From NCBI GenBank assembly GCA_030272155.1, contig CP126199.1, positions 1,426,001-1,490,000 on the forward strand: a stretch of DNA of 64,000 nucleotides. Reading direction: 5' to 3'. Of the stretch, positions 1 through 64,000 are shown one piece after another (position 1 is the stretch's first letter; every line of letters begins with the position of its first letter). The position numbers and the translations under genes were made by a program. This DNA is from Tetradesmus obliquus. Its lineage: Eukaryota; Chlorophyta; Chlorophyceae; Sphaeropleales; Scenedesmaceae. The notes under the pieces were generated by a model that saw nothing but the letters and a program-made list of their open reading frames with translations, ran no database searches and was not told the origin of the DNA.

Positions 1-1316
1 AAACATTTGATGTACAACAGGAGCACTCGGCGTGCCCCAGCATCAGCTGCTGCAGTCCAGCAGGTGCCGAGGCAGTTGGTGCAGCAGCAGAAGCAGCAGC
101 TGACAGCCCACTGGCGTCGCTGGTTTCCCTCCAGGATTGGGGAGCACATGCGTTTGCAGTGGTAGACTGCTCGGCATCTAGCCCAACATGCAGTAGCAGT
201 AACAGCAAAAGCAGGGAGTGCTCTCCACCGGAGGTTAGCAGCAGTGCCCCGCTCGATGCTCCAGTGACGTTTCCTGCAAGCTGCCAGCCAGCTGCAACAA
301 GCAGCTTAGGTGGCAGCCTAGACAGCAAAAGCAGGGAGTGCTACCCACTGGAGTTGAGCAGCAGTGCCTCGCTCAACACTCCAGTCGCGTTTCCTGCAAG
401 CTGCGAGCCAGCTGCAACAAGCAGCCTAGGTGGCAGCCTAGACAGTGCAGGCTGGCGAGTGCTGCTGCATCCAGCCGGCTTGCAGCAGAACACAGCAGCG
501 TGCCTTGGCAGCAGCTTGGACAGTGCAGCATGGCGCACACTGCTGCATGCAACTGGCTGCCAGCGGCCCTCCCTCAGCGGCGACGATGCAGCAGCTGCTG
601 GCCCTTCAGGCGCCGGCGCAGCAGAGCACTTGCTGCAGGACAGGCCGCCTCTGTCTGTGTGCACCAGCTCGCGGCAGCTGTCAGCGTGCCAGCGCAACGG
701 CAGCTGGAAGCTTGCAGGAGCTGGCGGTTTGGCACCATCAGTAGTTGGCTGTGATGCCATGCCGCTGCCATCTCCTGCAGACAGCCCACTGGCAAGGCGG
801 GTGACAAATGAACGCGATGAGCACGGGTTTCCAACCTCTCCTGCGCTGCTGGAGCTGCTGCAGCAGCGTGCTGCAGCAGAAGCAGCGGCAAACGGCTGGG
901 GAGACGGCAGCGAGCAGCAGCATGCACCCTGGATTAGCGTGCAGCTGCGAGCAGTGCCGCAGCAGCTGTCAGATGAACACAGCAGCGCAGATGGAGCTGC
1001 AGCGGCGGGTACTAGCCCGCCTTGGCTGCCGCTGCTCATCAGGCACATCAGCTATGATGCGCGCAACAGCAGCAGTGACAGCGGCAGCCACCGGAGCGAG
1101 CTTCAACACAGCAAATCAACAGCAGCTGCCAGTGGGAAGGCTGCAGCTGCTGCAGATGCTGCTGTTACAGCAGCTGAAGCAGCTGCTCATAAGAACAGAG
1201 TGGCGCAGCTGGCCGCTCTGCACAGCGCAGCAGCTGCTGCCGCAGCTGCTGGCAGTGCACGGCGTGATCAGCGGTTGGCTCGGCTGCAGGAGACTGCAGC
1301 AGGGCTTAGTGTTTAG
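1..1316 (+). CDS. 3' end of a low-complexity protein, unknown function (partial)
   Basis: The frame is open from the left window edge (codon phase starting at base 3) to a TAG at 1314-1316, so this is a C-terminal fragment of at least 437 residues whose start lies outside the window. It is rich in Ser, Ala, Gln and Cys and holds two near-identical 40-residue repeats (encoded by 203-322 and 323-442) followed by a degenerate third. The last 60 residues are an Ala-rich, basic, probably helical stretch. I recognise no domain. Other open frames overlap on both strands, as expected from CAG-type triplet bias; this frame is preferred because it is by far the longest and its repeat period of 120 bases preserves the frame. 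The function cannot be inferred. Confidence 0.55.
   Translation, partial: TFDVQQEHSACPSISCCSPAGAEAVGAAAEAAADSPLASLVSLQDWGAHAFAVVDCSASSPTCSSSNSKSRECSPPEVSSSAPLDAPVTFPASCQPAATSSLGGSLDSKSRECYPLELSSSASLNTPVAFPASCEPAATSSLGGSLDSAGWRVLLHPAGLQQNTAACLGSSLDSAAWRTLLHATGCQRPSLSGDDAAAAGPSGAGAAEHLLQDRPPLSVCTSSRQLSACQRNGSWKLAGAGGLAPSVVGCDAMPLPSPADSPLARRVTNERDEHGFPTSPALLELLQQRAAAEAAANGWGDGSEQQHAPWISVQLRAVPQQLSDEHSSADGAAAAGTSPPWLPLLIRHISYDARNSSSDSGSHRSELQHSKSTAAASGKAAAAADAAVTAAEAAAHKNRVAQLAALHSAAAAAAAAGSARRDQRLARLQETAAGLSV
203..442 (+). repeat. Two 120-bp in-frame tandem repeats
   Basis: The unit beginning with agcaaaagcagggagtgct at 203 recurs at 323 with scattered substitutions; a third unit from about 443 is recognisable only in part. 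Because 120 is a multiple of three, the repeats add 40 residues each without breaking the frame. Confidence 0.85.
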
Positions 1317-3035
1317 CTGCAGCTGTGCAACGCAGCTGTGCAGTTGTTTGTGCTGTTTTTCATCCGAACACTTGACCTAATGAGGCGACTGTGCCACAAA
1401 TGACTTGGCTCCGCAATGAGCAGGTTTCGTATGCAGGATGCATCTGTGGTGGTGTCGGTGGTGGTGGTAGTGGGGGCAAGCAGCGCAGCAACGCGCTGGC
1501 ATGTGGTTGTGGGAGCTGTTTCTGGGAGCTGTCTCTTTGGCTTCTGCACAACAGCAGTTACATTGCCAAAGACTGCACTCGCTTGCGGGATAGGTAGCAT
1601 TCCTTGGGGTTGGCACACAGCTTGGAGCCTGTTCAAGTGCTCAAACATGCGCAACATGCGCTGACAGTGTACGCAGTAGTTGTAGTTTGTGACCTTGGGA
1701 TGAATTGACCGCGATTTGATGTGGGGACCCGGCCACAGCTGGTTGCATTCAGCAAGAAACAGTGACTTTCCCGTGACCTCTGCATGTACCTAGGTTGTTG
1801 CTCAAGGTAGGCAGCTGCCGTCGTACTTGTGTGCAAATGATGGCAGGTGTTTGTGGCATCCGCACAAGCAATATGCACAACAGCACACCACTCCTGTGGT
1901 GCTGCGTAGATGCAATTGCGAGAAAGGCTATGACCAGTGAGCCTGGCCGCAGGTGTGCAGGTATTGTTTTGTGCGCCAGTGCCGCATCACCGTGTGATGT
2001 TGACAGTGTCTGCAGGGATGGCAGATTCCTTGCCACATCTGCAACCTAAACTTCATGAGTTCATTGCCGTTTTCAGTGCACCCAACAGCACGATCCTGCA
2101 GCTTGATATGCAGCTGTCAATCCAAGTGCTTGGCCAGCAGCAGGATTCATCACAAAAACGAGCGGCTGCCTCTAGCCATGCACATGTGCAGGTTTCCCGC
2201 CTTCATGGCACCATGCCTGCTGCTCCCTCGCAAGACAGGCTTTGCTTGTGTTGCTGAGGTATGAGCGCAAATGGCTTCCTTTTTGCCATTCCATTGCTGG
2301 CACTCTCCTGTGTGACTGCCGCAATGCCAGTTGAAGACCCTTGCATCGCTTGAGCAGGTACCATACATGCGTACCTGCATGATGTGATGGGCCTGCGAAG
2401 TATGTGTTGTATGAATGCTTTTGACTGTGTCGTTGGAGTGGTGCATATGAGTTGCTGCTGCTCTGAGTGCTGCTATGCGTGGTGCGCTGAGTAACGGACA
2501 TGTCGGCAACTGGCATGCTTGCCTGCTCGACATCAGCTTGTCAAAGCGTCAGTCTAGAACCATGGTCGCATGATCCTGATTTGATTTAGGTTGGGTACCT
2601 GCACGTTGTTCTCTTGCATGCTGCATCAGATGACAAGTGCATATCATCTGTTGCGTGTGGAGTGACGGCTGATGCTGTTATGAACACAGTGTTGAATGGC
2701 ACTTGGTGTTTGCTTAGGGTCAAAGGTAACGATCCGGCTGATCAAGGTTCAGGCTTCTGCATAGTCAATGAATTGGGTGAAACTGAGTAGCTTGCTTGGC
2801 AAAAGCCCTGATGCCCTGATGGTGTCGAATGACACCAGAAGGTCAAACTCCCTGTTACACCAGCGGCAAGATGACACGCACAGCAGAGCTGGTGACGATC
2901 ACCGTCATCTTTACCATTCAATAAGCCTGTTTGTAGCCTACAAATCGAACCTTGTGAGGTGTACTAGCAGATTTGCTGCGACCGTGGGACGAGTGTGTGG
3001 ACGCTGCTCGATGCAGCCAGTGTGTGCTAGCAGCA
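1317..3035. other. Intergenic, 1.7 kb, no gene seen
   Basis: The spacer lies between the stop of the partial gene and the proposed TILS start. It contains a short GGT-rich stretch near 1445-1480. The open frames are short, overlapping and lack exon-like codon bias or recognisable motifs. It presumably holds a 3' UTR and the TILS promoter, but I see no convincing element. Confidence 0.5.
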
Positions 3036-6000
3036 ATGCTTGAAAACAAACACTTCTATGTTCGCCTACAACATTATACTGACTGCCGCCGAAGCGTCTG
3101 CCGGCATGCAGCACTGCTGCAACAGCCAGCAACAGCAGTAGCAGCAGCAGTGCAGCAGCGACAACAGCGTTACGCCAAGGCTAAGCAGTGTTCAGTTGTA
3201 GCTTCCCAGGTTCTGACCAGTAGTTGTAACGATATTATTCCTCTCGGAAGCCCTGGGCATGACCATGATCGACTGCAGCAGCGCTTGCAGCCGCAGCAGA
3301 GGCAACAGCAACAGCAGCAGCTGCGGCCACCCCTACAGCCACATAATAGGTTCAGGAGCTGGAGCAGGCACCATGCTTCGCTGCTGAGGACGCTGCGGCA
3401 GCAGCCTCAGCTGTTGCCAGTGGGCTGCAGGGTGCTTTTGGCAGTGTCAGGTGGCCAGGTGGGTGAGCGGCAGCAATTGCTGTGGCATAAAGACGGTCCA
3501 ACACATAGGCAGCTGACGCATGCTCATGCCAGAAGTTTGCTTTGACAAGTCTGAAGGGGAGGCGCCGACAGCTGCACAATGTTAGTTCTGTGCGATGAAA
3601 ATACGTGTAGGTTCACCTGCTGTCGCCGCCAGCAGAGTCCACATCAGGTGCTTGAAGTAGCCATAAGTGCTGTGCTGGCCACATTGATCTGCAGCATGTG
3701 AACACTAAATATGAGGACCTATACTACAAGCTCACATGGGGAAGCGCAGGACAAGACTGATGGGGCTTGATTGCTTCCTGCAGGATTCCATGGCGCTGCT
3801 GCGGCTGCTGCTAGACCTGCAGCAGCAGTGGCCGCTGCAGCTTGTCGTGGGGCACTGCAACCACTGCATGCGGCCGGATGCAGCAGCCAACGCAGCCTTT
3901 GTGCGGCGGCAGGCGCAGCAGCTCGGGCTAGCCTATCATGAAGCTACTGCAGACCAGCAGCTGAAGTCAGAGGTGAGTATGCTGCTGTTGGTTGCGAGGC
4001 GAGGACTGAACCGTAGCACATGCATAGCAGTTGGACAACACACCTGGGGCAAAGGTTCATCAAACAAGCGCCAGAGTTCAGGCGTCACACACCAGCTCAC
4101 GTTGCTGCAACGTTCATTGGCGATTTTCATGCGCAGAACGACGCGCGCACATGGCGGCACCGGCAGCTGCAGGCCATGGCACGCACAGCCGGCTGCAGCG
4201 TCATTGCGCTTGGCCACACAGCCACTGACAGGGCTGAGACGCTGCTGCTGAACCTCGTGAGGTGGGACTGGCAGTAAGAGTCAACAGTGTTGTTCATGCA
4301 GCAGGCAGCATAGGCGAAGGCTTGCATGGTGATGTTACAACTAATCATGCATGCCAGTAGACCTGTCAATGGCCTGCCTGGCCTGCTGCCTGTGCTGCTA
4401 TCAAGGGGCTTGCTGCAGCATCAGGCAGCTGTAACAACAAGCACAGTGCCATCAGGAAACCGCTGTATCGTTTGCTTTTAATACTATTTGCCTCTGCCTG
4501 TTGTCCGCTGCTGGTGCTGCTGCAGGGGCGCTGGTGCAGCTGGCCTGAGCAGTATGGGCTGGAGCAGACACAGCAGCGGGCAGCTGCCACTAGTGCGGCC
4601 GCTGCTGCAGCTGGACCGCAGCAGCACGCTGGCAGTGTGCAACCTCACAGGCACACAGGTAAGCTGCTTGCCTGGTGTTACTGTAGGCTTTGCTGGCGCA
4701 GCACGTACAGGAGTTGAGCCTGTGGCAGTAGACTGGGCTACGCTCCTTTGCGCACCTTGCTGCAGGTAAACTGGGGTGCAGCTGCAGAGTGTTGCGCCGG
4801 ACCTCTTTGCATCTCCCGGGTCAGCATCTATGCATCACTTGGGCAAGCATCTTCAATGCAAGCTGCATCTGGCTGTGCTACCTGTGCTTCACCTGCAGGG
4901 CATGCGTCATATGTGCGCGGGCAGCAGGGTACATGCATTGCCGCCTCATACTCACTGATGGGTGCGTTGCTGTTGCCTTTGGTCGCCTGGCTGTGCGTGC
5001 AGTTCTGGGAGGACAGCACCAACAGTGACCAGCGCTTCACCCGCAACCGTGTGCGGCTGTCAGTGCTGCCGCTGCTGACTGCCATCAACGCCCGCGCAGT
5101 GCAGCACATTGCAGCAGCTAGTGAAGTGCTGCAAGCAGAGGATGAGCTGCTTGAAAGCATGGCGCTGCATGAGCTGCGTGCAGCATCGCGGCACTACTCG
5201 CTGCTGCCTGTGCCGGCTGCTGCTCAGCAGCAGCAGCAACAGGATCAGCAGCAGCAGCAGCAGCAGGAGCAGCAGCAGGAGCAGCGGCGGCGACGGCAGA
5301 GGCAGCGGCAGCGGCCAACGTCTCTGAAAGCTCAAGTAATTGAAGGGGAACGTGAGCTGCTCGAAACAATAGCGCTGCATAAATTGCGTGCGGCTTCCCG
5401 GGACTACTCGCTGCTGCCTGTGCTGGTTGATGCAGAGCAGCTGGATCAGCAGCAGCAGCAGCAGCAGCAGCAGGATCAGCAGCAGGAGCAGCAGCAGAGC
5501 CGTCGACGGCGGAGGAGGCTGCGGGCAAAATCTTACACAGTCTTCAAAGTTGCTGCAGCACCTGCGCCAGTGCCGACACTTGACTTGAGGTTTAACTCGA
5601 GTATCTGCGACAGCACTGACAGGAGCAGCGGCAGCAGCACAGAGAGCAACAGTGCTAGCAGCGGTGGCAGCAGCAACGGCAGCAGCAGCGACGACCGGCC
5701 CCGCACCAGCAGCAGCGGCAGTGGCAGCGGCAGCAGTGCCGTGGCTACTTTCAGTGTGCACGGGCTGTGTCCTGCCTCCGCAGACATGCCCTCTCACCCT
5801 TCCGCTGCCATTGCCGGCATGTTTCAGGCCTCTGTGTGGTGCAAGGGGCTGCAGGCAGTGAGCCACAAGTCAGGCACAGCTCTCAGCATCTTCTACCTGC
5901 AGGGCCTGCCAAGGGCGCTCAAAGCTCGAGTGGCGAGGGCTTGGCTGCAGCAGCAGCTGCCGACTGCTCCTACATACCTAGCAATACAGGAGGTGCTGGG

Positions 6001-6144
6001 GTTGCTGCAGCCGGGGCAGGGCAGCGGCCAGTGCACTGGCTCGTTATGGGGCAGCAGCTGTGTGATGCGGCATGGGCAGCTGCTGGTGCTGCTGGATGGT
6101 GCCGATGCAAGCAGCTTGCATGCTGGGCGGCTGCGGCTCGAGCT

Positions 6145-6179
<35 letters not shown>

Positions 6180-6259
6180 TTGAGATGAAGCCTCCGGTGC
6201 AGCAGGATCACGCTGGGGTGTCCCCAGGGGCCTGTGCATCCGCCACAAACAGCAACTGA
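3036..6259 (+). CDS. TILS: tRNA(Ile)-lysidine synthase, organelle-type, with Gln-rich inserts
   Basis: This PP-loop ATPase family converts the wobble cytidine of tRNA-Ile(CAU) to lysidine; in plants and algae a nuclear copy serves an organelle. Five exons: 3036-3458, 3784-3972, 4137-4261, 4526-4658, 5003-6259 (708 aa). Joining exons 1 and 2 restores the PP-loop SGGQDSMALL (about 138-147). Exon 2 has VGHCNHCMR and exon 3 GHTATDRAET, with LVRGAGAAGL across exons 3/4. Exon 5 has FWEDSTNSDQRFTRNRVR and ends with the C-terminal tRNA-binding type region (LQGLPRALKARVARAWL). The Ala/Arg/Gln-rich N-terminus could be a transit peptide; ATG 3036 is the first in-frame Met after a non-ATG opening. Exon 5 carries poly-Gln tracts and an internal 70-residue duplication, making the protein longer than bacterial TilS (about 430 aa). 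The family assignment is firm; the exact start is uncertain. Confidence 0.88.
5144..5550 (+). repeat. In-frame 210-bp duplication within TILS exon 5
   Basis: A block beginning gagctgcttgaaagc at 5144 recurs diverged at 5354. Both encode an ELLE-x2-ALH-x-LRAASR-x-YSLLPV segment followed by a CAG-derived Gln/Arg-rich tract. The copy inserts about 70 residues after the catalytic region without breaking the frame. Confidence 0.8.
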
Positions 6260-6424
6260 CGCAGCAGCGGCAGCGCACTGGCTCACTGTTTGGCGGCATC
6301 TGTGTGTTGCGGCATGGGCAGCTGCTGCTGCTGCTGCTGCTGGACGGCAGCGACGCAAGCCGCCTGCATGCTGGGCGGCTGCGCCTTGAGCTGCAGCAGC
6401 AGCAGCAGCAGCAGCAGTAGCAGC

Positions 6425-6455
<31 letters not shown>

Positions 6456-6545
6456 TGAGAGACACCCGTCAGTGCAACCAGATAGCGCAGGGATGTTCCC
6501 AGGGCGCTTCCCATCCGCCACAAACAGCAGCTGATACGTGACGCG
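6015..6545 (+). repeat. Tandem duplication of the TILS 3' end
   Basis: About 6015-6260 (last codons, CAG run and stop of TILS) is repeated at about 6255-6545. The landmark gcggcatgggcagctg lies at 6068 and again at 6308, and the gccacaaacagca motif before the stop recurs near 6519. The second copy lies after the stop codon, has an expanded CAG tract with interruptions, and looks like untranslated debris. Confidence 0.8.
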
Positions 6546-7554
6546 GCAGCAGCAGCAGCAGTTTACAGGACAGTGCTCTGCATGAAGACGCCAGCTGGAT
6601 GCGGCCTTGTGTTAGCGATGTTTGCAGTGCCTGGGATGCAGCTGGAGCAAGGCTGTGCCTCCTGCCTTGGACCGGCAGCGTCATCATCATGTTACCATCA
6701 AGCCATACCGGCAGCGTGGACCGGCAGCGTGGTGGGTTGCTGCCATTGCTGATGGTAGCAGCAGCATGGTCTTCAGCGATAGTGATTAGGCTGAAACAGC
6801 TGAAATATGCTGCACAGTGCTGCTTAGAGGGTGCCGTCCCACATGCCCCCTGACATGCAGTGGCTTGCTTTGTACTTGATTCTTGTGAGCTAGCTCACGA
6901 TAGCGCTACCCTCCTCATTTTCATGTTGCGCTTTGAGCCACTTTGGGCTATCTTCTGTTGTTATGAGACTGTTGTGAACCTATACCTGATCACCAGTTCA
7001 CGGTGCACATGCTGCGTGGCCAAAGCATCTGACTTCCAGCTTTAGCTAGAAGCAGACCTAAAAGCATGATCAACTGTGTGGCCAGTGAGCGAGCAGGTAT
7101 TTTGCTTCAGCATAGAGTGAGTGGATCAGCAGCTTCAAAGCGTCTTTGCTGACACTGATCACGTCAGCATCGCTGAATGCCCATCAATAGGTCGGGATGC
7201 GCGCGCAGATCCACAGTGCCACGTGGGTACTGTACAGCAAAGCCCCCCAAAAGCCAGAACTAAACAATTCATTTTCAAATGTGTTCATGGATGCTATTGT
7301 GATCGGTGCATTAGTGTACCGCAATCAAGGCCAGTGCCGTGGCATGGCACATTGTCACTGACCGTGCTCCGCGCCGCTGACAGGAGCTCAAATCCATGAA
7401 TACAAGCGAGAGTAAACACAAAGGCAGCAGCTGTGCATTCCACAACCACAAGGAGCAAACAATAGCAGGCGAATAGCATCGGCCTGTACTGCTCGGCCCT
7501 ATCGCGGGTCACTAGCAACCTTCAGCTGAACCGAGTGAAATTGAAGCTTCAGCA
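6546..7554. other. Intergenic, 1 kb, no gene seen
   Basis: This spacer separates the TILS 3' duplication from the first secreted-protein gene, both on the plus strand. It must hold the TILS polyadenylation region and the downstream promoter. I see no ORF with coding character, no RNA gene and no strong repeat. Confidence 0.5.
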
Positions 7555-9789
7555 ATGAAGCTATCTCACGCTGTGCTGTGCGTTCTGGCGCTCGTGGGTA
7601 GGTGTGCCAGTGTACCGGTGTTGCGCGCGTCTCCGGCCAGAAAGCAGCCTCATGCCTCTCAAGTCGAACTGTGACGCATCCGCTTTCAATGTCATTCAAC
7701 TTAAATTCTCAGATGCTTATGGACGTGTTTGCGGGGTGCTTGCTGCTGCTGTCGCTGTGGTGCTGCTACTCGTCCTGCAGGCACCGCTCACCAAGCAGCT
7801 GCCGTGCGTCAGCTGTCAGAAGCAGTCGCAACCCCAGCCGAGCAGGGAAAGCTGATTATCCCGTTCAAGGATGCAGAGGGCACGTGGCACCCAGCTAATG
7901 TCACAGGCCTCGATTTTGAGAGCCTCACTCTGCTGGACCTGCCTTCACCAGAGATTTTCCTGGAGGTTGCAATGACCTCTCCTTTCCCCATGCCAGACAT
8001 CCCCATGCAGACACTGGTTGACAACACAGTGAAGGCGTGGGCAGGCGGCAAGCCTCCCTCAAACGTGAATGACTGGTAAGTACCTCCTCTGCAACTGGCT
8101 GTTGCTGCTGGGGTGTGCTGCAGCACGACAACAGCAGAGAAGATGACTTGTACAGCTTCAAACGGCAGTACAACAGCACCGCACTGACAGACAACAGGTT
8201 AAAACAGTTTTAATCAGGCGCAGCACCTGGCAGGTCTCTCAGCTGCTGAGAATTGCACCACACCATACATGGAGCCGCCCCTGCATCCTGCCCCTGCAAC
8301 CTGCACCTCCTGCACCCTGCTCGCATTCAGGCTGCTGCAGAGCATGACAGCACGAGCCTGCATCATCAGCAATCTACTCACCACCACTGCTTCTGTTCCA
8401 CACCCTTTCCTGCAACCCTTCCTGCAACCTTTCCTGCAAACATTCCTGCAGGCTGCTGCTGCTGCAGAACGGCGGCAACTTCATCACCAGCAACCTCCCC
8501 ACCTTCCTGGTCAAACTCCTGCCAAACATCACACTGGCAGATGGCAAGAAGCTGAGCATTGGAGCAGAGGCCGGAAAGGTTGTCACTGCACTGGCACCCC
8601 TGCTGGGCTCCAACACAACTGTGGAGCTGCCACTGCCGGGTGACATGGCTGCCGGTGTGGGTGTGAGCAGGCCCAGCGTGAATGTGGACCTGATCCAGGG
8701 CATCAACGTGACGCTGGAGGTTGTCAGGCGCCTGGTGAGCCGACTGCATAATTAATGGATTTGTATAAGAAGACTAGAGTCGGCAGCAGCTGCCGCATGT
8801 CTGGGGCATCAACGTTGCACTGGAGGTTGTGAGGCGCCTGGCGAGCTAGCTGCAGGGCCAGCCCTGAGATTCGACAAGTAGTTACGCGACGTTCGAGCAT
8901 TGTGTGTGCTGGACTGGTTCTTAGTTGCCCTGGCAGCTGCGTGCTGGTAGGTTGTCACCTGCTTGCAGCATTTTGTATGTGCAGAACAGGACCTGCTGAC
9001 ATGGCATCTCCTGAAACTAAACGCTGGCGTTGCGCTGTTTTGCTGCTCTTTGCATTTCCTGCCTACATCTTGCAATGCAGCCCACCCTGCTCAAGCAGGT
9101 CTCCGAGAACGTGCGCGACGGCGTGCGCAGCAGCATCGAGAACCTGCAGCTGCCCCAGATCGACGAGATCACAAACTCGGACGGAACCTTGGACGTGCCC
9201 GCGCTGATCAAGTCCGCGCTCAACATTGAGGTGTCAGCACCGGTGCTGCCGCCTGCCCCAGATGCCTCTCAGGTCATTATGGGTGTGACACGTGCCCTGC
9301 CTGTTGTGGCCGGCCAGCTGGGCCTCAACACCACCAACATGCGGCTGCCTGACCCTGCTGTGGTTGAGGCTGTCCTGAAGCAGGCCAATGGCAACAAGCT
9401 GTTCGTTACTGACAAGCGCGGCAGGTGAGGCAAACGCGGGCTGCATCAGAGAGGGTTGATGCGCTGTCATGCTCGTAACCAAAGCAGTCAAGAGATATCT
9501 GTCCTTCCTGTTGTCACCAGCTACAAGCTGCCAACATCGCAGCGACATCCTGTCTGTGCATATTGCTGCGTTAGGTTTACACGTTTCAAACACCACCTCA
9601 TGATCGTTGCCGCTGTGCTGCAGGGTTGACCTGCTGGCCACGCTGGTGCAGCTGCCAGAGAAGGTGCCTCAGGTGCGCAAGGTGGTGGCAGCAGTGGCAC
9701 CTCCTCCCCAGGGCTGGCCTGAGGTGCAGGATGTGGCCAAGATGCTGGTCAAGGCTGTGGGTCAGCGCCTAGCTGCACAGGCAGCTTGA
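7555..9789 (+). CDS. Secreted protein with N-glycosylation sites, unknown family
   Basis: Five exons chain in phase: 7555-7597, 7781-8075, 8452-8734, 9081-9424, 9624-9789 (376 aa). Exon 1 is only 43 bases and encodes MKLSHAVLCVLALVG; with the start of exon 2 this is a standard signal peptide, and the intron is phase 1. The mature part has several N-x-T sequons (NVT, NIT, NTT, NVT) and alternating hydrophobic/acidic segments such as LDLPSPEIFLEVAM. It has few Cys and no membrane anchor that I can see, so secretion to the cell wall, the periplasm-like space or a vacuole is likely. Codons are strongly C/G-ending in exons 3-5, supporting real coding. No family is recognised. A TGTAA motif at 9954-9958, a common green-algal polyadenylation signal, lies 165 bases after the stop. 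Confidence 0.78.
8802..8850 (+). repeat. Copy of an exon 3 end plus splice junction inside intron 3
   Basis: The last about 40 bases of exon 3 and its donor (8697-8745) recur diverged at 8802-8850. In the copy the donor dinucleotide reads GC instead of GT and the frame then meets a stop, so it is most likely non-coding. Confidence 0.8.
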
Positions 9790-12031
9790 TCTTAGGATAT
9801 CTAGAAGCAGATTGGGTAGAAGATCTTGAGTAGGTGTGGGTTCTAAGAATGAGGCGAGCGCTGTTGAATGTGCCGCAGTGGGTGGTGTGAGGCGTGCGCG
9901 AGGCACAGGCGCTGCCAGCTGCCTTGAGCCGCGGCAGTTGGCTTGAGCGTAGCTGTAAAGTTGGTTGCACTTCTCTGGTTAGCAGAGCTGTACAATGTCA
10001 GGCAATCTGTAGGCGTACTACTGTATTCAAGCTGTGGCTGGAGAGGCCCACATTGTTCTGGTACAGGTTAGTAGAGCAGGCAAGTTGATGTCAAGTGCGG
10101 ACGCGCTAGTGTTTTCAATGTGTAGCATCTAGGTGTAGCGAAACTAACGTGAAGCAACTCAGGTAAAATCAGTGAGGTTGTTGTCAATGGTGGTGCAGCA
10201 CCCCTGGCCAGCGTAGCTTGCTGTTGTTTGTAGGTATGTGTGCGTGCAAGCATGCTTTGCTGTGTGCGCACTTTGTTCTATTTTTGCAAGTCCTCACCAG
10301 CTAGTGCTGCAGCACTGCTGGTTAGCACTGCACTGCCTCATTTTTGAACTGGCCGGAGACACATGTTCAGGGTGGAATCAGCAGTGTTGAATGCAGGGCA
10401 CTTCAGCTGCGATTGTTGGTGGTCACTTTGTTGTGTTGCTGGCTGTACTGGTTGTCAGCCTGGCATTAGCATGCTAGGCACAACTGTGCCTCCCATAGCA
10501 CCGTCGTTGAACCTCAGAAGAAGCCATGCTCAATGTTTGGTAGAACATTGGGTGGCCGCAACTGGACGCAAAGCAACTGCTGTGGATGCGACGGCAGGCA
10601 CCTACTAGGTGTCTAGTAGATAAGGTGTTGTATGCTTTGCATGCTGATAACAAAGCAGCTCATGAGTTCCTTTTGGTGCGCAGCAGTGCTGCAAAACACA
10701 GCAGCCGTGTCTTTTTTAAAGTCTTGACCAGCAACTTGAGCCCAGCTTGGCACGTTGAGCGGTAGCCTCGAGTGCAAGCTCCTGCCATTTGCGCTAGAGC
10801 CAGCAGGTGTGTACTGTCATGAGCTGTTAAGATGTTCCAGGCTGTTCACGTACGCTGGTAACCCTGTAAGCCCAGAAGAGATGGCAACCTCCTGCATGGT
10901 GAGCCGATGCACCCTTGGAAAGTGGCAAGAGCACTAGCAATGTACACCATGGAGGCACTGAACGCCAGACTGCAACACAACTCCACATTCAGACATGGTT
11001 TGCCCGCATGCTTTACAAGAAGCCAGCGCTGGCATGCCGCATGCCGTGGCACGACGATTTGACTAGCAGCAGCACCTTAATTTAAAATGGCAGCAAGCCA
11101 GCTGGTTACATCGGCGCGTAATACTGCCGGCCACAGTGTGACTCTGCTAGGCGCTCACACTGAGCAACCGCCTCTCCACCAGTCAACCCTTCAAAGGATC
11201 AAAGTTTTCAAGCCGTCGAGCAGTGCCACGCACATACTAGCAGCTGAATAGGCGGACTCAACCACTGTGGCTGTGATACACTTCAGAGTGTGACGGTCGC
11301 AAGCTGTGCCAAAACTGCTATGGCATGCTGAAAAACATGATGATGACGAGGCAGTAGTGAACAGCTGGACTGCTAAGTGGCGGCAGAACACTGTGCTGCT
11401 GGTTCGAACCAGGATTCTGGCATAGCGCCAGAAGGTGCCACCTGGCACCAGCAGCGTTTCTGTCCAGGGTCCGGCACTTAAATAAGCATCATAAACTTGC
11501 TGTTAGACAACAAGATAACAACCTATGAACACCGGCCGTGATTGCTGCAGCTGCTGCACCTCAGCAGCCTGCAGGCTCAGCCTGGCCATAATTGCTGCTG
11601 CATTGCAAAGCGCAGTCGAGAGCCAACTAAGCTGAAGTAACACCCAATAAAAAAGGGCAAACATTATGTTCAGACGAGGTTTCCTGTGTGCTACGCCGTG
11701 GTACTGCTCGTCTCACTCGACCACAACACGTGGCGTCGAGCAGATGCACCTGAAGAACCTCCGCGTCACACGGCCTGAGCGACGAGAGGCATGTGCACAT
11801 CGACATGTTCAGTCCAATGTACTTGTACAAATTGCACATACAGCGCTTCCGTCTCCCTCTCACGCGTCCGCACCCAAGCGCGCCAACACATTTCACCAGC
11901 AGTACAGTTGCACGGAGCGACGACCCCTTGCCTCGCTCTTAAAATAGAATCTTTGGGTTTCTGGCGTCTACTGTGCACTGTTGACCAGCCCACTCCCTAG
12001 GTTGTGAACTGTTCGGCACCTACCGCGCAGC
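9790..12031. other. Intergenic, 2.2 kb
   Basis: This stretch lies between the two plus-strand secreted-protein genes. Apart from a TGTAA at 9954-9958 and a cluster of three short hairpins at 11393-11452, I see no supported gene. Short ORFs here lack motifs or phase-compatible partners. The 3' end of the stretch must contain the promoter of the gene at 12032; an AT-rich run near 11939 (ttaaaata) is a weak TATA candidate. Confidence 0.45.
11393..11452. other. Cluster of three adjacent hairpins
   Basis: Three inverted repeats follow each other: ctggttcgaaccag, ttctggc-atagc-gccagaa and ggtgccacctggcacc. The first contains a tRNA T-loop-like ttcgaa, but no A-box, anticodon arm or acceptor stem could be fitted around it, so this is not called as a tRNA. 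Confidence 0.4.
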
Positions 12032-13750
12032 ATGGCGAAGATGGCCTTCTTCGCCCTAGGCTTGGTGCTCGCAGGTGTGTAGACGAGTAGTTTACGGTTG
12101 GTTTTAAAATTTTGAGCATTCTATCTGTCAGCACCGAGTCGCTTGGTGAGGCAGCAATACGAATGTATGGATCTGGCACACCTTGCAAGGTTTACATCAG
12201 GGCTCTGCCCCTTGAATACAGCTGGCATTACAACGAGCACTTTCTTGCGCGCAGGTTCCTTACAACGTGCCTCAGCAGCACGGCAGCTGCAGCAGGTACT
12301 GCCAGCACTTGCAGGCAACCCAACCTGGGCCCCTGCAGCATCCTACAACTCCATGCACATCACAGCACCCCTGCCAGTAACAGCACCCATGCTCGGCCCA
12401 AACGGCATCGCAATGCCGAACCTGACACCACCACTTGGAGTGTACACCAGCGCATCTAACATGCGGATGGCAAGCGCCCCTGCTCCAATCATTTCCCTAC
12501 CACCTGGCTTCACAGCAGCAGCGGCGGCAGCAGCAGCGCCAAAGAGGGCGCTCCCAGAGAGCGAACTGGAGCGCCCTCGCTTTGTTGACAACACAAAGAT
12601 GGTGGTGGCAGATAGCGGCAGCAAACTGGCAGGCACGGGCGTCAGCGCACCTGCAGGCGCCACCAACACCGTGCCTAAGTCCACCACTCCATTCGTGCAG
12701 ACAGCACCAGGCTCAGGCGCAACACCTGCTATCAACAGGGACGACAATGCACCTTTCAGCCAGGCGCTGCCAGCTATCCCTAACTTGCCGGTCAAGCCCC
12801 CGACACTGATTTTTGATGGCAAGTTCCCAATGCCAGCACAGCCATACCAGTGGCCGACCGCACAACAGCCCCAGCAGCAGCAGCAGCCAGCGATGCAGAT
12901 GCTTGGTCAGACCACTCAGAAGGCCGCGCAGCTCGTGCAGCAGCAGCTGGCCAACCCTGCAGAGCAACTGCAGCGCCTGGCAGCTGCTGCCAGCGAGGGT
13001 AACCTTGCACGCTTCATCGAGGATGCAGGAAAGGCAGTCTCGAAGAACATCCAGAACGTCACAGCAGCTGCCAACAGCTTCCTCGCAGCCACAAATAACA
13101 TCTTAGAATCCATCCCTAAGAACCTGACTGTCCCAGGGGAGCTCGGCAAGCTGATCAACGCCACAACGCTGCAGCTGCCGAAGCTTCCAAGCCTGAACCC
13201 TACTCAGGTTTCAAGCATGGCAAGGCTCCCAGGATCAGGGCAGCTGCCAAGCCTTAGCAGCCTATTCTCTGGATTGCAGAGCCTGCAGCTGCCAGGACTG
13301 CCTGGCTTTGGCGGCGCAATGAACCCAGCTGCAGCAGCTGGTGCAGCCACAGCACAGAATGCAGCATCCGTGGCAGCTGCTGGTGTGAATGTGCCAACTT
13401 ACTACGCTCAGGATTGGTTTGGGGCTGCAGCACTCAACGCTAACCCGGGCGTTGCTGCTGCTGCTGCTGCACCACCCGCGCCAATGAGTGAGTTGGAGCG
13501 TAAGGCCCGTGCTGCTGCACAGAAGGCACAGGATGCAGTAACAACAGCCCCTGCACAGCCAGCTCAGACTGTAGCAGCAGCGGCGCCAGCCCATGATGCG
13601 TCACAGCAGGCTGCTGCTGCTGCGCGTCGCGCCGCCAGGGCCGCAGCGCAGCAGCAGCAGCAGGCCAGGGCCGCGCGTGCAAGTGCAGCGCTGCAGTCAG
13701 GGAGTGAGTTCAAGGTGATAGATGGCCAGGTGGTGCCAGCAGCACAGTGA
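12032..13750 (+). CDS. Secreted Ala/Pro/Gln-rich protein, unknown family
   Basis: Two exons, 12032-12074 and 12255-13750, give 512 aa. Exon 1 encodes MAKMAFFALGLVLAG and, with the first residues of exon 2 (SLQRASA), forms a signal peptide; the intron is phase 1 and the first exon is 43 bases, exactly as in the gene at 7555. The mature chain is rich in Pro, Ala and Asn, with sequons NLT, NVT and NAT, a central helical stretch (about 255-330) and Leu/Pro-rich repeats (LPKLPSLNP, LPSLSSLFSGLQSLQLPGL). The C-terminal 100 residues are Ala/Arg-rich with Gln runs. This looks like an extracellular matrix or wall-associated protein, but that is inference from composition. No anchor or enzyme motif is visible. 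Confidence 0.75.
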
Positions 13751-14419
13751 GTGCTGTTTTAGTTTGCGCAGCGGGAGTAAATAAATAGTTTGGAGCAGGC
13801 GTGTATATGTTGCGGTGTGGTGTGTTCATCTGTTGCACATGCGCGCCGGTGTGCCAAATTGTTGGGCAACACTTGTCAGGAGGCAGCTTGTATCTAGGGG
13901 CTACTTGCCAGGTTGTGCAGCTGCCTCAACACACTTGGTCTTGGTGTGTGTATGAGTCTGGCTGCGGCATGCTTTTGATGGGTATCACCAATAACAGCTA
14001 TTGTGAGGGCCATGCTGTTGCTTTTAGCCATAAGCAAAGGCGGCATTGAGGCTGCAGTAGTGCCGTGAGTGTTGCTGCTGTACAGCTGACCAGAACTTGC
14101 TGCTGACGGTGTTGCTGCCGTCAGCTGCCTTTCAAAGGCAGCAGTGGCGTGATTGAGGCAACGAGTCAGCTTGTTGCGCGGGTTGTGGCTGCAAGCCATG
14201 CTGGTTCATGTGCACTTCATTCCAGGGCCCTGTCCTTGACTTTGTGCAGCGCTGCAGATGTGTAGCTGAAAGTAGGGTTCTTATGTCTTATGTCGGACTA
14301 AACAAGGTTGCAATAGCCAGGTGCCATTGGCATCAACAACACCGTGTTGTGACCACGGTGCGCACCATGCATGGCTGGTAGGTGCTTATGTTGCGTCTAT
14401 GCTGCTGACGGTCAGTTAT

Positions 14420-14433
14420 GTAACACGCTACCA

Positions 14434-14473
<40 letters not shown>

Positions 14474-15180
14474 CAAGAAAGCTGACAGACACTAGGCCAA
14501 GAAGTTCAAAAGGGGGGTAACCCCCCCTCCCCTACAGAAAAGAGTCATACAACCTCTTATACCCCTTAAAATACATTGTAATATTAATATTCAACATTAT
14601 ACGAGTTTTTGGGGGGGAGTGGGTGCTGTATGACAAAGTTCTGCTGCCTTGATCGATCCATCGATCGAACCGCTGCGTGACAGCTGCAAGACAGTGTCGA
14701 CGTCCGTAAACCTCCGATTACATAGGTAATTCAAAATGTAAGAATGAACCAATAAGGAAAGGCTGGTTCGCCATGCTGCGCTTCGCCTGACTGTCACAAG
14801 CACCTCTCTGCCTCTGCCTGAGCTGTCAAACGGTGGCCCCTTCAAGTGTCTGCTGCACAGTCTGGGTCACCAGAAAGTAATTCAGCACCCACAAACCACG
14901 TAAATAAACGCATATTGATAATAGCTTTTCAATGAGCTGCGTCCGGCGCTGATCTGGCGCCTATAAAGAAAGTTTGCATAAAGTCAGCAAGTTACCTGAA
15001 CCCCCCCAGACCCCCCCCCACCCCCCCCCCTCTGTTGACCTTGCCAGATGGGTGTAAATTTCTTATGACAAGCTAGTCATACTATAAATACTCTATGGTG
15101 CAAGTTTCAGGCAATTTCCAGCCTAGTGTCAAAAACTTACAGAGTGCCCCCCCTTTGACGCTACTGCAATATGTCTAGGT
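14420..15180. other. Compositionally anomalous segment, possible inserted repeat
   Basis: Between the G run and about 15180 the sequence is rich in A/T plus mononucleotide G or C runs (ggggggtaacccccc at about 14513-14527, C runs at about 15001-15030 and 15147-15153). It lacks the CAG/TGC triplets that pervade the rest of the window. No ORF, terminal repeat or family signature was recognised. An inserted non-coding repeat is a reasonable guess, but no more than that. Confidence 0.35.
14435..14470 (+). repeat. Homopolymer of 36 G
   Basis: An uninterrupted run of 36 guanines, preceded by ctaccac and followed by caccaag. It could be a genuine slippage-prone tract, the end of an inserted element, or an assembly artefact. 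Confidence 0.9.
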
Positions 15181-16111
15181 ACCGCACAGTGGTGCTGCAA
15201 TGCTACTAGAAAAGGTGTGGGGTGTAAGTTGGCGGAAACACACGGCCACCCTTCAAGGATATGTTGGACATTTGAGGCAGGCCTGCAAGCATCCTGCGGT
15301 TGCCTGGCACAGATGCACCTTATCTGACTGTTATTCTGGAACAGAAAGTCTCACTTCTTACAAACCGCCGATAGTGTGCGCACCGAAGCCGCAGCTGACA
15401 CGGTCACGCTACTACTGTGCTGTCAGCAAAAACCATGTTGTAAAATCACAGGACTGATGACGCTGCTGGCAATGCTGCTCTGCGTGATGCACATGCCACG
15501 TCAACAGAATTGCAGGCCACCTTGAGCAGCAGACCACAACACAACAAGCCGCCTTAGATGAATTGGCCAGTTCAAACTAGCAGCTCTGCAACAAACAACA
15601 CTTCTTTGATGGCAACCACTGCACAGCGATTCAATCAAGAACACGCTCTCATGCTAGCGTTCCCATGCTAGCGCTGCTGCAACGGAGAGCGGCTTCCTGC
15701 AAGCAGATGCTGCTCACAGGATGCGTAGCGCCAGCTGCATTGAACCCCAGCTGCAGCAAGCAGCACAACATGAGCATATGGACAGCCGGCATGAGCTCGC
15801 GGCACACGCCTGCACAGACACGGCGCCAGGTATGCAGCAGCACAAGGTCTCTCTGACTGCTGCTGATGCAGCCACACTCAACGCGGCAAATCTCAAACCA
15901 CCATCTGACACATGATCTCCATGCGCTGTCGCCGAGCCAAACCTTCCTCAGAACAGCAGCCGAGAGCGCACCATGCATAGAGCTGTGTTCAGCACGCGTA
16001 TAGAAGCTGAACTTCATGGCTCAGTTGGTGCTGCAGGCGCTGCTGCGACAGCTGCTGCAGCTGCAGCAGCTGCAGCAGCTGCAGCAGCTGGTGCCAGCCA
16101 GGGCTTGCTGC

Positions 16112-18515
16112 TCAGTAGTAGAAGGCTGTCATGATCCAGTTGCTGCAGGGCACACAACAAACAAAGCAGAAGCAGGGTCAAGTCAGCATGCATGAAGGTG
16201 GCGGTGCAATGCTGCAGGCCCCACACATGCAAGCACATCTAACTGAATCAAACCAGGCAGCTGCCATTCAATGCAGCACTGCAACTGTGTCGTGGGACCC
16301 CTCTCAGCACACCGCCATCTGTTGACGACACTGAAACGCAACCGCTATACTACACTGCAGAGCAGGCCCATACTTATACCAAAACCTCTCAGCTCCACCA
16401 ATTATAGCCTGCGTGCTGAAAGAAGCTCCTACAGGACACGAGCGCAACACATTGTCAACTCCTGTAGCCCAACCCACCTGATGGCTGCGCCAGCGATCTT
16501 CAGCGACACGATCAGCCCTGGCTGCGTGAACACCGCCGGCAGCGTGATACTGGGCACAATCTGTGTGATGTACTCTGGACTGCCAGCAAGCAGCACACCC
16601 AAGAAGGTGGCACCCACACCCAGCAGCGCTCCGCGCACAAAGTTGCGGCCGGCGCGGCCTGCCTCCTCCTCTGTAGCCATGGAGGCGTCCTTGGGAGGCG
16701 GTGCGATTGCATTCTGCTTCAGCACGTTGCCTGTGTGGGTGGGACACAGCATGGCATGTGGCAGTGGAAGGTCGAGAGTTGTAGGTTGAGGTGCGCCGGG
16801 GTTTGGGAAAAGCAGGATGTAGAAGGAGTGGCAGCCGGCGCGGAGTGAGCTGGTGGTGTGTGTTCTGAGCTGGGCAGCTGTAACTGTGAGCAGCTGCAAA
16901 GATGCCAAGAGGCATGTGCATGTGCTTCCAGGCCATCTGCATCAAACATTGATGTATGCTGTGGCTGGCAGCAGTGAAATGCATCTCTCAAAATCGGCTT
17001 CTGCTTGGCGCACCTGCAATGCCAATGAGCATTGCTCCAATGACCTTGCTCATGTTGGGTGCGTTGAAGCCGTATGCTGTCATGGCCATCTGCATGGCGC
17101 CCACAATCAAGATGACCTGCAGCAGCACAGCGGGTACAGCAATTTCAGCAGCGCATTGATGAAGCGAGTGAAGCAAAGCAGCAAAGCAGAATATTTGGTG
17201 CTCTATGACCGTTGGGATGCATGCAGATGACATGGCACTGTCACCCAGTCACTGCGCCAGTACGTACTGTTGCTGCCACAGCTGTTGCCACTGCTGCTAT
17301 CACCTCAAAGCCGCGTAGCATGTGGCTTGGTTTACAGGGTGCAGTAGCTTGGCATGGAAACGACAGGTTCACAGCCAGCTGTGGTTTGCCCAACAATTGG
17401 AGAGCTTCACGCCCATTGAATGGAAAAGGACGACAAAATAAGCAACGCAGCCTCACCAGTAACCCATAACTGCAGCAGTAAACGATGGACCACAAAGCAG
17501 GCATACATGCACCCCCTACTTGTACTATAACTACTGCTGCTGCTCCTGCTTCTTTGCGAGGAAAATATCCAATCTACACGCCTGTGCTGAAAGTGACGAC
17601 CTGAGAGTGTCACTGACAACACTACACCAGGGCTACCTCAGGCTACAAAGGAGCAGAAGACCGTCAGTGCTCGTTCCCCCCAGGCATCGTGGCTACTGGG
17701 AACAGCACTGACCAGGTTTTATTTTGTTTGCAGGTAATACTAGAACAAGTAGAAGGAGCAGCAGCAATAGAGTCTGAAGTTGAAGCAGCCATGATGGCCC
17801 GGGGGCGCCGTCTAGCTATGTGAGCATGCATGATATTGCATTGTGCTTCAATGCTTGTAATGTATGCAAGCGGCAACTTTCTTTATATAATTGCCTGGCT
17901 ATCTAGTTGCAGATGCTGGCTGTGCAGCAGCAGTAGCAGCATTACTACAAACCGCTCACAGAACTCAGTTGCCACTGTACATGAACCAAGCACAGTTTAC
18001 TAATCACTTATTTGAGATGCTGGTGCTCCTGCTGTTGCCGCTGCTGCTGCTGCTACTGCTGGTGCATGCGGGCTGCTGCTGCAGAATCATCTAGCAGAGC
18101 ACATGCATGCATGCCCACACACCTTGGGAGTGGCATCCCAGCGCTTTGGCCGCCAAGGGAACAGCGGCTCTGTGTCTGCATATGCCACCTGCTTGTTCAC
18201 TGCTTTGCCCTTCATGCGCTGTGACAGTGCAGCCATCATCAAGGCGCTGTGTGCTGCCTCAATCTGCTGTGACAGGGCGTCATTGCCCCTTGCTGCATAT
18301 TTCTTCACAGTGTACGCCCTATTGATGGTGTTGGTGTCGGCATCCCTATCAATTCCTAGCACCTTGTAAGGGTCTGCGGAGCCAGAAGCTGCCATGCACA
18401 CTGTGCGAGTGTGCAGTCGTCTACTGAGGGTTGGCCTGCAGAGTGCCACTGCTGCTCGCTGGTGGGCGCAGGGCGCTGCAGTGAACGGAGCTACATGACG
18501 ATGTTGGAGTAGCAT
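16112..18515 (-). CDS. CPP1: Chloroplast J-like membrane protein CPP1 (chaperone-like protein of POR1)
   Basis: Four exons on the minus strand: 18515-18123, 17116-17014, 16730-16478, 16142-16112 (259 aa, close to about 258 aa for the Arabidopsis protein). An Arg-rich N-terminus of about 45 residues looks like a chloroplast transit peptide. Next comes a J-like helix bundle (DPYKVLGIDRDADTNTINRAY) without an HPD motif, as is known for this family, then the hallmark PLFPWRPKRWDATPK and three or four hydrophobic segments (VILIVGAMQMAMTAYGF, GALLGVGATFLGVLLAG and a C-terminal one ending WIMTAFYY). In plants CPP1 sits in chloroplast membranes and stabilises protochlorophyllide oxidoreductase during chlorophyll synthesis; its role here is by homology. 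The first intron is about 1 kb. It stands in tandem with the DRC10-like gene, 440 bases upstream. Confidence 0.88.
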
Positions 18516-18955
18516 TTTGTGTATTCTTGCGGTGCTTTTGGTGGATTCTGTAAGCGAGATCTACAGAGTGCACTGGTGCGGCTGCTCAGCTTGATCGTCA
18601 AGATAACTCGCTTACATACATCAAGCGCATTGGTGATTCCGTATAGTTCTGTGCAGCCCAATTGTAGTCGCGATCCAGAAAGGCGGACCTCCGGTCAAAG
18701 TGACAGGGCTTGTCATCAGGGGTGTGCAACTGCACCAATTGCAGCTAAAGCCGCACCAGCACAGCAGCCTAAGGAAGCTTCAACGCCTTGTCACATAGTT
18801 TGCTGCATAACATACATAATACACACCGGCTGCAAACACATGCACCATGTCTGTTCATACACACACCCATCAGAATGGGCACCAAACTGAACATGCCAAG
18901 TCCCTACAGGCCCTGCACAGGCAGAGCTGCTGCAGCTGTAGCAGAAGCAGCACCG
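18516..18955. other. Short spacer between two minus-strand genes
   Basis: These 440 bases lie between the DRC10-like stop and the CPP1 start, and must serve as the 3' UTR of one and the promoter of the other. No ORF or repeat of note. Confidence 0.5.
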
Positions 18956-21900
18956 CTACTTCTTCTTCTTCCCCTTGGCACTGCCTAATTTCTTGCCCTT
19001 GGACTTTGCACCCTTGACTTCATGGCGAGCCTGCATCACAACACACGGGGCACGCTGTGAGCCTGGCGTTGCATGCACATGCGCTGACGGGCAATATAAC
19101 TGTTATCAAACCAGGATTCAAGACGTCGTCAAGATACACAGTCTGTCAAGCATGTATGCTAAAGTGCTGGCATTTGCGTCATCTGCTGTGTCCTCCCAAC
19201 ACATCTGGTGCCACGCCCCGCACAGCGTCAATGCCCCACCCTTCTTCCTTCTCACATCTCCAAGCCCCCAGACCACCAGCCCGCCAGCTGAAACCCACCT
19301 TATAGCCGCGCCACGCCGCCTGTATGGTGATCGCCGCTGCCAGCTGCCGCGCCTGCAGCGCCTTCTCTGCTGCTGCCTCCTCTGCCTCCTCCTCTGCCTT
19401 AGCGTCTCGCGCTGCCTTGGCAGCCAGCTCATCCCTCAGGCAGGCCTCTGCCTCTGCCAGGCGCTCCAAGTCATGCGCATGCGTTGCGCGCAACACCTGC
19501 AGCAGCGGCAGCAGCAGCAGCAGCAGCCAGGGTCGGTGTGCACAAGCTCAGTGCTGCTTCCACATGATGATACGCAATGCAAATGGCTGCGCGGTTCGCG
19601 CAGCGCCCTGTCAGTGGCAGCTGCCACAGCCTTCGCAGTAGTCCACAATCACACCGGCCGCTCACTACCCTGCTGTATGGCGCATTACAGAGCTGCAGTT
19701 AAATGGCTTCGCCACTACGCGTGCAAGCACGTGGACGCCATGGCAGTGAGACCTATGCACAACACTGGCCAATGCAGCCACAGCTCTCTACTAGCATACT
19801 CTTGGCAGTTGCAGCATCGCCCCACCTCCAGCGCACGCTCCTTGGTGCGGCCATCCTCCTCACGCCTGCTGTGCCAGCCGCCAGCATCGTCCTGCAGCTG
19901 CCCTGCCTTACTGGCCAGGAACTCCGTCACAGACGCATGCACGCTGCGCTCGATCTCCATCTGCTGCTGCAGCAGGCCCAGCTGCGCCTCCATGTCATCT
20001 AGCGTGCTGTGCTGCTGGCGGCGCGTGGCTTGGTTGGCGGCGGCCAGGCCCTTCTTGTGGGACCTTGTTGCAGCAGCGGAGCATGCACAAATCATATCAA
20101 TGTCAATCAATCAAGTAATCATATCAATGTACCTTGTGAAAATATAGCCAGAATGGGTGTAAGTACTGCAGCGTGCATGTTTCTGGTTGGTTTCAGATGT
20201 TGGTTAGCGCATGCGGGGTGGTCTGCCCACTCAGCGCAGTTGCAGAAGTTCTGACACTGCAGCGCTGTTACCATGTGCAACCTCCAGGCAGTGCGCAATC
20301 GCAGTGGGCCAAGCTGCTCTGCCTGCAGCGCTGCACTGCGCCTCACCTGCCCTCAACTGCTGTTGTCAGCTTCTCTTGCCGCAGCTGCTCCTTCAGCGCA
20401 GCAACCTCTCGCCGCTGCTCCCGCACCTGATGCAACCACACGTGCAGGCAGCGTACGGCAGCACCAGCAGAACCCAACAAGATCAACATTGACACCCCTG
20501 CTGTGGTCTGTCTCACTGCTAAGCCAGCCACAGCACACCAGGCATATGCTGCTGGCAAACATGCGCTGCCGCACATCTGCTGCTGAGTTGATGCTGTCCT
20601 CACCTGCCATGCATGTATGCAGCACTCTGCAGGCATGTGTACTACAATTAGACATCTAGCCTGACTAGTACCCGCCAGTGCCGGGCAGGCAGCAGCGCAC
20701 CTGCTCCTCGTGCTGCTGCTTCTCTGAGGCCAGGTCAGCCTTGAGTGCCTTCACCAGTGCAGTGGCGCTCTTCTCAGCCTCGATCATCTCACGCATGTCA
20801 GCCTGCAGCAGACACGGCACACGTTCAGATGGCGTGGTGCTGTGTTTGCAGCAGAAGCAGCAGCGCCCTGCAGATTCGCAACGTATCAGCTGGTGCATGC
20901 ATCAGCAGCAACAAACAGAGCTGTACAACGGATACACAGCAACGGGCTGTGGTGCTTTCAGTACAGAGCGTTGAGTTATGCATTCCGTTCATCAACGCGC
21001 GTCTCCAAGGAGCAACACACTTGATGCTGCTTTGGCTCAGCTTGCTGCTGCAGCAGCTTGCTCTTTCAAATCCCACCTGCAAGCACTGCCCAACTCGAAT
21101 GCCCCGCCACTGCCACGTGCACGCACTCACCTCTGCCTGCTCTGCTGTCATCACTGCTTCAATGACAGGCTGCACGCTCCTGCTCAGCTCCAGGCTGTCC
21201 AGCGTGGCTCCCAGCAGCCCCTGCAGCGCCTCGCGCTGCGCTGCACACTTGGCCATGTTCTCAGCGACATTTGGGTTGTCCTTCAGGTTCCTGCAAGCAT
21301 ACCGTGAGGGCGAGGTATGTCACATGTGCACGTGGAGGTGGTGGCTGGCGTGCCTGACACCAGGTGCTGGTGCTCTGTAGCTGCAAACATGGCAGTTTGC
21401 CCTTTGCATAGGAGTGGTGCTTTGGTGGTGCGGTGTCAGGCTACGCGCGCATCTGCTGACCGCACCTGCACAGCTGCTTGGTGGCTTGTCGCAGCGCTGC
21501 CGACACCTCCTGCAGCTCTGCTTGGTTTTTGCGCAGGTTGGCTTTGTTTGGCAGCGCCCGCAGTGCTGGCTGCGCAGCAACGAGCTCATGGAAGCGTGCT
21601 TCCAGCTCTTTCTGGTGCTGAATCATGCGGCTGATCTCCTCGCCCACACTTTGGGTGAGCTCCTGCGCCTGCACATGGGGGTCTACTACGATGACAGCTA
21701 GCAGTGCTAGCCGGCTGATGGTTGCTTGCAGTACAGCGTGAACCTGTGACAGTTGCAATGGTGGCATCAGCAAGCAGGGACGGCGGACAGGTAAGGCAGG
21801 GCGGAGTGTTTGTCAGCCGCGGCATAAAATGCGGAGGGGTACAGCCCATACATAGAATCTGGCCTTGTCAGCGGCTCCATACACTAACCCAAACAGTGCA

Positions 21901-22013
21901 GACGTCTATGTCCGCAGCTCCCTTACATGTGTAGCTTCTAGGGGGGCCAATTGCTCTGCTTCCTGTGCTGCCAGCTGCTTGTTGGCAGCAGCAGTTGTGG
22001 CTGCAAGCCCCAT
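18956..22013 (-). CDS. DRC10: Nexin-dynein regulatory complex subunit, DRC9/DRC10 family (IQ-motif coiled coil)
   Basis: Eight exons in phase: 22013-21927, 21668-21466, 21290-21131, 20802-20701, 20426-20347, 20063-19826, 19496-19299, 19030-18956 (380 aa). The protein is almost entirely coiled coil. Family features include NLKDNPNVAENMAKCAAQRE (about 97-117), STLDDMEAQLG, a C-terminal IQ motif AAITIQAAWRGYK (about 344-356) that should bind calmodulin-like light chains, and a Lys-rich tail. DRC9 (IQCG) and DRC10 (IQCD) are sister subunits of the axonemal regulatory complex linking doublets and controlling dynein. I prefer DRC10 on the NxKDNPxV block and the length, but the two are hard to separate by eye. 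Its presence implies the alga builds motile flagella. It shares a 438-bp divergent promoter with the gene at 22452. Confidence 0.8.
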
Positions 22014-22451
22014 CCTTATCCACCTTTTATTGCTGCAGCCCTAGGGTGCGCAGAGAATACCCGTATATTAATCAGCTAGTTGTTTTCAAGCGTTCTAAGC
22101 GTACTAAGGGGGCGCTTTTCCTCACTATGCCGAGAGTGCATTGAGCAGAACTGCTGTGTCAGCAAGCTGGTCCAGCTACACATAGGAAATACGCCGTTGA
22201 TGTATGAGCTTCTTCGAATAGTCAATCAGCTTCACCGTTATGGGATCGAGCACAGCACTCGCTGTGAGAAACCCCAGTCAATGCCACGATTCAAGTCGGG
22301 CTGAAGTATGGCTCAGCCAGGCTGGGGAAACCTGGTGTGATATGTGTTATGTACCTGTACATCTGCAATCAATCTGAACTTGTAAGTTTGCCGCTGCAGT
22401 GTCACTGCTCCTGCTGCACTCTTTTTGCCGTGCTGCAGCTTAGAGATAGCT
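22014..22451. promoter_or_regulatory. Divergent promoter region, DRC10-like gene / Gln-rich gene
   Basis: These 438 bases separate the start codons of two divergently transcribed genes and must contain both 5' UTRs and promoters. I see no clear TATA box. The arrangement raises the possibility of co-expression. Confidence 0.5.
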
Positions 22452-24636
22452 ATGCGTGCACGAACCGCAGAAGATGATAGTACAAGACTCAAAAGCACCA
22501 ACACCACCACCTGGGTGCCTCAGCGCACAAGGCCACGCAGCAGCGGTGAGACATCAGCAGCTCTGCTCCTGATGACAGTGCTCTGAAGTTGTGAGTGAAG
22601 TTGTGATGAAGCACCATCACTCAGTTGCTCTGTTGCTCATGTATGCAGAACCAATACGCCCACATGTGCAAGAACTAAGTTTCATTGGCAGTTGGGCCGC
22701 AATACCAGCTGAACAAGCTGTTCATGCACAACAGCAGCTACCTCAGCCATCTCATCAATCACAGGCAGCAGAGTCACAGGTACAGCAGCAGAGAGAAACT
22801 TGTGCCGGAGGTGCACGACCGCCTGAATCTGCGGGCGATGAGCCTGACACCACATGTCTGCTGCAGCAAGGCGGCCGCATCAGCCAGCAGCAGCAAGGGG
22901 CTGTGACGGAAGCACATGAGCAGCACACGGCTCGCGCGAGTCGCTCATGCACCCACAATGTTACTGTTTCTGGAGCAGCACGTGGTGTAGGCATTGCAGC
23001 AGAAGCAGCAGCTGAAATGCAGCAGCACCAGCTCAGCCGCTCCCCACGCCAGCAGCAGCACGCAAGCAGGCAGCGGCAGCGACATTCCCGCCAGCAGCCG
23101 CAACAGCAGCCACAGCATGCAGCACACCAGCAGCAGCAGCTGCAGCTACCGCCCCTGTGCAGCCAGAGCTGCAGTGTGCCCACAGATCTAGAGGTCATGG
23201 ACCAGCTGCTTGATGAGCTGGTGTTGCTGGACCCAAAGATCAGCAAAGCGCTTGCAAGTGCTCCGCGTGTGCAGTTTGAGACATTCCGACCAGCAGCAGC
23301 AGAAGGGCCAGCAACAAGCAGAAGTGCACGAGGAGACACCGGTGCTGATGACATCAACCGTACCTTCCTAACAGCGTGCAGCGTGCCGGACACTGTTAGC
23401 AGCAGCCAGGAGCAGCAACAGCAGCAGCAGTCAACAGCGCTTGCAGGAAACTGCAGCTTCCTGCCAGCGTGCGCAGGCGCAGCCGCAGAGCCACGCCTGA
23501 CACCCAGGCAGCAGCAGCAACTGCCAGGAGGTCTGCTGCAGCAGCCAGAGGTTGCCTGCAGCACAGACCTTTTTAATTACAGCATGCGCGCAGCAGCAGC
23601 AGCTGGCAGCTACGGAGCGAAGGGACGGACGCGCCTGCACAGCATGAACATGTCGGCAGAGGTTGACGCCAGCAGTTTTAGTGGAGCAGCAGGCTCATTC
23701 AATGGTGGCAGAGGTCACAGGTTGGTACTCTTAGTTGCTACAATCAAGCTCCTACAATGATGTTATACCACACACCAAGCTATTTGTAGATCGGCATGAG
23801 TTCATGCACGCTGCAGCGGGCTTACTGTTTACTCTCAATCTACTGATTGTGCTGCGTGCTAGTTGCCTCCAAAAGCAAGGCTTCAGATGAGCAGTCTCTC
23901 ACCAATTCTGGCACCCCACTGCCTGACCTGCATGCAGGGCACGCAGTCAGCACAACAGCATCGCAGGCGCATCAGCAGAGGCAGCAGCGCTGGGCGCTTC
24001 TGCGGCTGTGGCACAGTTCCTTGCCTCGCAGCAGCATCCGCTGGCAAGCACAGCTGGCCCTGCTTGCCTGCAGCAGCAGGCAGGAGAGCAGCCCACTCCC
24101 AGCATGTATGCCCTGCAGTACCAGATGGAGCACATCAGGCAGTTGCACTTGGATGGTGTTAGGACACCTGCTGCTGCAGGCTGCAGAGGCAGCCTGGGGC
24201 AGCAGCAGCAGCAGAGCTTGCCGGCAGTGCCTGGGCAAGCAGGTTCTGGAGCAAATACGCGGGCTGTCTCAACACCTCTGACGCAGCGGCAGCAGCAGAA
24301 CCTGTGGGCGGACTTCCCAGTGCTCAAGCCCAGCAGTCAAGATGCAAAGGTGCGCGTCACCGGTGCTCGACTGTTGCATGCCGGGTGCTGAATGTTTGCA
24401 AACTCAAGGCATGCACAAACTGCACATGGCGTTGTCGCTTGCAGCAATGTGGCTGCTGCCATGCAACCGGTCACCAGACACATCATGAGTTGACTGGTAC
24501 GCCAGCTTGTTACACCAACGCTGTTGTGCTGACACTGTGAGTTTCCGCTGCTGCTTCTGTTGCGCAGGCCTCTGCCGCCAGCGGCAGCTCAATCAGCATG
24601 CGGTCTAGCGGGCCTTATGCATGGAGGCGCGGCTGA
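22452..24636 (+). CDS. Gln-rich protein of unknown function, divergent from DRC10-like gene
   Basis: Four phase-compatible exons: 22452-22545, 22649-23720, 23938-24349, 24568-24636 (548 aa). Start ATG 22452 gives MRARTAEDDSTRLKSTNTTT, with a conserved-looking opening (WVPQRTRPRSSEPIRPHVQ) before long Gln/Ala/Ser-rich low-complexity sequence. A short ordered segment follows (VMDQLLDELVLLDPKISKAL, about 195-215). The C-terminus has PSMYALQYQMEHIRQLHLDG and NLWADFPVLKP, then a short Arg-rich tail. No known domain is recognised. The use of a spliced first exon rather than the in-frame ATG at 22606 is inferred from phase and codon quality. A ciliary role is suggested only by the shared promoter. 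Confidence 0.62.
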
Positions 24637-24969
24637 AGCAGCTGAGCTGGCTATGCGGTTGATGTTGCACGTGTGCAAGTCCCGATCGGCCTGTTGCGCT
24701 GCACATGGACTGTGCCACTGCCTGGGGCCGACTGATTTGGTGGGCATGGTGTGTCTAGCAGCCATTGTGTCTTTCTGTTGGTGCTGAAGTGGTCTTCTGT
24801 GCAATCATGCTGTTAACCTTGTTTTAACCATTCATGTAGGGAGCTGTGTCCACACGAAGATGTGCAGCAATATGATAGGTTCTCGAACAAGAAAAGAAAG
24901 GGAAGCCATATGCAAAACTGAAGGCGCATATTCTAGTGTATCATGCATAGGGCGCACTGAGCACAGACC
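24637..24969. other. Convergent spacer, 333 bp
   Basis: The spacer lies between the stop of the Gln-rich gene (+) and the stop of the beta-helix membrane gene (-). It holds the two 3' UTRs; nothing else is seen. Confidence 0.5.
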
Positions 24970-27900
24970 TCAGATTCTGCTGTGCAGGCCACGCTCATCT
25001 GCAGCTGTCCCTGTGCAGCTGGCCTGCTTCTGTGCAGGCAACCTTTTGCATGCCACAGCAGCAGCTGCACAGGCTGCAGCAGCTGTCCAAGCCCTGGTCG
25101 CCCTCTGCCGCACATCCCGCCACTCAATAATCCTCGCAATCTGCCACACAACCCACACAACATATGCCAGGTTCATGCCCAGCAGCAGCACGCCTATTGC
25201 AAGGATGTAGCCTGCGCCAGGTATTAACTTGCGGAAAGCCGTAAACGACCACAAGCCCATGCTGGTCAGCAGCAGGCAGTACATGCCTGCTAGCATGGTG
25301 TTTCCTGCTGCCAGCTGTGCATATGGCTCAAAGGCAAGCAGGACAGCAGCACAGACAGTAAGAGCTGCACACATGACCCACACCTGCAAAGGGCGCAGGC
25401 TGTAGCTGAACACACCCACAGCTGTGAGTGCTGCTGTTTGACCCAGCACTGCCACCTCCCACCAGCAGTAGGCTGGCTTGTAAGAGCGCACCAGAAAGCC
25501 ATAGTGCCGCATAAACAAGGGGTCAGTTAATCGCTGCTTGTTGCGCAGCACCGCCCACAAGATGCTGGCAGGCAGCAGCCCACATACTACTACAAGCAGC
25601 GGCAGGCCCAGCCCCAGTGCACAGGCCCTGTGGTAGCCCTGGTAGCACAGCTGGCCAGGGTCATGCAGCCAGAAGGACCCAACAGCAGCAGCAACATACG
25701 GCACATCAACAGGCGCATCAATCGGGATGCATGCAAACCAGCCAAACGTGCTGCGTAGAATAGAAGGCATGAAGAAAAAACACACCACCATAGCACTGCT
25801 AGCCAGCCTATCTCTCACTCCCATTGCCGCTGCCTGCTTGCTGCGAAATAGCCTGAAGACAGATGCTTCGGCAGCCAACAAGAGCAGCAGCATAGCAAAA
25901 GGCATGGCCAGATAGAACAGCATGCGTTGAATGCTCACAGGAATGCTGCTGCTGCTGCCATGCGGCAAAATGCACTCAATGCTGAGTGCCTCAGGCACTG
26001 CAGGGGACCATGCCCACGCCAGCGCCTGCAGCGGGTATGCAAGCGGCGCAGGCAGCTCAACACCAGTAACACTTGCAAGGATGAGTGCGTACTGCATGTA
26101 CAGAATCAACGGCCGCAGCAAATCAGACACCTGCACCTGTGGGCCAAGAAGGCTTTTTGCAGGGCCATCAGTGTGCAAGCCATGAACACTCTCAGCAAGC
26201 TGGCTAGTGCGAGCATTGCTAGAACTTGCAGCGCTTTTTGCTTGGGTGTGTGCAGAGCGTGCGCGTGTGTTATCAGTTATAGATGCATGGCAGAGCAGCT
26301 TAATAAAAGCCAGCAACACAAGAGCTGATGCTGTATACAGCACCGCCAGCGCGGCCCGCGGCAAGCATTGCCTACACGTGAAGGGCCTCACTAGGCCATA
26401 CCCAGCTGTACACACCCCACACAGGTTGCCCTGGTAGCTAGCTGAGCACTGCAGGTCGGTGTAATTGCTGCTGCTATCGCTGCTGCTGGCAGCATGGCAG
26501 GGGTGGGAGGCGGCACACGCTGCCAGTGTGCTTCTGCTGCCTTGGCACGCAGCTGGGTTGGGGCACCTGCAGTTGCACGCAGATCGCACCGTTGAAAGTG
26601 CCTTTGTAGTTCATCATGGTGCAATGTTCAAGTTGGCATACGCAAATGAGCCCGCCTGCATATCAGCCTGCCTGCAGTCAGAGCCACACGCTATGCAGGC
26701 ATTACTGTCCATACACGCGCTAATTTGCGGGCACTTGAAGTAGCATCTACCCAGATTTCAACAAAGTGTGCTGTGCAGCACATGTAATGTGATAGCAGTG
26801 TGAGACATGCTCAGACATCCTCTGCAATCTTGCTGCTCACCTGTGCACTTGGGGCGACTCTGGCGCTGAGTGCCACATGCCAGGCAGCGGCACAATGGCA
26901 AAGCCGCCAGGGCACTGCGCACCGGCTGGGCAGCTGTCGCAGGTGCGCTTGTGTGGCTCCAGGCTGAATGAGCCCTCAGGGCACGCCTGGCAGGCATCAG
27001 GCGCAGGCGTCACCTCGCCAACAATGCAGCTGCGCACTTGTAAGCTTACGTCTGCTGGTCTCAGAGTGTTGATTGGCTTCTGACCTTCACCTGGCACCAA
27101 ATCAAAAACAAGAATGTACACCCCAGGAGGCTGCCTGATGTCCAACCGCATGAGCACCACTCCGCTGCTGTCAGAGCGGTTCACACCCAGCACCTGCGTG
27201 CCGTTCAGCAGCGCCTGCACCAGCTGGCCATCACAGGGCAGGCCAAAGGGGCCAGACACGTTCAGCCTCACAGGCAGCACACTCTGGTCAGACCCCAGCA
27301 GGCTGACAAAGTCTGACACGCTGCTGCTGCCAAGAATGGATAGCTGCGCAGCAGCTGGCGAGATTTTGTGACGCATAAAGGCCCAAATTTTGTGCAAAGT
27401 AACGCTTCAGAAAGTGCGGGTTCAAGCCCTGGCCTGACCCAAATGACAAGCCAGCACCCCACTTTGCTGTGTTTGACTGAATGCTGCTGTTGACAAGGGC
27501 TGCGATGCCGGCCTTTCCTTCCAATGCGATGCCACCACCATGCACAGCAGCCTCATTCCACACCACCACACTACTGTTGATCAGCAGGTCAGCATTTGCT
27601 GCTGCACCAATGCCTCCTCCACTCATAGATGCATTGTTGCGGGATGCATTGCTTGCAACAAACATCAACCTGGCAGACCCACTTGCAAATGCACCCGCCC
27701 CTTCTTGCGCATTGTTGCTGAGCAAGTTGCTGTTTGAAATATGTGCAGAGGCATCGCCTGCTAGATGCGCTCCTCCACCCTGCTTCTTAGCGCTATTTGA
27801 CAGCAGCGTGGTGCTGCTGATGTTGACTGTGGCGTTGCCTTCAACATACAGCCCTCCGCCTAGCTCAGCTGTGTTGTTGTGCAGCAGGACACCAACAATA

Positions 27901-29822
27901 CGCACCTGCACCAGCACAGCAGCAAGGCAGAGCAGCAGCCGAGTGTTGCGCAACACAAATGTATGTCAGGTGATGAATAGTGCAGTGGGCTGCTGTCTGC
28001 TGCAGGCGCTGCCCTGATTGGTACTGCTCGGTGCTTGATCATCGCTTTAACTGCAGCAAGTTCACAGCAAATTGGTGCCACTGCATTGCTAGCTAGAACA
28101 GCCTGGTGCATAGGGTTCTTTTATGAGGTCAAGGCAACATGAGACAGTAACTGTGCTGCAGTGATATCGGCATCGGGCCCCTCGCACCTGCGCCCTGTCA
28201 CCAACTCCAATGCCACCACCATTGCCTCCGCCGCCTTTTGGAGCAGCAGCTGCCGTGTTGTGCCGGATGCTGGAGTCGATGAAGGCTGCTGTTGCGTTGG
28301 CCAAGAGCTGCGCCCCGCCGCCATTGACTGCTGTGTTGCCCTCAAATGAGCAGTTGATGAATGTCTGGTTGGCCCTGACCATTTGAAACATTGCTCCGCC
28401 TGTGGTGGCCTTGTTCCTGGTGAAGCGGCAGCGCTGCCACTCAGCCTTTGCCACAGGAAAAGTGCAGCAGCAACACAGCAGCAGCAACAGCAGTAAGTGA
28501 CATAAGGTCGCATATGCATGCGAGAGGAGAGTAATCAACACGCCCCTGGCGAACAGCGCAAATGATGTTCATTGGCAGCAAATTGCAGCCTGAGCACTGC
28601 AGCAACGCCGGTGTGCTGTAACTGCAAACACACATCCGGGAGGCAGCATAATCTGATGCAGGGCAACAGCAACGGCATTGACCGCTGTCGTCCGCACCTG
28701 TGCATCCTCCTTTACATGTGCCGCACCTCCTTCAAAGCCCTCATTGTCTCTGAATGCACTGTCAGTGACCGTCAGCCGCACTCCTTGCATGAAGATGGCA
28801 GCACCAAAGCCCCCAACGTTTGCAACAAACGTTGAGTTGCTGATGCTGGTGCTGGTTCTTCCTGCCAAGCGCATGGCTCCTCCATAGCCATGTCGGCGGG
28901 ACCAGTTGTTCGTGAAGGTGCTGTGTGCTACAATCAGATGGCATGATCCCTTAACATATACAGCAGCACCATTGTCAACATCTGTGGTGCTTGAGATTGG
29001 GGCAGTGCTAGTATGGTTGCTGATCAAGCTGTGGAAAATGCCAAGCGTGGAGTTGCCCTCTCCAAGCAGTGCTGGTCCATTGTCACCGCTGCTGTTGCTC
29101 AGTATGCTGCTGTTGATGCTGAGATTGGCTGCTCCTGATACTTGCACTGCAGCACCCACACCAGCACGGTTGCTCGTGATGATAGAACCCAGGATATACA
29201 ATGTAGATGCCCCTGCTGCAGCGACTGAGCCAGTGTTGCTGCTGAACAGTGATTCAGAAAGAGACACTTTTGCAGTGCCTTGCGTCACAAGCACATGTGT
29301 TGCGGCATTGCCTATGAACTGACCTGCAGACACCTCTGCAGTGACTGCGCCACCAAACGCAACAACTGCGCTGGACCAGCCTTCACCACCATTGCCTGGA
29401 AGCCAAACATGCTCAACCACAGGCTGCACAAGCAGCAGAGAGTAGTTCCCACAAAACTGCAGGAGCGGGTAAGTTGCTGTGTCTCCGCTACGCTGGTGGC
29501 AGCTGCTGTCTGGCACTACTGTCACCCCTGTGAAGTTTGCTGCATGCCGCTTCAGGTATGTGGTGTTGATTGCTACACGTACTTCATCCTGCAAGTTGCC
29601 ACCATGGCCGACAGTGCAGTGCAGGCTGGCATAGGCAACACCTGGTGTACGAGGTGAGGTGGTTGTATTGCTGCTGCCGCTGCTGCTGACATTGCTAGAG
29701 CTGTTGTGCCCGGTAAGCACCAAAGCGCAGACTGGCACCGGTACGTGCTTCAGCTGGGCTGCCAAGGCGGCAGCATGAGCGAGCAAGGATACCAGAACAC
29801 ACAGCAGAGCACGTGTCTTCAT
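24970..29822 (-). CDS. Beta-helix / GCC2-GCC3-like / multi-pass membrane protein, copy A
   Basis: Five exons: 29822-28698, 28445-28188, 27905-27458, 27354-26841, 26566-24970 (1313 aa). ATG 29822 opens a signal peptide (MKTRALLCVLVSLLAHA); an ATG at 29876 in the same frame is a weaker alternative. Residues about 150-605 form a right-handed beta-helix-like array of N-x-T/S-rich repeats with GGGxxx and SxFxxN turns, like pectin-lyase/PMP repeats. A Cys-rich GCC2/GCC3-like module (CQACPEGSFSLEP...CPAGAQCPGG) follows at about 740-780, then CPNPAAC and LCGVCTAGYG and roughly eight to ten hydrophobic segments to the C-terminus. Heavy predicted N-glycosylation puts the helix outside the cell. A receptor, channel or adhesion role is possible but inferred. 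The exon 3/4 junction is uncertain (see 27355-27457). It is a head-to-head paralogue of the gene at 30133. Confidence 0.78.
27355..27457 (-). other. Frame change in copy A: short intron or frameshift
   Basis: The reading frame of the beta-helix ends here and that of the conserved segment QLSILGSSSVS begins in another frame. Donor after TGGG at 27457 and acceptor at 27355 remove 103 bases in correct phase, but this would be a shorter intron than most in the window. In copy B the equivalent region is coding without interruption, so a frameshift or a small insertion in copy A is the alternative. Confidence 0.5.
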
Positions 29823-30132
29823 GTCAAACAGCCAGTGTCTCGGGCGACGTCTCAGGGCACATAGCGGAATAAACATGGGGGCGTAATAACATGATTTAGT
29901 TGTTCTGCGTGGCTAGGAATGATTGCGAACATGATAAGAGCTGCGTGGCCTCCGCGAACGTGCCGCGAAAGCAGTTTTGCGCTCCGACTTTCTGGCGTCC
30001 AATGTTGCAACATTCCAATTGGACCATACGCATACGAGATCTTCACCGCTTAAACTGTCACATAAAGGTCATTTAGTATTTAAAGACGCGTGGAAAGGCT
30101 AAGCGTGCGCTGTTTTTCATCAAACGGCCGCA
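29823..30132. promoter_or_regulatory. Divergent promoter between the beta-helix gene pair
   Basis: Only 310 bases separate the two start codons. A TATA-like tatttaaa at 30077-30084, about 50 bases before the copy B start, is oriented for copy B. Inversion of a duplicated gene around this region would give the present head-to-head layout. Confidence 0.45.
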
Positions 30133-33100
30133 ATGGGAGGCAGCACGCACGTGAGTAGCCTACAGTGCACAGTGCAGTGCAGCGATGCAGCACGTGCATT
30201 GCTACACGCTAACAAGTAGCAGAAACTATTGATTCAACTCGTGTTGTTTTCTCTCAAAGGGCACAAATGTGTTGACTGCAGGTGACATGGCGTGTGCGGA
30301 GAGCACAGCCACTGCAGCAGCTGCTGCTACTGCTGTTGCTGGTGCAGGCTATGCATCTGGCATGCAGGTCCCCAGCAGCTGGTGCCGCAGTCCCTGGAAG
30401 CGAAACAGGAGATCACACCAAACTACAGCATGCTGTATGCTCTCTTCAGCTGCGAGGAAGCAGCAGCGGCATCTTTGGAATTTCAGGCACCCAGGAGGCC
30501 ACTCTCAACTGCACATCAAGGTTTGGCATCAAGGTTGCTGTGAGCACAAATGCATCTCGCCTCATGCAACGTGCTGGCTTCAGTGAAGGCACACTGCGCA
30601 GCATCAATGTGTCAGGTGTTGGCGATATGCTGGATGCTGACAGCAAAGAGCATGCAGCATCCCTACGAGCGTCAGGCTCCCATCCACTGCTGTTCTTTTG
30701 TGGCAGCTACGCTGTCAGATTTGTGCAGCCTGTTGTGCATTTTGTGCGGTACCAGAATGCTGAAGAGACGTCAGCCCCACGGAACGTCACCTTGCTTGCT
30801 ATTGCTGGTATGGTCAAAGCAAGCATCAGCAATGGGAGCTTTGACCGCAATACTCTTGGTAGCATTTTGTCATTGCACAGCAATGCCAGCTTATTAGTCC
30901 AAGATTCAGTTTTCAGCAGCAATGTGCTGCGGGGATCGTGCATCAACGCGCATGACTCTTCTCTACTGCATGTTGAGCGCACTGCATTCATGAGTAACAT
31001 TGCATACCCTGAAAGATTGTATGGCGGTGCTGCTGTGCGGATTGCTGGCAGTGCTCAAGCGGTGCTGCACACTTGCAACTGTGTTAATAACACAGTGACT
31101 GCAGCTGACTTTGTTGGAGATCCAGCCCTGTCAGTCAGTAGCTGGGGAGGTACCACGTATGTTACGGAGCGTGCAAAGCTGCGGATGCACTCAAGCGTGC
31201 TGGAAGGCAACACAGCTTACTATGGCGCCGGCGTTTGGGCGGGAGAGTTTTCCCAGGTGCGTAGTGAGCATTTGGATATGCAGCTGCAGATGTACAGATA
31301 TGGGCAGATTTGCTAATGCAGAGACATAGGGCAGTCTAGACTGTCTCTACCAGATGAAATGTCATAGAGTTTTCAGGCACCATGCGTTGCATGTTTATAT
31401 TTCTGGTGGGAAGCATAACAGGTGATCATACAACTCTTGCTGGAGATGCCTGGTGTGCACGTCATTCGAATGTGGCACAAAGTAGCTGGCGCGAGTGACA
31501 TGCTGCAGCTCCTGTGTTTATCGCAAGGTAAATGTGCTGCTGCTTCCCTGTCATCTGCTACAGGTGGTGCTGACCAGCTGCAACATCACCGGAGGCTCTA
31601 CTTCAGCTGGGGGTGCCGTGTTTGCAACAAGCGATTCAAACATCACACTGGTCGGCTGTCGCATTGCTGCAAACAATGCTGTGAGAGGTGGCGGCGGTGT
31701 GTTTGCAGAAGGCACAGCTGTCATCACCGTTATTGACAGCATGTTTGAAAACAACACAGCAGCAACAGGGGGCGCATTGCATGCTCAGGATGGGGGCCCT
31801 CAGGTGAAACTGTTGCGTTCACGGCTTGTTTCAAACACCGCACACAGCAGCGGCGGTGGCATATTCACTGCCACATGGGTTTCAGGTGGCGGGCCAAACA
31901 TCACTGTTGTTGACAGCGTCTGTGCAAGTAATGACGGGGGTATGTCGGGCGGTTGTTTGGACATCACAGAGAACACAACAGTTGCGTTGGTGAATTGCAC
32001 GCTTATGAACAATACTGCTGTCCAGGGTGGGGCATTGGCTATGAAGCACTTTGCGGCTGTTAACATGACTGGTGGAGTGGTGTCTGGCAACACAGCACAG
32101 ACAGGAGGTGGTGTGCTGCTGCTGCAACCATCACAACTGATGGTTGACTCAAGTTTGATGGTTGGTAATGCAGCAGAACAGCAAGGAGGTGGATTGCATG
32201 TGCAGGCTGGTGCTGTGCTTCAAGTGTTCGGGTCTCTGCAAGTACAAAACAACACTGCACCTTGGGGTGGCGGCCTGTTCTTTGCAGGCAGCAACACAAC
32301 ACACATCCATGCATCTGTTGTTGCAAACATGAAGAGTGTTGCCAGCAACGCTGGCACATATGATCTGGATGTTTCTGTCCCACCTCTGCAGCTATCCATT
32401 CTTGGCAGCAGCAGTGTGTCAGGCTTTGTAAGCCTGCTGGGCTCTGACCAGAGTGTGCTGCCTGTGAGGCTGAATGTGTCTGGCCCTTTTGGCCTGTCCT
32501 GTGATGGCCAGCTGGTGCAGGCGCTGCTGAACGGCACGCAGGTGCTGGGTGTGAACCGCTCTGACAGCAGCGGTGTAGTGCTCATGCGGTTGAACATTCG
32601 GCAGCCTCCTGGGCAATACAGTATCATGTTTGCTTTGCTGCCAGGGGAAGATCAGTTTCCTCTAGCAACACTGCCGCCAGCGAACCTGACCGTACAAGTT
32701 CGTGGCTGCATTGTTGGGGAGGTGACACCTGCGCCTGATGCCTGCCAGGTGTGCCCTGAGGGCTCATTCAGCCTGGAGCCACAAAGCAGCAGCTGCAGGG
32801 ACTGCCCACCTGGCGCCGACTGCCCTGGCGGCTTTGCCATTGTGCCGCTGCCTGGCATGTGGCACTCAGCGCCAGAGTCGCCCCAAATGCACAGGTGAGA
32901 GGCAGCACTTACACAACCAGCAGTTTGGGTGCACCGCAGTTGCCGTAGCAGAACAGGCAATATCCAATCAGCACTTACAGATGTGCATATGTTCTTGACG
33001 CTGGCTGGATCATACAGTGACCTTCTTGAATGCATCCCCAGGGCTTTTCTCAAGCAATGCCAGCAACAACATGGGCGGCAAATGTAAAAATGGACAGTCT

Positions 33101-34751
33101 AGCATGAAAAAAGCAAAGGTGCGCACCTTGAAGCACGGCAAATGTGCAGCAGGCAGCTACTCCTCCCTGCCACCCTGCTACAGCAGCCCGCAATTGATTG
33201 CCTAAAGCAGCATTAGAATGCATATTCATCTGCCTTTTGTCTTGTAGCAATTCCGTGAAGGTTGTGGTTGCTGCTGCTGTGCACTGCATGTGCAGCTGCC
33301 CAAATATGGCAGCATGTGATGGCAACAGGTCAGCGCTGCTTGGCTGCACTGCATCCCAGGGATGCCGCACTGCAGCCACCAGCAGCAGCAGCTACACTGA
33401 CCTGCAGTGCTCACCTGGCTACCATGGCAACCTGTGTGGGGCATGCGCTCAAGGGTACAGCTTGATCAAGCCATTCACATGCAAGCGCTGCCTGCCGGGT
33501 CCAGTTGTGGCAGTGCTGTATGTTGTGTCAGCGTGTGCACTGCTGGCTTTCACGCTGGTGTTCTGCCGCTCAGTGCTCAATGACAACAGCAGCAGCAGCA
33601 GCAGACGTGCCATGGCTCAGCTGCCTGATCAGGGCAGCCGCCCAACAGGCAGCAACACAGCAGAACAGCAACTGATGTGGCTGCAGGTGTTGAGTCTGCT
33701 TCGGCCGCTGGTTTTGTACATGCAGTACGCACTCGTCCTTGCAAGCGTCACTGGTGTTGAGCTGCCTGCGCCACTTGCATACCCTCTGCAGGCGCTGGCA
33801 TGGGCATGGTCCCCTGCAGTGCCTCAGACACCGAGCATTGAGTGCATCCTGCCGCATGGCAGCAGCAGCAGCATTTCTGTGAGCATTCAACGCATGCTGT
33901 TTTACCTGTCCATGCCTTTTGTTATGTTAGTGCTGCTGCCGGCTTTGGATAGTGTATGCGTGCTGTTAAACAGAAAGCTGCTTGGTCAATCCACTGCAGC
34001 TATTAGCTGGAGCGAGCGGCTAGCTGTTGCTGCCACTGTGGTGTGCCTCTTTTTTGCACCATCAATCCTATGGATTGCCTTTGGCTGGTTTGCATGCGTC
34101 CCCATTGATGCACCTGTTGATGGCCCGTATGTTGCTGCTGCTGTGGGGTCCTTCTGGCTGCACGACCCTGGCCAGCTGTGCTACCAGGGCTACCACAGGG
34201 CCTGGGCACTGGGGCTGGGCCTGCCACTGCTTGTGGTAGTATGTGGGCTGCTGCCTGCCGGCATCTTGTGGGCGGTGCTGCGCAACAAGCAGCGGCACAC
34301 ACCACATGCAACTAACATGCCCTTCCTGAGGTTCCTGGTATGGCAGTATAAGCCTAGATACTGCTGGTGGGATGCTGCCGTGCTCTTGCAGACAGCGGCA
34401 ATGACAGCAGTGGGTGTGTTTGGAGTGTTCCTAGGACCCCTGCACCACAGCAATGCCTTCAGCGGAGCATTTGCCTTGATGGCCTTGGTATGGAAAGCAG
34501 CTCTGCCCTGTGTTGTGCCAGCAGCAAACACGGTGATGCTGCAAGGCATCTGCTGCCTGTTCGTTGGCAGCATGTCAAACGTACTTTACCTTGAGTACGG
34601 CAGCTTCAAAGCAAGCGCTGGCATAGTCATTGCCGTGAGCTCTGCTGTGCTGTGCATAAACGCTGCCTTTGTTGCATCTGTTGTGTGGAGGATAGCTAGG
34701 CTTGTAGGGGCAGGTGGCAATGCAAAAGATAAGTCGGTTGACGAACGCTGA
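30133..34751 (+). CDS. Beta-helix / GCC2-GCC3-like / multi-pass membrane protein, copy B
   Basis: Four exons: 30133-30150, 30282-31256, 31564-32894, 33296-34751 (1259 aa). Exon 1 encodes only MGGSTH; exon 2 supplies a strongly hydrophobic stretch (LQQLLLLLLLVQAMHLA), so this is a signal peptide or signal anchor. Exons 2-3 encode beta-helix-like N-glycosylated repeats (GGAVFATSDSNITLVGC, GGGVFAEGTAV, GGALHAQDG). Then come the conserved LSILGSSSVSGF segment, a Cys-rich GCC2/GCC3-like module (CQVCPEGSFSLEP, CPPGADCPGGF) and, in exon 4, SCPNMAAC, LCGACAQGYS and a multi-pass membrane domain sharing long identical stretches with copy A (GVELPAPLAYPLQALAWAWS, VGSFWLHDPGQLCYQGYHRA). The topology implies an extracellular N-terminus and a short cytosolic tail. 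The family occurs in green algae; its function is, to my knowledge, unknown. Confidence 0.82.
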
Positions 34752-36841
34752 GTGAGCGCCTAAAAGCTGGTCCAGAGCCTACATTGTGCTGTACACATCA
34801 TTACATCATTACATCATTACACTGTGCTATCTGCCTAACAGCATAGCCTGGTCAGCCATATGGTCTGAAGCAGTAGATGGTAACAATGAAGTATGCATAT
34901 TCATTTGATTACAATTGGTTGAGGCGCCTGCATGGGATGCAGCAGCGTGTGTACATGTGACACCCAGAGGCCGACACAGCAAAGCCTGCTTGCCGAAATG
35001 CAGCTGCATGCAGCAAAGAGCGGCACGCGCGCAAGCCTCGTATACCCAATGACACACCCCGAAACTGGAAACCACCATTAGTTTCTGACACCAAGCTGTC
35101 ATGACAGCTCATCAACTGCTGGGCACAATAGACACGGCTGTGAAACCCTGATCTGCAGTGACAGGTTGACCCATACGCAGATGCCGGGGCCTGATAAGCC
35201 CACATGCATACGATCACAGCATAGCCATTGGCATCCAGTGTTGTGTCCCTTCCAACTACAAACCGCAAACTGCTGCATCTTTCTGCAACGCTGCTGCCGA
35301 GCCTGCCAAGTATTGGCCTGCTGCAGGTGCGGCAGATGTCAAGCCATCAACAACTACAGTTGCCGACAACAGCAGTTGACAGCCTGCCAGCTGTCAGCTG
35401 ACAGCATGATCTGTTGGACATGCACACACTGATCATCCCGCTCTACACACCTGCATGCATACATAGGTAAGCGCATATGTTTAAGTGGAGCTGGTCGAGC
35501 ACAACATGCCTGCAACAAATAATACATTTACTACATAGTATGGAGACTCAAAAACCACACGTGTCTGGCACGCCGTACAAATAGGGTGATGTGCGGCGCA
35601 TGCAGCAAACTACCTGGCATATACCATACTGGCATGTGCTTGACCGTAAATAAATAGATATTGCCAGCACATTCTTTGAAACTGCATCGTGTGATGCTCC
35701 GTGCACAGTTGGTCCTACAACCACTGCTCAACCTGCAAATTCAAAGCTGACACACCCTGACGTTCAAAGTAAGGCCTGGACAGGCACAAAGTACAAGTTT
35801 GGTAGATGCCAATACCACACCAGCAGTTGAGCGGTCAACACGCAGCTGCTGTTCTGTACAGATGCACCATGTTGTACAGGCACACAACACTCACAGCAGC
35901 TGCCCACCATGAGTGTGTGTGACCAGTCAGCAACGCAGTGCTGTCATGACGTCAGGTTCCCCTCCTGCACAAAACTTCAAGCCTTGCATGTGTGCCCCAA
36001 CAATGTACCATGAAAACTGCACGTGCACAAGCTGCTCGCATACATATCTGGAACACTGTGCAAGGCTGGCATGGCTGCACAGCGGCTGATGCCTGGGCTG
36101 CATGTCAATGCAAACACAGCCCTGCAAGATTTTGTACCACAAGCAAGCAAGCAACACTACAGCAAGCCAAGAATTGGAAGGAGCTTATGCTCTGCCAAAC
36201 CAACAAGATAACTACCTGAGAATCAAGTGTCTAATGACATCAGTTTACACAGCGCAGCTGTGATGACTACGCAATGCACACGATCTTCATACCGGCTGCA
36301 GCCGGCATTCACATTCATTGCATTGCTCCAAGAGCAGTGTGCGTCAGCATGAGTTTGCTTCATGACTCCCATGCGGGCAGGGCATGCACACGTTGCGTAC
36401 ACGGCATGCTTTGCATGGTCCACACTGCACAGCAAGCGCACAATCAATGAGTCATGCTGCACGTGAGCTGCAAGTAGTGAACTCTACCCAGCTGATCAAC
36501 AACACAAACAGCACCTAAGGATTGATCAAAGTTTATTTGACCAACCAGCTGGTTGGACCACTGCCGATGCCTGTGAGTGCGACTGCTGAATATCCTGCAT
36601 GTGCTGTTCATGCGAGCAGCACGTTGCGTACGCTGCTAATAAACACAAGTCAAGCCTAGTCAAAGGTTAATTCTACCGTACAACGGACAAACTCAATATG
36701 TGCACAGCGCACTCGCGCCTGTGCTCAATACACTGCCACTCCACTGCCTTTGGCACAAGAAAGGCAAACTGCCAAAAAACGCTCAAAATTGAAGTTGCTG
36801 CATGCTGATGCCTGGACACATCCCTGACAGCCCAGCTGTCA
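34752..36841. other. Convergent intergenic spacer, 2.1 kb
   Basis: The spacer lies between copy B (+) and the metallophosphatase gene (-). It has a short acatcatt microsatellite (about 34794-34821). Remaining ORFs are short and without motifs. No gene or RNA is supported. Confidence 0.5.
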
Positions 36842-38122
36842 TCACCACTTGCGCCATTTTTGAATCTCCTGCAGCGCCTCCTCGTCTTCTGGCACATGTG
36901 CCTCACTCTTTGGCCCTCCCAGCAGGAACACTTCACTCTTTATCCCTGCCAGCTTCCCACCCTCTGCCTCAGGCTTGAAATCCAACACCAGCTTCCCCAT
37001 ATACCTGCTGCCCCAGCTCGCCTGAACCACTGGAACATCCCGGCCCTTGTTGTGCACATAAGTTGGGTACGGGCCCCATGTCGAGTCGTGCTCGCTGCCG
37101 GAATCGGCCTCACTTGAGATGTAGAAGGCTGGCGGGGAGTCGGGTTCTGGCCACAGGAAGGAGTGGCTGTGGCCGCCGATGATGAGGTCCAGCCCAGAGA
37201 GGGCTGAGGCAGCCACAAGGTCAGATGTGTACCTGCAGCCACCATGATTGTGTTGGACAGCACCAGGTGCATCAGGCAACACCAAGCAAGCTGCTGACCT
37301 GCGTATGGTGTGTTTGGCGCGTGTGTGACATTGAAGATAGCACATGTGCACAGGAGCACACATAGTGCAGGCATACATCACCCTTGCGCTGCACAATAAC
37401 CCCACAACACGGCGGGCCCACCCTCAAACCTGCCAATAAGTAGTGCCTGCCCTTTGCGTGGCTGCTGTTCTGTCAGTGTCAAAGTACCGCTCTTAGAGCA
37501 AGCTGCCGGTGAGGTGGGGTGTCGTTGCGCATCGCAGTAAGACGTCTCTGGATATAACATGAGAGAGTTGGTGCTCAAGGGTGTGCAGTGTGTCTACGGT
37601 GCTCACTCTCCTTTTCTGGTCTCAGACCTGTGATCAACCTGTTGTGGCTCATACCATCCAAGATGGTGCCAGGACCCACATGTAACTATCCTCTCTCAAA
37701 GTGTCGAGGCCAGATTGCCGCCATGCCATGCACACCCCACCCCAGGTGGATCAGCAGCACTGACATGAAACAGCCCTGCTGCTCAGGGCGACAGCCGGAG
37801 TGGCGCAGAAACACAGCTGTCGAGCCATGCACAACACAGTACTGCGACGATATCACAAGGCACTCACCCCAGGTGGCTGAGCAGTACTGTGGCGTGGCAG
37901 CCCTGCCCCTCCAGGCTCTTGAGGGCCTGCCGCCCTGCGCTGTAGGGCTCCTGGATCTTGAGGGGGCCCATCTGGCTGCTGCCAGGCAGGCCGTACATGG
38001 TGGTCAGGCCCAGGATGCATACCTGGCAGCAGCAGCAGCAGCAGCAGCAGGAGTCAGTCCCATCTGGCTGCTGCCAGGCAGGCCGTACATGGTGGTGAGG
38101 CCCAGGATGCACACCTTGACAA

Positions 38123-38159
<37 letters not shown>

Positions 38160-38324
38160 ATCAGTCCCATCTGGCTGCTGCTAGGCAGGCCGTACATGGT
38201 GCTCAGGCCCAGAGTGCAGACCTGGCATGACCAGCAGTAGCAGCAGTAGCAGCAGCAGCAGGAGTCAGTCCCATCTGGCTGCTGCCGGGCAGGCCGTACA
38301 TGGTGGTCAGCCCCAGGATGCAGA

Positions 38325-38356
<32 letters not shown>

Positions 38357-40006
38357 TCAACCAGTCAGTAAAATATCAATGCATCTCACATTTCAGGCAG
38401 CCCACACATAGTGGCGAGCTGCAAGATGCACACCGGGCAGCATCATCATCAGCAGCAGCGGCAGCAGTCAATCAGTCAGTTACATATTGATGCATCTCGC
38501 CGCTTAGGAAGGCCATACATAGTGGTGAGCTGCAAGATGCACACTTGGCAGCATCAGCATCAGCCGACAGCAGCAGCAGCAGCGGACAGCAGCGCTTAGT
38601 CACAAAGCAAGAGAGCTGGCTTTCACATGTACAGCCAAATGCATGAGCGTCAGCGGCAGCAACATGCTAGCTCACTGCTGCTGCCAGCTTGTCCAGTCAA
38701 TTGCAACCACACCTTTGAACACTGACTGTCGCTGCAGTCCAACTGCGACTCACCTTTTTGCCCTCGACAAGCTTTACCACGTAGGGCTTGATCTTGTGCC
38801 GTATCTCATGGCCGTGGAAGTCGATGTTGGCCGCCAGCACGTCCTTGTTGTCCTGTGCATCCAGGTACTGCTTCAGCGCCGGCAGGCCCTTGTCCCACTC
38901 ATGGTTGCCCACAGTCTGCAGCACACATAGCAGCAGTGATTTGTTAACTTGAGAGCATTTGAGGCAAAAGCAATGCATCAGCACAGAGCTTTGAGGTAAA
39001 AAACACGGCTTCAGCACTGATAGGTCCCTGTTACAACTCATGGTTGCCCACCGTCTTCAGCAAACAGCACAGCAAGTATCTATTGATGTGATAGCAGTCA
39101 AGGTCTAGGAGCTGCTTAAGAGCCGGCAGGCCCTTGTCCCAGTCGTGGTTGCCCACAGTCTGCAGCACACAGAGCAGTTGAGGCAAAAACAATGCTTCAG
39201 AGCCGGCAGGCCCTTGTCCCACTCGGGGTTGCCCACAGTCTGCAGCACACAGAGCAGTTGAGGCAAAAACAATGCTTCAGAGCCGGCAGGCCCTTGTTTT
39301 ACTCGGGGTTGCCCACAGTCTGCAGCACATGCGGCACAGCGGGCTTTGTGCTTGTTTGGAAGCAGTTGATGAATTGCGAAGGTAACAAAGCTGGCAGTCC
39401 CATTTGATGCACTATGAGAACACTGCAGAAACATGGCGGATTGAAAGGGAAGCTCTGCAGCAAGGTGCCAACCCGCCTCACCATTGCGTCTGGAGCAAGC
39501 AGGTCCATGATTACAGCGGGTGCATCCAGGCCTGCACCCCTACTCAGTGCCTATGGACTATACAACAACTCGGCGGCAGAAAGACAGCAACGCTCTGAAG
39601 CAAGATGTCAACCCGCCTCACCATTGCATCTGGAACCAGCAGGTTCAGAAGTGCAGCGGGTGCACCCAGGCCATCCTGTCCTACTCAGCCCCTATGACTA
39701 CAAGAACGGGGCGGCAGAAAGGCAGCAAAGCTCTGCAGGAGTTCCTGCACCTTCAAAGGTGTCAATCCGCTGACACCACCTCACCATTGCATCCGGTGCT
39801 AGCAGGTTCATGAATGCAGCGGGCGCATCCAGGCCGGCCTTCCTGTCCCACTCCGTGCCGATGAAGTCATCCCCGGCATTCAGCAGCAGCAGCTGCGGGT
39901 CCAGCAGCCGCTGCTGCTTCACAAAAGTGGCCATGCGCGCCAGGCCCCCGCTGCAGCGGCCTGCAGGCAGCAACAGGGCAACAGTGCAACCCTTTATTTG
40001 CCAATT

Positions 40007-40043
<37 letters not shown>

Positions 40044-41889
40044 TCAGGGTTCAGCAACCGTTCCTGCCTACAAAGGTGGCCATGCGCGCCAGGCCCCCGC
40101 TGCAGCGGCCTGCAGGCAGACACATGGTGCAGCATGATTCAAACAGCTCTGTTGGACATCATTGTTCAACACCTTTTTTGGACGCCTTTGTTGAACACCG
40201 TTGCTGAAACACATCTGCAGCAAGTTACTGCTGATTCTATGGTGAGAAGGTGCACAGGTGCGCCTGTGTTGAGTGTCATGTAAGAACACACAGTACCCAG
40301 CGAGTGGGTTTACAGCCAGCTGGCAAGCAAAAGGTTGCAGTAGCTGCACCTGTTAAACAGGCAGGCAGGGATAGGCAACTGTTGAGGTATGTACTTGGTG
40401 CAATCACATGCTATTGCCTGCCAGTGCAGTTAGCACAACCAGTGCTCACCCTTTTTCACGTCATATGGGGTGCACAGCCCGCACCAGGTCCCTTTACTTG
40501 ACTCCACACGCACATGCCAGTCATTGAAATGCAGCAAGGTGATCTGCACCGTGCCATTGACCATTGTGTTGCCTGGCACTGCACTGCTCCTCCCTCGCTC
40601 TCGGCCCCCTGTGCGTGTCCTTGTCGCTGCTGCAGATGCCGCCGCTGACGCCGCTGCTGTTGCTGTCGCCACAGCTGCAGCTGCAGGATTTGCTGCAGGC
40701 GTAGGCATGCCACTGTGCCAGACAGAAGCAGTACCTTGTGGAACCACAGATGCTGGTGCTGGCGCTGCACCTCCATTAATGACTGCTGTGCCAGCTGCTG
40801 CAGGAGTTGTTGCAGCTGCAGTGGCGGCAGCAGCAGCGGCAGCAGCTTCGGCTGCTGCTGTAGCGCTGGCACTCCCAGCTGCAGCTGATTGGCTGGGCTG
40901 ATCAATGCTGGCATCAACAGTTGCACCAGGTGCGGACAAGGTTGCAGCTACTGTGGCATTGGGCAGGGCCCCTGGGCCGACTAGTACAATGGGTTGGTTG
41001 GTGGCCGCTGTTGCTACTGCGCCTGCTGCTCTTGTTGCAGCTGCTGGCGGGGCAGCTGCTGCTGGTGTTGTGGCGGCTGGTGCTGCTGCTGCTGGCAACG
41101 CTGCTGCAACTGCTGGTGTTGTTGCAGTTGGTGCTGCTGCTGCTGGCAACGCTGCTGCAGCTGCTGGTTTCAGAGCAGCCTGCGGTGCTACTGCTGGCGT
41201 AGCTGCTGCTGCTGGCGCTGCTCCGGCTGCTGCTGGTGCTGCTGCTGCTGCTGGTGGTTTCGCAGCAGTCTGCGGTGCTGCTGCTGGTGTGGCTGCCGGC
41301 ACAGCAGCTGCTGGCACAGGCGCGACCAGCACCGCTGCTGCAGGGCTTGTGCCTGCAGGTGGTGCAGTTGTCCCTACTGCTGCACCTGCAGGCACACCCG
41401 GCACAACTGCTGCAGTTCCAGCAGTGACAATGCTGTTGGTGCTGCCCCTGCGTGCTGCTGCTGTAGCTGCTGCTGTGGCAGGGAGAGCTGCTACAGCCAG
41501 GCTATTGTTAGGTGCTGCAAGCTGGGCTAGAGTGCCAGGCAGTGTAGCGTTGACAGGGATTGCTGTTTCATTTACTGCGGTGACTGGCTTGATGGCTGCA
41601 GTGGGCTGCTGCCGTAGCAGCTGCTGACCGCTAGTGAAAACAGAGAGTCCTGCAAGCAGGACCCGCAAAGTGTTACGCTGTCAGCAGGAGATGCCACAGG
41701 CAGGTGCTGCATACGTGGTCAACTTGCCGACTGAACAATGAAAGTCTTAAGGACGTGGCATACAAACCAGGTGGCTTTTTGCAATGGGCATGGCATGTCT
41801 GTCAGGCCTGTGTCCAAAGTGTCCAGTGTTGCCGGGGTGTACGCCCTACCTGTGCACAATAGGATGACTGACGCAGCTGATCGCTGCAT
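36842..41889 (-). CDS. Secreted 5'-nucleotidase-like metallophosphatase with long Ala-rich N-terminal region
   Basis: Six exons in phase: 41889-41850, 41649-40450, 39960-39785, 38915-38754, 38022-37868, 37232-36842 (707 aa). Exon 1 encodes MQRSAASVILLCTG, a signal peptide completed by exon 2, split by a phase-1 intron. About 350 residues of Ala/Pro/Thr/Val low complexity follow. The calcineurin-like catalytic core then starts at ITLLHFNDWH (about 382-391) and continues with LLLLNAGDDFIGTEW, LLAPDAMTVGNHEWDKG (across exons 3/4), VCILGLTT, LLSHLGY (across exons 5/6) and GGHSHSFLWPE, so every metal-binding motif of the UshA/NT5E family is present. The usual C-terminal 5'-nucleotidase substrate-binding domain is absent: the chain ends about 105 residues after GHSH. 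It is probably an extracellular phosphomonoesterase or nucleotidase used for phosphate scavenging. Introns 2-5 hold duplicated exon edges. Confidence 0.85.
37737..37767 (-). repeat. Copy of the exon 5 3' edge and donor in intron 5
   Basis: The sequence around the true donor of the metallophosphatase exon 5 (about 37862-37892) recurs diverged here, 125 bases further along the transcript, with a GT-bearing donor-like site kept. Confidence 0.65.
37968..38550 (-). repeat. Array of exon 5 5'-edge copies in metallophosphatase intron 4
   Basis: The true exon start (37968-38022, encoding VCILGLTTMYGLPGSSQMG) is followed upstream in the transcript by at least three clear copies (about 38056-38115, 38160-38223, 38266-38330) and two degraded ones (about 38392-38440, 38504-38550). 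They are linked by CAG tracts and spaced about 105-115 bases. Several retain an AG acceptor. Confidence 0.85.
39028..39340 (-). repeat. Array of exon 4 5'-edge copies in metallophosphatase intron 3
   Basis: The exon 4 beginning (acceptor plus codons for TVGNHEWDKGLPALK) recurs at about 39028-39060, 39121-39180, 39201-39260 and 39281-39330. The last three form an exact-period 80-bp tandem array including the CTGCAG acceptor and upstream intron. Confidence 0.9.
39470..39700 (-). repeat. Copies of the exon 3 3' edge and donor in metallophosphatase intron 3
   Basis: The true exon 3 end (about 39785-39860, encoding AAFMNLLAPDAM then GTGAGG) is repeated diverged at about 39605-39700 and 39470-39545, downstream in the transcript. 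Both copies keep an ATG-GTGAGG-like or ATG-GTGAGGCGG donor context. Confidence 0.85.
40060..40110 (-). repeat. Copy of the exon 3 5' edge in metallophosphatase intron 2
   Basis: The start of exon 3 (about 39910-39960, encoding GRCSGGLARMATFV) recurs at about 40060-40109, preceded by the same CTGCAG acceptor. The copy then shifts frame and stops soon after. Confidence 0.85.
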
Positions 41890-42857
41890 GTTGAAGTGCA
41901 GCTAACTGGTTCAATTAAACTACAGGGGCCTGGGCCTGAGCGAAGCCAGTTCCTTCTGCTCAGCAGTTGGGTGGTAAGCCGATGATCAGCCGACCACCTC
42001 GTACATTTCTTCAGACCAACAATAGGCTACATCACACGTGAAGGCCTGTGCGTCAGTCCGAGACGCCTGTGCCTGCTCAGCAATTGACGAGGAAACTGTT
42101 ATCGGCGGGAGTTGAGTTGAACCTACTCCGCCCATTGGCTGTTGTTAGACCCAATGATGTTGAACAGCTTATTATTTGACTGAAAAGACCGCATGCGAGC
42201 CATCGATGCACCCGCAACTTGTTGGTCAACGTGAAGTTGAAGGGGCGCTGCAGGGACTGCATGCAACTGCTTTGGCATCACAAGGGGAAAGAGGGGCCCA
42301 GGAGGACGTGAGCGGCGCAAAAACGCCGACATAGCAGACATAAATAGAAAAATTTACATCACACGTACTACATGGTGCAGATCCTACCTTCAAGTAGCCT
42401 GCAGCACTTGCGCAAGGCCGCCTAGGGCGGCCCTCGACCGTCGGTCAAGCTATCATGTGACCGCCGCACAAGATATCAAGTTGTTACAGCCCAGGTAACA
42501 TACTTATGTAGAAGGCGCACCATTCACGTTTCAACATCAAACGGCTTAGGAAAGCAGCGCAACACCACTGCAGAACAGCAGACAGCACACCATTGACACA
42601 CTGTATGTCTCACATACCACGGGTATGTCTGCTGTGCCTGCACGTGAGCAAGGTTATTGCGGGGTATGAAAAGCCACCAGCAGAGATCACACCGCATGGC
42701 ACAATGGCTGCACACCAGCTCTGATGGATGCTGCCGCCTGCCAGTGGCACAGCTGCAATGCTCGCCGCTGCCACGTGCTCAATGCCTCATCACCCCAAAC
42801 AGCGACGCATGCAACACTCATGCATGCCCATGCAGCAGCTTGCTTCTAAACTACAGC
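41890..42857. other. Intergenic spacer, 1 kb
   Basis: This stretch lies upstream of the metallophosphatase start and downstream of the first F-box/LRR stop, both minus strand. There is a GC-rich palindromic patch near 42416-42435 (ggccgcctagggcggccc). No gene is supported. Confidence 0.45.
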
Positions 42858-45800
42858 TTACATGCTGCTGCCATCATCAACCTCATCTGACTCTTCTGAA
42901 GAGTCACCCCACGAGCTGGACTCTTGCCAGTTTCCTTCGAGTGCATCTGCACCACGCCTGTCCTGCAAGCACAGCTCCCGCAGCTGCGACCACACGTCTG
43001 GCGGAGAGGCCTGCAGGCACGACAGCAGCGCACAGCACAGCAGGAGAACCACAGTGTTAGCGGAGTGTGGAGTCGGCCACCAGTAACGCTTGTTACACCT
43101 GTTGCGCCACACATATGCAGTCAGCAGCACATTGTAGCTACGTTTGCGCAGCACATCATCTTGCGATGCTGCACCTCTTATCCAAGCATCCTCATACCCG
43201 CAAGCACTGCAGCGTGTCTCATTTGCCAGCCCTACAACAGACCACTCGACATGCACATGCACTCTGCAGCAAGCTCTCTGCACTCTACATGCCCATTGGC
43301 CTGCAGCAAACATGCACCCCTACGCAGACTAAACTAAACTCTGTCACTCACCCTGCTACTCAGCGACACAAAGTCATGCCGGTCCAGCAGCTCCTGCTCT
43401 TCCTTGGCCTCCACAACCAGGTGCCGCAGCCCTGTCATGCTTGTAAGCGCTGCAAGCCCACAAGCCCCAAAATAGTCCACACCACACACGTGCAGGTCTA
43501 CCAGCTGGCTCATCTTCACAAGAGCTGATGTCAGTGTACGAGCTGGTAAGTCCCAGCCTCCAATCTTGAGCTGCGTCACTGATGTGAGAAGGGTTAAGTT
43601 GGCTATGTCTGCGCTTGCCTGGATGCAGGGAAGCACCCAGAGTTCTTTTAAAGCAGGGCAGGCTGCTGCCAGCCGCGCTATATCACCTGGGCCAAGTGGC
43701 TGCGGGAGGTCAGTGCAGTCCCAGTCTTCAAGGCCAAACCACAGCCTGGTCAGATGCGGCAGCTGCTTGCCTGCTGGGAACATGTACCGCGCCGCGCCAG
43801 CTGCCAGTATGTGTTCATCGTAACACATATCAAGCTCCGCGAGGTGGGTTGATGCGGTGAGCGCTGCATACTGCTGCATCACATCCTCTTCAAGTGGCTG
43901 GCAACTTTTGCTGTTCAGGTTTAGGTACTGCAGCTGCTGCATGTTCTGCAACGCAGCTAGCAGCACTGGCACTCCTTGGCCCGCTATGTGAGACAAGTCC
44001 AGGTGCCGCAAATGCTGCATGTGCAGCAAAATGCTGGGGCACACTTGCCCGTTTCCCGTCTCCACTTTAAAATGCTGCAGGGCTGTCAGCTGTGCAATGC
44101 TGGGGGCTGTGCTGCTGCTTAAAAGTCCTTTGCCAATATCCTCCAGCTCCAACAGGGTTAGGCTCAGTGGCAGCCCCTGCAGCAGCAAGTAGCGGAAGCA
44201 GCGGCAGCAGGCAGCAGCAGCAGTGTTGCTGAGGTTATGTGTGTGGCATGCTGTTTCATGGTTGTCATCCTGCTGTTACCGCATAGCTGCGCCTGTTTCA
44301 GCAGACGGCAACGCTGCACTACATCTTTCAGTTCAGCTGGGTCATGGCTTAACACAACCATGTACAACCACATCGTTCAAACAATGCTGGCAGCAACCAG
44401 GCACAGCAGTAGTATGTGTGAGCTGCAGCAGGTCCGACCTGCAGCATGTCCAGCTTGTTGACACCCAAGCGTAGCTCTCGCAGCTGCTGCAGCGTGCTCC
44501 ATGGCAGGCAGGGGGCAGCCGCGCCCTTCTCAAAACTGCAGGCGGGATGCAGCGTAGAGCAATCACATCACAAGCAGACCGAGACAATGAAACCAGTGGT
44601 GCATCAACAGGTTAGGTTTTCTGCGCATGTATGTGCTGCAAAACAACTAGAACCAGGCATGATTCCTCAACAGCTTTTGCACATGTACAGAAGCACATGG
44701 GCTGCCGCATGCGTGCCATGCATGTTACATCCTGCTGCGGGTGACATGCAAGTGCTGCCCACTCACCACCCATAGCCAAGGTTGAGGCTTGTCAGCTGGC
44801 TGAGGCCATGCAGCAGGCCTGCCGCAACCTGCAATGTAAACCCCGACAGCTCGAGCTGCTGCAGCCTACTGAGCTGCTGCAGCCTGCCAGTGCTGCTGCT
44901 GTCCAGCACTACCGGCTCGCATTCCGTGGCCCAACACATTGCAGAGATGGACAGGGCGTAGAGGCTGCCAGGCAGGTTCGCTAGCGTTTCGCGGCAAGCC
45001 ACACGCAGCTTGGCGCTTTGCAGGAAGTCCTGCAAGCGAAGCTCGCGCAGCTGCTGCAGCTTACTCAGGCCCTGCAGAACTGAAGCCTCCAACTCCCACT
45101 CGTTGATGCTGAGGTACGTGAGCTGCGGCAGGTGTGGCAGAGCAGCGGCTAATCCTGCACAGATCTGCGGTGTGTTCCGCACTATGAGTGGCACACCTAG
45201 AGCAGCCATCATGGGGTTGGTATGCTGCACTTCCTGCCTTGCAGGGGCACCACCAGGGACCTCCACCTTCAACTCTTCCAGCTGCAGGTGCTGCAGCTGC
45301 TTCAAAGCAGACAGCCCAGCCAGGCCTTCGCCCCACCCTGCTATGCCGCAGTTGACTAGCTGCAGCTTAGTGAGGCTGCTCAGCCCTGACAGGAATTCAG
45401 GGCCCGCCCGGGACTGCTGCAGGCGCATCTTGCGGGTGCTGCCGCGCGTGACGCGCCTTGTGGTGGCTTCCTGGTGTGCTGCTGCCGCCGCCGCTGCTGC
45501 TGCTGCGGCTGCCGCTGTTGCTGCTGCATCTGGTAGCAGCAGAATGCCACTGAGACACAAGTGCTGCAGCTGGCACAGCTGTGCGCATGGCAGGTGGAGG
45601 GAAGGGCTTGCGGGATCTTTGTTGCAAGTGAAAATTCCGCCTGGCCAGCCATCACACTCGTTGCATGCCAGGCTCAACCCGCTGGTCAGCCGGCCATGTT
45701 GGGAAAGCCATGCAGCCAGAGAGCGGCAGCGCGCATCTAGCTGGTCTGACGTGTCCTGCAGCTGCATGGTGACGCTGATGTCTTGCGTTGCCGCTGCAGC

Positions 45801-46372
45801 TGCTGTGCGCCACGCATGGCATACCAAGCTACAGGTGCCAGTCCGCTGCTGAACATCCACACAGCTCAGTAGCTTGGCCAAAAGGTCATCAGGTAAAGGA
45901 GGCATGGTCACCTGCAAAGTGCAGTGGAGATTGAAAAATTATACTTTTTGCGTTCTTTTCAAGGAAGGATCATCAACAGAGACAAAATGTGCATGGGAAA
46001 CAGGGGTGAGGCTGGGCCGATGAAGCAGGGTATGCTTGACGACAGCAACAACAGGTCGCACCTCTCCGTTGCGACGCTGCTGCGCACCTATGGGTATTGA
46101 ACGCCATGACTGCACTTTGTGCTCGAATGGAAATCACCGCAGCTGCTGCTGCAAACCGTGGCTGTTTTGCAGGTGCAGCAAACAGCAGGAGCTGCTGCTG
46201 CTGCTCATCGTGACCAAAGCTTACAATCGATTCAAATGCTTTGACCGCCCGTCCCTGCATTCTGGTTAGTCCCTTCTCATTCTAATTACTGCTTTCGCAC
46301 GCGTGCAGCGCATACTGTTGGTACCGGAAGCGTGATGAAACCGGTCAGCGCACCCACCGTGTCGGAAGGCAT
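42858..46372 (-). CDS. F-box/leucine-rich-repeat protein, array copy 1
   Basis: Five exons in phase: 46372-46358, 45911-44767, 44535-44439, 44176-43352, 43010-42858 (744 aa). The F-box is at about 8-45 (PPLPDDLLAKLLSCVDVQQ...CSLVCHAWR), which in this superfamily binds SKP1 and places the protein in SCF ubiquitin ligases as the substrate receptor. The rest is LRRs of the LxxLxxLxLxxC/N type (LTKLQLVNCGIAGWGEGLAGL; HLRHLDLSHIAGQGVPVLLA) interrupted by an Ala run from CAG triplets, and an acidic tail (SSEESDEVDD). The 15-base first exon (MPSDT) is inferred because the array copy at 55693 has the same short ATG exon followed by GTGGGTGCGCTG; otherwise translation could start at ATG 45905. It shares exon structure with the next two genes. 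Confidence 0.8.
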
Positions 46373-47013
46373 GTCTGCCCCACGCGTTGTCACTTAATAC
46401 GCGTTGAATCAAGCCTAGCAACTCGGACCTGCGCCGGTTCAGCTGTCGTGCGGCAGTGGCGGGTATGCACTCTGCTGCAGGTGTGATCGCCTTGCCTGTT
46501 CACGTTTGTGTGTATGCAGAGAACGTCCTTACGGTGTGACAAATACATTGCAGCTGGTTTCCATCGTCCACTCCACCACGATACACCTGCAGCATCACCC
46601 AATGGCTACACCATTGCTGTCACTGACCAGCAGTAACAGCATCATCAAGTGCCCAAATGCCAGCTGTGTGTGTGTGTGTGTGTCAACTTCATTGCATCTG
46701 CCTGCGCTCAGGAGCCTGAAAGGTTGACAACACATGCGAAAAACTGCAGAACTGCACGAGTAGCACATGAAACTGCAACGGCATGGTGCGTGCCGCTGCA
46801 AACAGCATTGGGCACACCTGAGGCGCAGTGCTGGTGTTTATCACCAGCATCAGTATCATCATCATATTATAATACCATTCACCACAGCACTGCTGGTGCT
46901 GTGATACCAGCTGAAAGTGCATGGCGCCCAGTTGTAGCATGCGCAGCAAAGTATCCATAACCGACTGCACCTGACCACGCCGCCTGGCCCTCCGAGGGTA
47001 GAGGGAGTCCCTC
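46373..47013. other. Spacer between F-box genes 1 and 2
   Basis: These 641 bases contain a TG microsatellite (about 46665-46683) and otherwise nothing recognisable. They must include the promoter of copy 1 and the 3' UTR of copy 2. Confidence 0.45.
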
Positions 47014-48416
47014 TCACCCTGCCACTGTGATGCATGCATCCCACATGCACGTGTGCAAAGCAGCCTGCTTACAAGGCGTTGCTTCTTCCTTGCTGCTGCG
47101 CTTGATCCTTTCACGAGTGGCTGCCTGCTCTGCCTTCAACTGCGCAATAGCAGCTGCACCAAGCCTATCCTGCAAGCACAGTTCCTGCAGCTGCGACCAC
47201 ACGTCTGGCGGGGAGGCCTGCAGGCATCACAGCAACGCGCAAATTGGCAAATTGGCAATGTCAGCGCAACATGGGGCACACAATCATGGTCTCCAGCCAA
47301 GCTTGATGCATCTGCTGCCACTCTTGTATCCGACATCTGCAGTCAGCAGCTTGAGACAGCAGCCACACCGTGCGAGATTCTGCCGGCAGAGGGCGCCTTC
47401 TTCTACGCACCTTTCAACCCAGCAGCGAGCTGCGCTGCACACATTACCAGGTTCCATGCATTCACAATGGCGCTGCTACCTCCTGCACGGCCCATGCTTA
47501 AATCTAGCACACTCTGGCAAAGGAGTACAGCAACCACACTGGACATTGTGCCACCAGCTGCTCAGACCTGCGCAACTGTCCCCTCAAATCCACACGCTCA
47601 CCCTGCTGTGCAGTGACACGTTGCCGGGCGCTTCCAGCAGCGGCTGGTGAAGCCGCGACTCCACAAACAGGTGCCGCAGCCCTGTCAGCTGCGTGAGCGC
47701 TGCCAACCCAAACGCATCCAAGCCAGACACCTGCAGGTCTACTAGCTGGCTCATCTGCAGCAGTACTGCTGTGAGCTCTCGCAAAGGCAGAACCCCGCAG
47801 GCCACATGGAGCTGTGTCACTGATGTGAGCAGCGCCAGACTAGCTATCTCATCATGATGCTCGATGCGTGGCAGCATCCAGAGTTGTTGCAGCGCAGGGC
47901 AGGCTGCTGCCAGCCGCGCCAGGTCACCTTGCTCAAACAGCTGCGGACAGTGGCCTCCCCCGCGGTCCATCCCAAAATACAGGTTCTGCAGCAACGGCAG
48001 CTGCTTGCCCTCCGCAAGCATGTTCTGTGCTGCACCACCCGCCATCACATGGTCGTCCCATGAAACGTCCAGGTGCGTGAGCTCAGAAGATGCTGTAAGC
48101 GCTGCATACTGCTGCACTGCAATGTCTTCAGGAGCGTGGCCAATGATGCTATAGAGGCTCAGGTGCTGCAGCTGCTGCATGCTCTGCAGCGCAGACAGCA
48201 GCACTGGCAGCTCTTCGCCTACTATGTCCTGCAGGTCCAGGTGCCGCAGCTGCTGCATGTGCCGCACGATGCTGGGGCAAATTTGAGAATCATATGTGTC
48301 TACTTCAAAGTGCTGCAAGGCTGTCAGCTGTGCAACGCCAGGAGCTGTGCTGCTGCGCAAGCGTTCTGTGCCCAGCCAATTCAGCTTCAGCAGCGTTAAG
48401 CTAAGTGGTAGGTCCT

Positions 48417-48473
<57 letters not shown>

Positions 48474-50142
48474 CCACCACCAGCAGCAGCCCAGTCACAT
48501 CGTGAAATATGCTGCCTTCATAATCAGCGCAACTGTCGAGCACCAACAGCAACTCTGCTATGACAGCAGGATCATGGGAAGAGCAATCCTGATGAGCACA
48601 TCACGCAGCAAGCAAGTGCATTAGGCGTTAGCCTCAGCATGGTGCATCACTTGTGTGGGAGAACTGCGGCCACTGTGAAACTCACTTGTAACATGCGTGG
48701 TGTTTCAACGCCCAAGCGCAGCTCCTGTAGCTGCTGCAGGGAGCTCCACGGCGGGCAGGGGGCAGCTGCCGCCTCGCGATACCTGCAGGCACTTAGGAGG
48801 ATGCAGAGCACATCAACACCAACATCACGCTGCTGATTACATTGCTAACCACCCATGCGTGCACGGGGGGACGGTTCGGCCCATGAGCTTGCTGAAACAA
48901 CAGTATGCATGCGCTCTACTAGAAGTGAGTGTGTGAGTGACTACCCAGGCAGCTCTGCAGCTCCTGCAGCTCCTGGGTACGTTAAGACTTCAGAGGGCGT
49001 GTGTGGCCAGGAGCGGCGCCCCTGGGCTCCACGCCGTCTACCTGTCCGCTTGCACCCTAGGGCACAAGCAGGGTGGTTTGATGTGTGTGCTCATCTGTGA
49101 CGTGGCTTTTTGCGGTGGTCTGGCTCGCCGAGACTGGTCTTCCATTTCTTTGCTGGGCTTAACTCTGTGAGGACAGTGTTTGCACTGCAGCAGTCACATA
49201 TCCATCATGGCACATGTGTAGCCTCAACCAGCACCATGCAGCAACCGCACAGTGGGATGGATCCACGCCTGCTGCATGGCCCGCAGCAGTATGCAAGTAG
49301 CAAAGTAGGTGGTGGGGTATCGACTCCACTATCAAGTGGCCATGCATCGTGCAGCATACTGTTGTTCTTCGATGTTTCCTCCCCCTATGAGCCTCTCGTT
49401 GGCTCCTGACTGGGGTTCCCACTCCTCGTTGAGTGGAGCATGTAATGTAATGTAATGTAATGCAAGTGACATGTCCCACAGGCCTGCCACTCACCACTCT
49501 CTACCCAGGTCAAAGCTTGTCAGCTGGCTAAGCCCACCCAGCAAGCCAGGGGCATCCTGCAGGATGAACCCTGGCACCTCCAGCTGCTGCAATTCGCTGA
49601 GCTTGCGCAGCCTTGCTGTGCTGCTGCTGTCCAGCGTAGACGGTAGGCCTGAGTATCTGCATGTCCAATCGTCTGCAGTGATGGAAATGACGCTGATGCT
49701 GTTGGGCAGCTGCGTAAGGGCCTTGTGCATCACCTCGGTCAACGCTGACCCTTGCGGGAAGTCCTGCAAGCGTAGCTCGCGCAGCTGCTGCAGCTTGCTG
49801 AACCCTTGCAGCAGTGAAGGCTCTAAACCCTTCTCCTTCAAACTGATGTATGTCAGCTGCGAGAGGTGCGGCACAGCAACAGCTAGTCCGGCGCTGATTT
49901 GCTGCACGTTGTGTTCATCAAGAACATCAGCAAGTTTCAGCCCTTCCAGCTGCAAGTGCTGCAGCTGTTGCAGTGCTGACAGCCCGGCCAGCCCCTGTTG
50001 CCACCATGCGATGCTGCAGTTGGTCAGCTGCAGCTTAGTGAGGCTGCACAGGCCTGATAAGAAGCCAGGGCCAGGCTGAGACTGCTGCTGGCTGCTGCCG
50101 CCTATGCTGCTGTGGGTGGCCCCGCTGATAGCAGTGATGTGG

Positions 50143-50176
<34 letters not shown>

Positions 50177-50561
50177 TTGTTGTTGTGTCTGGAAACAGTA
50201 CCACGCCACTGATGGACAGCTGCTGCAGCTGGCCCAGCTGGCAGCATGGCAGGTGGAAGAAAGGGGTCGATGGCGTATCAAACGCAAAGTCACAGCCCAG
50301 CCAGCCATCACACTCTGTGCAGACAAGTTGCAGCCTGCGGGCCTTTCTACCATGCTTCCTAAGCCATGCTGTTAAGGAGCGGCAGCGCTCCTCCAGCTGA
50401 TATGAAGTGTCCTGCAGGTGCAGAGTGACGCTGATGTCTGGTGTTGCCGCTGCTGCTGACATGCGCCAGGCACGGCACACCAGGCTGCAGGTGCCAATCC
50501 GCTGCTGCACATCCACAAAGCTCAGAAGTTTGACAACAAGGTCATCTGGTAAAGAAGGCAT
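47014..50561 (-). CDS. F-box/leucine-rich-repeat protein, array copy 2
   Basis: Four exons in phase: 50561-49495, 48782-48686, 48414-47602, 47217-47014 (726 aa). ATG 50561 opens MPSLPDDLVVKLLSFVDVQQ, an F-box start, followed by CSLVCRAWR. LRRs fill the remainder (LTKLQLTNCSIAWW, LRELRLQDFPQG, LRHLDLQDIVGEELPVLLS). Exon 2 is 97 bases, as in copy 1, and exon 3 ends at the same phase and motif (SLHSR). The C-terminus differs: after the shared SPPDVWSQLQELCLQDR it is basic (RERIKRSSKEE) instead of acidic. No microexon equivalent to those of copies 1 and 3 was found upstream. It probably recruits a different substrate to the same SCF machinery; this is inference. Confidence 0.8.
48418..48471 (-). 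repeat. 18 CAG units abutting the 3' splice site of copy 2 exon 3
   Basis: On the transcribed (minus) strand the intron ends with (CTG)18 then CTGCAG-like context directly before the exon, so the microsatellite itself replaces a polypyrimidine tract. Confidence 0.85.
49436..49464. repeat. Pentanucleotide microsatellite in copy 2 intron 1
   Basis: About five units of taatg/tgtaa type lie within the 711-base first intron. Simple slippage repeat. Confidence 0.8.
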
Positions 50562-50842
50562 GGGTTTCTGCGAGGTGCATGCAGGCGAACGGTGTGTGCT
50601 GGGGCCAATGCAGCAGGATATGCTCCCACATAGTGGCACAGCAGCATGACAGCAACGACAGAGGATAGCACAACTCCATGGCGATGCCAATGCCCGGATG
50701 ATCCTGGCCAATTGCTAATGTTCAACTCAAGTTGGTTACGGCAGTTGCACCTCTAGTGCTGCATGGGACTTGTTTTCAAGCTACGCCTGCAAACTGCGTT
50801 GCTGATGCTGCCCTATCTACTCACCACTCTCAGCGAAGAACG

Positions 50843-51175
50843 ATGAAATGGACTTGTCGACTTTTAAATTTTGTCGGTCTGCTTACGAACAGAGCTGCCG
50901 CTGGCAGCAGGATCAGCCCAGCTGCATTTTCCGTCACCAAAATTGTAAGCATTCACTCTTCCAAACACCTGGCGCAGGACGAAGTGTCTGGTGTTTCATC
51001 TCAAAACACAGTTGGACGTTGGAAAGCGATTCAACGACATAATCATGCTGAACAGTCGTCGCAGGTGCCAACAGTGACATGTTACAGGCAGTACATCGGG
51101 GGCAGACTGGCCCAGAACGACTGGCCCGTCCAGTACTGCCCCAAGTACAAGATGTTCACCAGAGGTGAGCGCTAG
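50843..51175 (+). CDS. Small hypothetical protein, possibly the first exon(s) of a spliced gene
   Basis: An ATG at 50843 opens 110 codons (MKWTCRLLNFVGLLTNRAAA...) ending at TAG 51175. The Arg/Ala-containing hydrophobic N-terminus would suit a mitochondrial presequence. The stretch at about 51094-51160 (GGRLAQNDWPVQYCPKYKMF) has strongly C/G-ending codons typical of real exons here. A GTGAGC donor at about 51164, in phase, suggests the gene may continue in spliced exons before 51650, convergent with the F-box copy 3 stop at 51660. I do not recognise the family. It lies 281 bases from the copy 2 start, divergent. Confidence 0.35.
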   Translation: MKWTCRLLNFVGLLTNRAAAGSRISPAAFSVTKIVSIHSSKHLAQDEVSGVSSQNTVGRWKAIQRHNHAEQSSQVPTVTCYRQYIGGRLAQNDWPVQYCPKYKMFTRGER

Positions 51176-51659
51176 CCTGCTTGCACCAAAGCAACCACTG
51201 AATCGTGTTGACATAATCACCACCGCCTGTCTGCCGCCAAACAACTTTATGTCGACCTGCGTTTGATGTGGGGCGACGCTCTGTCACTCAACCAGCAAGC
51301 AGAGTGCAAGACAGCTCGGCAGCGCTGCTTGGCGCGCCATATGTGCTAAGCCCAACCAATAACAATCAGCTCCCTCTGCTCTGCCGCAAGATAGAGCTGG
51401 CCATTTATCAGCCCTCCTCAGCTGCTTCAAGAAGTTCATCACCAGCATTGTATGGCTCAGGTGCGCAGCTGTGCATGACCAGCGTACTTCGGTATCCTGG
51501 CTTTGTATAGAATTCGTCATTTTACTGCATGGCTCAGCGCTGCTGAGCTGCAGCAAGTGCCTCCAGCTGATGGTGCCAGCAACGCTGCGAACCCCTGGCA
51601 AGCTACCACACCAACTTGATGGTTTGAAACCAGGGACCATGAACATATAACCATCCACT

Positions 51660-54600
51660 CTACTGATCCTCCTCCTCCAGGTGCAGTATAGACTGGGCTA
51701 CAGCTCGCATGCATAGACTTCGCAGCTGCTCTGAAACGCTGATGGTATCTGCAGGCGACACCTGCAGGCACAGCCACAGTACACGCAGCGCCTGATGTAA
51801 AGCAAAGGACTTAACACTGTGATGGTGTTTGCAAGCACAGCGGTAGTGCAGTGAAAGCTGGATGCGGTGGAGGGCAGCAGCAGGACAAGCGGGAACCTGG
51901 TATAGCTGTGTATAGATGTATATGCTGTCACAGCCCCTGCTGTCAAGCAACACGCAAGAACAGCTTGGGCACGTTCACAACAAGGCAGATGCAGCTTGCA
52001 GCTCATGCACACAGCAGCCAGTAGCTGCACCATGCAGCCACCTTTTGGATGCCTTTAACGCCAGACAGTTCTTGAAGTCTGTGCTCAACACGCAACAGCA
52101 CTCAAATGCGGATGCATGCAGATCCTCACCATAGGGGCCAGGAAAACTTCATCTAGCACTCCTGGTAGCTGCTCGCAAGCGTCAACTGCCAGGCGGCGCA
52201 GGTTTGTCAGACGCGTGAGCCTGACCAGGTCAGCAGCACCAAAGCTCGGCGTGCCTGTGATTTCCAGCTCCCGAAGCTGCTGCAGCTGCATCAGCGCCGC
52301 TGCCAGCTGCGACCCATCCACCTCGACGCCGCCGATAACCATCTGCGTGACTGCTGTCAGCTGCGCCAAGCTGCCGATATCTGCAGCGCCCTGGATTGCA
52401 CCAATTGCCTGGAAATGCTCAAGCGCCGGGCAGGCAGCTGCCAGCCGTGCAATATCACCCTCTCCAAAGGGCTTTAGAGGCTCGTTATCTGCAGCCCAGC
52501 GTATCGCATAACTGCCGAGGTGCAGCTGCTTGAGCTTTGGCAGCTGCTTGCCTGCTGCAAACATGTACTGCGCTGCTCCATAAGCCACCCCGTCATGATC
52601 ATCAAGCAGCTTCAGGCATGTCAGCTGCGAGGACGCTGTCAGCGCTGCATACTGCTGCATCTCCTCGTCCTCGAGTGGGTAGATGTCACTCGAGAAATGC
52701 AGCCCTAGGTGCTGCATCTGCGTCATGCTCTGCAGCGCATCCAGCAGCATGGTCGGGCTGCAGCCTGCAATGTGGTCCAGCCGCAGCTCCTGCAGCTGCT
52801 GCAGCTGCTGTACTAAGCTGGGGCAGATGCGCAGGGCTTCAGTGTTGGTGTTCTCCAGCTGTGCGCAGAGCAGGTGCAGCCTGCGCAGCGCAGTGAGTTG
52901 CGCAATGCTGGGAGCTGCCTCAGCGTCCAGTACATCGATGGACTTTGTTGCAGGGCCGTAGAAGTAGGCAGGAGCATCAGGATCTGGCACGCTAGCACCG
53001 AGCCAAATGAGCTCCAAGCGTGTAAGGGAGGGCGGCAGATCCTGCAGCCAGCAGCAGCAGCAGCAACAACAGCAGCAGCATTAGAGTGCTGATTGAGCAT
53101 GAGAGTTATGCGCACCAATAGCGCTTGTGAGCCATGTCTTGCATGATCATGCCAACTGATATTTAATTTCTGTCAAGACAGGTGTGAAAAGACAGTTAAA
53201 CGCATGGTGAATGCACAACTGCGCACCTGCCTGGTGTGTCGGCATCTATCATCAAAGCATTCGGCTCGCATACCAGCAGAGCACACGACAGAGCTCCAAG
53301 CTGTGCGCACCAGGTCAGCTGCTGTCTGCCTTGTATAAGAACGAATATTTACACCCACCGAGTCCTGAGGACTACGGTGAATGCGTTGCTGCGCATTGCA
53401 AGCAAAGCTGGGCCTTGTGCAGTGCTGGACCTTTTGCACATTATATGAAGCACAGCACGCCCGCTCACCTGCAGTAGCTCCAGCTTGTCAACTGGGTTCC
53501 GCACAAAGCACAGCTCACACAGGTTTGTCAGCCCACGCAGCGGCGCCTTGGGCACGGCGCGCTCCTCCCAAAAGCTGTTGTGGGGCACGCACACGGTTGC
53601 AAAATAACATGAAACATCAGGTGGTTTCCAGGCCATGTGCAAGAAGTCTTGTTGCTGTTCAGACAGATAGCAGATCTGCTATCTGGTGCTTGCATAGCTG
53701 ACAAACACAATACAAAAGCTTTGCATGTTGCACAACATGCTAGTACATTATAGCCATACTGCCAACAGGTGTGCACAGCAGCCAGAGTGCAAAGCAACCT
53801 CAGCTCTTTCTATCAAAGACTACTTGTGCGCTCACCTGCCGTCCAAAGTAAGGCTGATCTGATGCTGCTGAACAACAATGCTTGGCATGCTGCATTATGA
53901 AGCAGCACCCCGCCCACCACAATTTTAGCCACATGCTCACCTGCCGTCCAATGTCAAGCTGGTGAGCTGCTTCAGCGCAGCCAGCAGGTCCAACGCATCT
54001 GACTGCATGCTTGCTGTCAACACATGTCCAATCGCACTGGACATGTCACGCTCACCTGCCGTCCAATGTCAAGCTGGTGAGCTGCTTCAGCGCAGCCAGC
54101 AGGTCCAACGCATCTGACTGCATGCTTGCTGTCAACACATGTCCAATCGCACTGGACATGTCACGCTCACCTGCCGTCCAATGTCAAGCTGGTGAGCTGA
54201 CTCAGCGCAGCCAGCAAGCCAGCAGAATCATACAGCCCCAGGCCACCAGACAGCTACCTAGCTAAAGACAGTGTTAAAATCAGTTGCACACTCACCTGCC
54301 GTCCAAGGTAAGGCTGGTCAGCTGACTCAGCGCAGCCAGCAGGCCAGCAGAATCCTGCAGCCCAACACCAGAGAGGTACAGTCCCTGCAGGCTGCTCAGC
54401 TGCCGCAGCCTCGCTGTGTTGCTGCTGTTGAGGATCAGGCGGGGCAGCTGCTCACACGTGTCTTCTATCGCTACCACCAACACCCGCAGGCTTGCTGGCA
54501 GTTGCCCCAGCACCTTATTTGATACACGGCAGTCCTGCAAGAGCAGCTCCTGCAGCTGCTTCAGGTGCTGCAGCGGAGGAGCCTGCATTGCGTACTGCTG

Positions 54601-54921
54601 CAAGCTTAGATGAGTCAGCGCGGTGAGCTGCGGCAGCACAGTAGCTAGCTGCGCGTGCAGCTGCGCTGCGGGTGTGTCCTTGTTGTTGCTGTCAAGGACG
54701 CGCAGGCTGTCTAGCTGCAGGTGCTGCAGCTTCGTCAGCAGTGACAGCCCTGCCAGGCCTCCTGCCCATCCGAGAACATCACACCTGGACAGACACAGCT
54801 GAGAGAGGGTGCTCAGCTGGCACAGCAAGGGTTGCGCTGGCTGGCTGCTGCTGCCGGTCCTGCTGCTGCGTGCGTGCTGGGTGCTGCTCCTAGTGACACG
54901 CGCGCTGACGCTACCCTTTGC

Positions 54922-54954
<33 letters not shown>

Positions 54955-55693
54955 AGGGTCTGGTTGCAGCTGCATGCCGCTTACTGTCAGGCGCTGCAGC
55001 TGGCCCAAATCATGACACGGCAGCTGCAGCGCCGGGCGGGCTAGGGCCAGAAACGCCAACTCAAAGCTTAGCCTTGCATTGCATGCTTCGTTGACCTCTA
55101 TGCTCTGCACAGCCCTGCCGTGCTTGGTAAGCCAGGCTTGTAGGGAAGCCTGCGGCTGCAGGAGCTGCTGCGGTCCTAAATTGGGTTTAAACTGGTCGTT
55201 GTCCGCTGCATATGGGCAGATGCTGATGTCCGTTGTGACTGCTGCTGCCACCTGACGCCAGGAGCGGCACACTAGGGCGCAGCTTGTGATGCGTTGCTGC
55301 TGCTCCACACGGCGCAGCACATTGGCAAGCAGCTCCGCAGGAAGCTGACAGCAGCGGTAGGCTGCACCCCCCTCCTGCAAGCAAGGTTGCAGTTCATGTT
55401 GGCAGGGGTGGGTTGAGTGTATTCTTGTGAAACAGCTATAGTGATCAAGTTCGGAATTGTGTGGATAGACTACACCGCGAATGCTGTCGTAAACCGTGGC
55501 TGTCCACGGGTGCAGGAAACAGCAGCAGCTGATGCTGCCATGTTTGTCACCGGGCCTTGAGGGTATGTGCAGCACACGTTGACAACATGCAATAAACGCT
55601 TATAGCCACACCGACATTGTCGGGTACTTTCTCGTGTGCATGGCGTACCGGTGCTGCAACCAAAAACAGCGCACCCACCACTTCAGAAGCCAT
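51660..55693 (-). CDS. F-box/leucine-rich-repeat protein, array copy 3
   Basis: Five exons in phase: 55693-55679, 55374-54296, 53574-53469, 53041-52130, 51761-51660 (737 aa). A 15-base ATG exon (MASEV) is needed because exon 2 has no early in-frame Met; its donor GTGGGTGCGCTG matches that of copy 1. A degenerate F-box (QLPAELLANVLRRVEQQQR...CALVCRSWR) is followed by LRRs (LTKLQHLQLDSLRVL, LQELLLQDCRVSNKVLG, LQELRLDHIAG) and an acidic C-terminus (LHLEEEDQ) equivalent to the last exon of copies 1 and 2 (SPADTISVSEQLRSLC). It is the most diverged of the three. Intron 2 contains a tandem array of copies of the exon 2 end. Confidence 0.8.
53831..54295 (-). repeat. Tandem copies of the exon 2 3' edge plus donor in copy 3 intron 2
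   Basis: The junction ctcac/ctgccgtcca (donor on the minus strand plus the exon end encoding SLTLDGR-like sequence) is at 54291 for the true site and recurs at 54166, 54051, 53936 and 53831, spaced 125, 115, 115 and 105 bases. Units at 53936-54165 are nearly identical 115-bp repeats. All keep a GTGAGC/GTGAGT-type donor. Confidence 0.9.
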
Positions 55694-57131
55694 GTATGCT
55701 CGACACTGTTGTTCTTATGTAAGGTATTAAGAGTTTTGACCAAATCGGACCTCGTGCTGCTTCGCTACAAAGCGGCAGTGGCGGGCTGTGCTGAAGAGGT
55801 GATGACTCGGCCTGTTTACGGTTGGTTTGTCGCTGTCAGGGTGTACATGAGCTGGTAGCTACGTTCTTTGCCTTATTACGCTAGCCGGCACTCATGTTAG
55901 TTGCATTCCAGCTTCGTTGTTACTGACAGACCGATGGTGATGATCAGCTGCACATGTGCTGCAGCTGGCAGCTGGCTGGGCCGTCTTGCTTCAATGCTGC
56001 CCGCTTCGATGAGCTGCCACACTGTCAAAGAAACTGTAGCAAACAACGTGACATTACACAATTGCGTAGCACATACGTGTCACGGCAGACACCGCAACAA
56101 GGCACACAGCTAAGGCCGCCTGGGCGTGCATGTTCAGGTCGACAAACCTGCGCATGCATAACGTGGTGGTAAATGGTGGTAATGGTAAGTGCGCACTTAC
56201 AAAGCGACACCTGCCAGTCATCATTCCTGGAAAGCGCAACAATTACAGCATACAGTGGCCTCTCATGGCCAGGACACTCACAGAAATATTGTGCCGGCCG
56301 ATTCTCACGAGCATGGAGCATGAACGTGCTGCGCAGTGCAGCAGGCCCTGCTGCGCAACTTGTGAACCTTGCCAGGACACCTGCCAGTCACTGAGTTGAG
56401 TCAAATGCCGACCATATGAAGAGCTCGATCATGAGCTTAAAATGAACCATCACAAAGTTGATGCTAGTCAAGACAGTGCTGTGAAAGCAGTTCTGGTGCT
56501 GCTTTTGGCAGATCAACAGCTGAGCTCAAAAATACTCAGGCTGCTTATGTCGCACACTTGATGAGAAGCATGCTGACTGTGCCAAATACAAACCATCGAT
56601 CCTCATTACTAATCAAAAGCGGCTTTGTAAACTGGCAGTTTTGATTGATCCAATCACTGGCGAAGTGCATCAAGCCATACGCCGCCGCCCACGCCTTGTG
56701 AAACATAACATCCCCATACTTCAACGGGAGCCGAACACCCAACGACAGCATCACTGACAAGCCATCCGCATGCGACCTGTACATTGCAGGCATCTCAAAC
56801 TGCCTTCTCACCGCCTGTACAGTCCATACGCAACAAGTACAACCCACAGCTGCCACAACAACTCCGGTGCTGCAGCTGGCTGGTTCGCTCAGCACTAGCG
56901 TCGCTGAACCGAGCAAGCAGTCCAAGAGAGCGTCGGAGCTTCAAACAGCAGACACACCACCAACGTTCGACATCAACTGGCACTGCAAAGCGCCAGATCC
57001 CGAACGAGCCATGTGCGGAACCGAACATACAACATGAGCCGCCCCGCCCCAATCAAGCAGCAGATCATCATCACGCACATGCATGCTCATCTATTTTCTT
57101 CATTTCACACATGCGCCAGATGCGGGGCTAT
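55694..57131. other. Intergenic, 1.4 kb, one weak ORF
   Basis: A minus-strand ORF at 56545-56925 (containing MPAMYRSHADGLSVMLSLG) lacks an ATG at its 5' end, phase-compatible neighbours and any known motif, so I do not call it as a gene. The remainder must hold the promoter of F-box copy 3 and the 3' UTR of the Cys-rich gene. Confidence 0.4.
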
Positions 57132-59493
57132 TTACTTCTTGGTGAAGGTGTGTGCATCCGTGCCGGCCTTGGCAACTTGCTTGCCCCCTGCCTTCTTCAG
57201 GTACCCGCACTTGGTGTAAGAGTCATATGTGAAGCCAGCGCAGCCGGCAGACATCAGCTGACCGCAGCGAACCTTTAACTCTTGGGGGGTCCCACAGTCC
57301 TGCACCGTCACACCAGCACACGCAGCAGCAGCAGCAGCAGGTGAGTGCAGGTGGTGTGAAGCAGCGGGCATATGAGTGGTGTATCTGGTGCTATTCTATA
57401 CAGCGGTTGGGGGCACTGAGAGTCAACAACCAAAGCAAAGTAGTCTGCAGGCAAGCAGCTGCTTGCAGTGGGGCAGCAACCTCTCTTATGCTGGCACAGC
57501 TGCCAGCAGCAGCCTATGACAGCACGACCTTGTCGCAGCCGTGCTAAAATGCTGGGTTGATGGGGTCGTTTTGTTACACGTACCAGGGCCATCCTGAGGG
57601 CTTGGCTAGATGCCTCGGGGGCCTCTCTCGACCTTTGTGGGGGCAGTATATCCTTGCCACTGTCGTTGGCAGCCACATGCAAGCCGTGCAAAGCTCAACC
57701 CCAGTTTTAGGAAGCCACATCATGTGGCATGATGATCATGCATATGTGTAGCAGGGCACATCATGCACACATTTTGGAAGTTACAAGAGTAACCTCGCCC
57801 GTTGGGGAGCCAATGACAGGCTCATTGGCCAGAGATAAAAGCTACCTTGACCGGTTCTTTGAAAGGAAAGACACTACCAAATATCATCCTGAAAATCGTT
57901 GCACATAAGATCACACAATGCATGTGTGTAGCAGGGCAGGCACCGTGGTAAGGCTCACCAGGCAATCATTGTTGCCATTGCACGGCACATCAGCTCCAAG
58001 GATGTCCTTGCCCTGGGCCACAGCCCAGGTGCCCTGCAAGAAAAAATAGTACAAAAAGCAGTAAGCCAAGGTCAGGCTTGGCCTTGACCACACACGCGCA
58101 CACATGTCACGTCTACAATGCAGTTATGCAAACGATACTGGCAGCAGGATGGCAGCTTGGTTTTCATATGGTGCTTGCGTCAGCAAGCCTATCATGCAGT
58201 GCATGCACCTCCCACCTTGGCGGCAGCAGCAGCGCCGGCAGCGGCCGCAGCAGCAGCCTTCTTTGCCTCATCCGCTGCCTTCTTTGCAGCAGCAGCCTTC
58301 TCATCTGCATCCTGCTTGGCCCAAGCAGCCTTGCCAGCATCCCACTGTGCCTGTGTAGGCTCAGCATCAAGGCACAGCTTGTGGGCGAGTGGCCAGGCCC
58401 CATCCAGGCCACGGTTGGCCACAGGGATCGAGGCACACTTTACAACGGGGCCCATGGCTTTGTTCATCTCCTTGTCCTCAGTGCAGGCCTTGAAGGTGCT
58501 GTGGGTGGGGGAGGGTGGGACGGCAGGGGAGTGGGGTATGGGAGGCATGGCCAGCAGCAGCAGCAGCAGCAAGGCAGCGTGGGATGGGTCAGTAGATGCG
58601 GGTTTCAGCAGCAAGTGTACACCTCCAACGCGCAAGGTCAAGACAGAGGAGTGACAGGTTTGACTTAATCAAATGCTTGGCTTTGCAGTGTCACATTCCA
58701 CAGTCTCTGCAGCCTGCATGGTGAGGCAGACTGATGTTGTGAGGTTTAGATGCGATGGGCTTTGACAATGTGGCGCACATTTTTCAACGCATCCTGCAGA
58801 TTCACGTCCTATCTGAAATGTTTCAGTTCTGTTATCCACTTACGCATATGTGGCCATGCTGTAGCCGGTGCAGGTGGCCTCCCAGCCCATGATGAAGCAG
58901 AAGGAGTTGGGGCCGGCACGCGTCCGCGTCACACTGCACGCATCAAATGAAAAACAGCAGCAGATTAATGTTCCTAGCAGCGATGCGTTGTAAGGTGTTT
59001 ACCGGGGGGTGAAGTCAAGCAGTGTGAATGTTCTTTGTGTGATCTGCTGCTGCTGGGTGCTGCCTGTCACCACAGCAGTCAGCAGGTGGGTGCTGACTGT
59101 GACAGGACTAGAGGCAGTTGCAAAGCAAGCGTAGCCCAGCATATGCGTGGGTGATACAAAACATATATATTACATGACGTGCATTGTTTAGGTGCCGGCA
59201 GGAAGCGGATACTCGCACGGAAGGGTCAAGCTGCTGAGGGCAGCTGCTGCTCGTGGATACTCACCAAGGCACCCTCTTCTGCAGTAGCACAGCCACAACA
59301 CGCATCAAATAAATGAGAAGCTGCAGGATAATGTGTGACCAGCGTATCCCGTGCTGTGGCTTGGTCGCTAATGATCTCTGCCGCAAACAGACGGACTCGC
59401 TGTGCTCACCTGCTTGGGTGCTGGAGCCATGCTCGCATTGGCAACAGCCGCCAAGCAAAATACCAAGGCGCAGATGATGAATTGCATCGACAT
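57132..59493 (-). CDS. Small secreted Cys-rich protein with Ala-rich linker and PAN-like C-terminus
   Basis: Six exons in phase: 59493-59410, 59278-59265, 58933-58844, 58498-58216, 58033-57959, 57299-57132 (237 aa). The N-terminus MSMQFIICALVFCLAAVANA is a signal peptide. Exon 2 is a 14-base microexon; only its inclusion joins exon 1 (phase 0) to exon 3 (one-base start) and creates VPCVTRTRAG. Exons 3-4 carry paired Cys (FCFIMGWEATC, FKACTEDK, VVKCAS, HKLCLD), then a Lys/Ala coiled linker of about 40 residues, then VPCNGNNDCL and a final Cys module (CGTPQELKVRC...CAGFTYDSYTKCGYLK) resembling a PAN/Apple fold. Probably an extracellular binding protein; the ligand is unknown. Confidence 0.75.
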
Positions 59494-60579
59494 GGTTGCC
59501 CGGACTGTACAGGTGTTGGCACGGTAGTCAAGCAAACAGGCTGCCTTGCGAAGTACTGTAAAGTACGCACGACAAACACATGCCGCACAGATAAAGAGCT
59601 TTATTCATATACATGGTGTTTACCGAACATCAGAATGACAATCCTGAAAGGTTGAGTCACCTTTATGTCAACCCCGGCAGCTGAACGTAATTTCCCGTGT
59701 GCTTGACCAGGATGATGGAGAGCGCCCAATTAGCACACAGCGCAAGCTGGCAGGCGCGTACGCATGTAACCTTTTTTTATTGAATAGTTATTGTCTTATG
59801 AAGCCCCACTCAGGCGCAGCTACAAGTGCGCCTGTACTGATAGATGGGCGCGAGCGGCAGCGTCAGCTCGATTCCCACGGACCACCGATGACGTTGGCTT
59901 CTAATGAAGGCCAGGAGATGCACACCATGACGCCGAAATCAACACATGCAGCTGTTAACAGCATTAATAAGCCCGCTACATGTCCTGTACTGCATGTACA
60001 TGCACTCTGCTGCAGTAAAGGACTGTAGCAGTACTTGCGCTGCTGGTGCGTGTTCTGTGGCATGTGCATATGGCCTGCTGTCGTTGGTGCCCCTTCAATC
60101 GACGTTATACAGCCAATCCAGCAGGTAAGCTACAGCGAAGCAGTTGCAATACAAACCATGACCATCCAGCCATTCAGAGCAGCGAGTCAGTGCAAGTCTG
60201 CCAGACAAGCATTGTGCGTGTTGCCACAAGAGTGTTCAGATCTTTGCAGCTGCTTCTGCAGCAGCTGCCCTACTACCTACAAGCCACATGACGACACACA
60301 CTCAGCCAAACAGCAGTGACCTATCCGCAAATATCTATTCAGCAGCACAGCAATGAGCACTGCCTGGAGTGCTTGCTACTGCTGCTCGCCACTGCTCCAC
60401 ACTGCCTATACACATCTGTCTTGCCCAGAAAACCTAACCCCCACAGTACACCTACACCCACAATACCCCGCAGTCAAACTGCACGCTAACACCAGGGCAA
60501 TGGCACCCACACTGCTGCCACTTACATCAAAAACCTGACAATGCAGCATGCTGCGCAGCTGCTTGCTGACCTGCTACGC
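59494..60579. other. Intergenic, 1.1 kb, including VPS53 3' UTR
   Basis: This stretch holds the promoter of the Cys-rich gene and, next to 60580, the VPS53 3' UTR with a TGTAA on the minus strand (60526-60522), 54 bases past the stop: a plausible polyadenylation signal. No further gene is seen. Confidence 0.5.
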
Positions 60580-63500
60580 TCACGAGGCATCTGCCCCTCC
60601 ACCCCCACCACCCCCAAGCTTGCCCGGCAGAATGCCCGCCATCTTTGCAAGACCCTCCCGCGTGCGCGCTGCTGTCTGCTGCATGTTGAAGTTCAAACCG
60701 CCAGGCTTGAACAGTGCCGGCTTGCCGCCGCTGCCGCTGCCCACACCACCCCCGCCACCTCCAGCCGCATGCGGCGAGCCGCCATCCCTATCACGCATGC
60801 TCATACTGCTTGCAAGCTCCCGGGTAAAAGTGTTAACGCTGAGCTTCAGTGCACTCAAGTTGGCACCTGGGCCCCCAAAGCTCCCCCCCCCACCTCCTAT
60901 ACCAGAAGCGGATCCTGAGCCCGACCCAAATGCAGCTGGAGCTGAGATCGCAGCTGCACCCAGCCCCCGGCCGTCTCTCTCTGCTGCGCTGCTGCTGTAG
61001 TAGCTGCTGCTGCTACTGTTGCCGGTGCTAGCTGCAAACGCTGCTGCTGCAGGGGACGGGCTGTGTGATGCCATGCCGTCTGCTGCAGTGCCGCCTGTTT
61101 TGCGCATGAACTGTGCGATGAGCTCCCCTTGCAGCTTCTTGGTGAAACCCTGGTAGTGTGAAAGCAGCAGCCAAGGGAGGCAGCACCACATGTCGTTTGA
61201 GGGCACGCCATTGCCCAGCGCACAGCAGCAGCGCCACCACATATGCCTTGCAGAGGTATCAAACTGCAGTCCTGATCGAATGCTTACACGCGCGTCCTGT
61301 TGTGCCTGCGTTTTATGCACTCTGCATGCGCTGCAGGCCCTCCACACATGCACACAACATGCCTTGCAGCCATCAGCAACCCGGCGCTGACCCACCTTGA
61401 GCTCGCACACACGCGCCAGGTCATTTGCTGTCTTGGCGGTTGCTGGCATCAGCAGGATGAATGTGTCAACCAGGTTCTCAGGCTTGGCCTGCAGGCAAGG
61501 TGGCGGCGATGATGCCACAGCAGCAACATCAGATGCAGGACAGCAGCACCTGTTCAGCAAGCAAGCCAGGTTGGTATCATGAGGACCAGGCTGCATTGCA
61601 GGCGCAGAAGGCTCTGGGAAACAGCCTGCCAGGGCCCATGCAAGGCAGAAAGCTGCTCTGTACCATTTACCCGAACATTAAACAGAAGCCCACCTGCATG
61701 ACCTTCACCAGGTTGACCGCGCCCGCCATCTCTCGCTCCACATAATGCGCATACGCCGCGCTGTCAGCCTCATCATCCAGCGGTCGCGCGGCCCGCGGCA
61801 GCTCCAGCAGCAGCCGCCGCACGCTGTCAGCATCAATGGACAGCTGCAGTGTGCCCTTCTCGCTCACCCTGCGAGAGAGCACAAGAGAGTTGATGTGCAG
61901 CGAGGTATGCAGGGCAGCATGATGAGAAGATGGGGTAATAACTTGGTGGAGCACACGTACTTATGCAAACGCGTCACTTGCGGCCGATTGATCATGTCAC
62001 CACACCACCTCGGCTCTCACCCAGCATGCAAGCACCAACTGGACCCCGACGCCGTGCCTAAACCTCCGCTGCCGCTCACTTGCGCAGCTTGTAGATGGTG
62101 TCGATGAAGCGCGGCACAAACATGCGGCCAAACTTGTCGCAGAAGAAGCCAAACTGGCTGGCGTCCAGCACAGCGCCCAGCCGGGGGGCTGCCTCGATGA
62201 TGAGCAGCCGCCGCATGGCGCTTACATAAGGGCTGTCGTCACCGGGTGACTCGATGGCGTCCCAGCGCATGCGCAGCATGTCCTGCAGCGATCCAGAGCG
62301 GCAGTGATGTTAGTGTAACATAGGAGCGGCAGGGAGCAGGCGCCGCATGGAGCTCACGCAGGGGCTGTCGTCACCAGGTGACTCTATTGTGTCCCAGCGC
62401 ATGCGCAGCATGTCCTGTGGGAGGTGGAAGCGGCAGCGTGATACACAGCAAAGACGCTGTGCATTGAAAATTAATTGGTCAAACCAAATTTCTGTTCGGC
62501 CAGCAACAGACGCGGATTGCAAATCAAGCACTCCCAGTGTTGCAATCAGGCAGTCTGCTGCTGTGGCTGCTGTGTGTTGCTGTCTGCTCTGCACAGCTGC
62601 AGCCTCACACCCACCTGCAGGCAGGCGTCCAGGCGCGTGTTGATGCCCAGCACCAGCACGCTCAAGCACTGGCTGGCCACGCCAGTAAAGGCGCTCTCCT
62701 CCTCCCCAAGGTCAGTGGCCTCCACCAGGCTAGGAGCCAGTCCTGGGGCCAGCTCCTTGGCAATGAGACGCCCCAGGCCCTCCGTGGTCTCCCTGCAGTA
62801 TAATGAAAAAGAACGGGTGGAGTAGCAGCAGTGATTTTAGCGGATGGGGAACAGTTTGGTGACCCAGGATCTCAGGGTTACATCATAGGGGTGTTGAAGG
62901 CAGCGTGCGTGCATGCGCGTTGCACTGCAAGCTTGGCGGCCTACGGCATCGCAACAGAGTCAGCAATGCACTCCACAGCACAACACCGTCTTCCCTTTCA
63001 AGCCTTGCTGATCCGCAGCTGCTATCACCTGCAGTGCTCTGCAGTAGCCAGGATGGCCGCCAGCACCTCCTCCTCCTCCTGCGGCAGCCGCACATGCCAG
63101 TCGCTGCCGTGGTAGGGCGGCTGCGCTGAGGTGCCGCCGGTAGCTGTCTTGGGCAGCCGCTTGAGCAGCTCGCCAGCATATGCAGACAGCACGCGCTGGA
63201 CGCGCAGCAGCAGCAGCAGTAGCAGCAGCAGGGATACACAGGACAGGGTCAGGAACACAGCAGCATGATGCTCAACATCAGGCCCGAGACACAGGGGCTT
63301 ATGCTTGATCATGGCGCTTCCACAGCTGCTTACATGCTAAAGGCGGGCCAAAGCAGCACCTCAAACACGTGTTGCGGCGCCCACTGCAACAACAGCTGCT
63401 CTTGCTGTCATCCCACAAGCCGTTCTGAACCCATGCTTTCTTCCTCTCCCTCGGCTTGACAGCAGCCCCTGCGACGCGCTGCCGGTCATTGCACCCAGCT

Positions 63501-63718
63501 GCCTGCTGCTCTCATACGCGCCCCACCTTGAACGCGCCCGCCAGCCGCGCCAGCGTGCGGCCCCTGCTGACTAGCTTTACGCAGCGGTGCAGCGATGCGC
63601 GGATCTTGAGGAACAGCGCGTTAGCGCTGCCCAGCACGTGACTGTCCTCCTGGCCCTCAGGCGGCTTCCAGGCGCGCTCAGCCTCCTCCTTGATGAGCTG
63701 GTCTAGGTGCTTCAGCAG
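60580..63718 (-). CDS. VPS53: GARP complex subunit VPS53, C-terminal half (5' end outside window)
   Basis: Seven exons are visible: 63718-63527, 63195-63029, 62792-62615, 62282-62080, 61868-61694, 61488-61396, 61149-60580 (525 aa in frame). VPS53 is a subunit of the GARP tether that captures endosome-derived vesicles at the trans-Golgi. Family landmarks are LKIRASLHRCVKLVSRGRTL, LSAYAGELLKRLP, ILATAEHCRETTEGL, MRWDAIESPGDDSPYVSAMR, FFCDKFGRMFVPRFI, YVEREMAGAVNLVKVM and LARVCELKGFTKK. After this conserved end there is an unusual Ser/Gly/Ala-rich tail of about 170 residues ending in a Gly run. The exon at 63527-63718 could extend further 5'; the upstream exons lie beyond the window or in 63719-64000. 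Confidence 0.87.
62335..62412 (-). repeat. Duplicate of the start of a VPS53 exon in the preceding intron
   Basis: The first about 78 bases of exon 62282-62080 (DMLRMRWDAIESPGDDSPYV) recur at 62412-62335 with an AG acceptor and an open frame (DMLRMRWDTIESPGDDSPCV). A GTGAGC follows in the position of the true exon's GTAAGC. Confidence 0.85.
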
Positions 63719-63892
63719 CTGCATGTGGTGCGATGTGTTGACGCGCAGAATGCAGGCAGCAAGGGTAGATGCAGTTGGCAAGTGAGTGTGCCAGCATTTG
63801 GCCCTAGGCAGCAACGTGCTATCAAGTTTGGCCAGCAGTGCTGATGCAGAGGCTGCTCCTGCAGGCCATGATGCAGCGCTGCCAGCGCTTGA

Positions 63893-64000
63893 GGTACTGC
63901 TAGCGCTCATGGCACTGCTAGCGCTTACGGCACTGCTAGCGCTTACGGCACTGCTAGCGCTCATGGCATTGCTAGCGCTTACGGCACTGCTAGCGCTTAC
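63893..64000. repeat. 18-bp minisatellite at the right window edge
   Basis: Six units of the type actgctagcgcttacggc run to the window end. On the minus strand an open frame reads them as alternating SASSAV/SASSAM, but an intron of VPS53 is the likelier location. Confidence 0.85.

Follow-up and report, generated by a model that had tools for sequence, protein, structure and literature searches.

The window, by which we mean the whole 64-kb stretch of DNA analysed, carries on its minus strand a gene of the metallophosphatase/5'-nucleotidase type in which the edges of three exons (E2, E3 and E4, corresponding to exons 3, 4 and 5 of the preliminary description) are found copied again in the neighbouring introns. 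The exon model (Table 1) is based on homology. The closest relative is a Tetradesmus obliquus protein, P0001 (96% identity over 86% of the query), whose joins DAM/TVGNHE, KK/VCIL and SHLG/YTSD are those of the inferred exon model, with the same exon-proximal copies joined; no inserted piece is seen in this annotated homologue at the joins that correspond to the copied edges. The borders of E2-E5 were also recovered exactly by a gene finder trained on the genome sample described below, which additionally proposed three weak exons within this gene, two of which lie on copies; their scores, -0.1 to 2.9, are all under the exon-score cut-off of 7 applied in the later survey. No confident exon call was obtained from the gene finder for E1, and P0001 is likewise without it; on protein comparison, the join between E1 and E2 matches protein P0002.

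A DNA search against the organism's own genome, which skips simple repeats and scores the best candidates only, returned the locus itself as the only strong match (4282 bits, with the next at 71.6) among the best 40 of 80 candidates, the weaker ones of these 40 sitting mostly on CAG-rich stretches of the locus. Within the same 40 candidates, the assembly shows a single copy of the locus. A gene on contig 6 (L034) was considered as a paralogue and rejected, as it gave no match to the window protein and, by eye, resembles an LRR/F-box-like gene. A phage search gave no match.

Table 1. Exons, introns, exon-edge copies and repeat arrays of the metallophosphatase gene, in window coordinates; a slash marks the splice position
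Feature	Position	Strand	Details	Basis
E1	40450..41680	-	Ala-rich N-terminal exon, ends ITLLHFNDWH...VKK G/GTGAGC; start codon tentative	open frame
Intron 1	39961..40449	-	489 nt	gene model
E2-start copy	40041..40109	-	acceptor CTGCAG/GCCGCTGC, score 6.3, equal to true site	local alignment, D15
E2	39785..39960	-	GGLARM...APDAM	homology + gene finder
Intron 2	38916..39784	-	869 nt	gene model
E2-end copy 1	39622..39686	-	donor GCAATG/GTGAGG, score 6.6, equal to true site	alignment 67 vs shuffle maximum 29
E2-end copy 2	39482..39546	-	donor GCAATG/GTGAGG, score 6.6; far edge approximate	D10, D12
E3-start copy	39273..39319	-	acceptor score 4.8; in-frame stop inside	self-alignment
E3-start copy	39193..39239	-	acceptor score 5.3; GNHE His to Pro	alignment 79 vs shuffle maximum 25
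E3-start copy	39113..39159	-	acceptor score 5.3, above true site (4.6)	self-alignment
E3-start copy	39026..39054	-	decayed; acceptor CTGAAG, score 1.4; far edge approximate	D9
E3	38754..38915	-	TVGNHEWD...VEGKK, donor AAAAAG/GTGAGT	homology + gene finder
Intron 3	38023..38753	-	731 nt	gene model
E4-start copy	38490..38544	-	outermost; AG lost; far edge approximate	self-alignment
E4-start copy	38380..38433	-	AG lost; far edge approximate	self-alignment
E4-start copy	38268..38325	-	acceptor TGCCAG/GT, score 6.5, equal to true site; far edge approximate	self-alignment
E4-start copy	38166..38221	-	acceptor score 5.7; far edge approximate	self-alignment
E4-start copy	38059..38114	-	acceptor GTCAAG/GT, score 1.7	alignment 102 vs shuffle maximum 32
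E4	37868..38022	-	VCILGLTT...LLSHLG	homology + gene finder
Intron 4	37233..37867	-	635 nt	gene model
E4-end copy	37741..37787	-	diverged; donor CCTGGG/GTGGGG, score 4.4 (true site 7.7)	D17, 73% over 52 nt
E5	36842..37232	-	includes stop codon; starts YTSDLVAASALSGLDLIIGGHSHSF	homology + gene finder
Array	37967-38359			TRF
Array	38329-38579			TRF
Array	39113-39329			TRF

The copies contain exonic codons together with the splice site, and the numbers of copies per junction (one at the E2 start, two at the E2 end, four at the E3 start, five at the E4 start and one at the E4 end) agree exactly with those listed in the preliminary description, although the junctions involved, there given as four, are five. 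When the best exon-edge copy at each junction was compared with 300 dinucleotide shuffles of its intron, all five copied junctions beat every shuffle; the E4 end is the weakest (score 31 against a shuffle maximum of 29), while the remaining four reach 67-102 against maxima of 25-32, for example 93 against 32 at the E2 start, where D15 gives 93% over 58 nt. The same test found no copy at the E1 end, E3 end or E5 start (P = 0.50, 0.88 and 0.92). Counted outward from the true site, the spacings are 139, 105, 80 and 80 at the E3 start; 92, 107, 104, 108 and 111 at the E4 start; 127 at the E4 end; 163 and 140 at the E2 end; and 149 at the E2 start. Each junction has its own unit and period, and the duplication events were therefore separate, as had been argued earlier. 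Head-to-tail arrays with units longer than 10 bp, that is, long-unit tandem repeats (minisatellites), are present at the locus.

Several copied splice sites score equal to the real ones and are consensus-matching candidate decoys; the use of any of the 13 copied sites is computed to truncate the protein. Judging from the reading frame and the annotated homologue, the exon-proximal copy appears to be the site used, in keeping with the original suggestion that the true junction is the copy that preserves the frame. As RNA splicing probably removes the extra copies, they could accumulate and lengthen the introns.

The survey was based on a 304-kb sample consisting of the 64-kb window and 24 of 25 random loci, the locus left out of all family counts (L012) being a large satellite-like region. 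In a plain test of 1584 hexamers, GCAGGT ranked third, CAGGTG seventh and the donor motif GGTGAG 94th, and because this signal was modest the analysis was moved to gene models. The gene finder was self-trained, with splice matrices set by hand from the splice consensus and a confident-exon cut-off of 7; three earlier versions drifted or placed borders wrongly, and the fourth alone was used. It was noticed by eye that copies were read as exons in some genes, such as the arrays in L021. Pfam matches above cut-off were obtained for 10 of the 13 proteins or segments run, which were taken from the 18 gene pieces in which junction copies occur. Eight of the 84 duplication families found had an offset above 300 bp and were set aside (four of the eight are exon-internal, with three of these four offsets being multiples of three), leaving 76 families.

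Of these 76 families, all with offsets of no more than 300 bp, 41 cross a confident junction. In a further 18 one of the two arms lies in an exon (12 of the 18 ending within 12 nt of a junction), and the rest are exon-internal (six), intron-only (four) or unassigned (seven). In a simulation, 900 duplications were placed uniformly and passed through the same pipeline, with divergence assumed to be uniform between 0 and 0.30 per copy; junction cases made up 44% of the simulated duplications detected, as against 41/45 observed (P = 5e-11). At four exon-score cut-offs the ratio of junction to intron-only families was 43:4, 41:4, 36:8 and 31:7. With exons masked before detection, 12 junction families stand against four intron-only ones (P = 2.6e-4), or 23 against four when copy-copy pairs of junction arrays are included as junction families, whereas with copy-copy families treated as intron interior the count is 13/27 (P = 0.39) and the excess is gone. 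The youngest pairs (identity of at least 90%) show a weaker border bias (4:2, P = 0.07). Of the claim that borders are preferentially duplicated, the excess of junction over intron-only families holds, both overall and, for parent-copy pairs, after masking, but it does not establish a process that seeks out borders. An identical picture would result from duplications that have one exonic end and persist only if the additional copy is removed by splicing, and in part from exchange between diverged haplotypes, which shows up only where it is anchored by an exon.

In this sample local duplications cover 54 of the 488 confident junctions, approximately one in nine, donors and acceptors being affected about equally (28 of 230 and 26 of 258 confident sites), and in showing the pattern the gene in the window is not exceptional. 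The quartiles of the exonic fraction of the period are 0.31-0.63, which indicates that the junction does not sit at the middle of the unit. The finding of six in-frame events in 90.5 kb of exonic DNA and four events of any frame in 91.0 kb of intronic DNA suggests that exonic DNA duplicates more often than intronic DNA. Within 1500 bp, 218 direct pairs were found as against 10 inverted ones, nine of which are self-complementary and one truly inverted. Most copies differ from their exon by several to about 30%. Away from the window gene, many two-copy cases have a non-homologous spacer between the copies, and in some high-identity pairs the similarity ends shortly past the splice site. Where the identity of the exon part is at least 0.88, 12 of 24 pairs are without intron homology past 12 nt, as compared with 1-9% of simulated tandem duplications; plain tandem duplication therefore does not yield that.

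Periods of the junction families are spread evenly over the three classes modulo 3 (14/14/13), with no preference for frame, whereas all six exon-internal families are in frame. The introns that hold a local duplication (50 of 212) have a median length of 527 compared with 281 for the others (P = 4e-8), which bears out the lengthening of introns proposed at the outset. Over all copies found, four stops occur in 1197 codons, a broadly neutral look, and the differences between exon and copy, summed over three classes, are distributed over the three codon positions as 103/76/219, a third-position excess larger than expected of neutral copies. The idea of coding constraint on the copies, for which 26 ungapped pairs gave 34/20/91 and no stop in 450 codons, lost strength when all copies were included. 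Nor do the copies appear to be whole duplicated exons, although exceptions may exist: in 39 pairs complementary splice sites were not commoner than background, with a donor near 3 of 21 acceptor-type copies (background 24%) and an acceptor near 14 of 18 donor-type copies (background 79%).

The explanation that we favour, with moderate confidence, is that short duplications arise repeatedly and that those straddling a junction are removed by splicing, are near-neutral and lengthen introns. Direct duplications, of which the copies and their period range are directly observed, would recur in the genes of this alga with units mostly of 70-150 bp, and a unit lying across a splice junction would place an extra exon edge and splice site within the intron. 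The exon-proximal copy would be retained by splicing, and the extra copy would be close to neutral because it is spliced out regardless of its length. Extra copies may sometimes be amplified to an array, with growth of the intron; longer introns are observed. Exon-only units would persist only when in frame, and a frame filter is observed inside exons and is absent at junctions. The decoy sites would be disregarded by splicing, probably through the pairing of splice sites across the exon, and the observed junction excess may come about because one end of a duplication tends to fall within an exon and exon-only events are purged. Weighing against this explanation are the high-identity pairs without intron homology, the third-position excess of differences, the weaker border bias of the youngest pairs, the loss of the excess in the 13/27 count and the rank of only 94th for GGTGAG among the hexamers. 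It is rather doubtful that a stronger combination holds jointly, in which junctions would be true hotspots in this alga, perhaps even in the whole family, the copying would sense the boundary (on that reading because many copies extend no further than the exon edge plus the intron's first twelve or so bases), this would be a main route by which these algae came to have long introns, and the spliceosome would have to disregard several equally strong sites nearby.

A duplication machinery directed at exon-intron borders, for instance one acting via chromatin or via transcription-coupled breaks at exon edges, would account for the ratios of 41:4 and 12:4, for the similar involvement of donors and acceptors and for the similarity ending near the splice site in a number of high-identity pairs. 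We consider it rather unlikely, however, as the junction lies off-centre in the unit, in-frame exon-internal repeats of equal size occur, and selection against exon-only duplication leads to an identical pattern. It is also unlikely that misaligned exchange between two diverged haplotypes made many of the copies, in which case mainly border events would be detected, since the other allele can be recognised by its exon edges but not by its introns. The 12 of 24 high-identity pairs without intron homology and the skew of differences to third codon positions agree with such an exchange, as does a related Scenedesmus, which by the account in PMC7955037 is likely diploid with alleles assembled separately; yet copies with intron homology are likewise junction-biased (12:4), with a similar third-position bias, and at the two residues within copied edges where P0001 differs, the copies inspected by eye carry the residue of this gene and not that of P0001.

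Uniform neutral tandem duplication, with the border excess as an effect of detection since an exonic parent is recognisable for longer, is improbable and is largely contradicted in this sample. Simulated old events (divergence above 0.15 per copy) were indeed detected more at junctions, and the outcome of the masked test hinges on the counting of copy-copy families, but the simulation gives 44% against an observed 91% and the parent-copy excess remains after exon masking. That the copies function as alternative exons or as regulated splice sites is very improbable: although many copied sites score equal to true ones and the third-position bias would fit, the cassette-exon signal is absent from the pairs, junction periods are out of frame, all 13 copied sites of the window gene truncate the protein, and E3 copies carry a stop and an altered His of the GNHE motif, which we take to be catalytic. 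To an artefact of assembly or of home-made gene models we give hardly any credence; the self-training, the hand-set matrices and the copies taken for exons are in its favour, whereas the divergence of most copies from their exons, the ratios over four cut-offs, the exact recovery of E2-E5 and the Pfam backing of 10 of 13 models speak against it.

Duplication spanning an exon border is a known type of event, while its frequency, border bias and intron-lengthening outcome in this alga appear to be new among open-licence papers. One earlier study reportedly dealt with intragenic duplications that interact with splice sites, and was about intron creation; here, in contrast, existing introns become longer. 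In tandem exon duplication, as in mutually exclusive exons, whole exons are duplicated with both splice sites and normally in frame; exonic sequence is copied into introns there as well, but the copies seen here are mostly edges and not in frame, rather than complete in-frame exons. In the potato RdRp gene, a tandem genomic duplication spanning the boundary between an intron and an exon is described (PMC4974935), which, as here, is a direct duplication that comprises the 3' part of the intron with its acceptor and the first part of the following exon; by that account both copies are spliced as borders, giving a new intron and exon piece, whereas here the inner copies are apparently skipped, the coding sequence is unchanged, the intron grows and the event recurs across the sampled loci. 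A survey of Chlamydomonas and Volvox with units of 1-50 bp reports tandem repeats concentrated near intron ends (PMC3887541), an excess in green algae that is shared with the present case; exon-edge copies are not described in the available text of that survey, while the units in the present case, mostly of 70-150 bp, comprise codons as well as splice sites. Introners, presented as dispersed mobile elements that alter intron content (PMC9860276), have that change in common with the copies seen here, which are, however, local to each junction; near-identical copies in many introns were not found, there being no second strong genome match among the best 40 of 80 candidates.

These loci are natural experiments on splice-site choice, since between two and five nearly identical sites are in competition and the one adjoining the exon body is demanded by the frame. 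Copies at about one in nine junctions of the sample are also a concrete and countable source of intron length. According to PMC8226300, Chlamydomonas and related algae (core-Reinhardtinia) have introns that are strikingly long for genomes of this kind; the authors call the mechanism driving this likely ancient and the advantage of the length unknown. Table 1 of PMC5966456 lists a mean intron length of 462 bp for T. obliquus, and the values for C. reinhardtii and three other members of the Sphaeropleales range from 230 to 302 bp.

The product of the metallophosphatase/5'-nucleotidase-type gene in the window matches Pfam Metallophos (E = 1.6e-10), and its closest database relative is P0001, a Tetradesmus obliquus protein with 96% identity over 86% of the query, which points to a Tetradesmus or a close relative (Sphaeropleales) as the host. 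Sequence comparison places the E2-E3, E3-E4 and E4-E5 joins at the same positions in P0001; as P0001 begins within E2, E1 is therefore supported by the open frame and a second homologous protein, P0002. Thirteen copies of exon edges, splice site included, were found, all inside the adjoining intron and in the orientation of the exon: one of the E2 start, two of the E2 end, four of the E3 start, five of the E4 start and one of the E4 end (E2, E3 and E4 being exons 3, 4 and 5 of the preliminary description). The same search at the remaining three junctions of the gene gave zero copies. P0003, a protein from a related strain's contig, runs into E5 from upstream and its matching part is 92% identical to the window gene; the part upstream of E5 appears by eye unlike window intron 4, and introns may thus diverge fast.

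Exons and introns of the metallophosphatase/5'-nucleotidase-type gene (window positions)
Feature	Position or length	Strand	Basis
E1	to 40450	-	open frame and P0002
E2	39960-39785	-	exon model; E2-E3 join as in P0001
E3	38915-38754	-	exon model; E2-E3 and E3-E4 joins as in P0001
E4	38022-37868	-	exon model; E3-E4 and E4-E5 joins as in P0001
E5	37232-36842	-	exon model; E4-E5 join as in P0001
Introns 1-4	489, 869, 731, 635 nt	-	between E1-E5

Scored with hand-written matrices based on the splice-site consensus, many decoy splice sites are level with the true, exon-proximal ones. The E2 end donor scores 6.6 in all three versions and the E2 start acceptor 6.3 in both; decoys of the E3 start score 5.3, 5.3, 4.8 and 1.4 against 4.6 for the true acceptor, those of the E4 start 6.5, 5.7, 1.7, -1.9 and -1.2 against 6.5, with AG gone from two of them, and the E4 end donor copy 4.4 against 7.7. 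When splicing was performed in silico at each of the 13 copied sites, the frame ended early, at residue 429-578 of 704 (numbered from 41680). Judged from sequence, the required splice site is always the one adjoining the exon body and not the strongest, a choice for which pairing of splice sites across the exon would account.

From the genome assembly (104.7 Mb, 17 contigs), 200 ten-kb regions were drawn at random positions, with contig 12, contig ends beyond known lengths and the window itself ineligible, and the first 25 were fetched. One of these, L012, was left out for its large satellite-like region (1-7550; offsets roughly 270-900 bp, repeats mostly 98-100% alike, one 91%), and the analysed sample comprised the window and 24 loci, 304 kb. 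A gene finder trained on this sample (a generalised HMM with a fourth-order coding model) gave the E2-E5 borders exactly and also placed in the window gene three low-scoring exons, which fall below the cut-off adopted later. With confident exons defined by a score of at least 7, the sample holds 274 exons, 488 splice junctions and 212 introns. Junction copies occur in 18 gene pieces, from which 13 proteins or segments were run against Pfam: 10 matched above the cut-off, including SRP54, beta-CASP, ribophorin I, DHHC, 5'-nucleotidase C (two genes), a permease, a kinase, NTPase_I-T and the window gene, two matched below it and one had no match.

Self-comparison of the sample detected 84 local duplication families, 76 with an offset of at most 300 bp; 41 of these run across a confident junction, in 18 one arm falls in an exon (12 of them ending no more than 12 nt from a junction), and the rest are exon-internal (6), intron-only (4) or unassigned (7). 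Local duplications cover 54 of the 488 confident junctions. Of the 84 families, 48 have an offset of 100-149 bp; among the 76, 10 have one of 239-276 bp and 5 one between 150 and 238 bp. Offsets group at about 70-150 bp, a range common to exons, introns and borders, and again at about double that. All six exon-internal families have periods divisible by three (as do three of four longer, omitted ones), and junction periods spread evenly modulo three (14/14/13), as expected if junction copies are not translated. Introns with a local duplication from any of the three classes that touch introns (50 of 212) have a median length of 527 nt against 281 nt (P = 4e-8), a difference of which the added copies themselves make up part.

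The share of junction-spanning events was compared with 900 simulated duplications placed uniformly over introns and borders, with divergence per copy assumed to be spread evenly between 0 and 0.30 and the same detection: 229 of 518 detected simulated events (44%) span a junction, against 41 of 45 observed (P = 5e-11). Since junction pairs might stay recognisable for longer where the exon is constrained, all confident exons were then masked before detection. Of the 27 families remaining in confident introns, 12 pair a parent with its copy at a junction, 11 pair two copies within a junction array (copy-copy pairs) and 4 are intron-only; the junction share is 12/16 against an expected 0.30 (P = 2.6e-4; P = 4e-9 with copy-copy pairs added). 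If copy-copy pairs are scored as intron interior, 13 of 27 families abut a junction, which does not exceed the border share under uniform placement (P = 0.39); the count of 13 does exceed the 2.7-5.4 that chance abutment would give (P = 0.0009). The masked ratio of junction to intron-only families is 8:2 at identity of at least 85% (P = 0.0015) and 4:2 at 90% or more (P = 0.07), and the unmasked ratio over four exon-score cut-offs is 43:4, 41:4, 36:8 and 31:7.

The best-supported account of these data is recurrent duplication in units of 70-150 bp, with splicing as the filter. The duplication process would keep producing such units; those wholly within an exon would persist only if in frame, and those at a border whatever their frame, since splicing probably removes the extra copy; border copies would therefore build up and introns lengthen. 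In-frame exon-internal repeats number 6, despite selection, against 4 intronic repeats in any frame over similar sequence lengths; these small counts point to exonic DNA as the partner more prone to duplication.

Some observations fit this account poorly. Across 48 pairs of exon edge and copy, exon parts often align without gaps at 85-95% identity, and intron parts are frequently dissimilar; in 12 of 24 pairs with exon identity of at least 0.88 there is no intron homology past the first 12 nt, as against 1-9% of simulated tandem duplications. Differences between exon and copy lie mostly at third codon positions (23/22/57 by position in full-unit, 56/35/111 in spacer-type and 24/19/51 in intermediate pairs; 85/75/151 between copies), an excess that can be ascribed partly, perhaps not wholly, to synonymous exon change and base composition. 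Exchange between diverged haplotypes might be the source of both the missing intron homology and the third-position excess; a related Scenedesmus is reported to be probably diploid, its alleles having been assembled separately (PMC7955037). A further candidate is gene conversion between exon and copy.

As an event type, border-spanning duplication is already known: it has been described in potato RdRp, giving rise there to a new intron (PMC4974935), and the window gene is alike in that duplication runs across the exon-intron border. In two green algae, repeats of up to 50 bp per unit are reported to concentrate at intron ends (PMC3887541). The recurrent form, in which exon-edge copies lengthen introns, appears new, as searches of open-licence papers brought up no description of it.

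Copies also occur at other loci. Two more 5'-nucleotidase-type genes, at L021 1758-9743 and L017 353-4276, lead the sample in the number of junctions with copies (8 and 7, with 7 also in L025); the exon start multiplied in L021 is by eye the counterpart of the E4 start. In a minus-strand gene at window 53932-54379, with a weak LRR-type Pfam match below the cut-off, the donor junction at 54295 is copied in 115-bp units, the inner copies being about 98% alike. Single exon-edge copies lie at window 8698-8854 (donor 8734) and 62202-62417 (acceptor 62282). An 88% local duplication (offset 106 bp) at L034 1309-1502, in a gene that looks LRR/F-box-like by eye, covers a predicted exon border near 1360. 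Elsewhere in the window, 202-463 holds a duplication inside an exon, its period of 120 bp being divisible by three; 36 consecutive G residues stand at 14435-14470, and the window end (63879-64000) is occupied by a tandem array with 18/54-bp periods.
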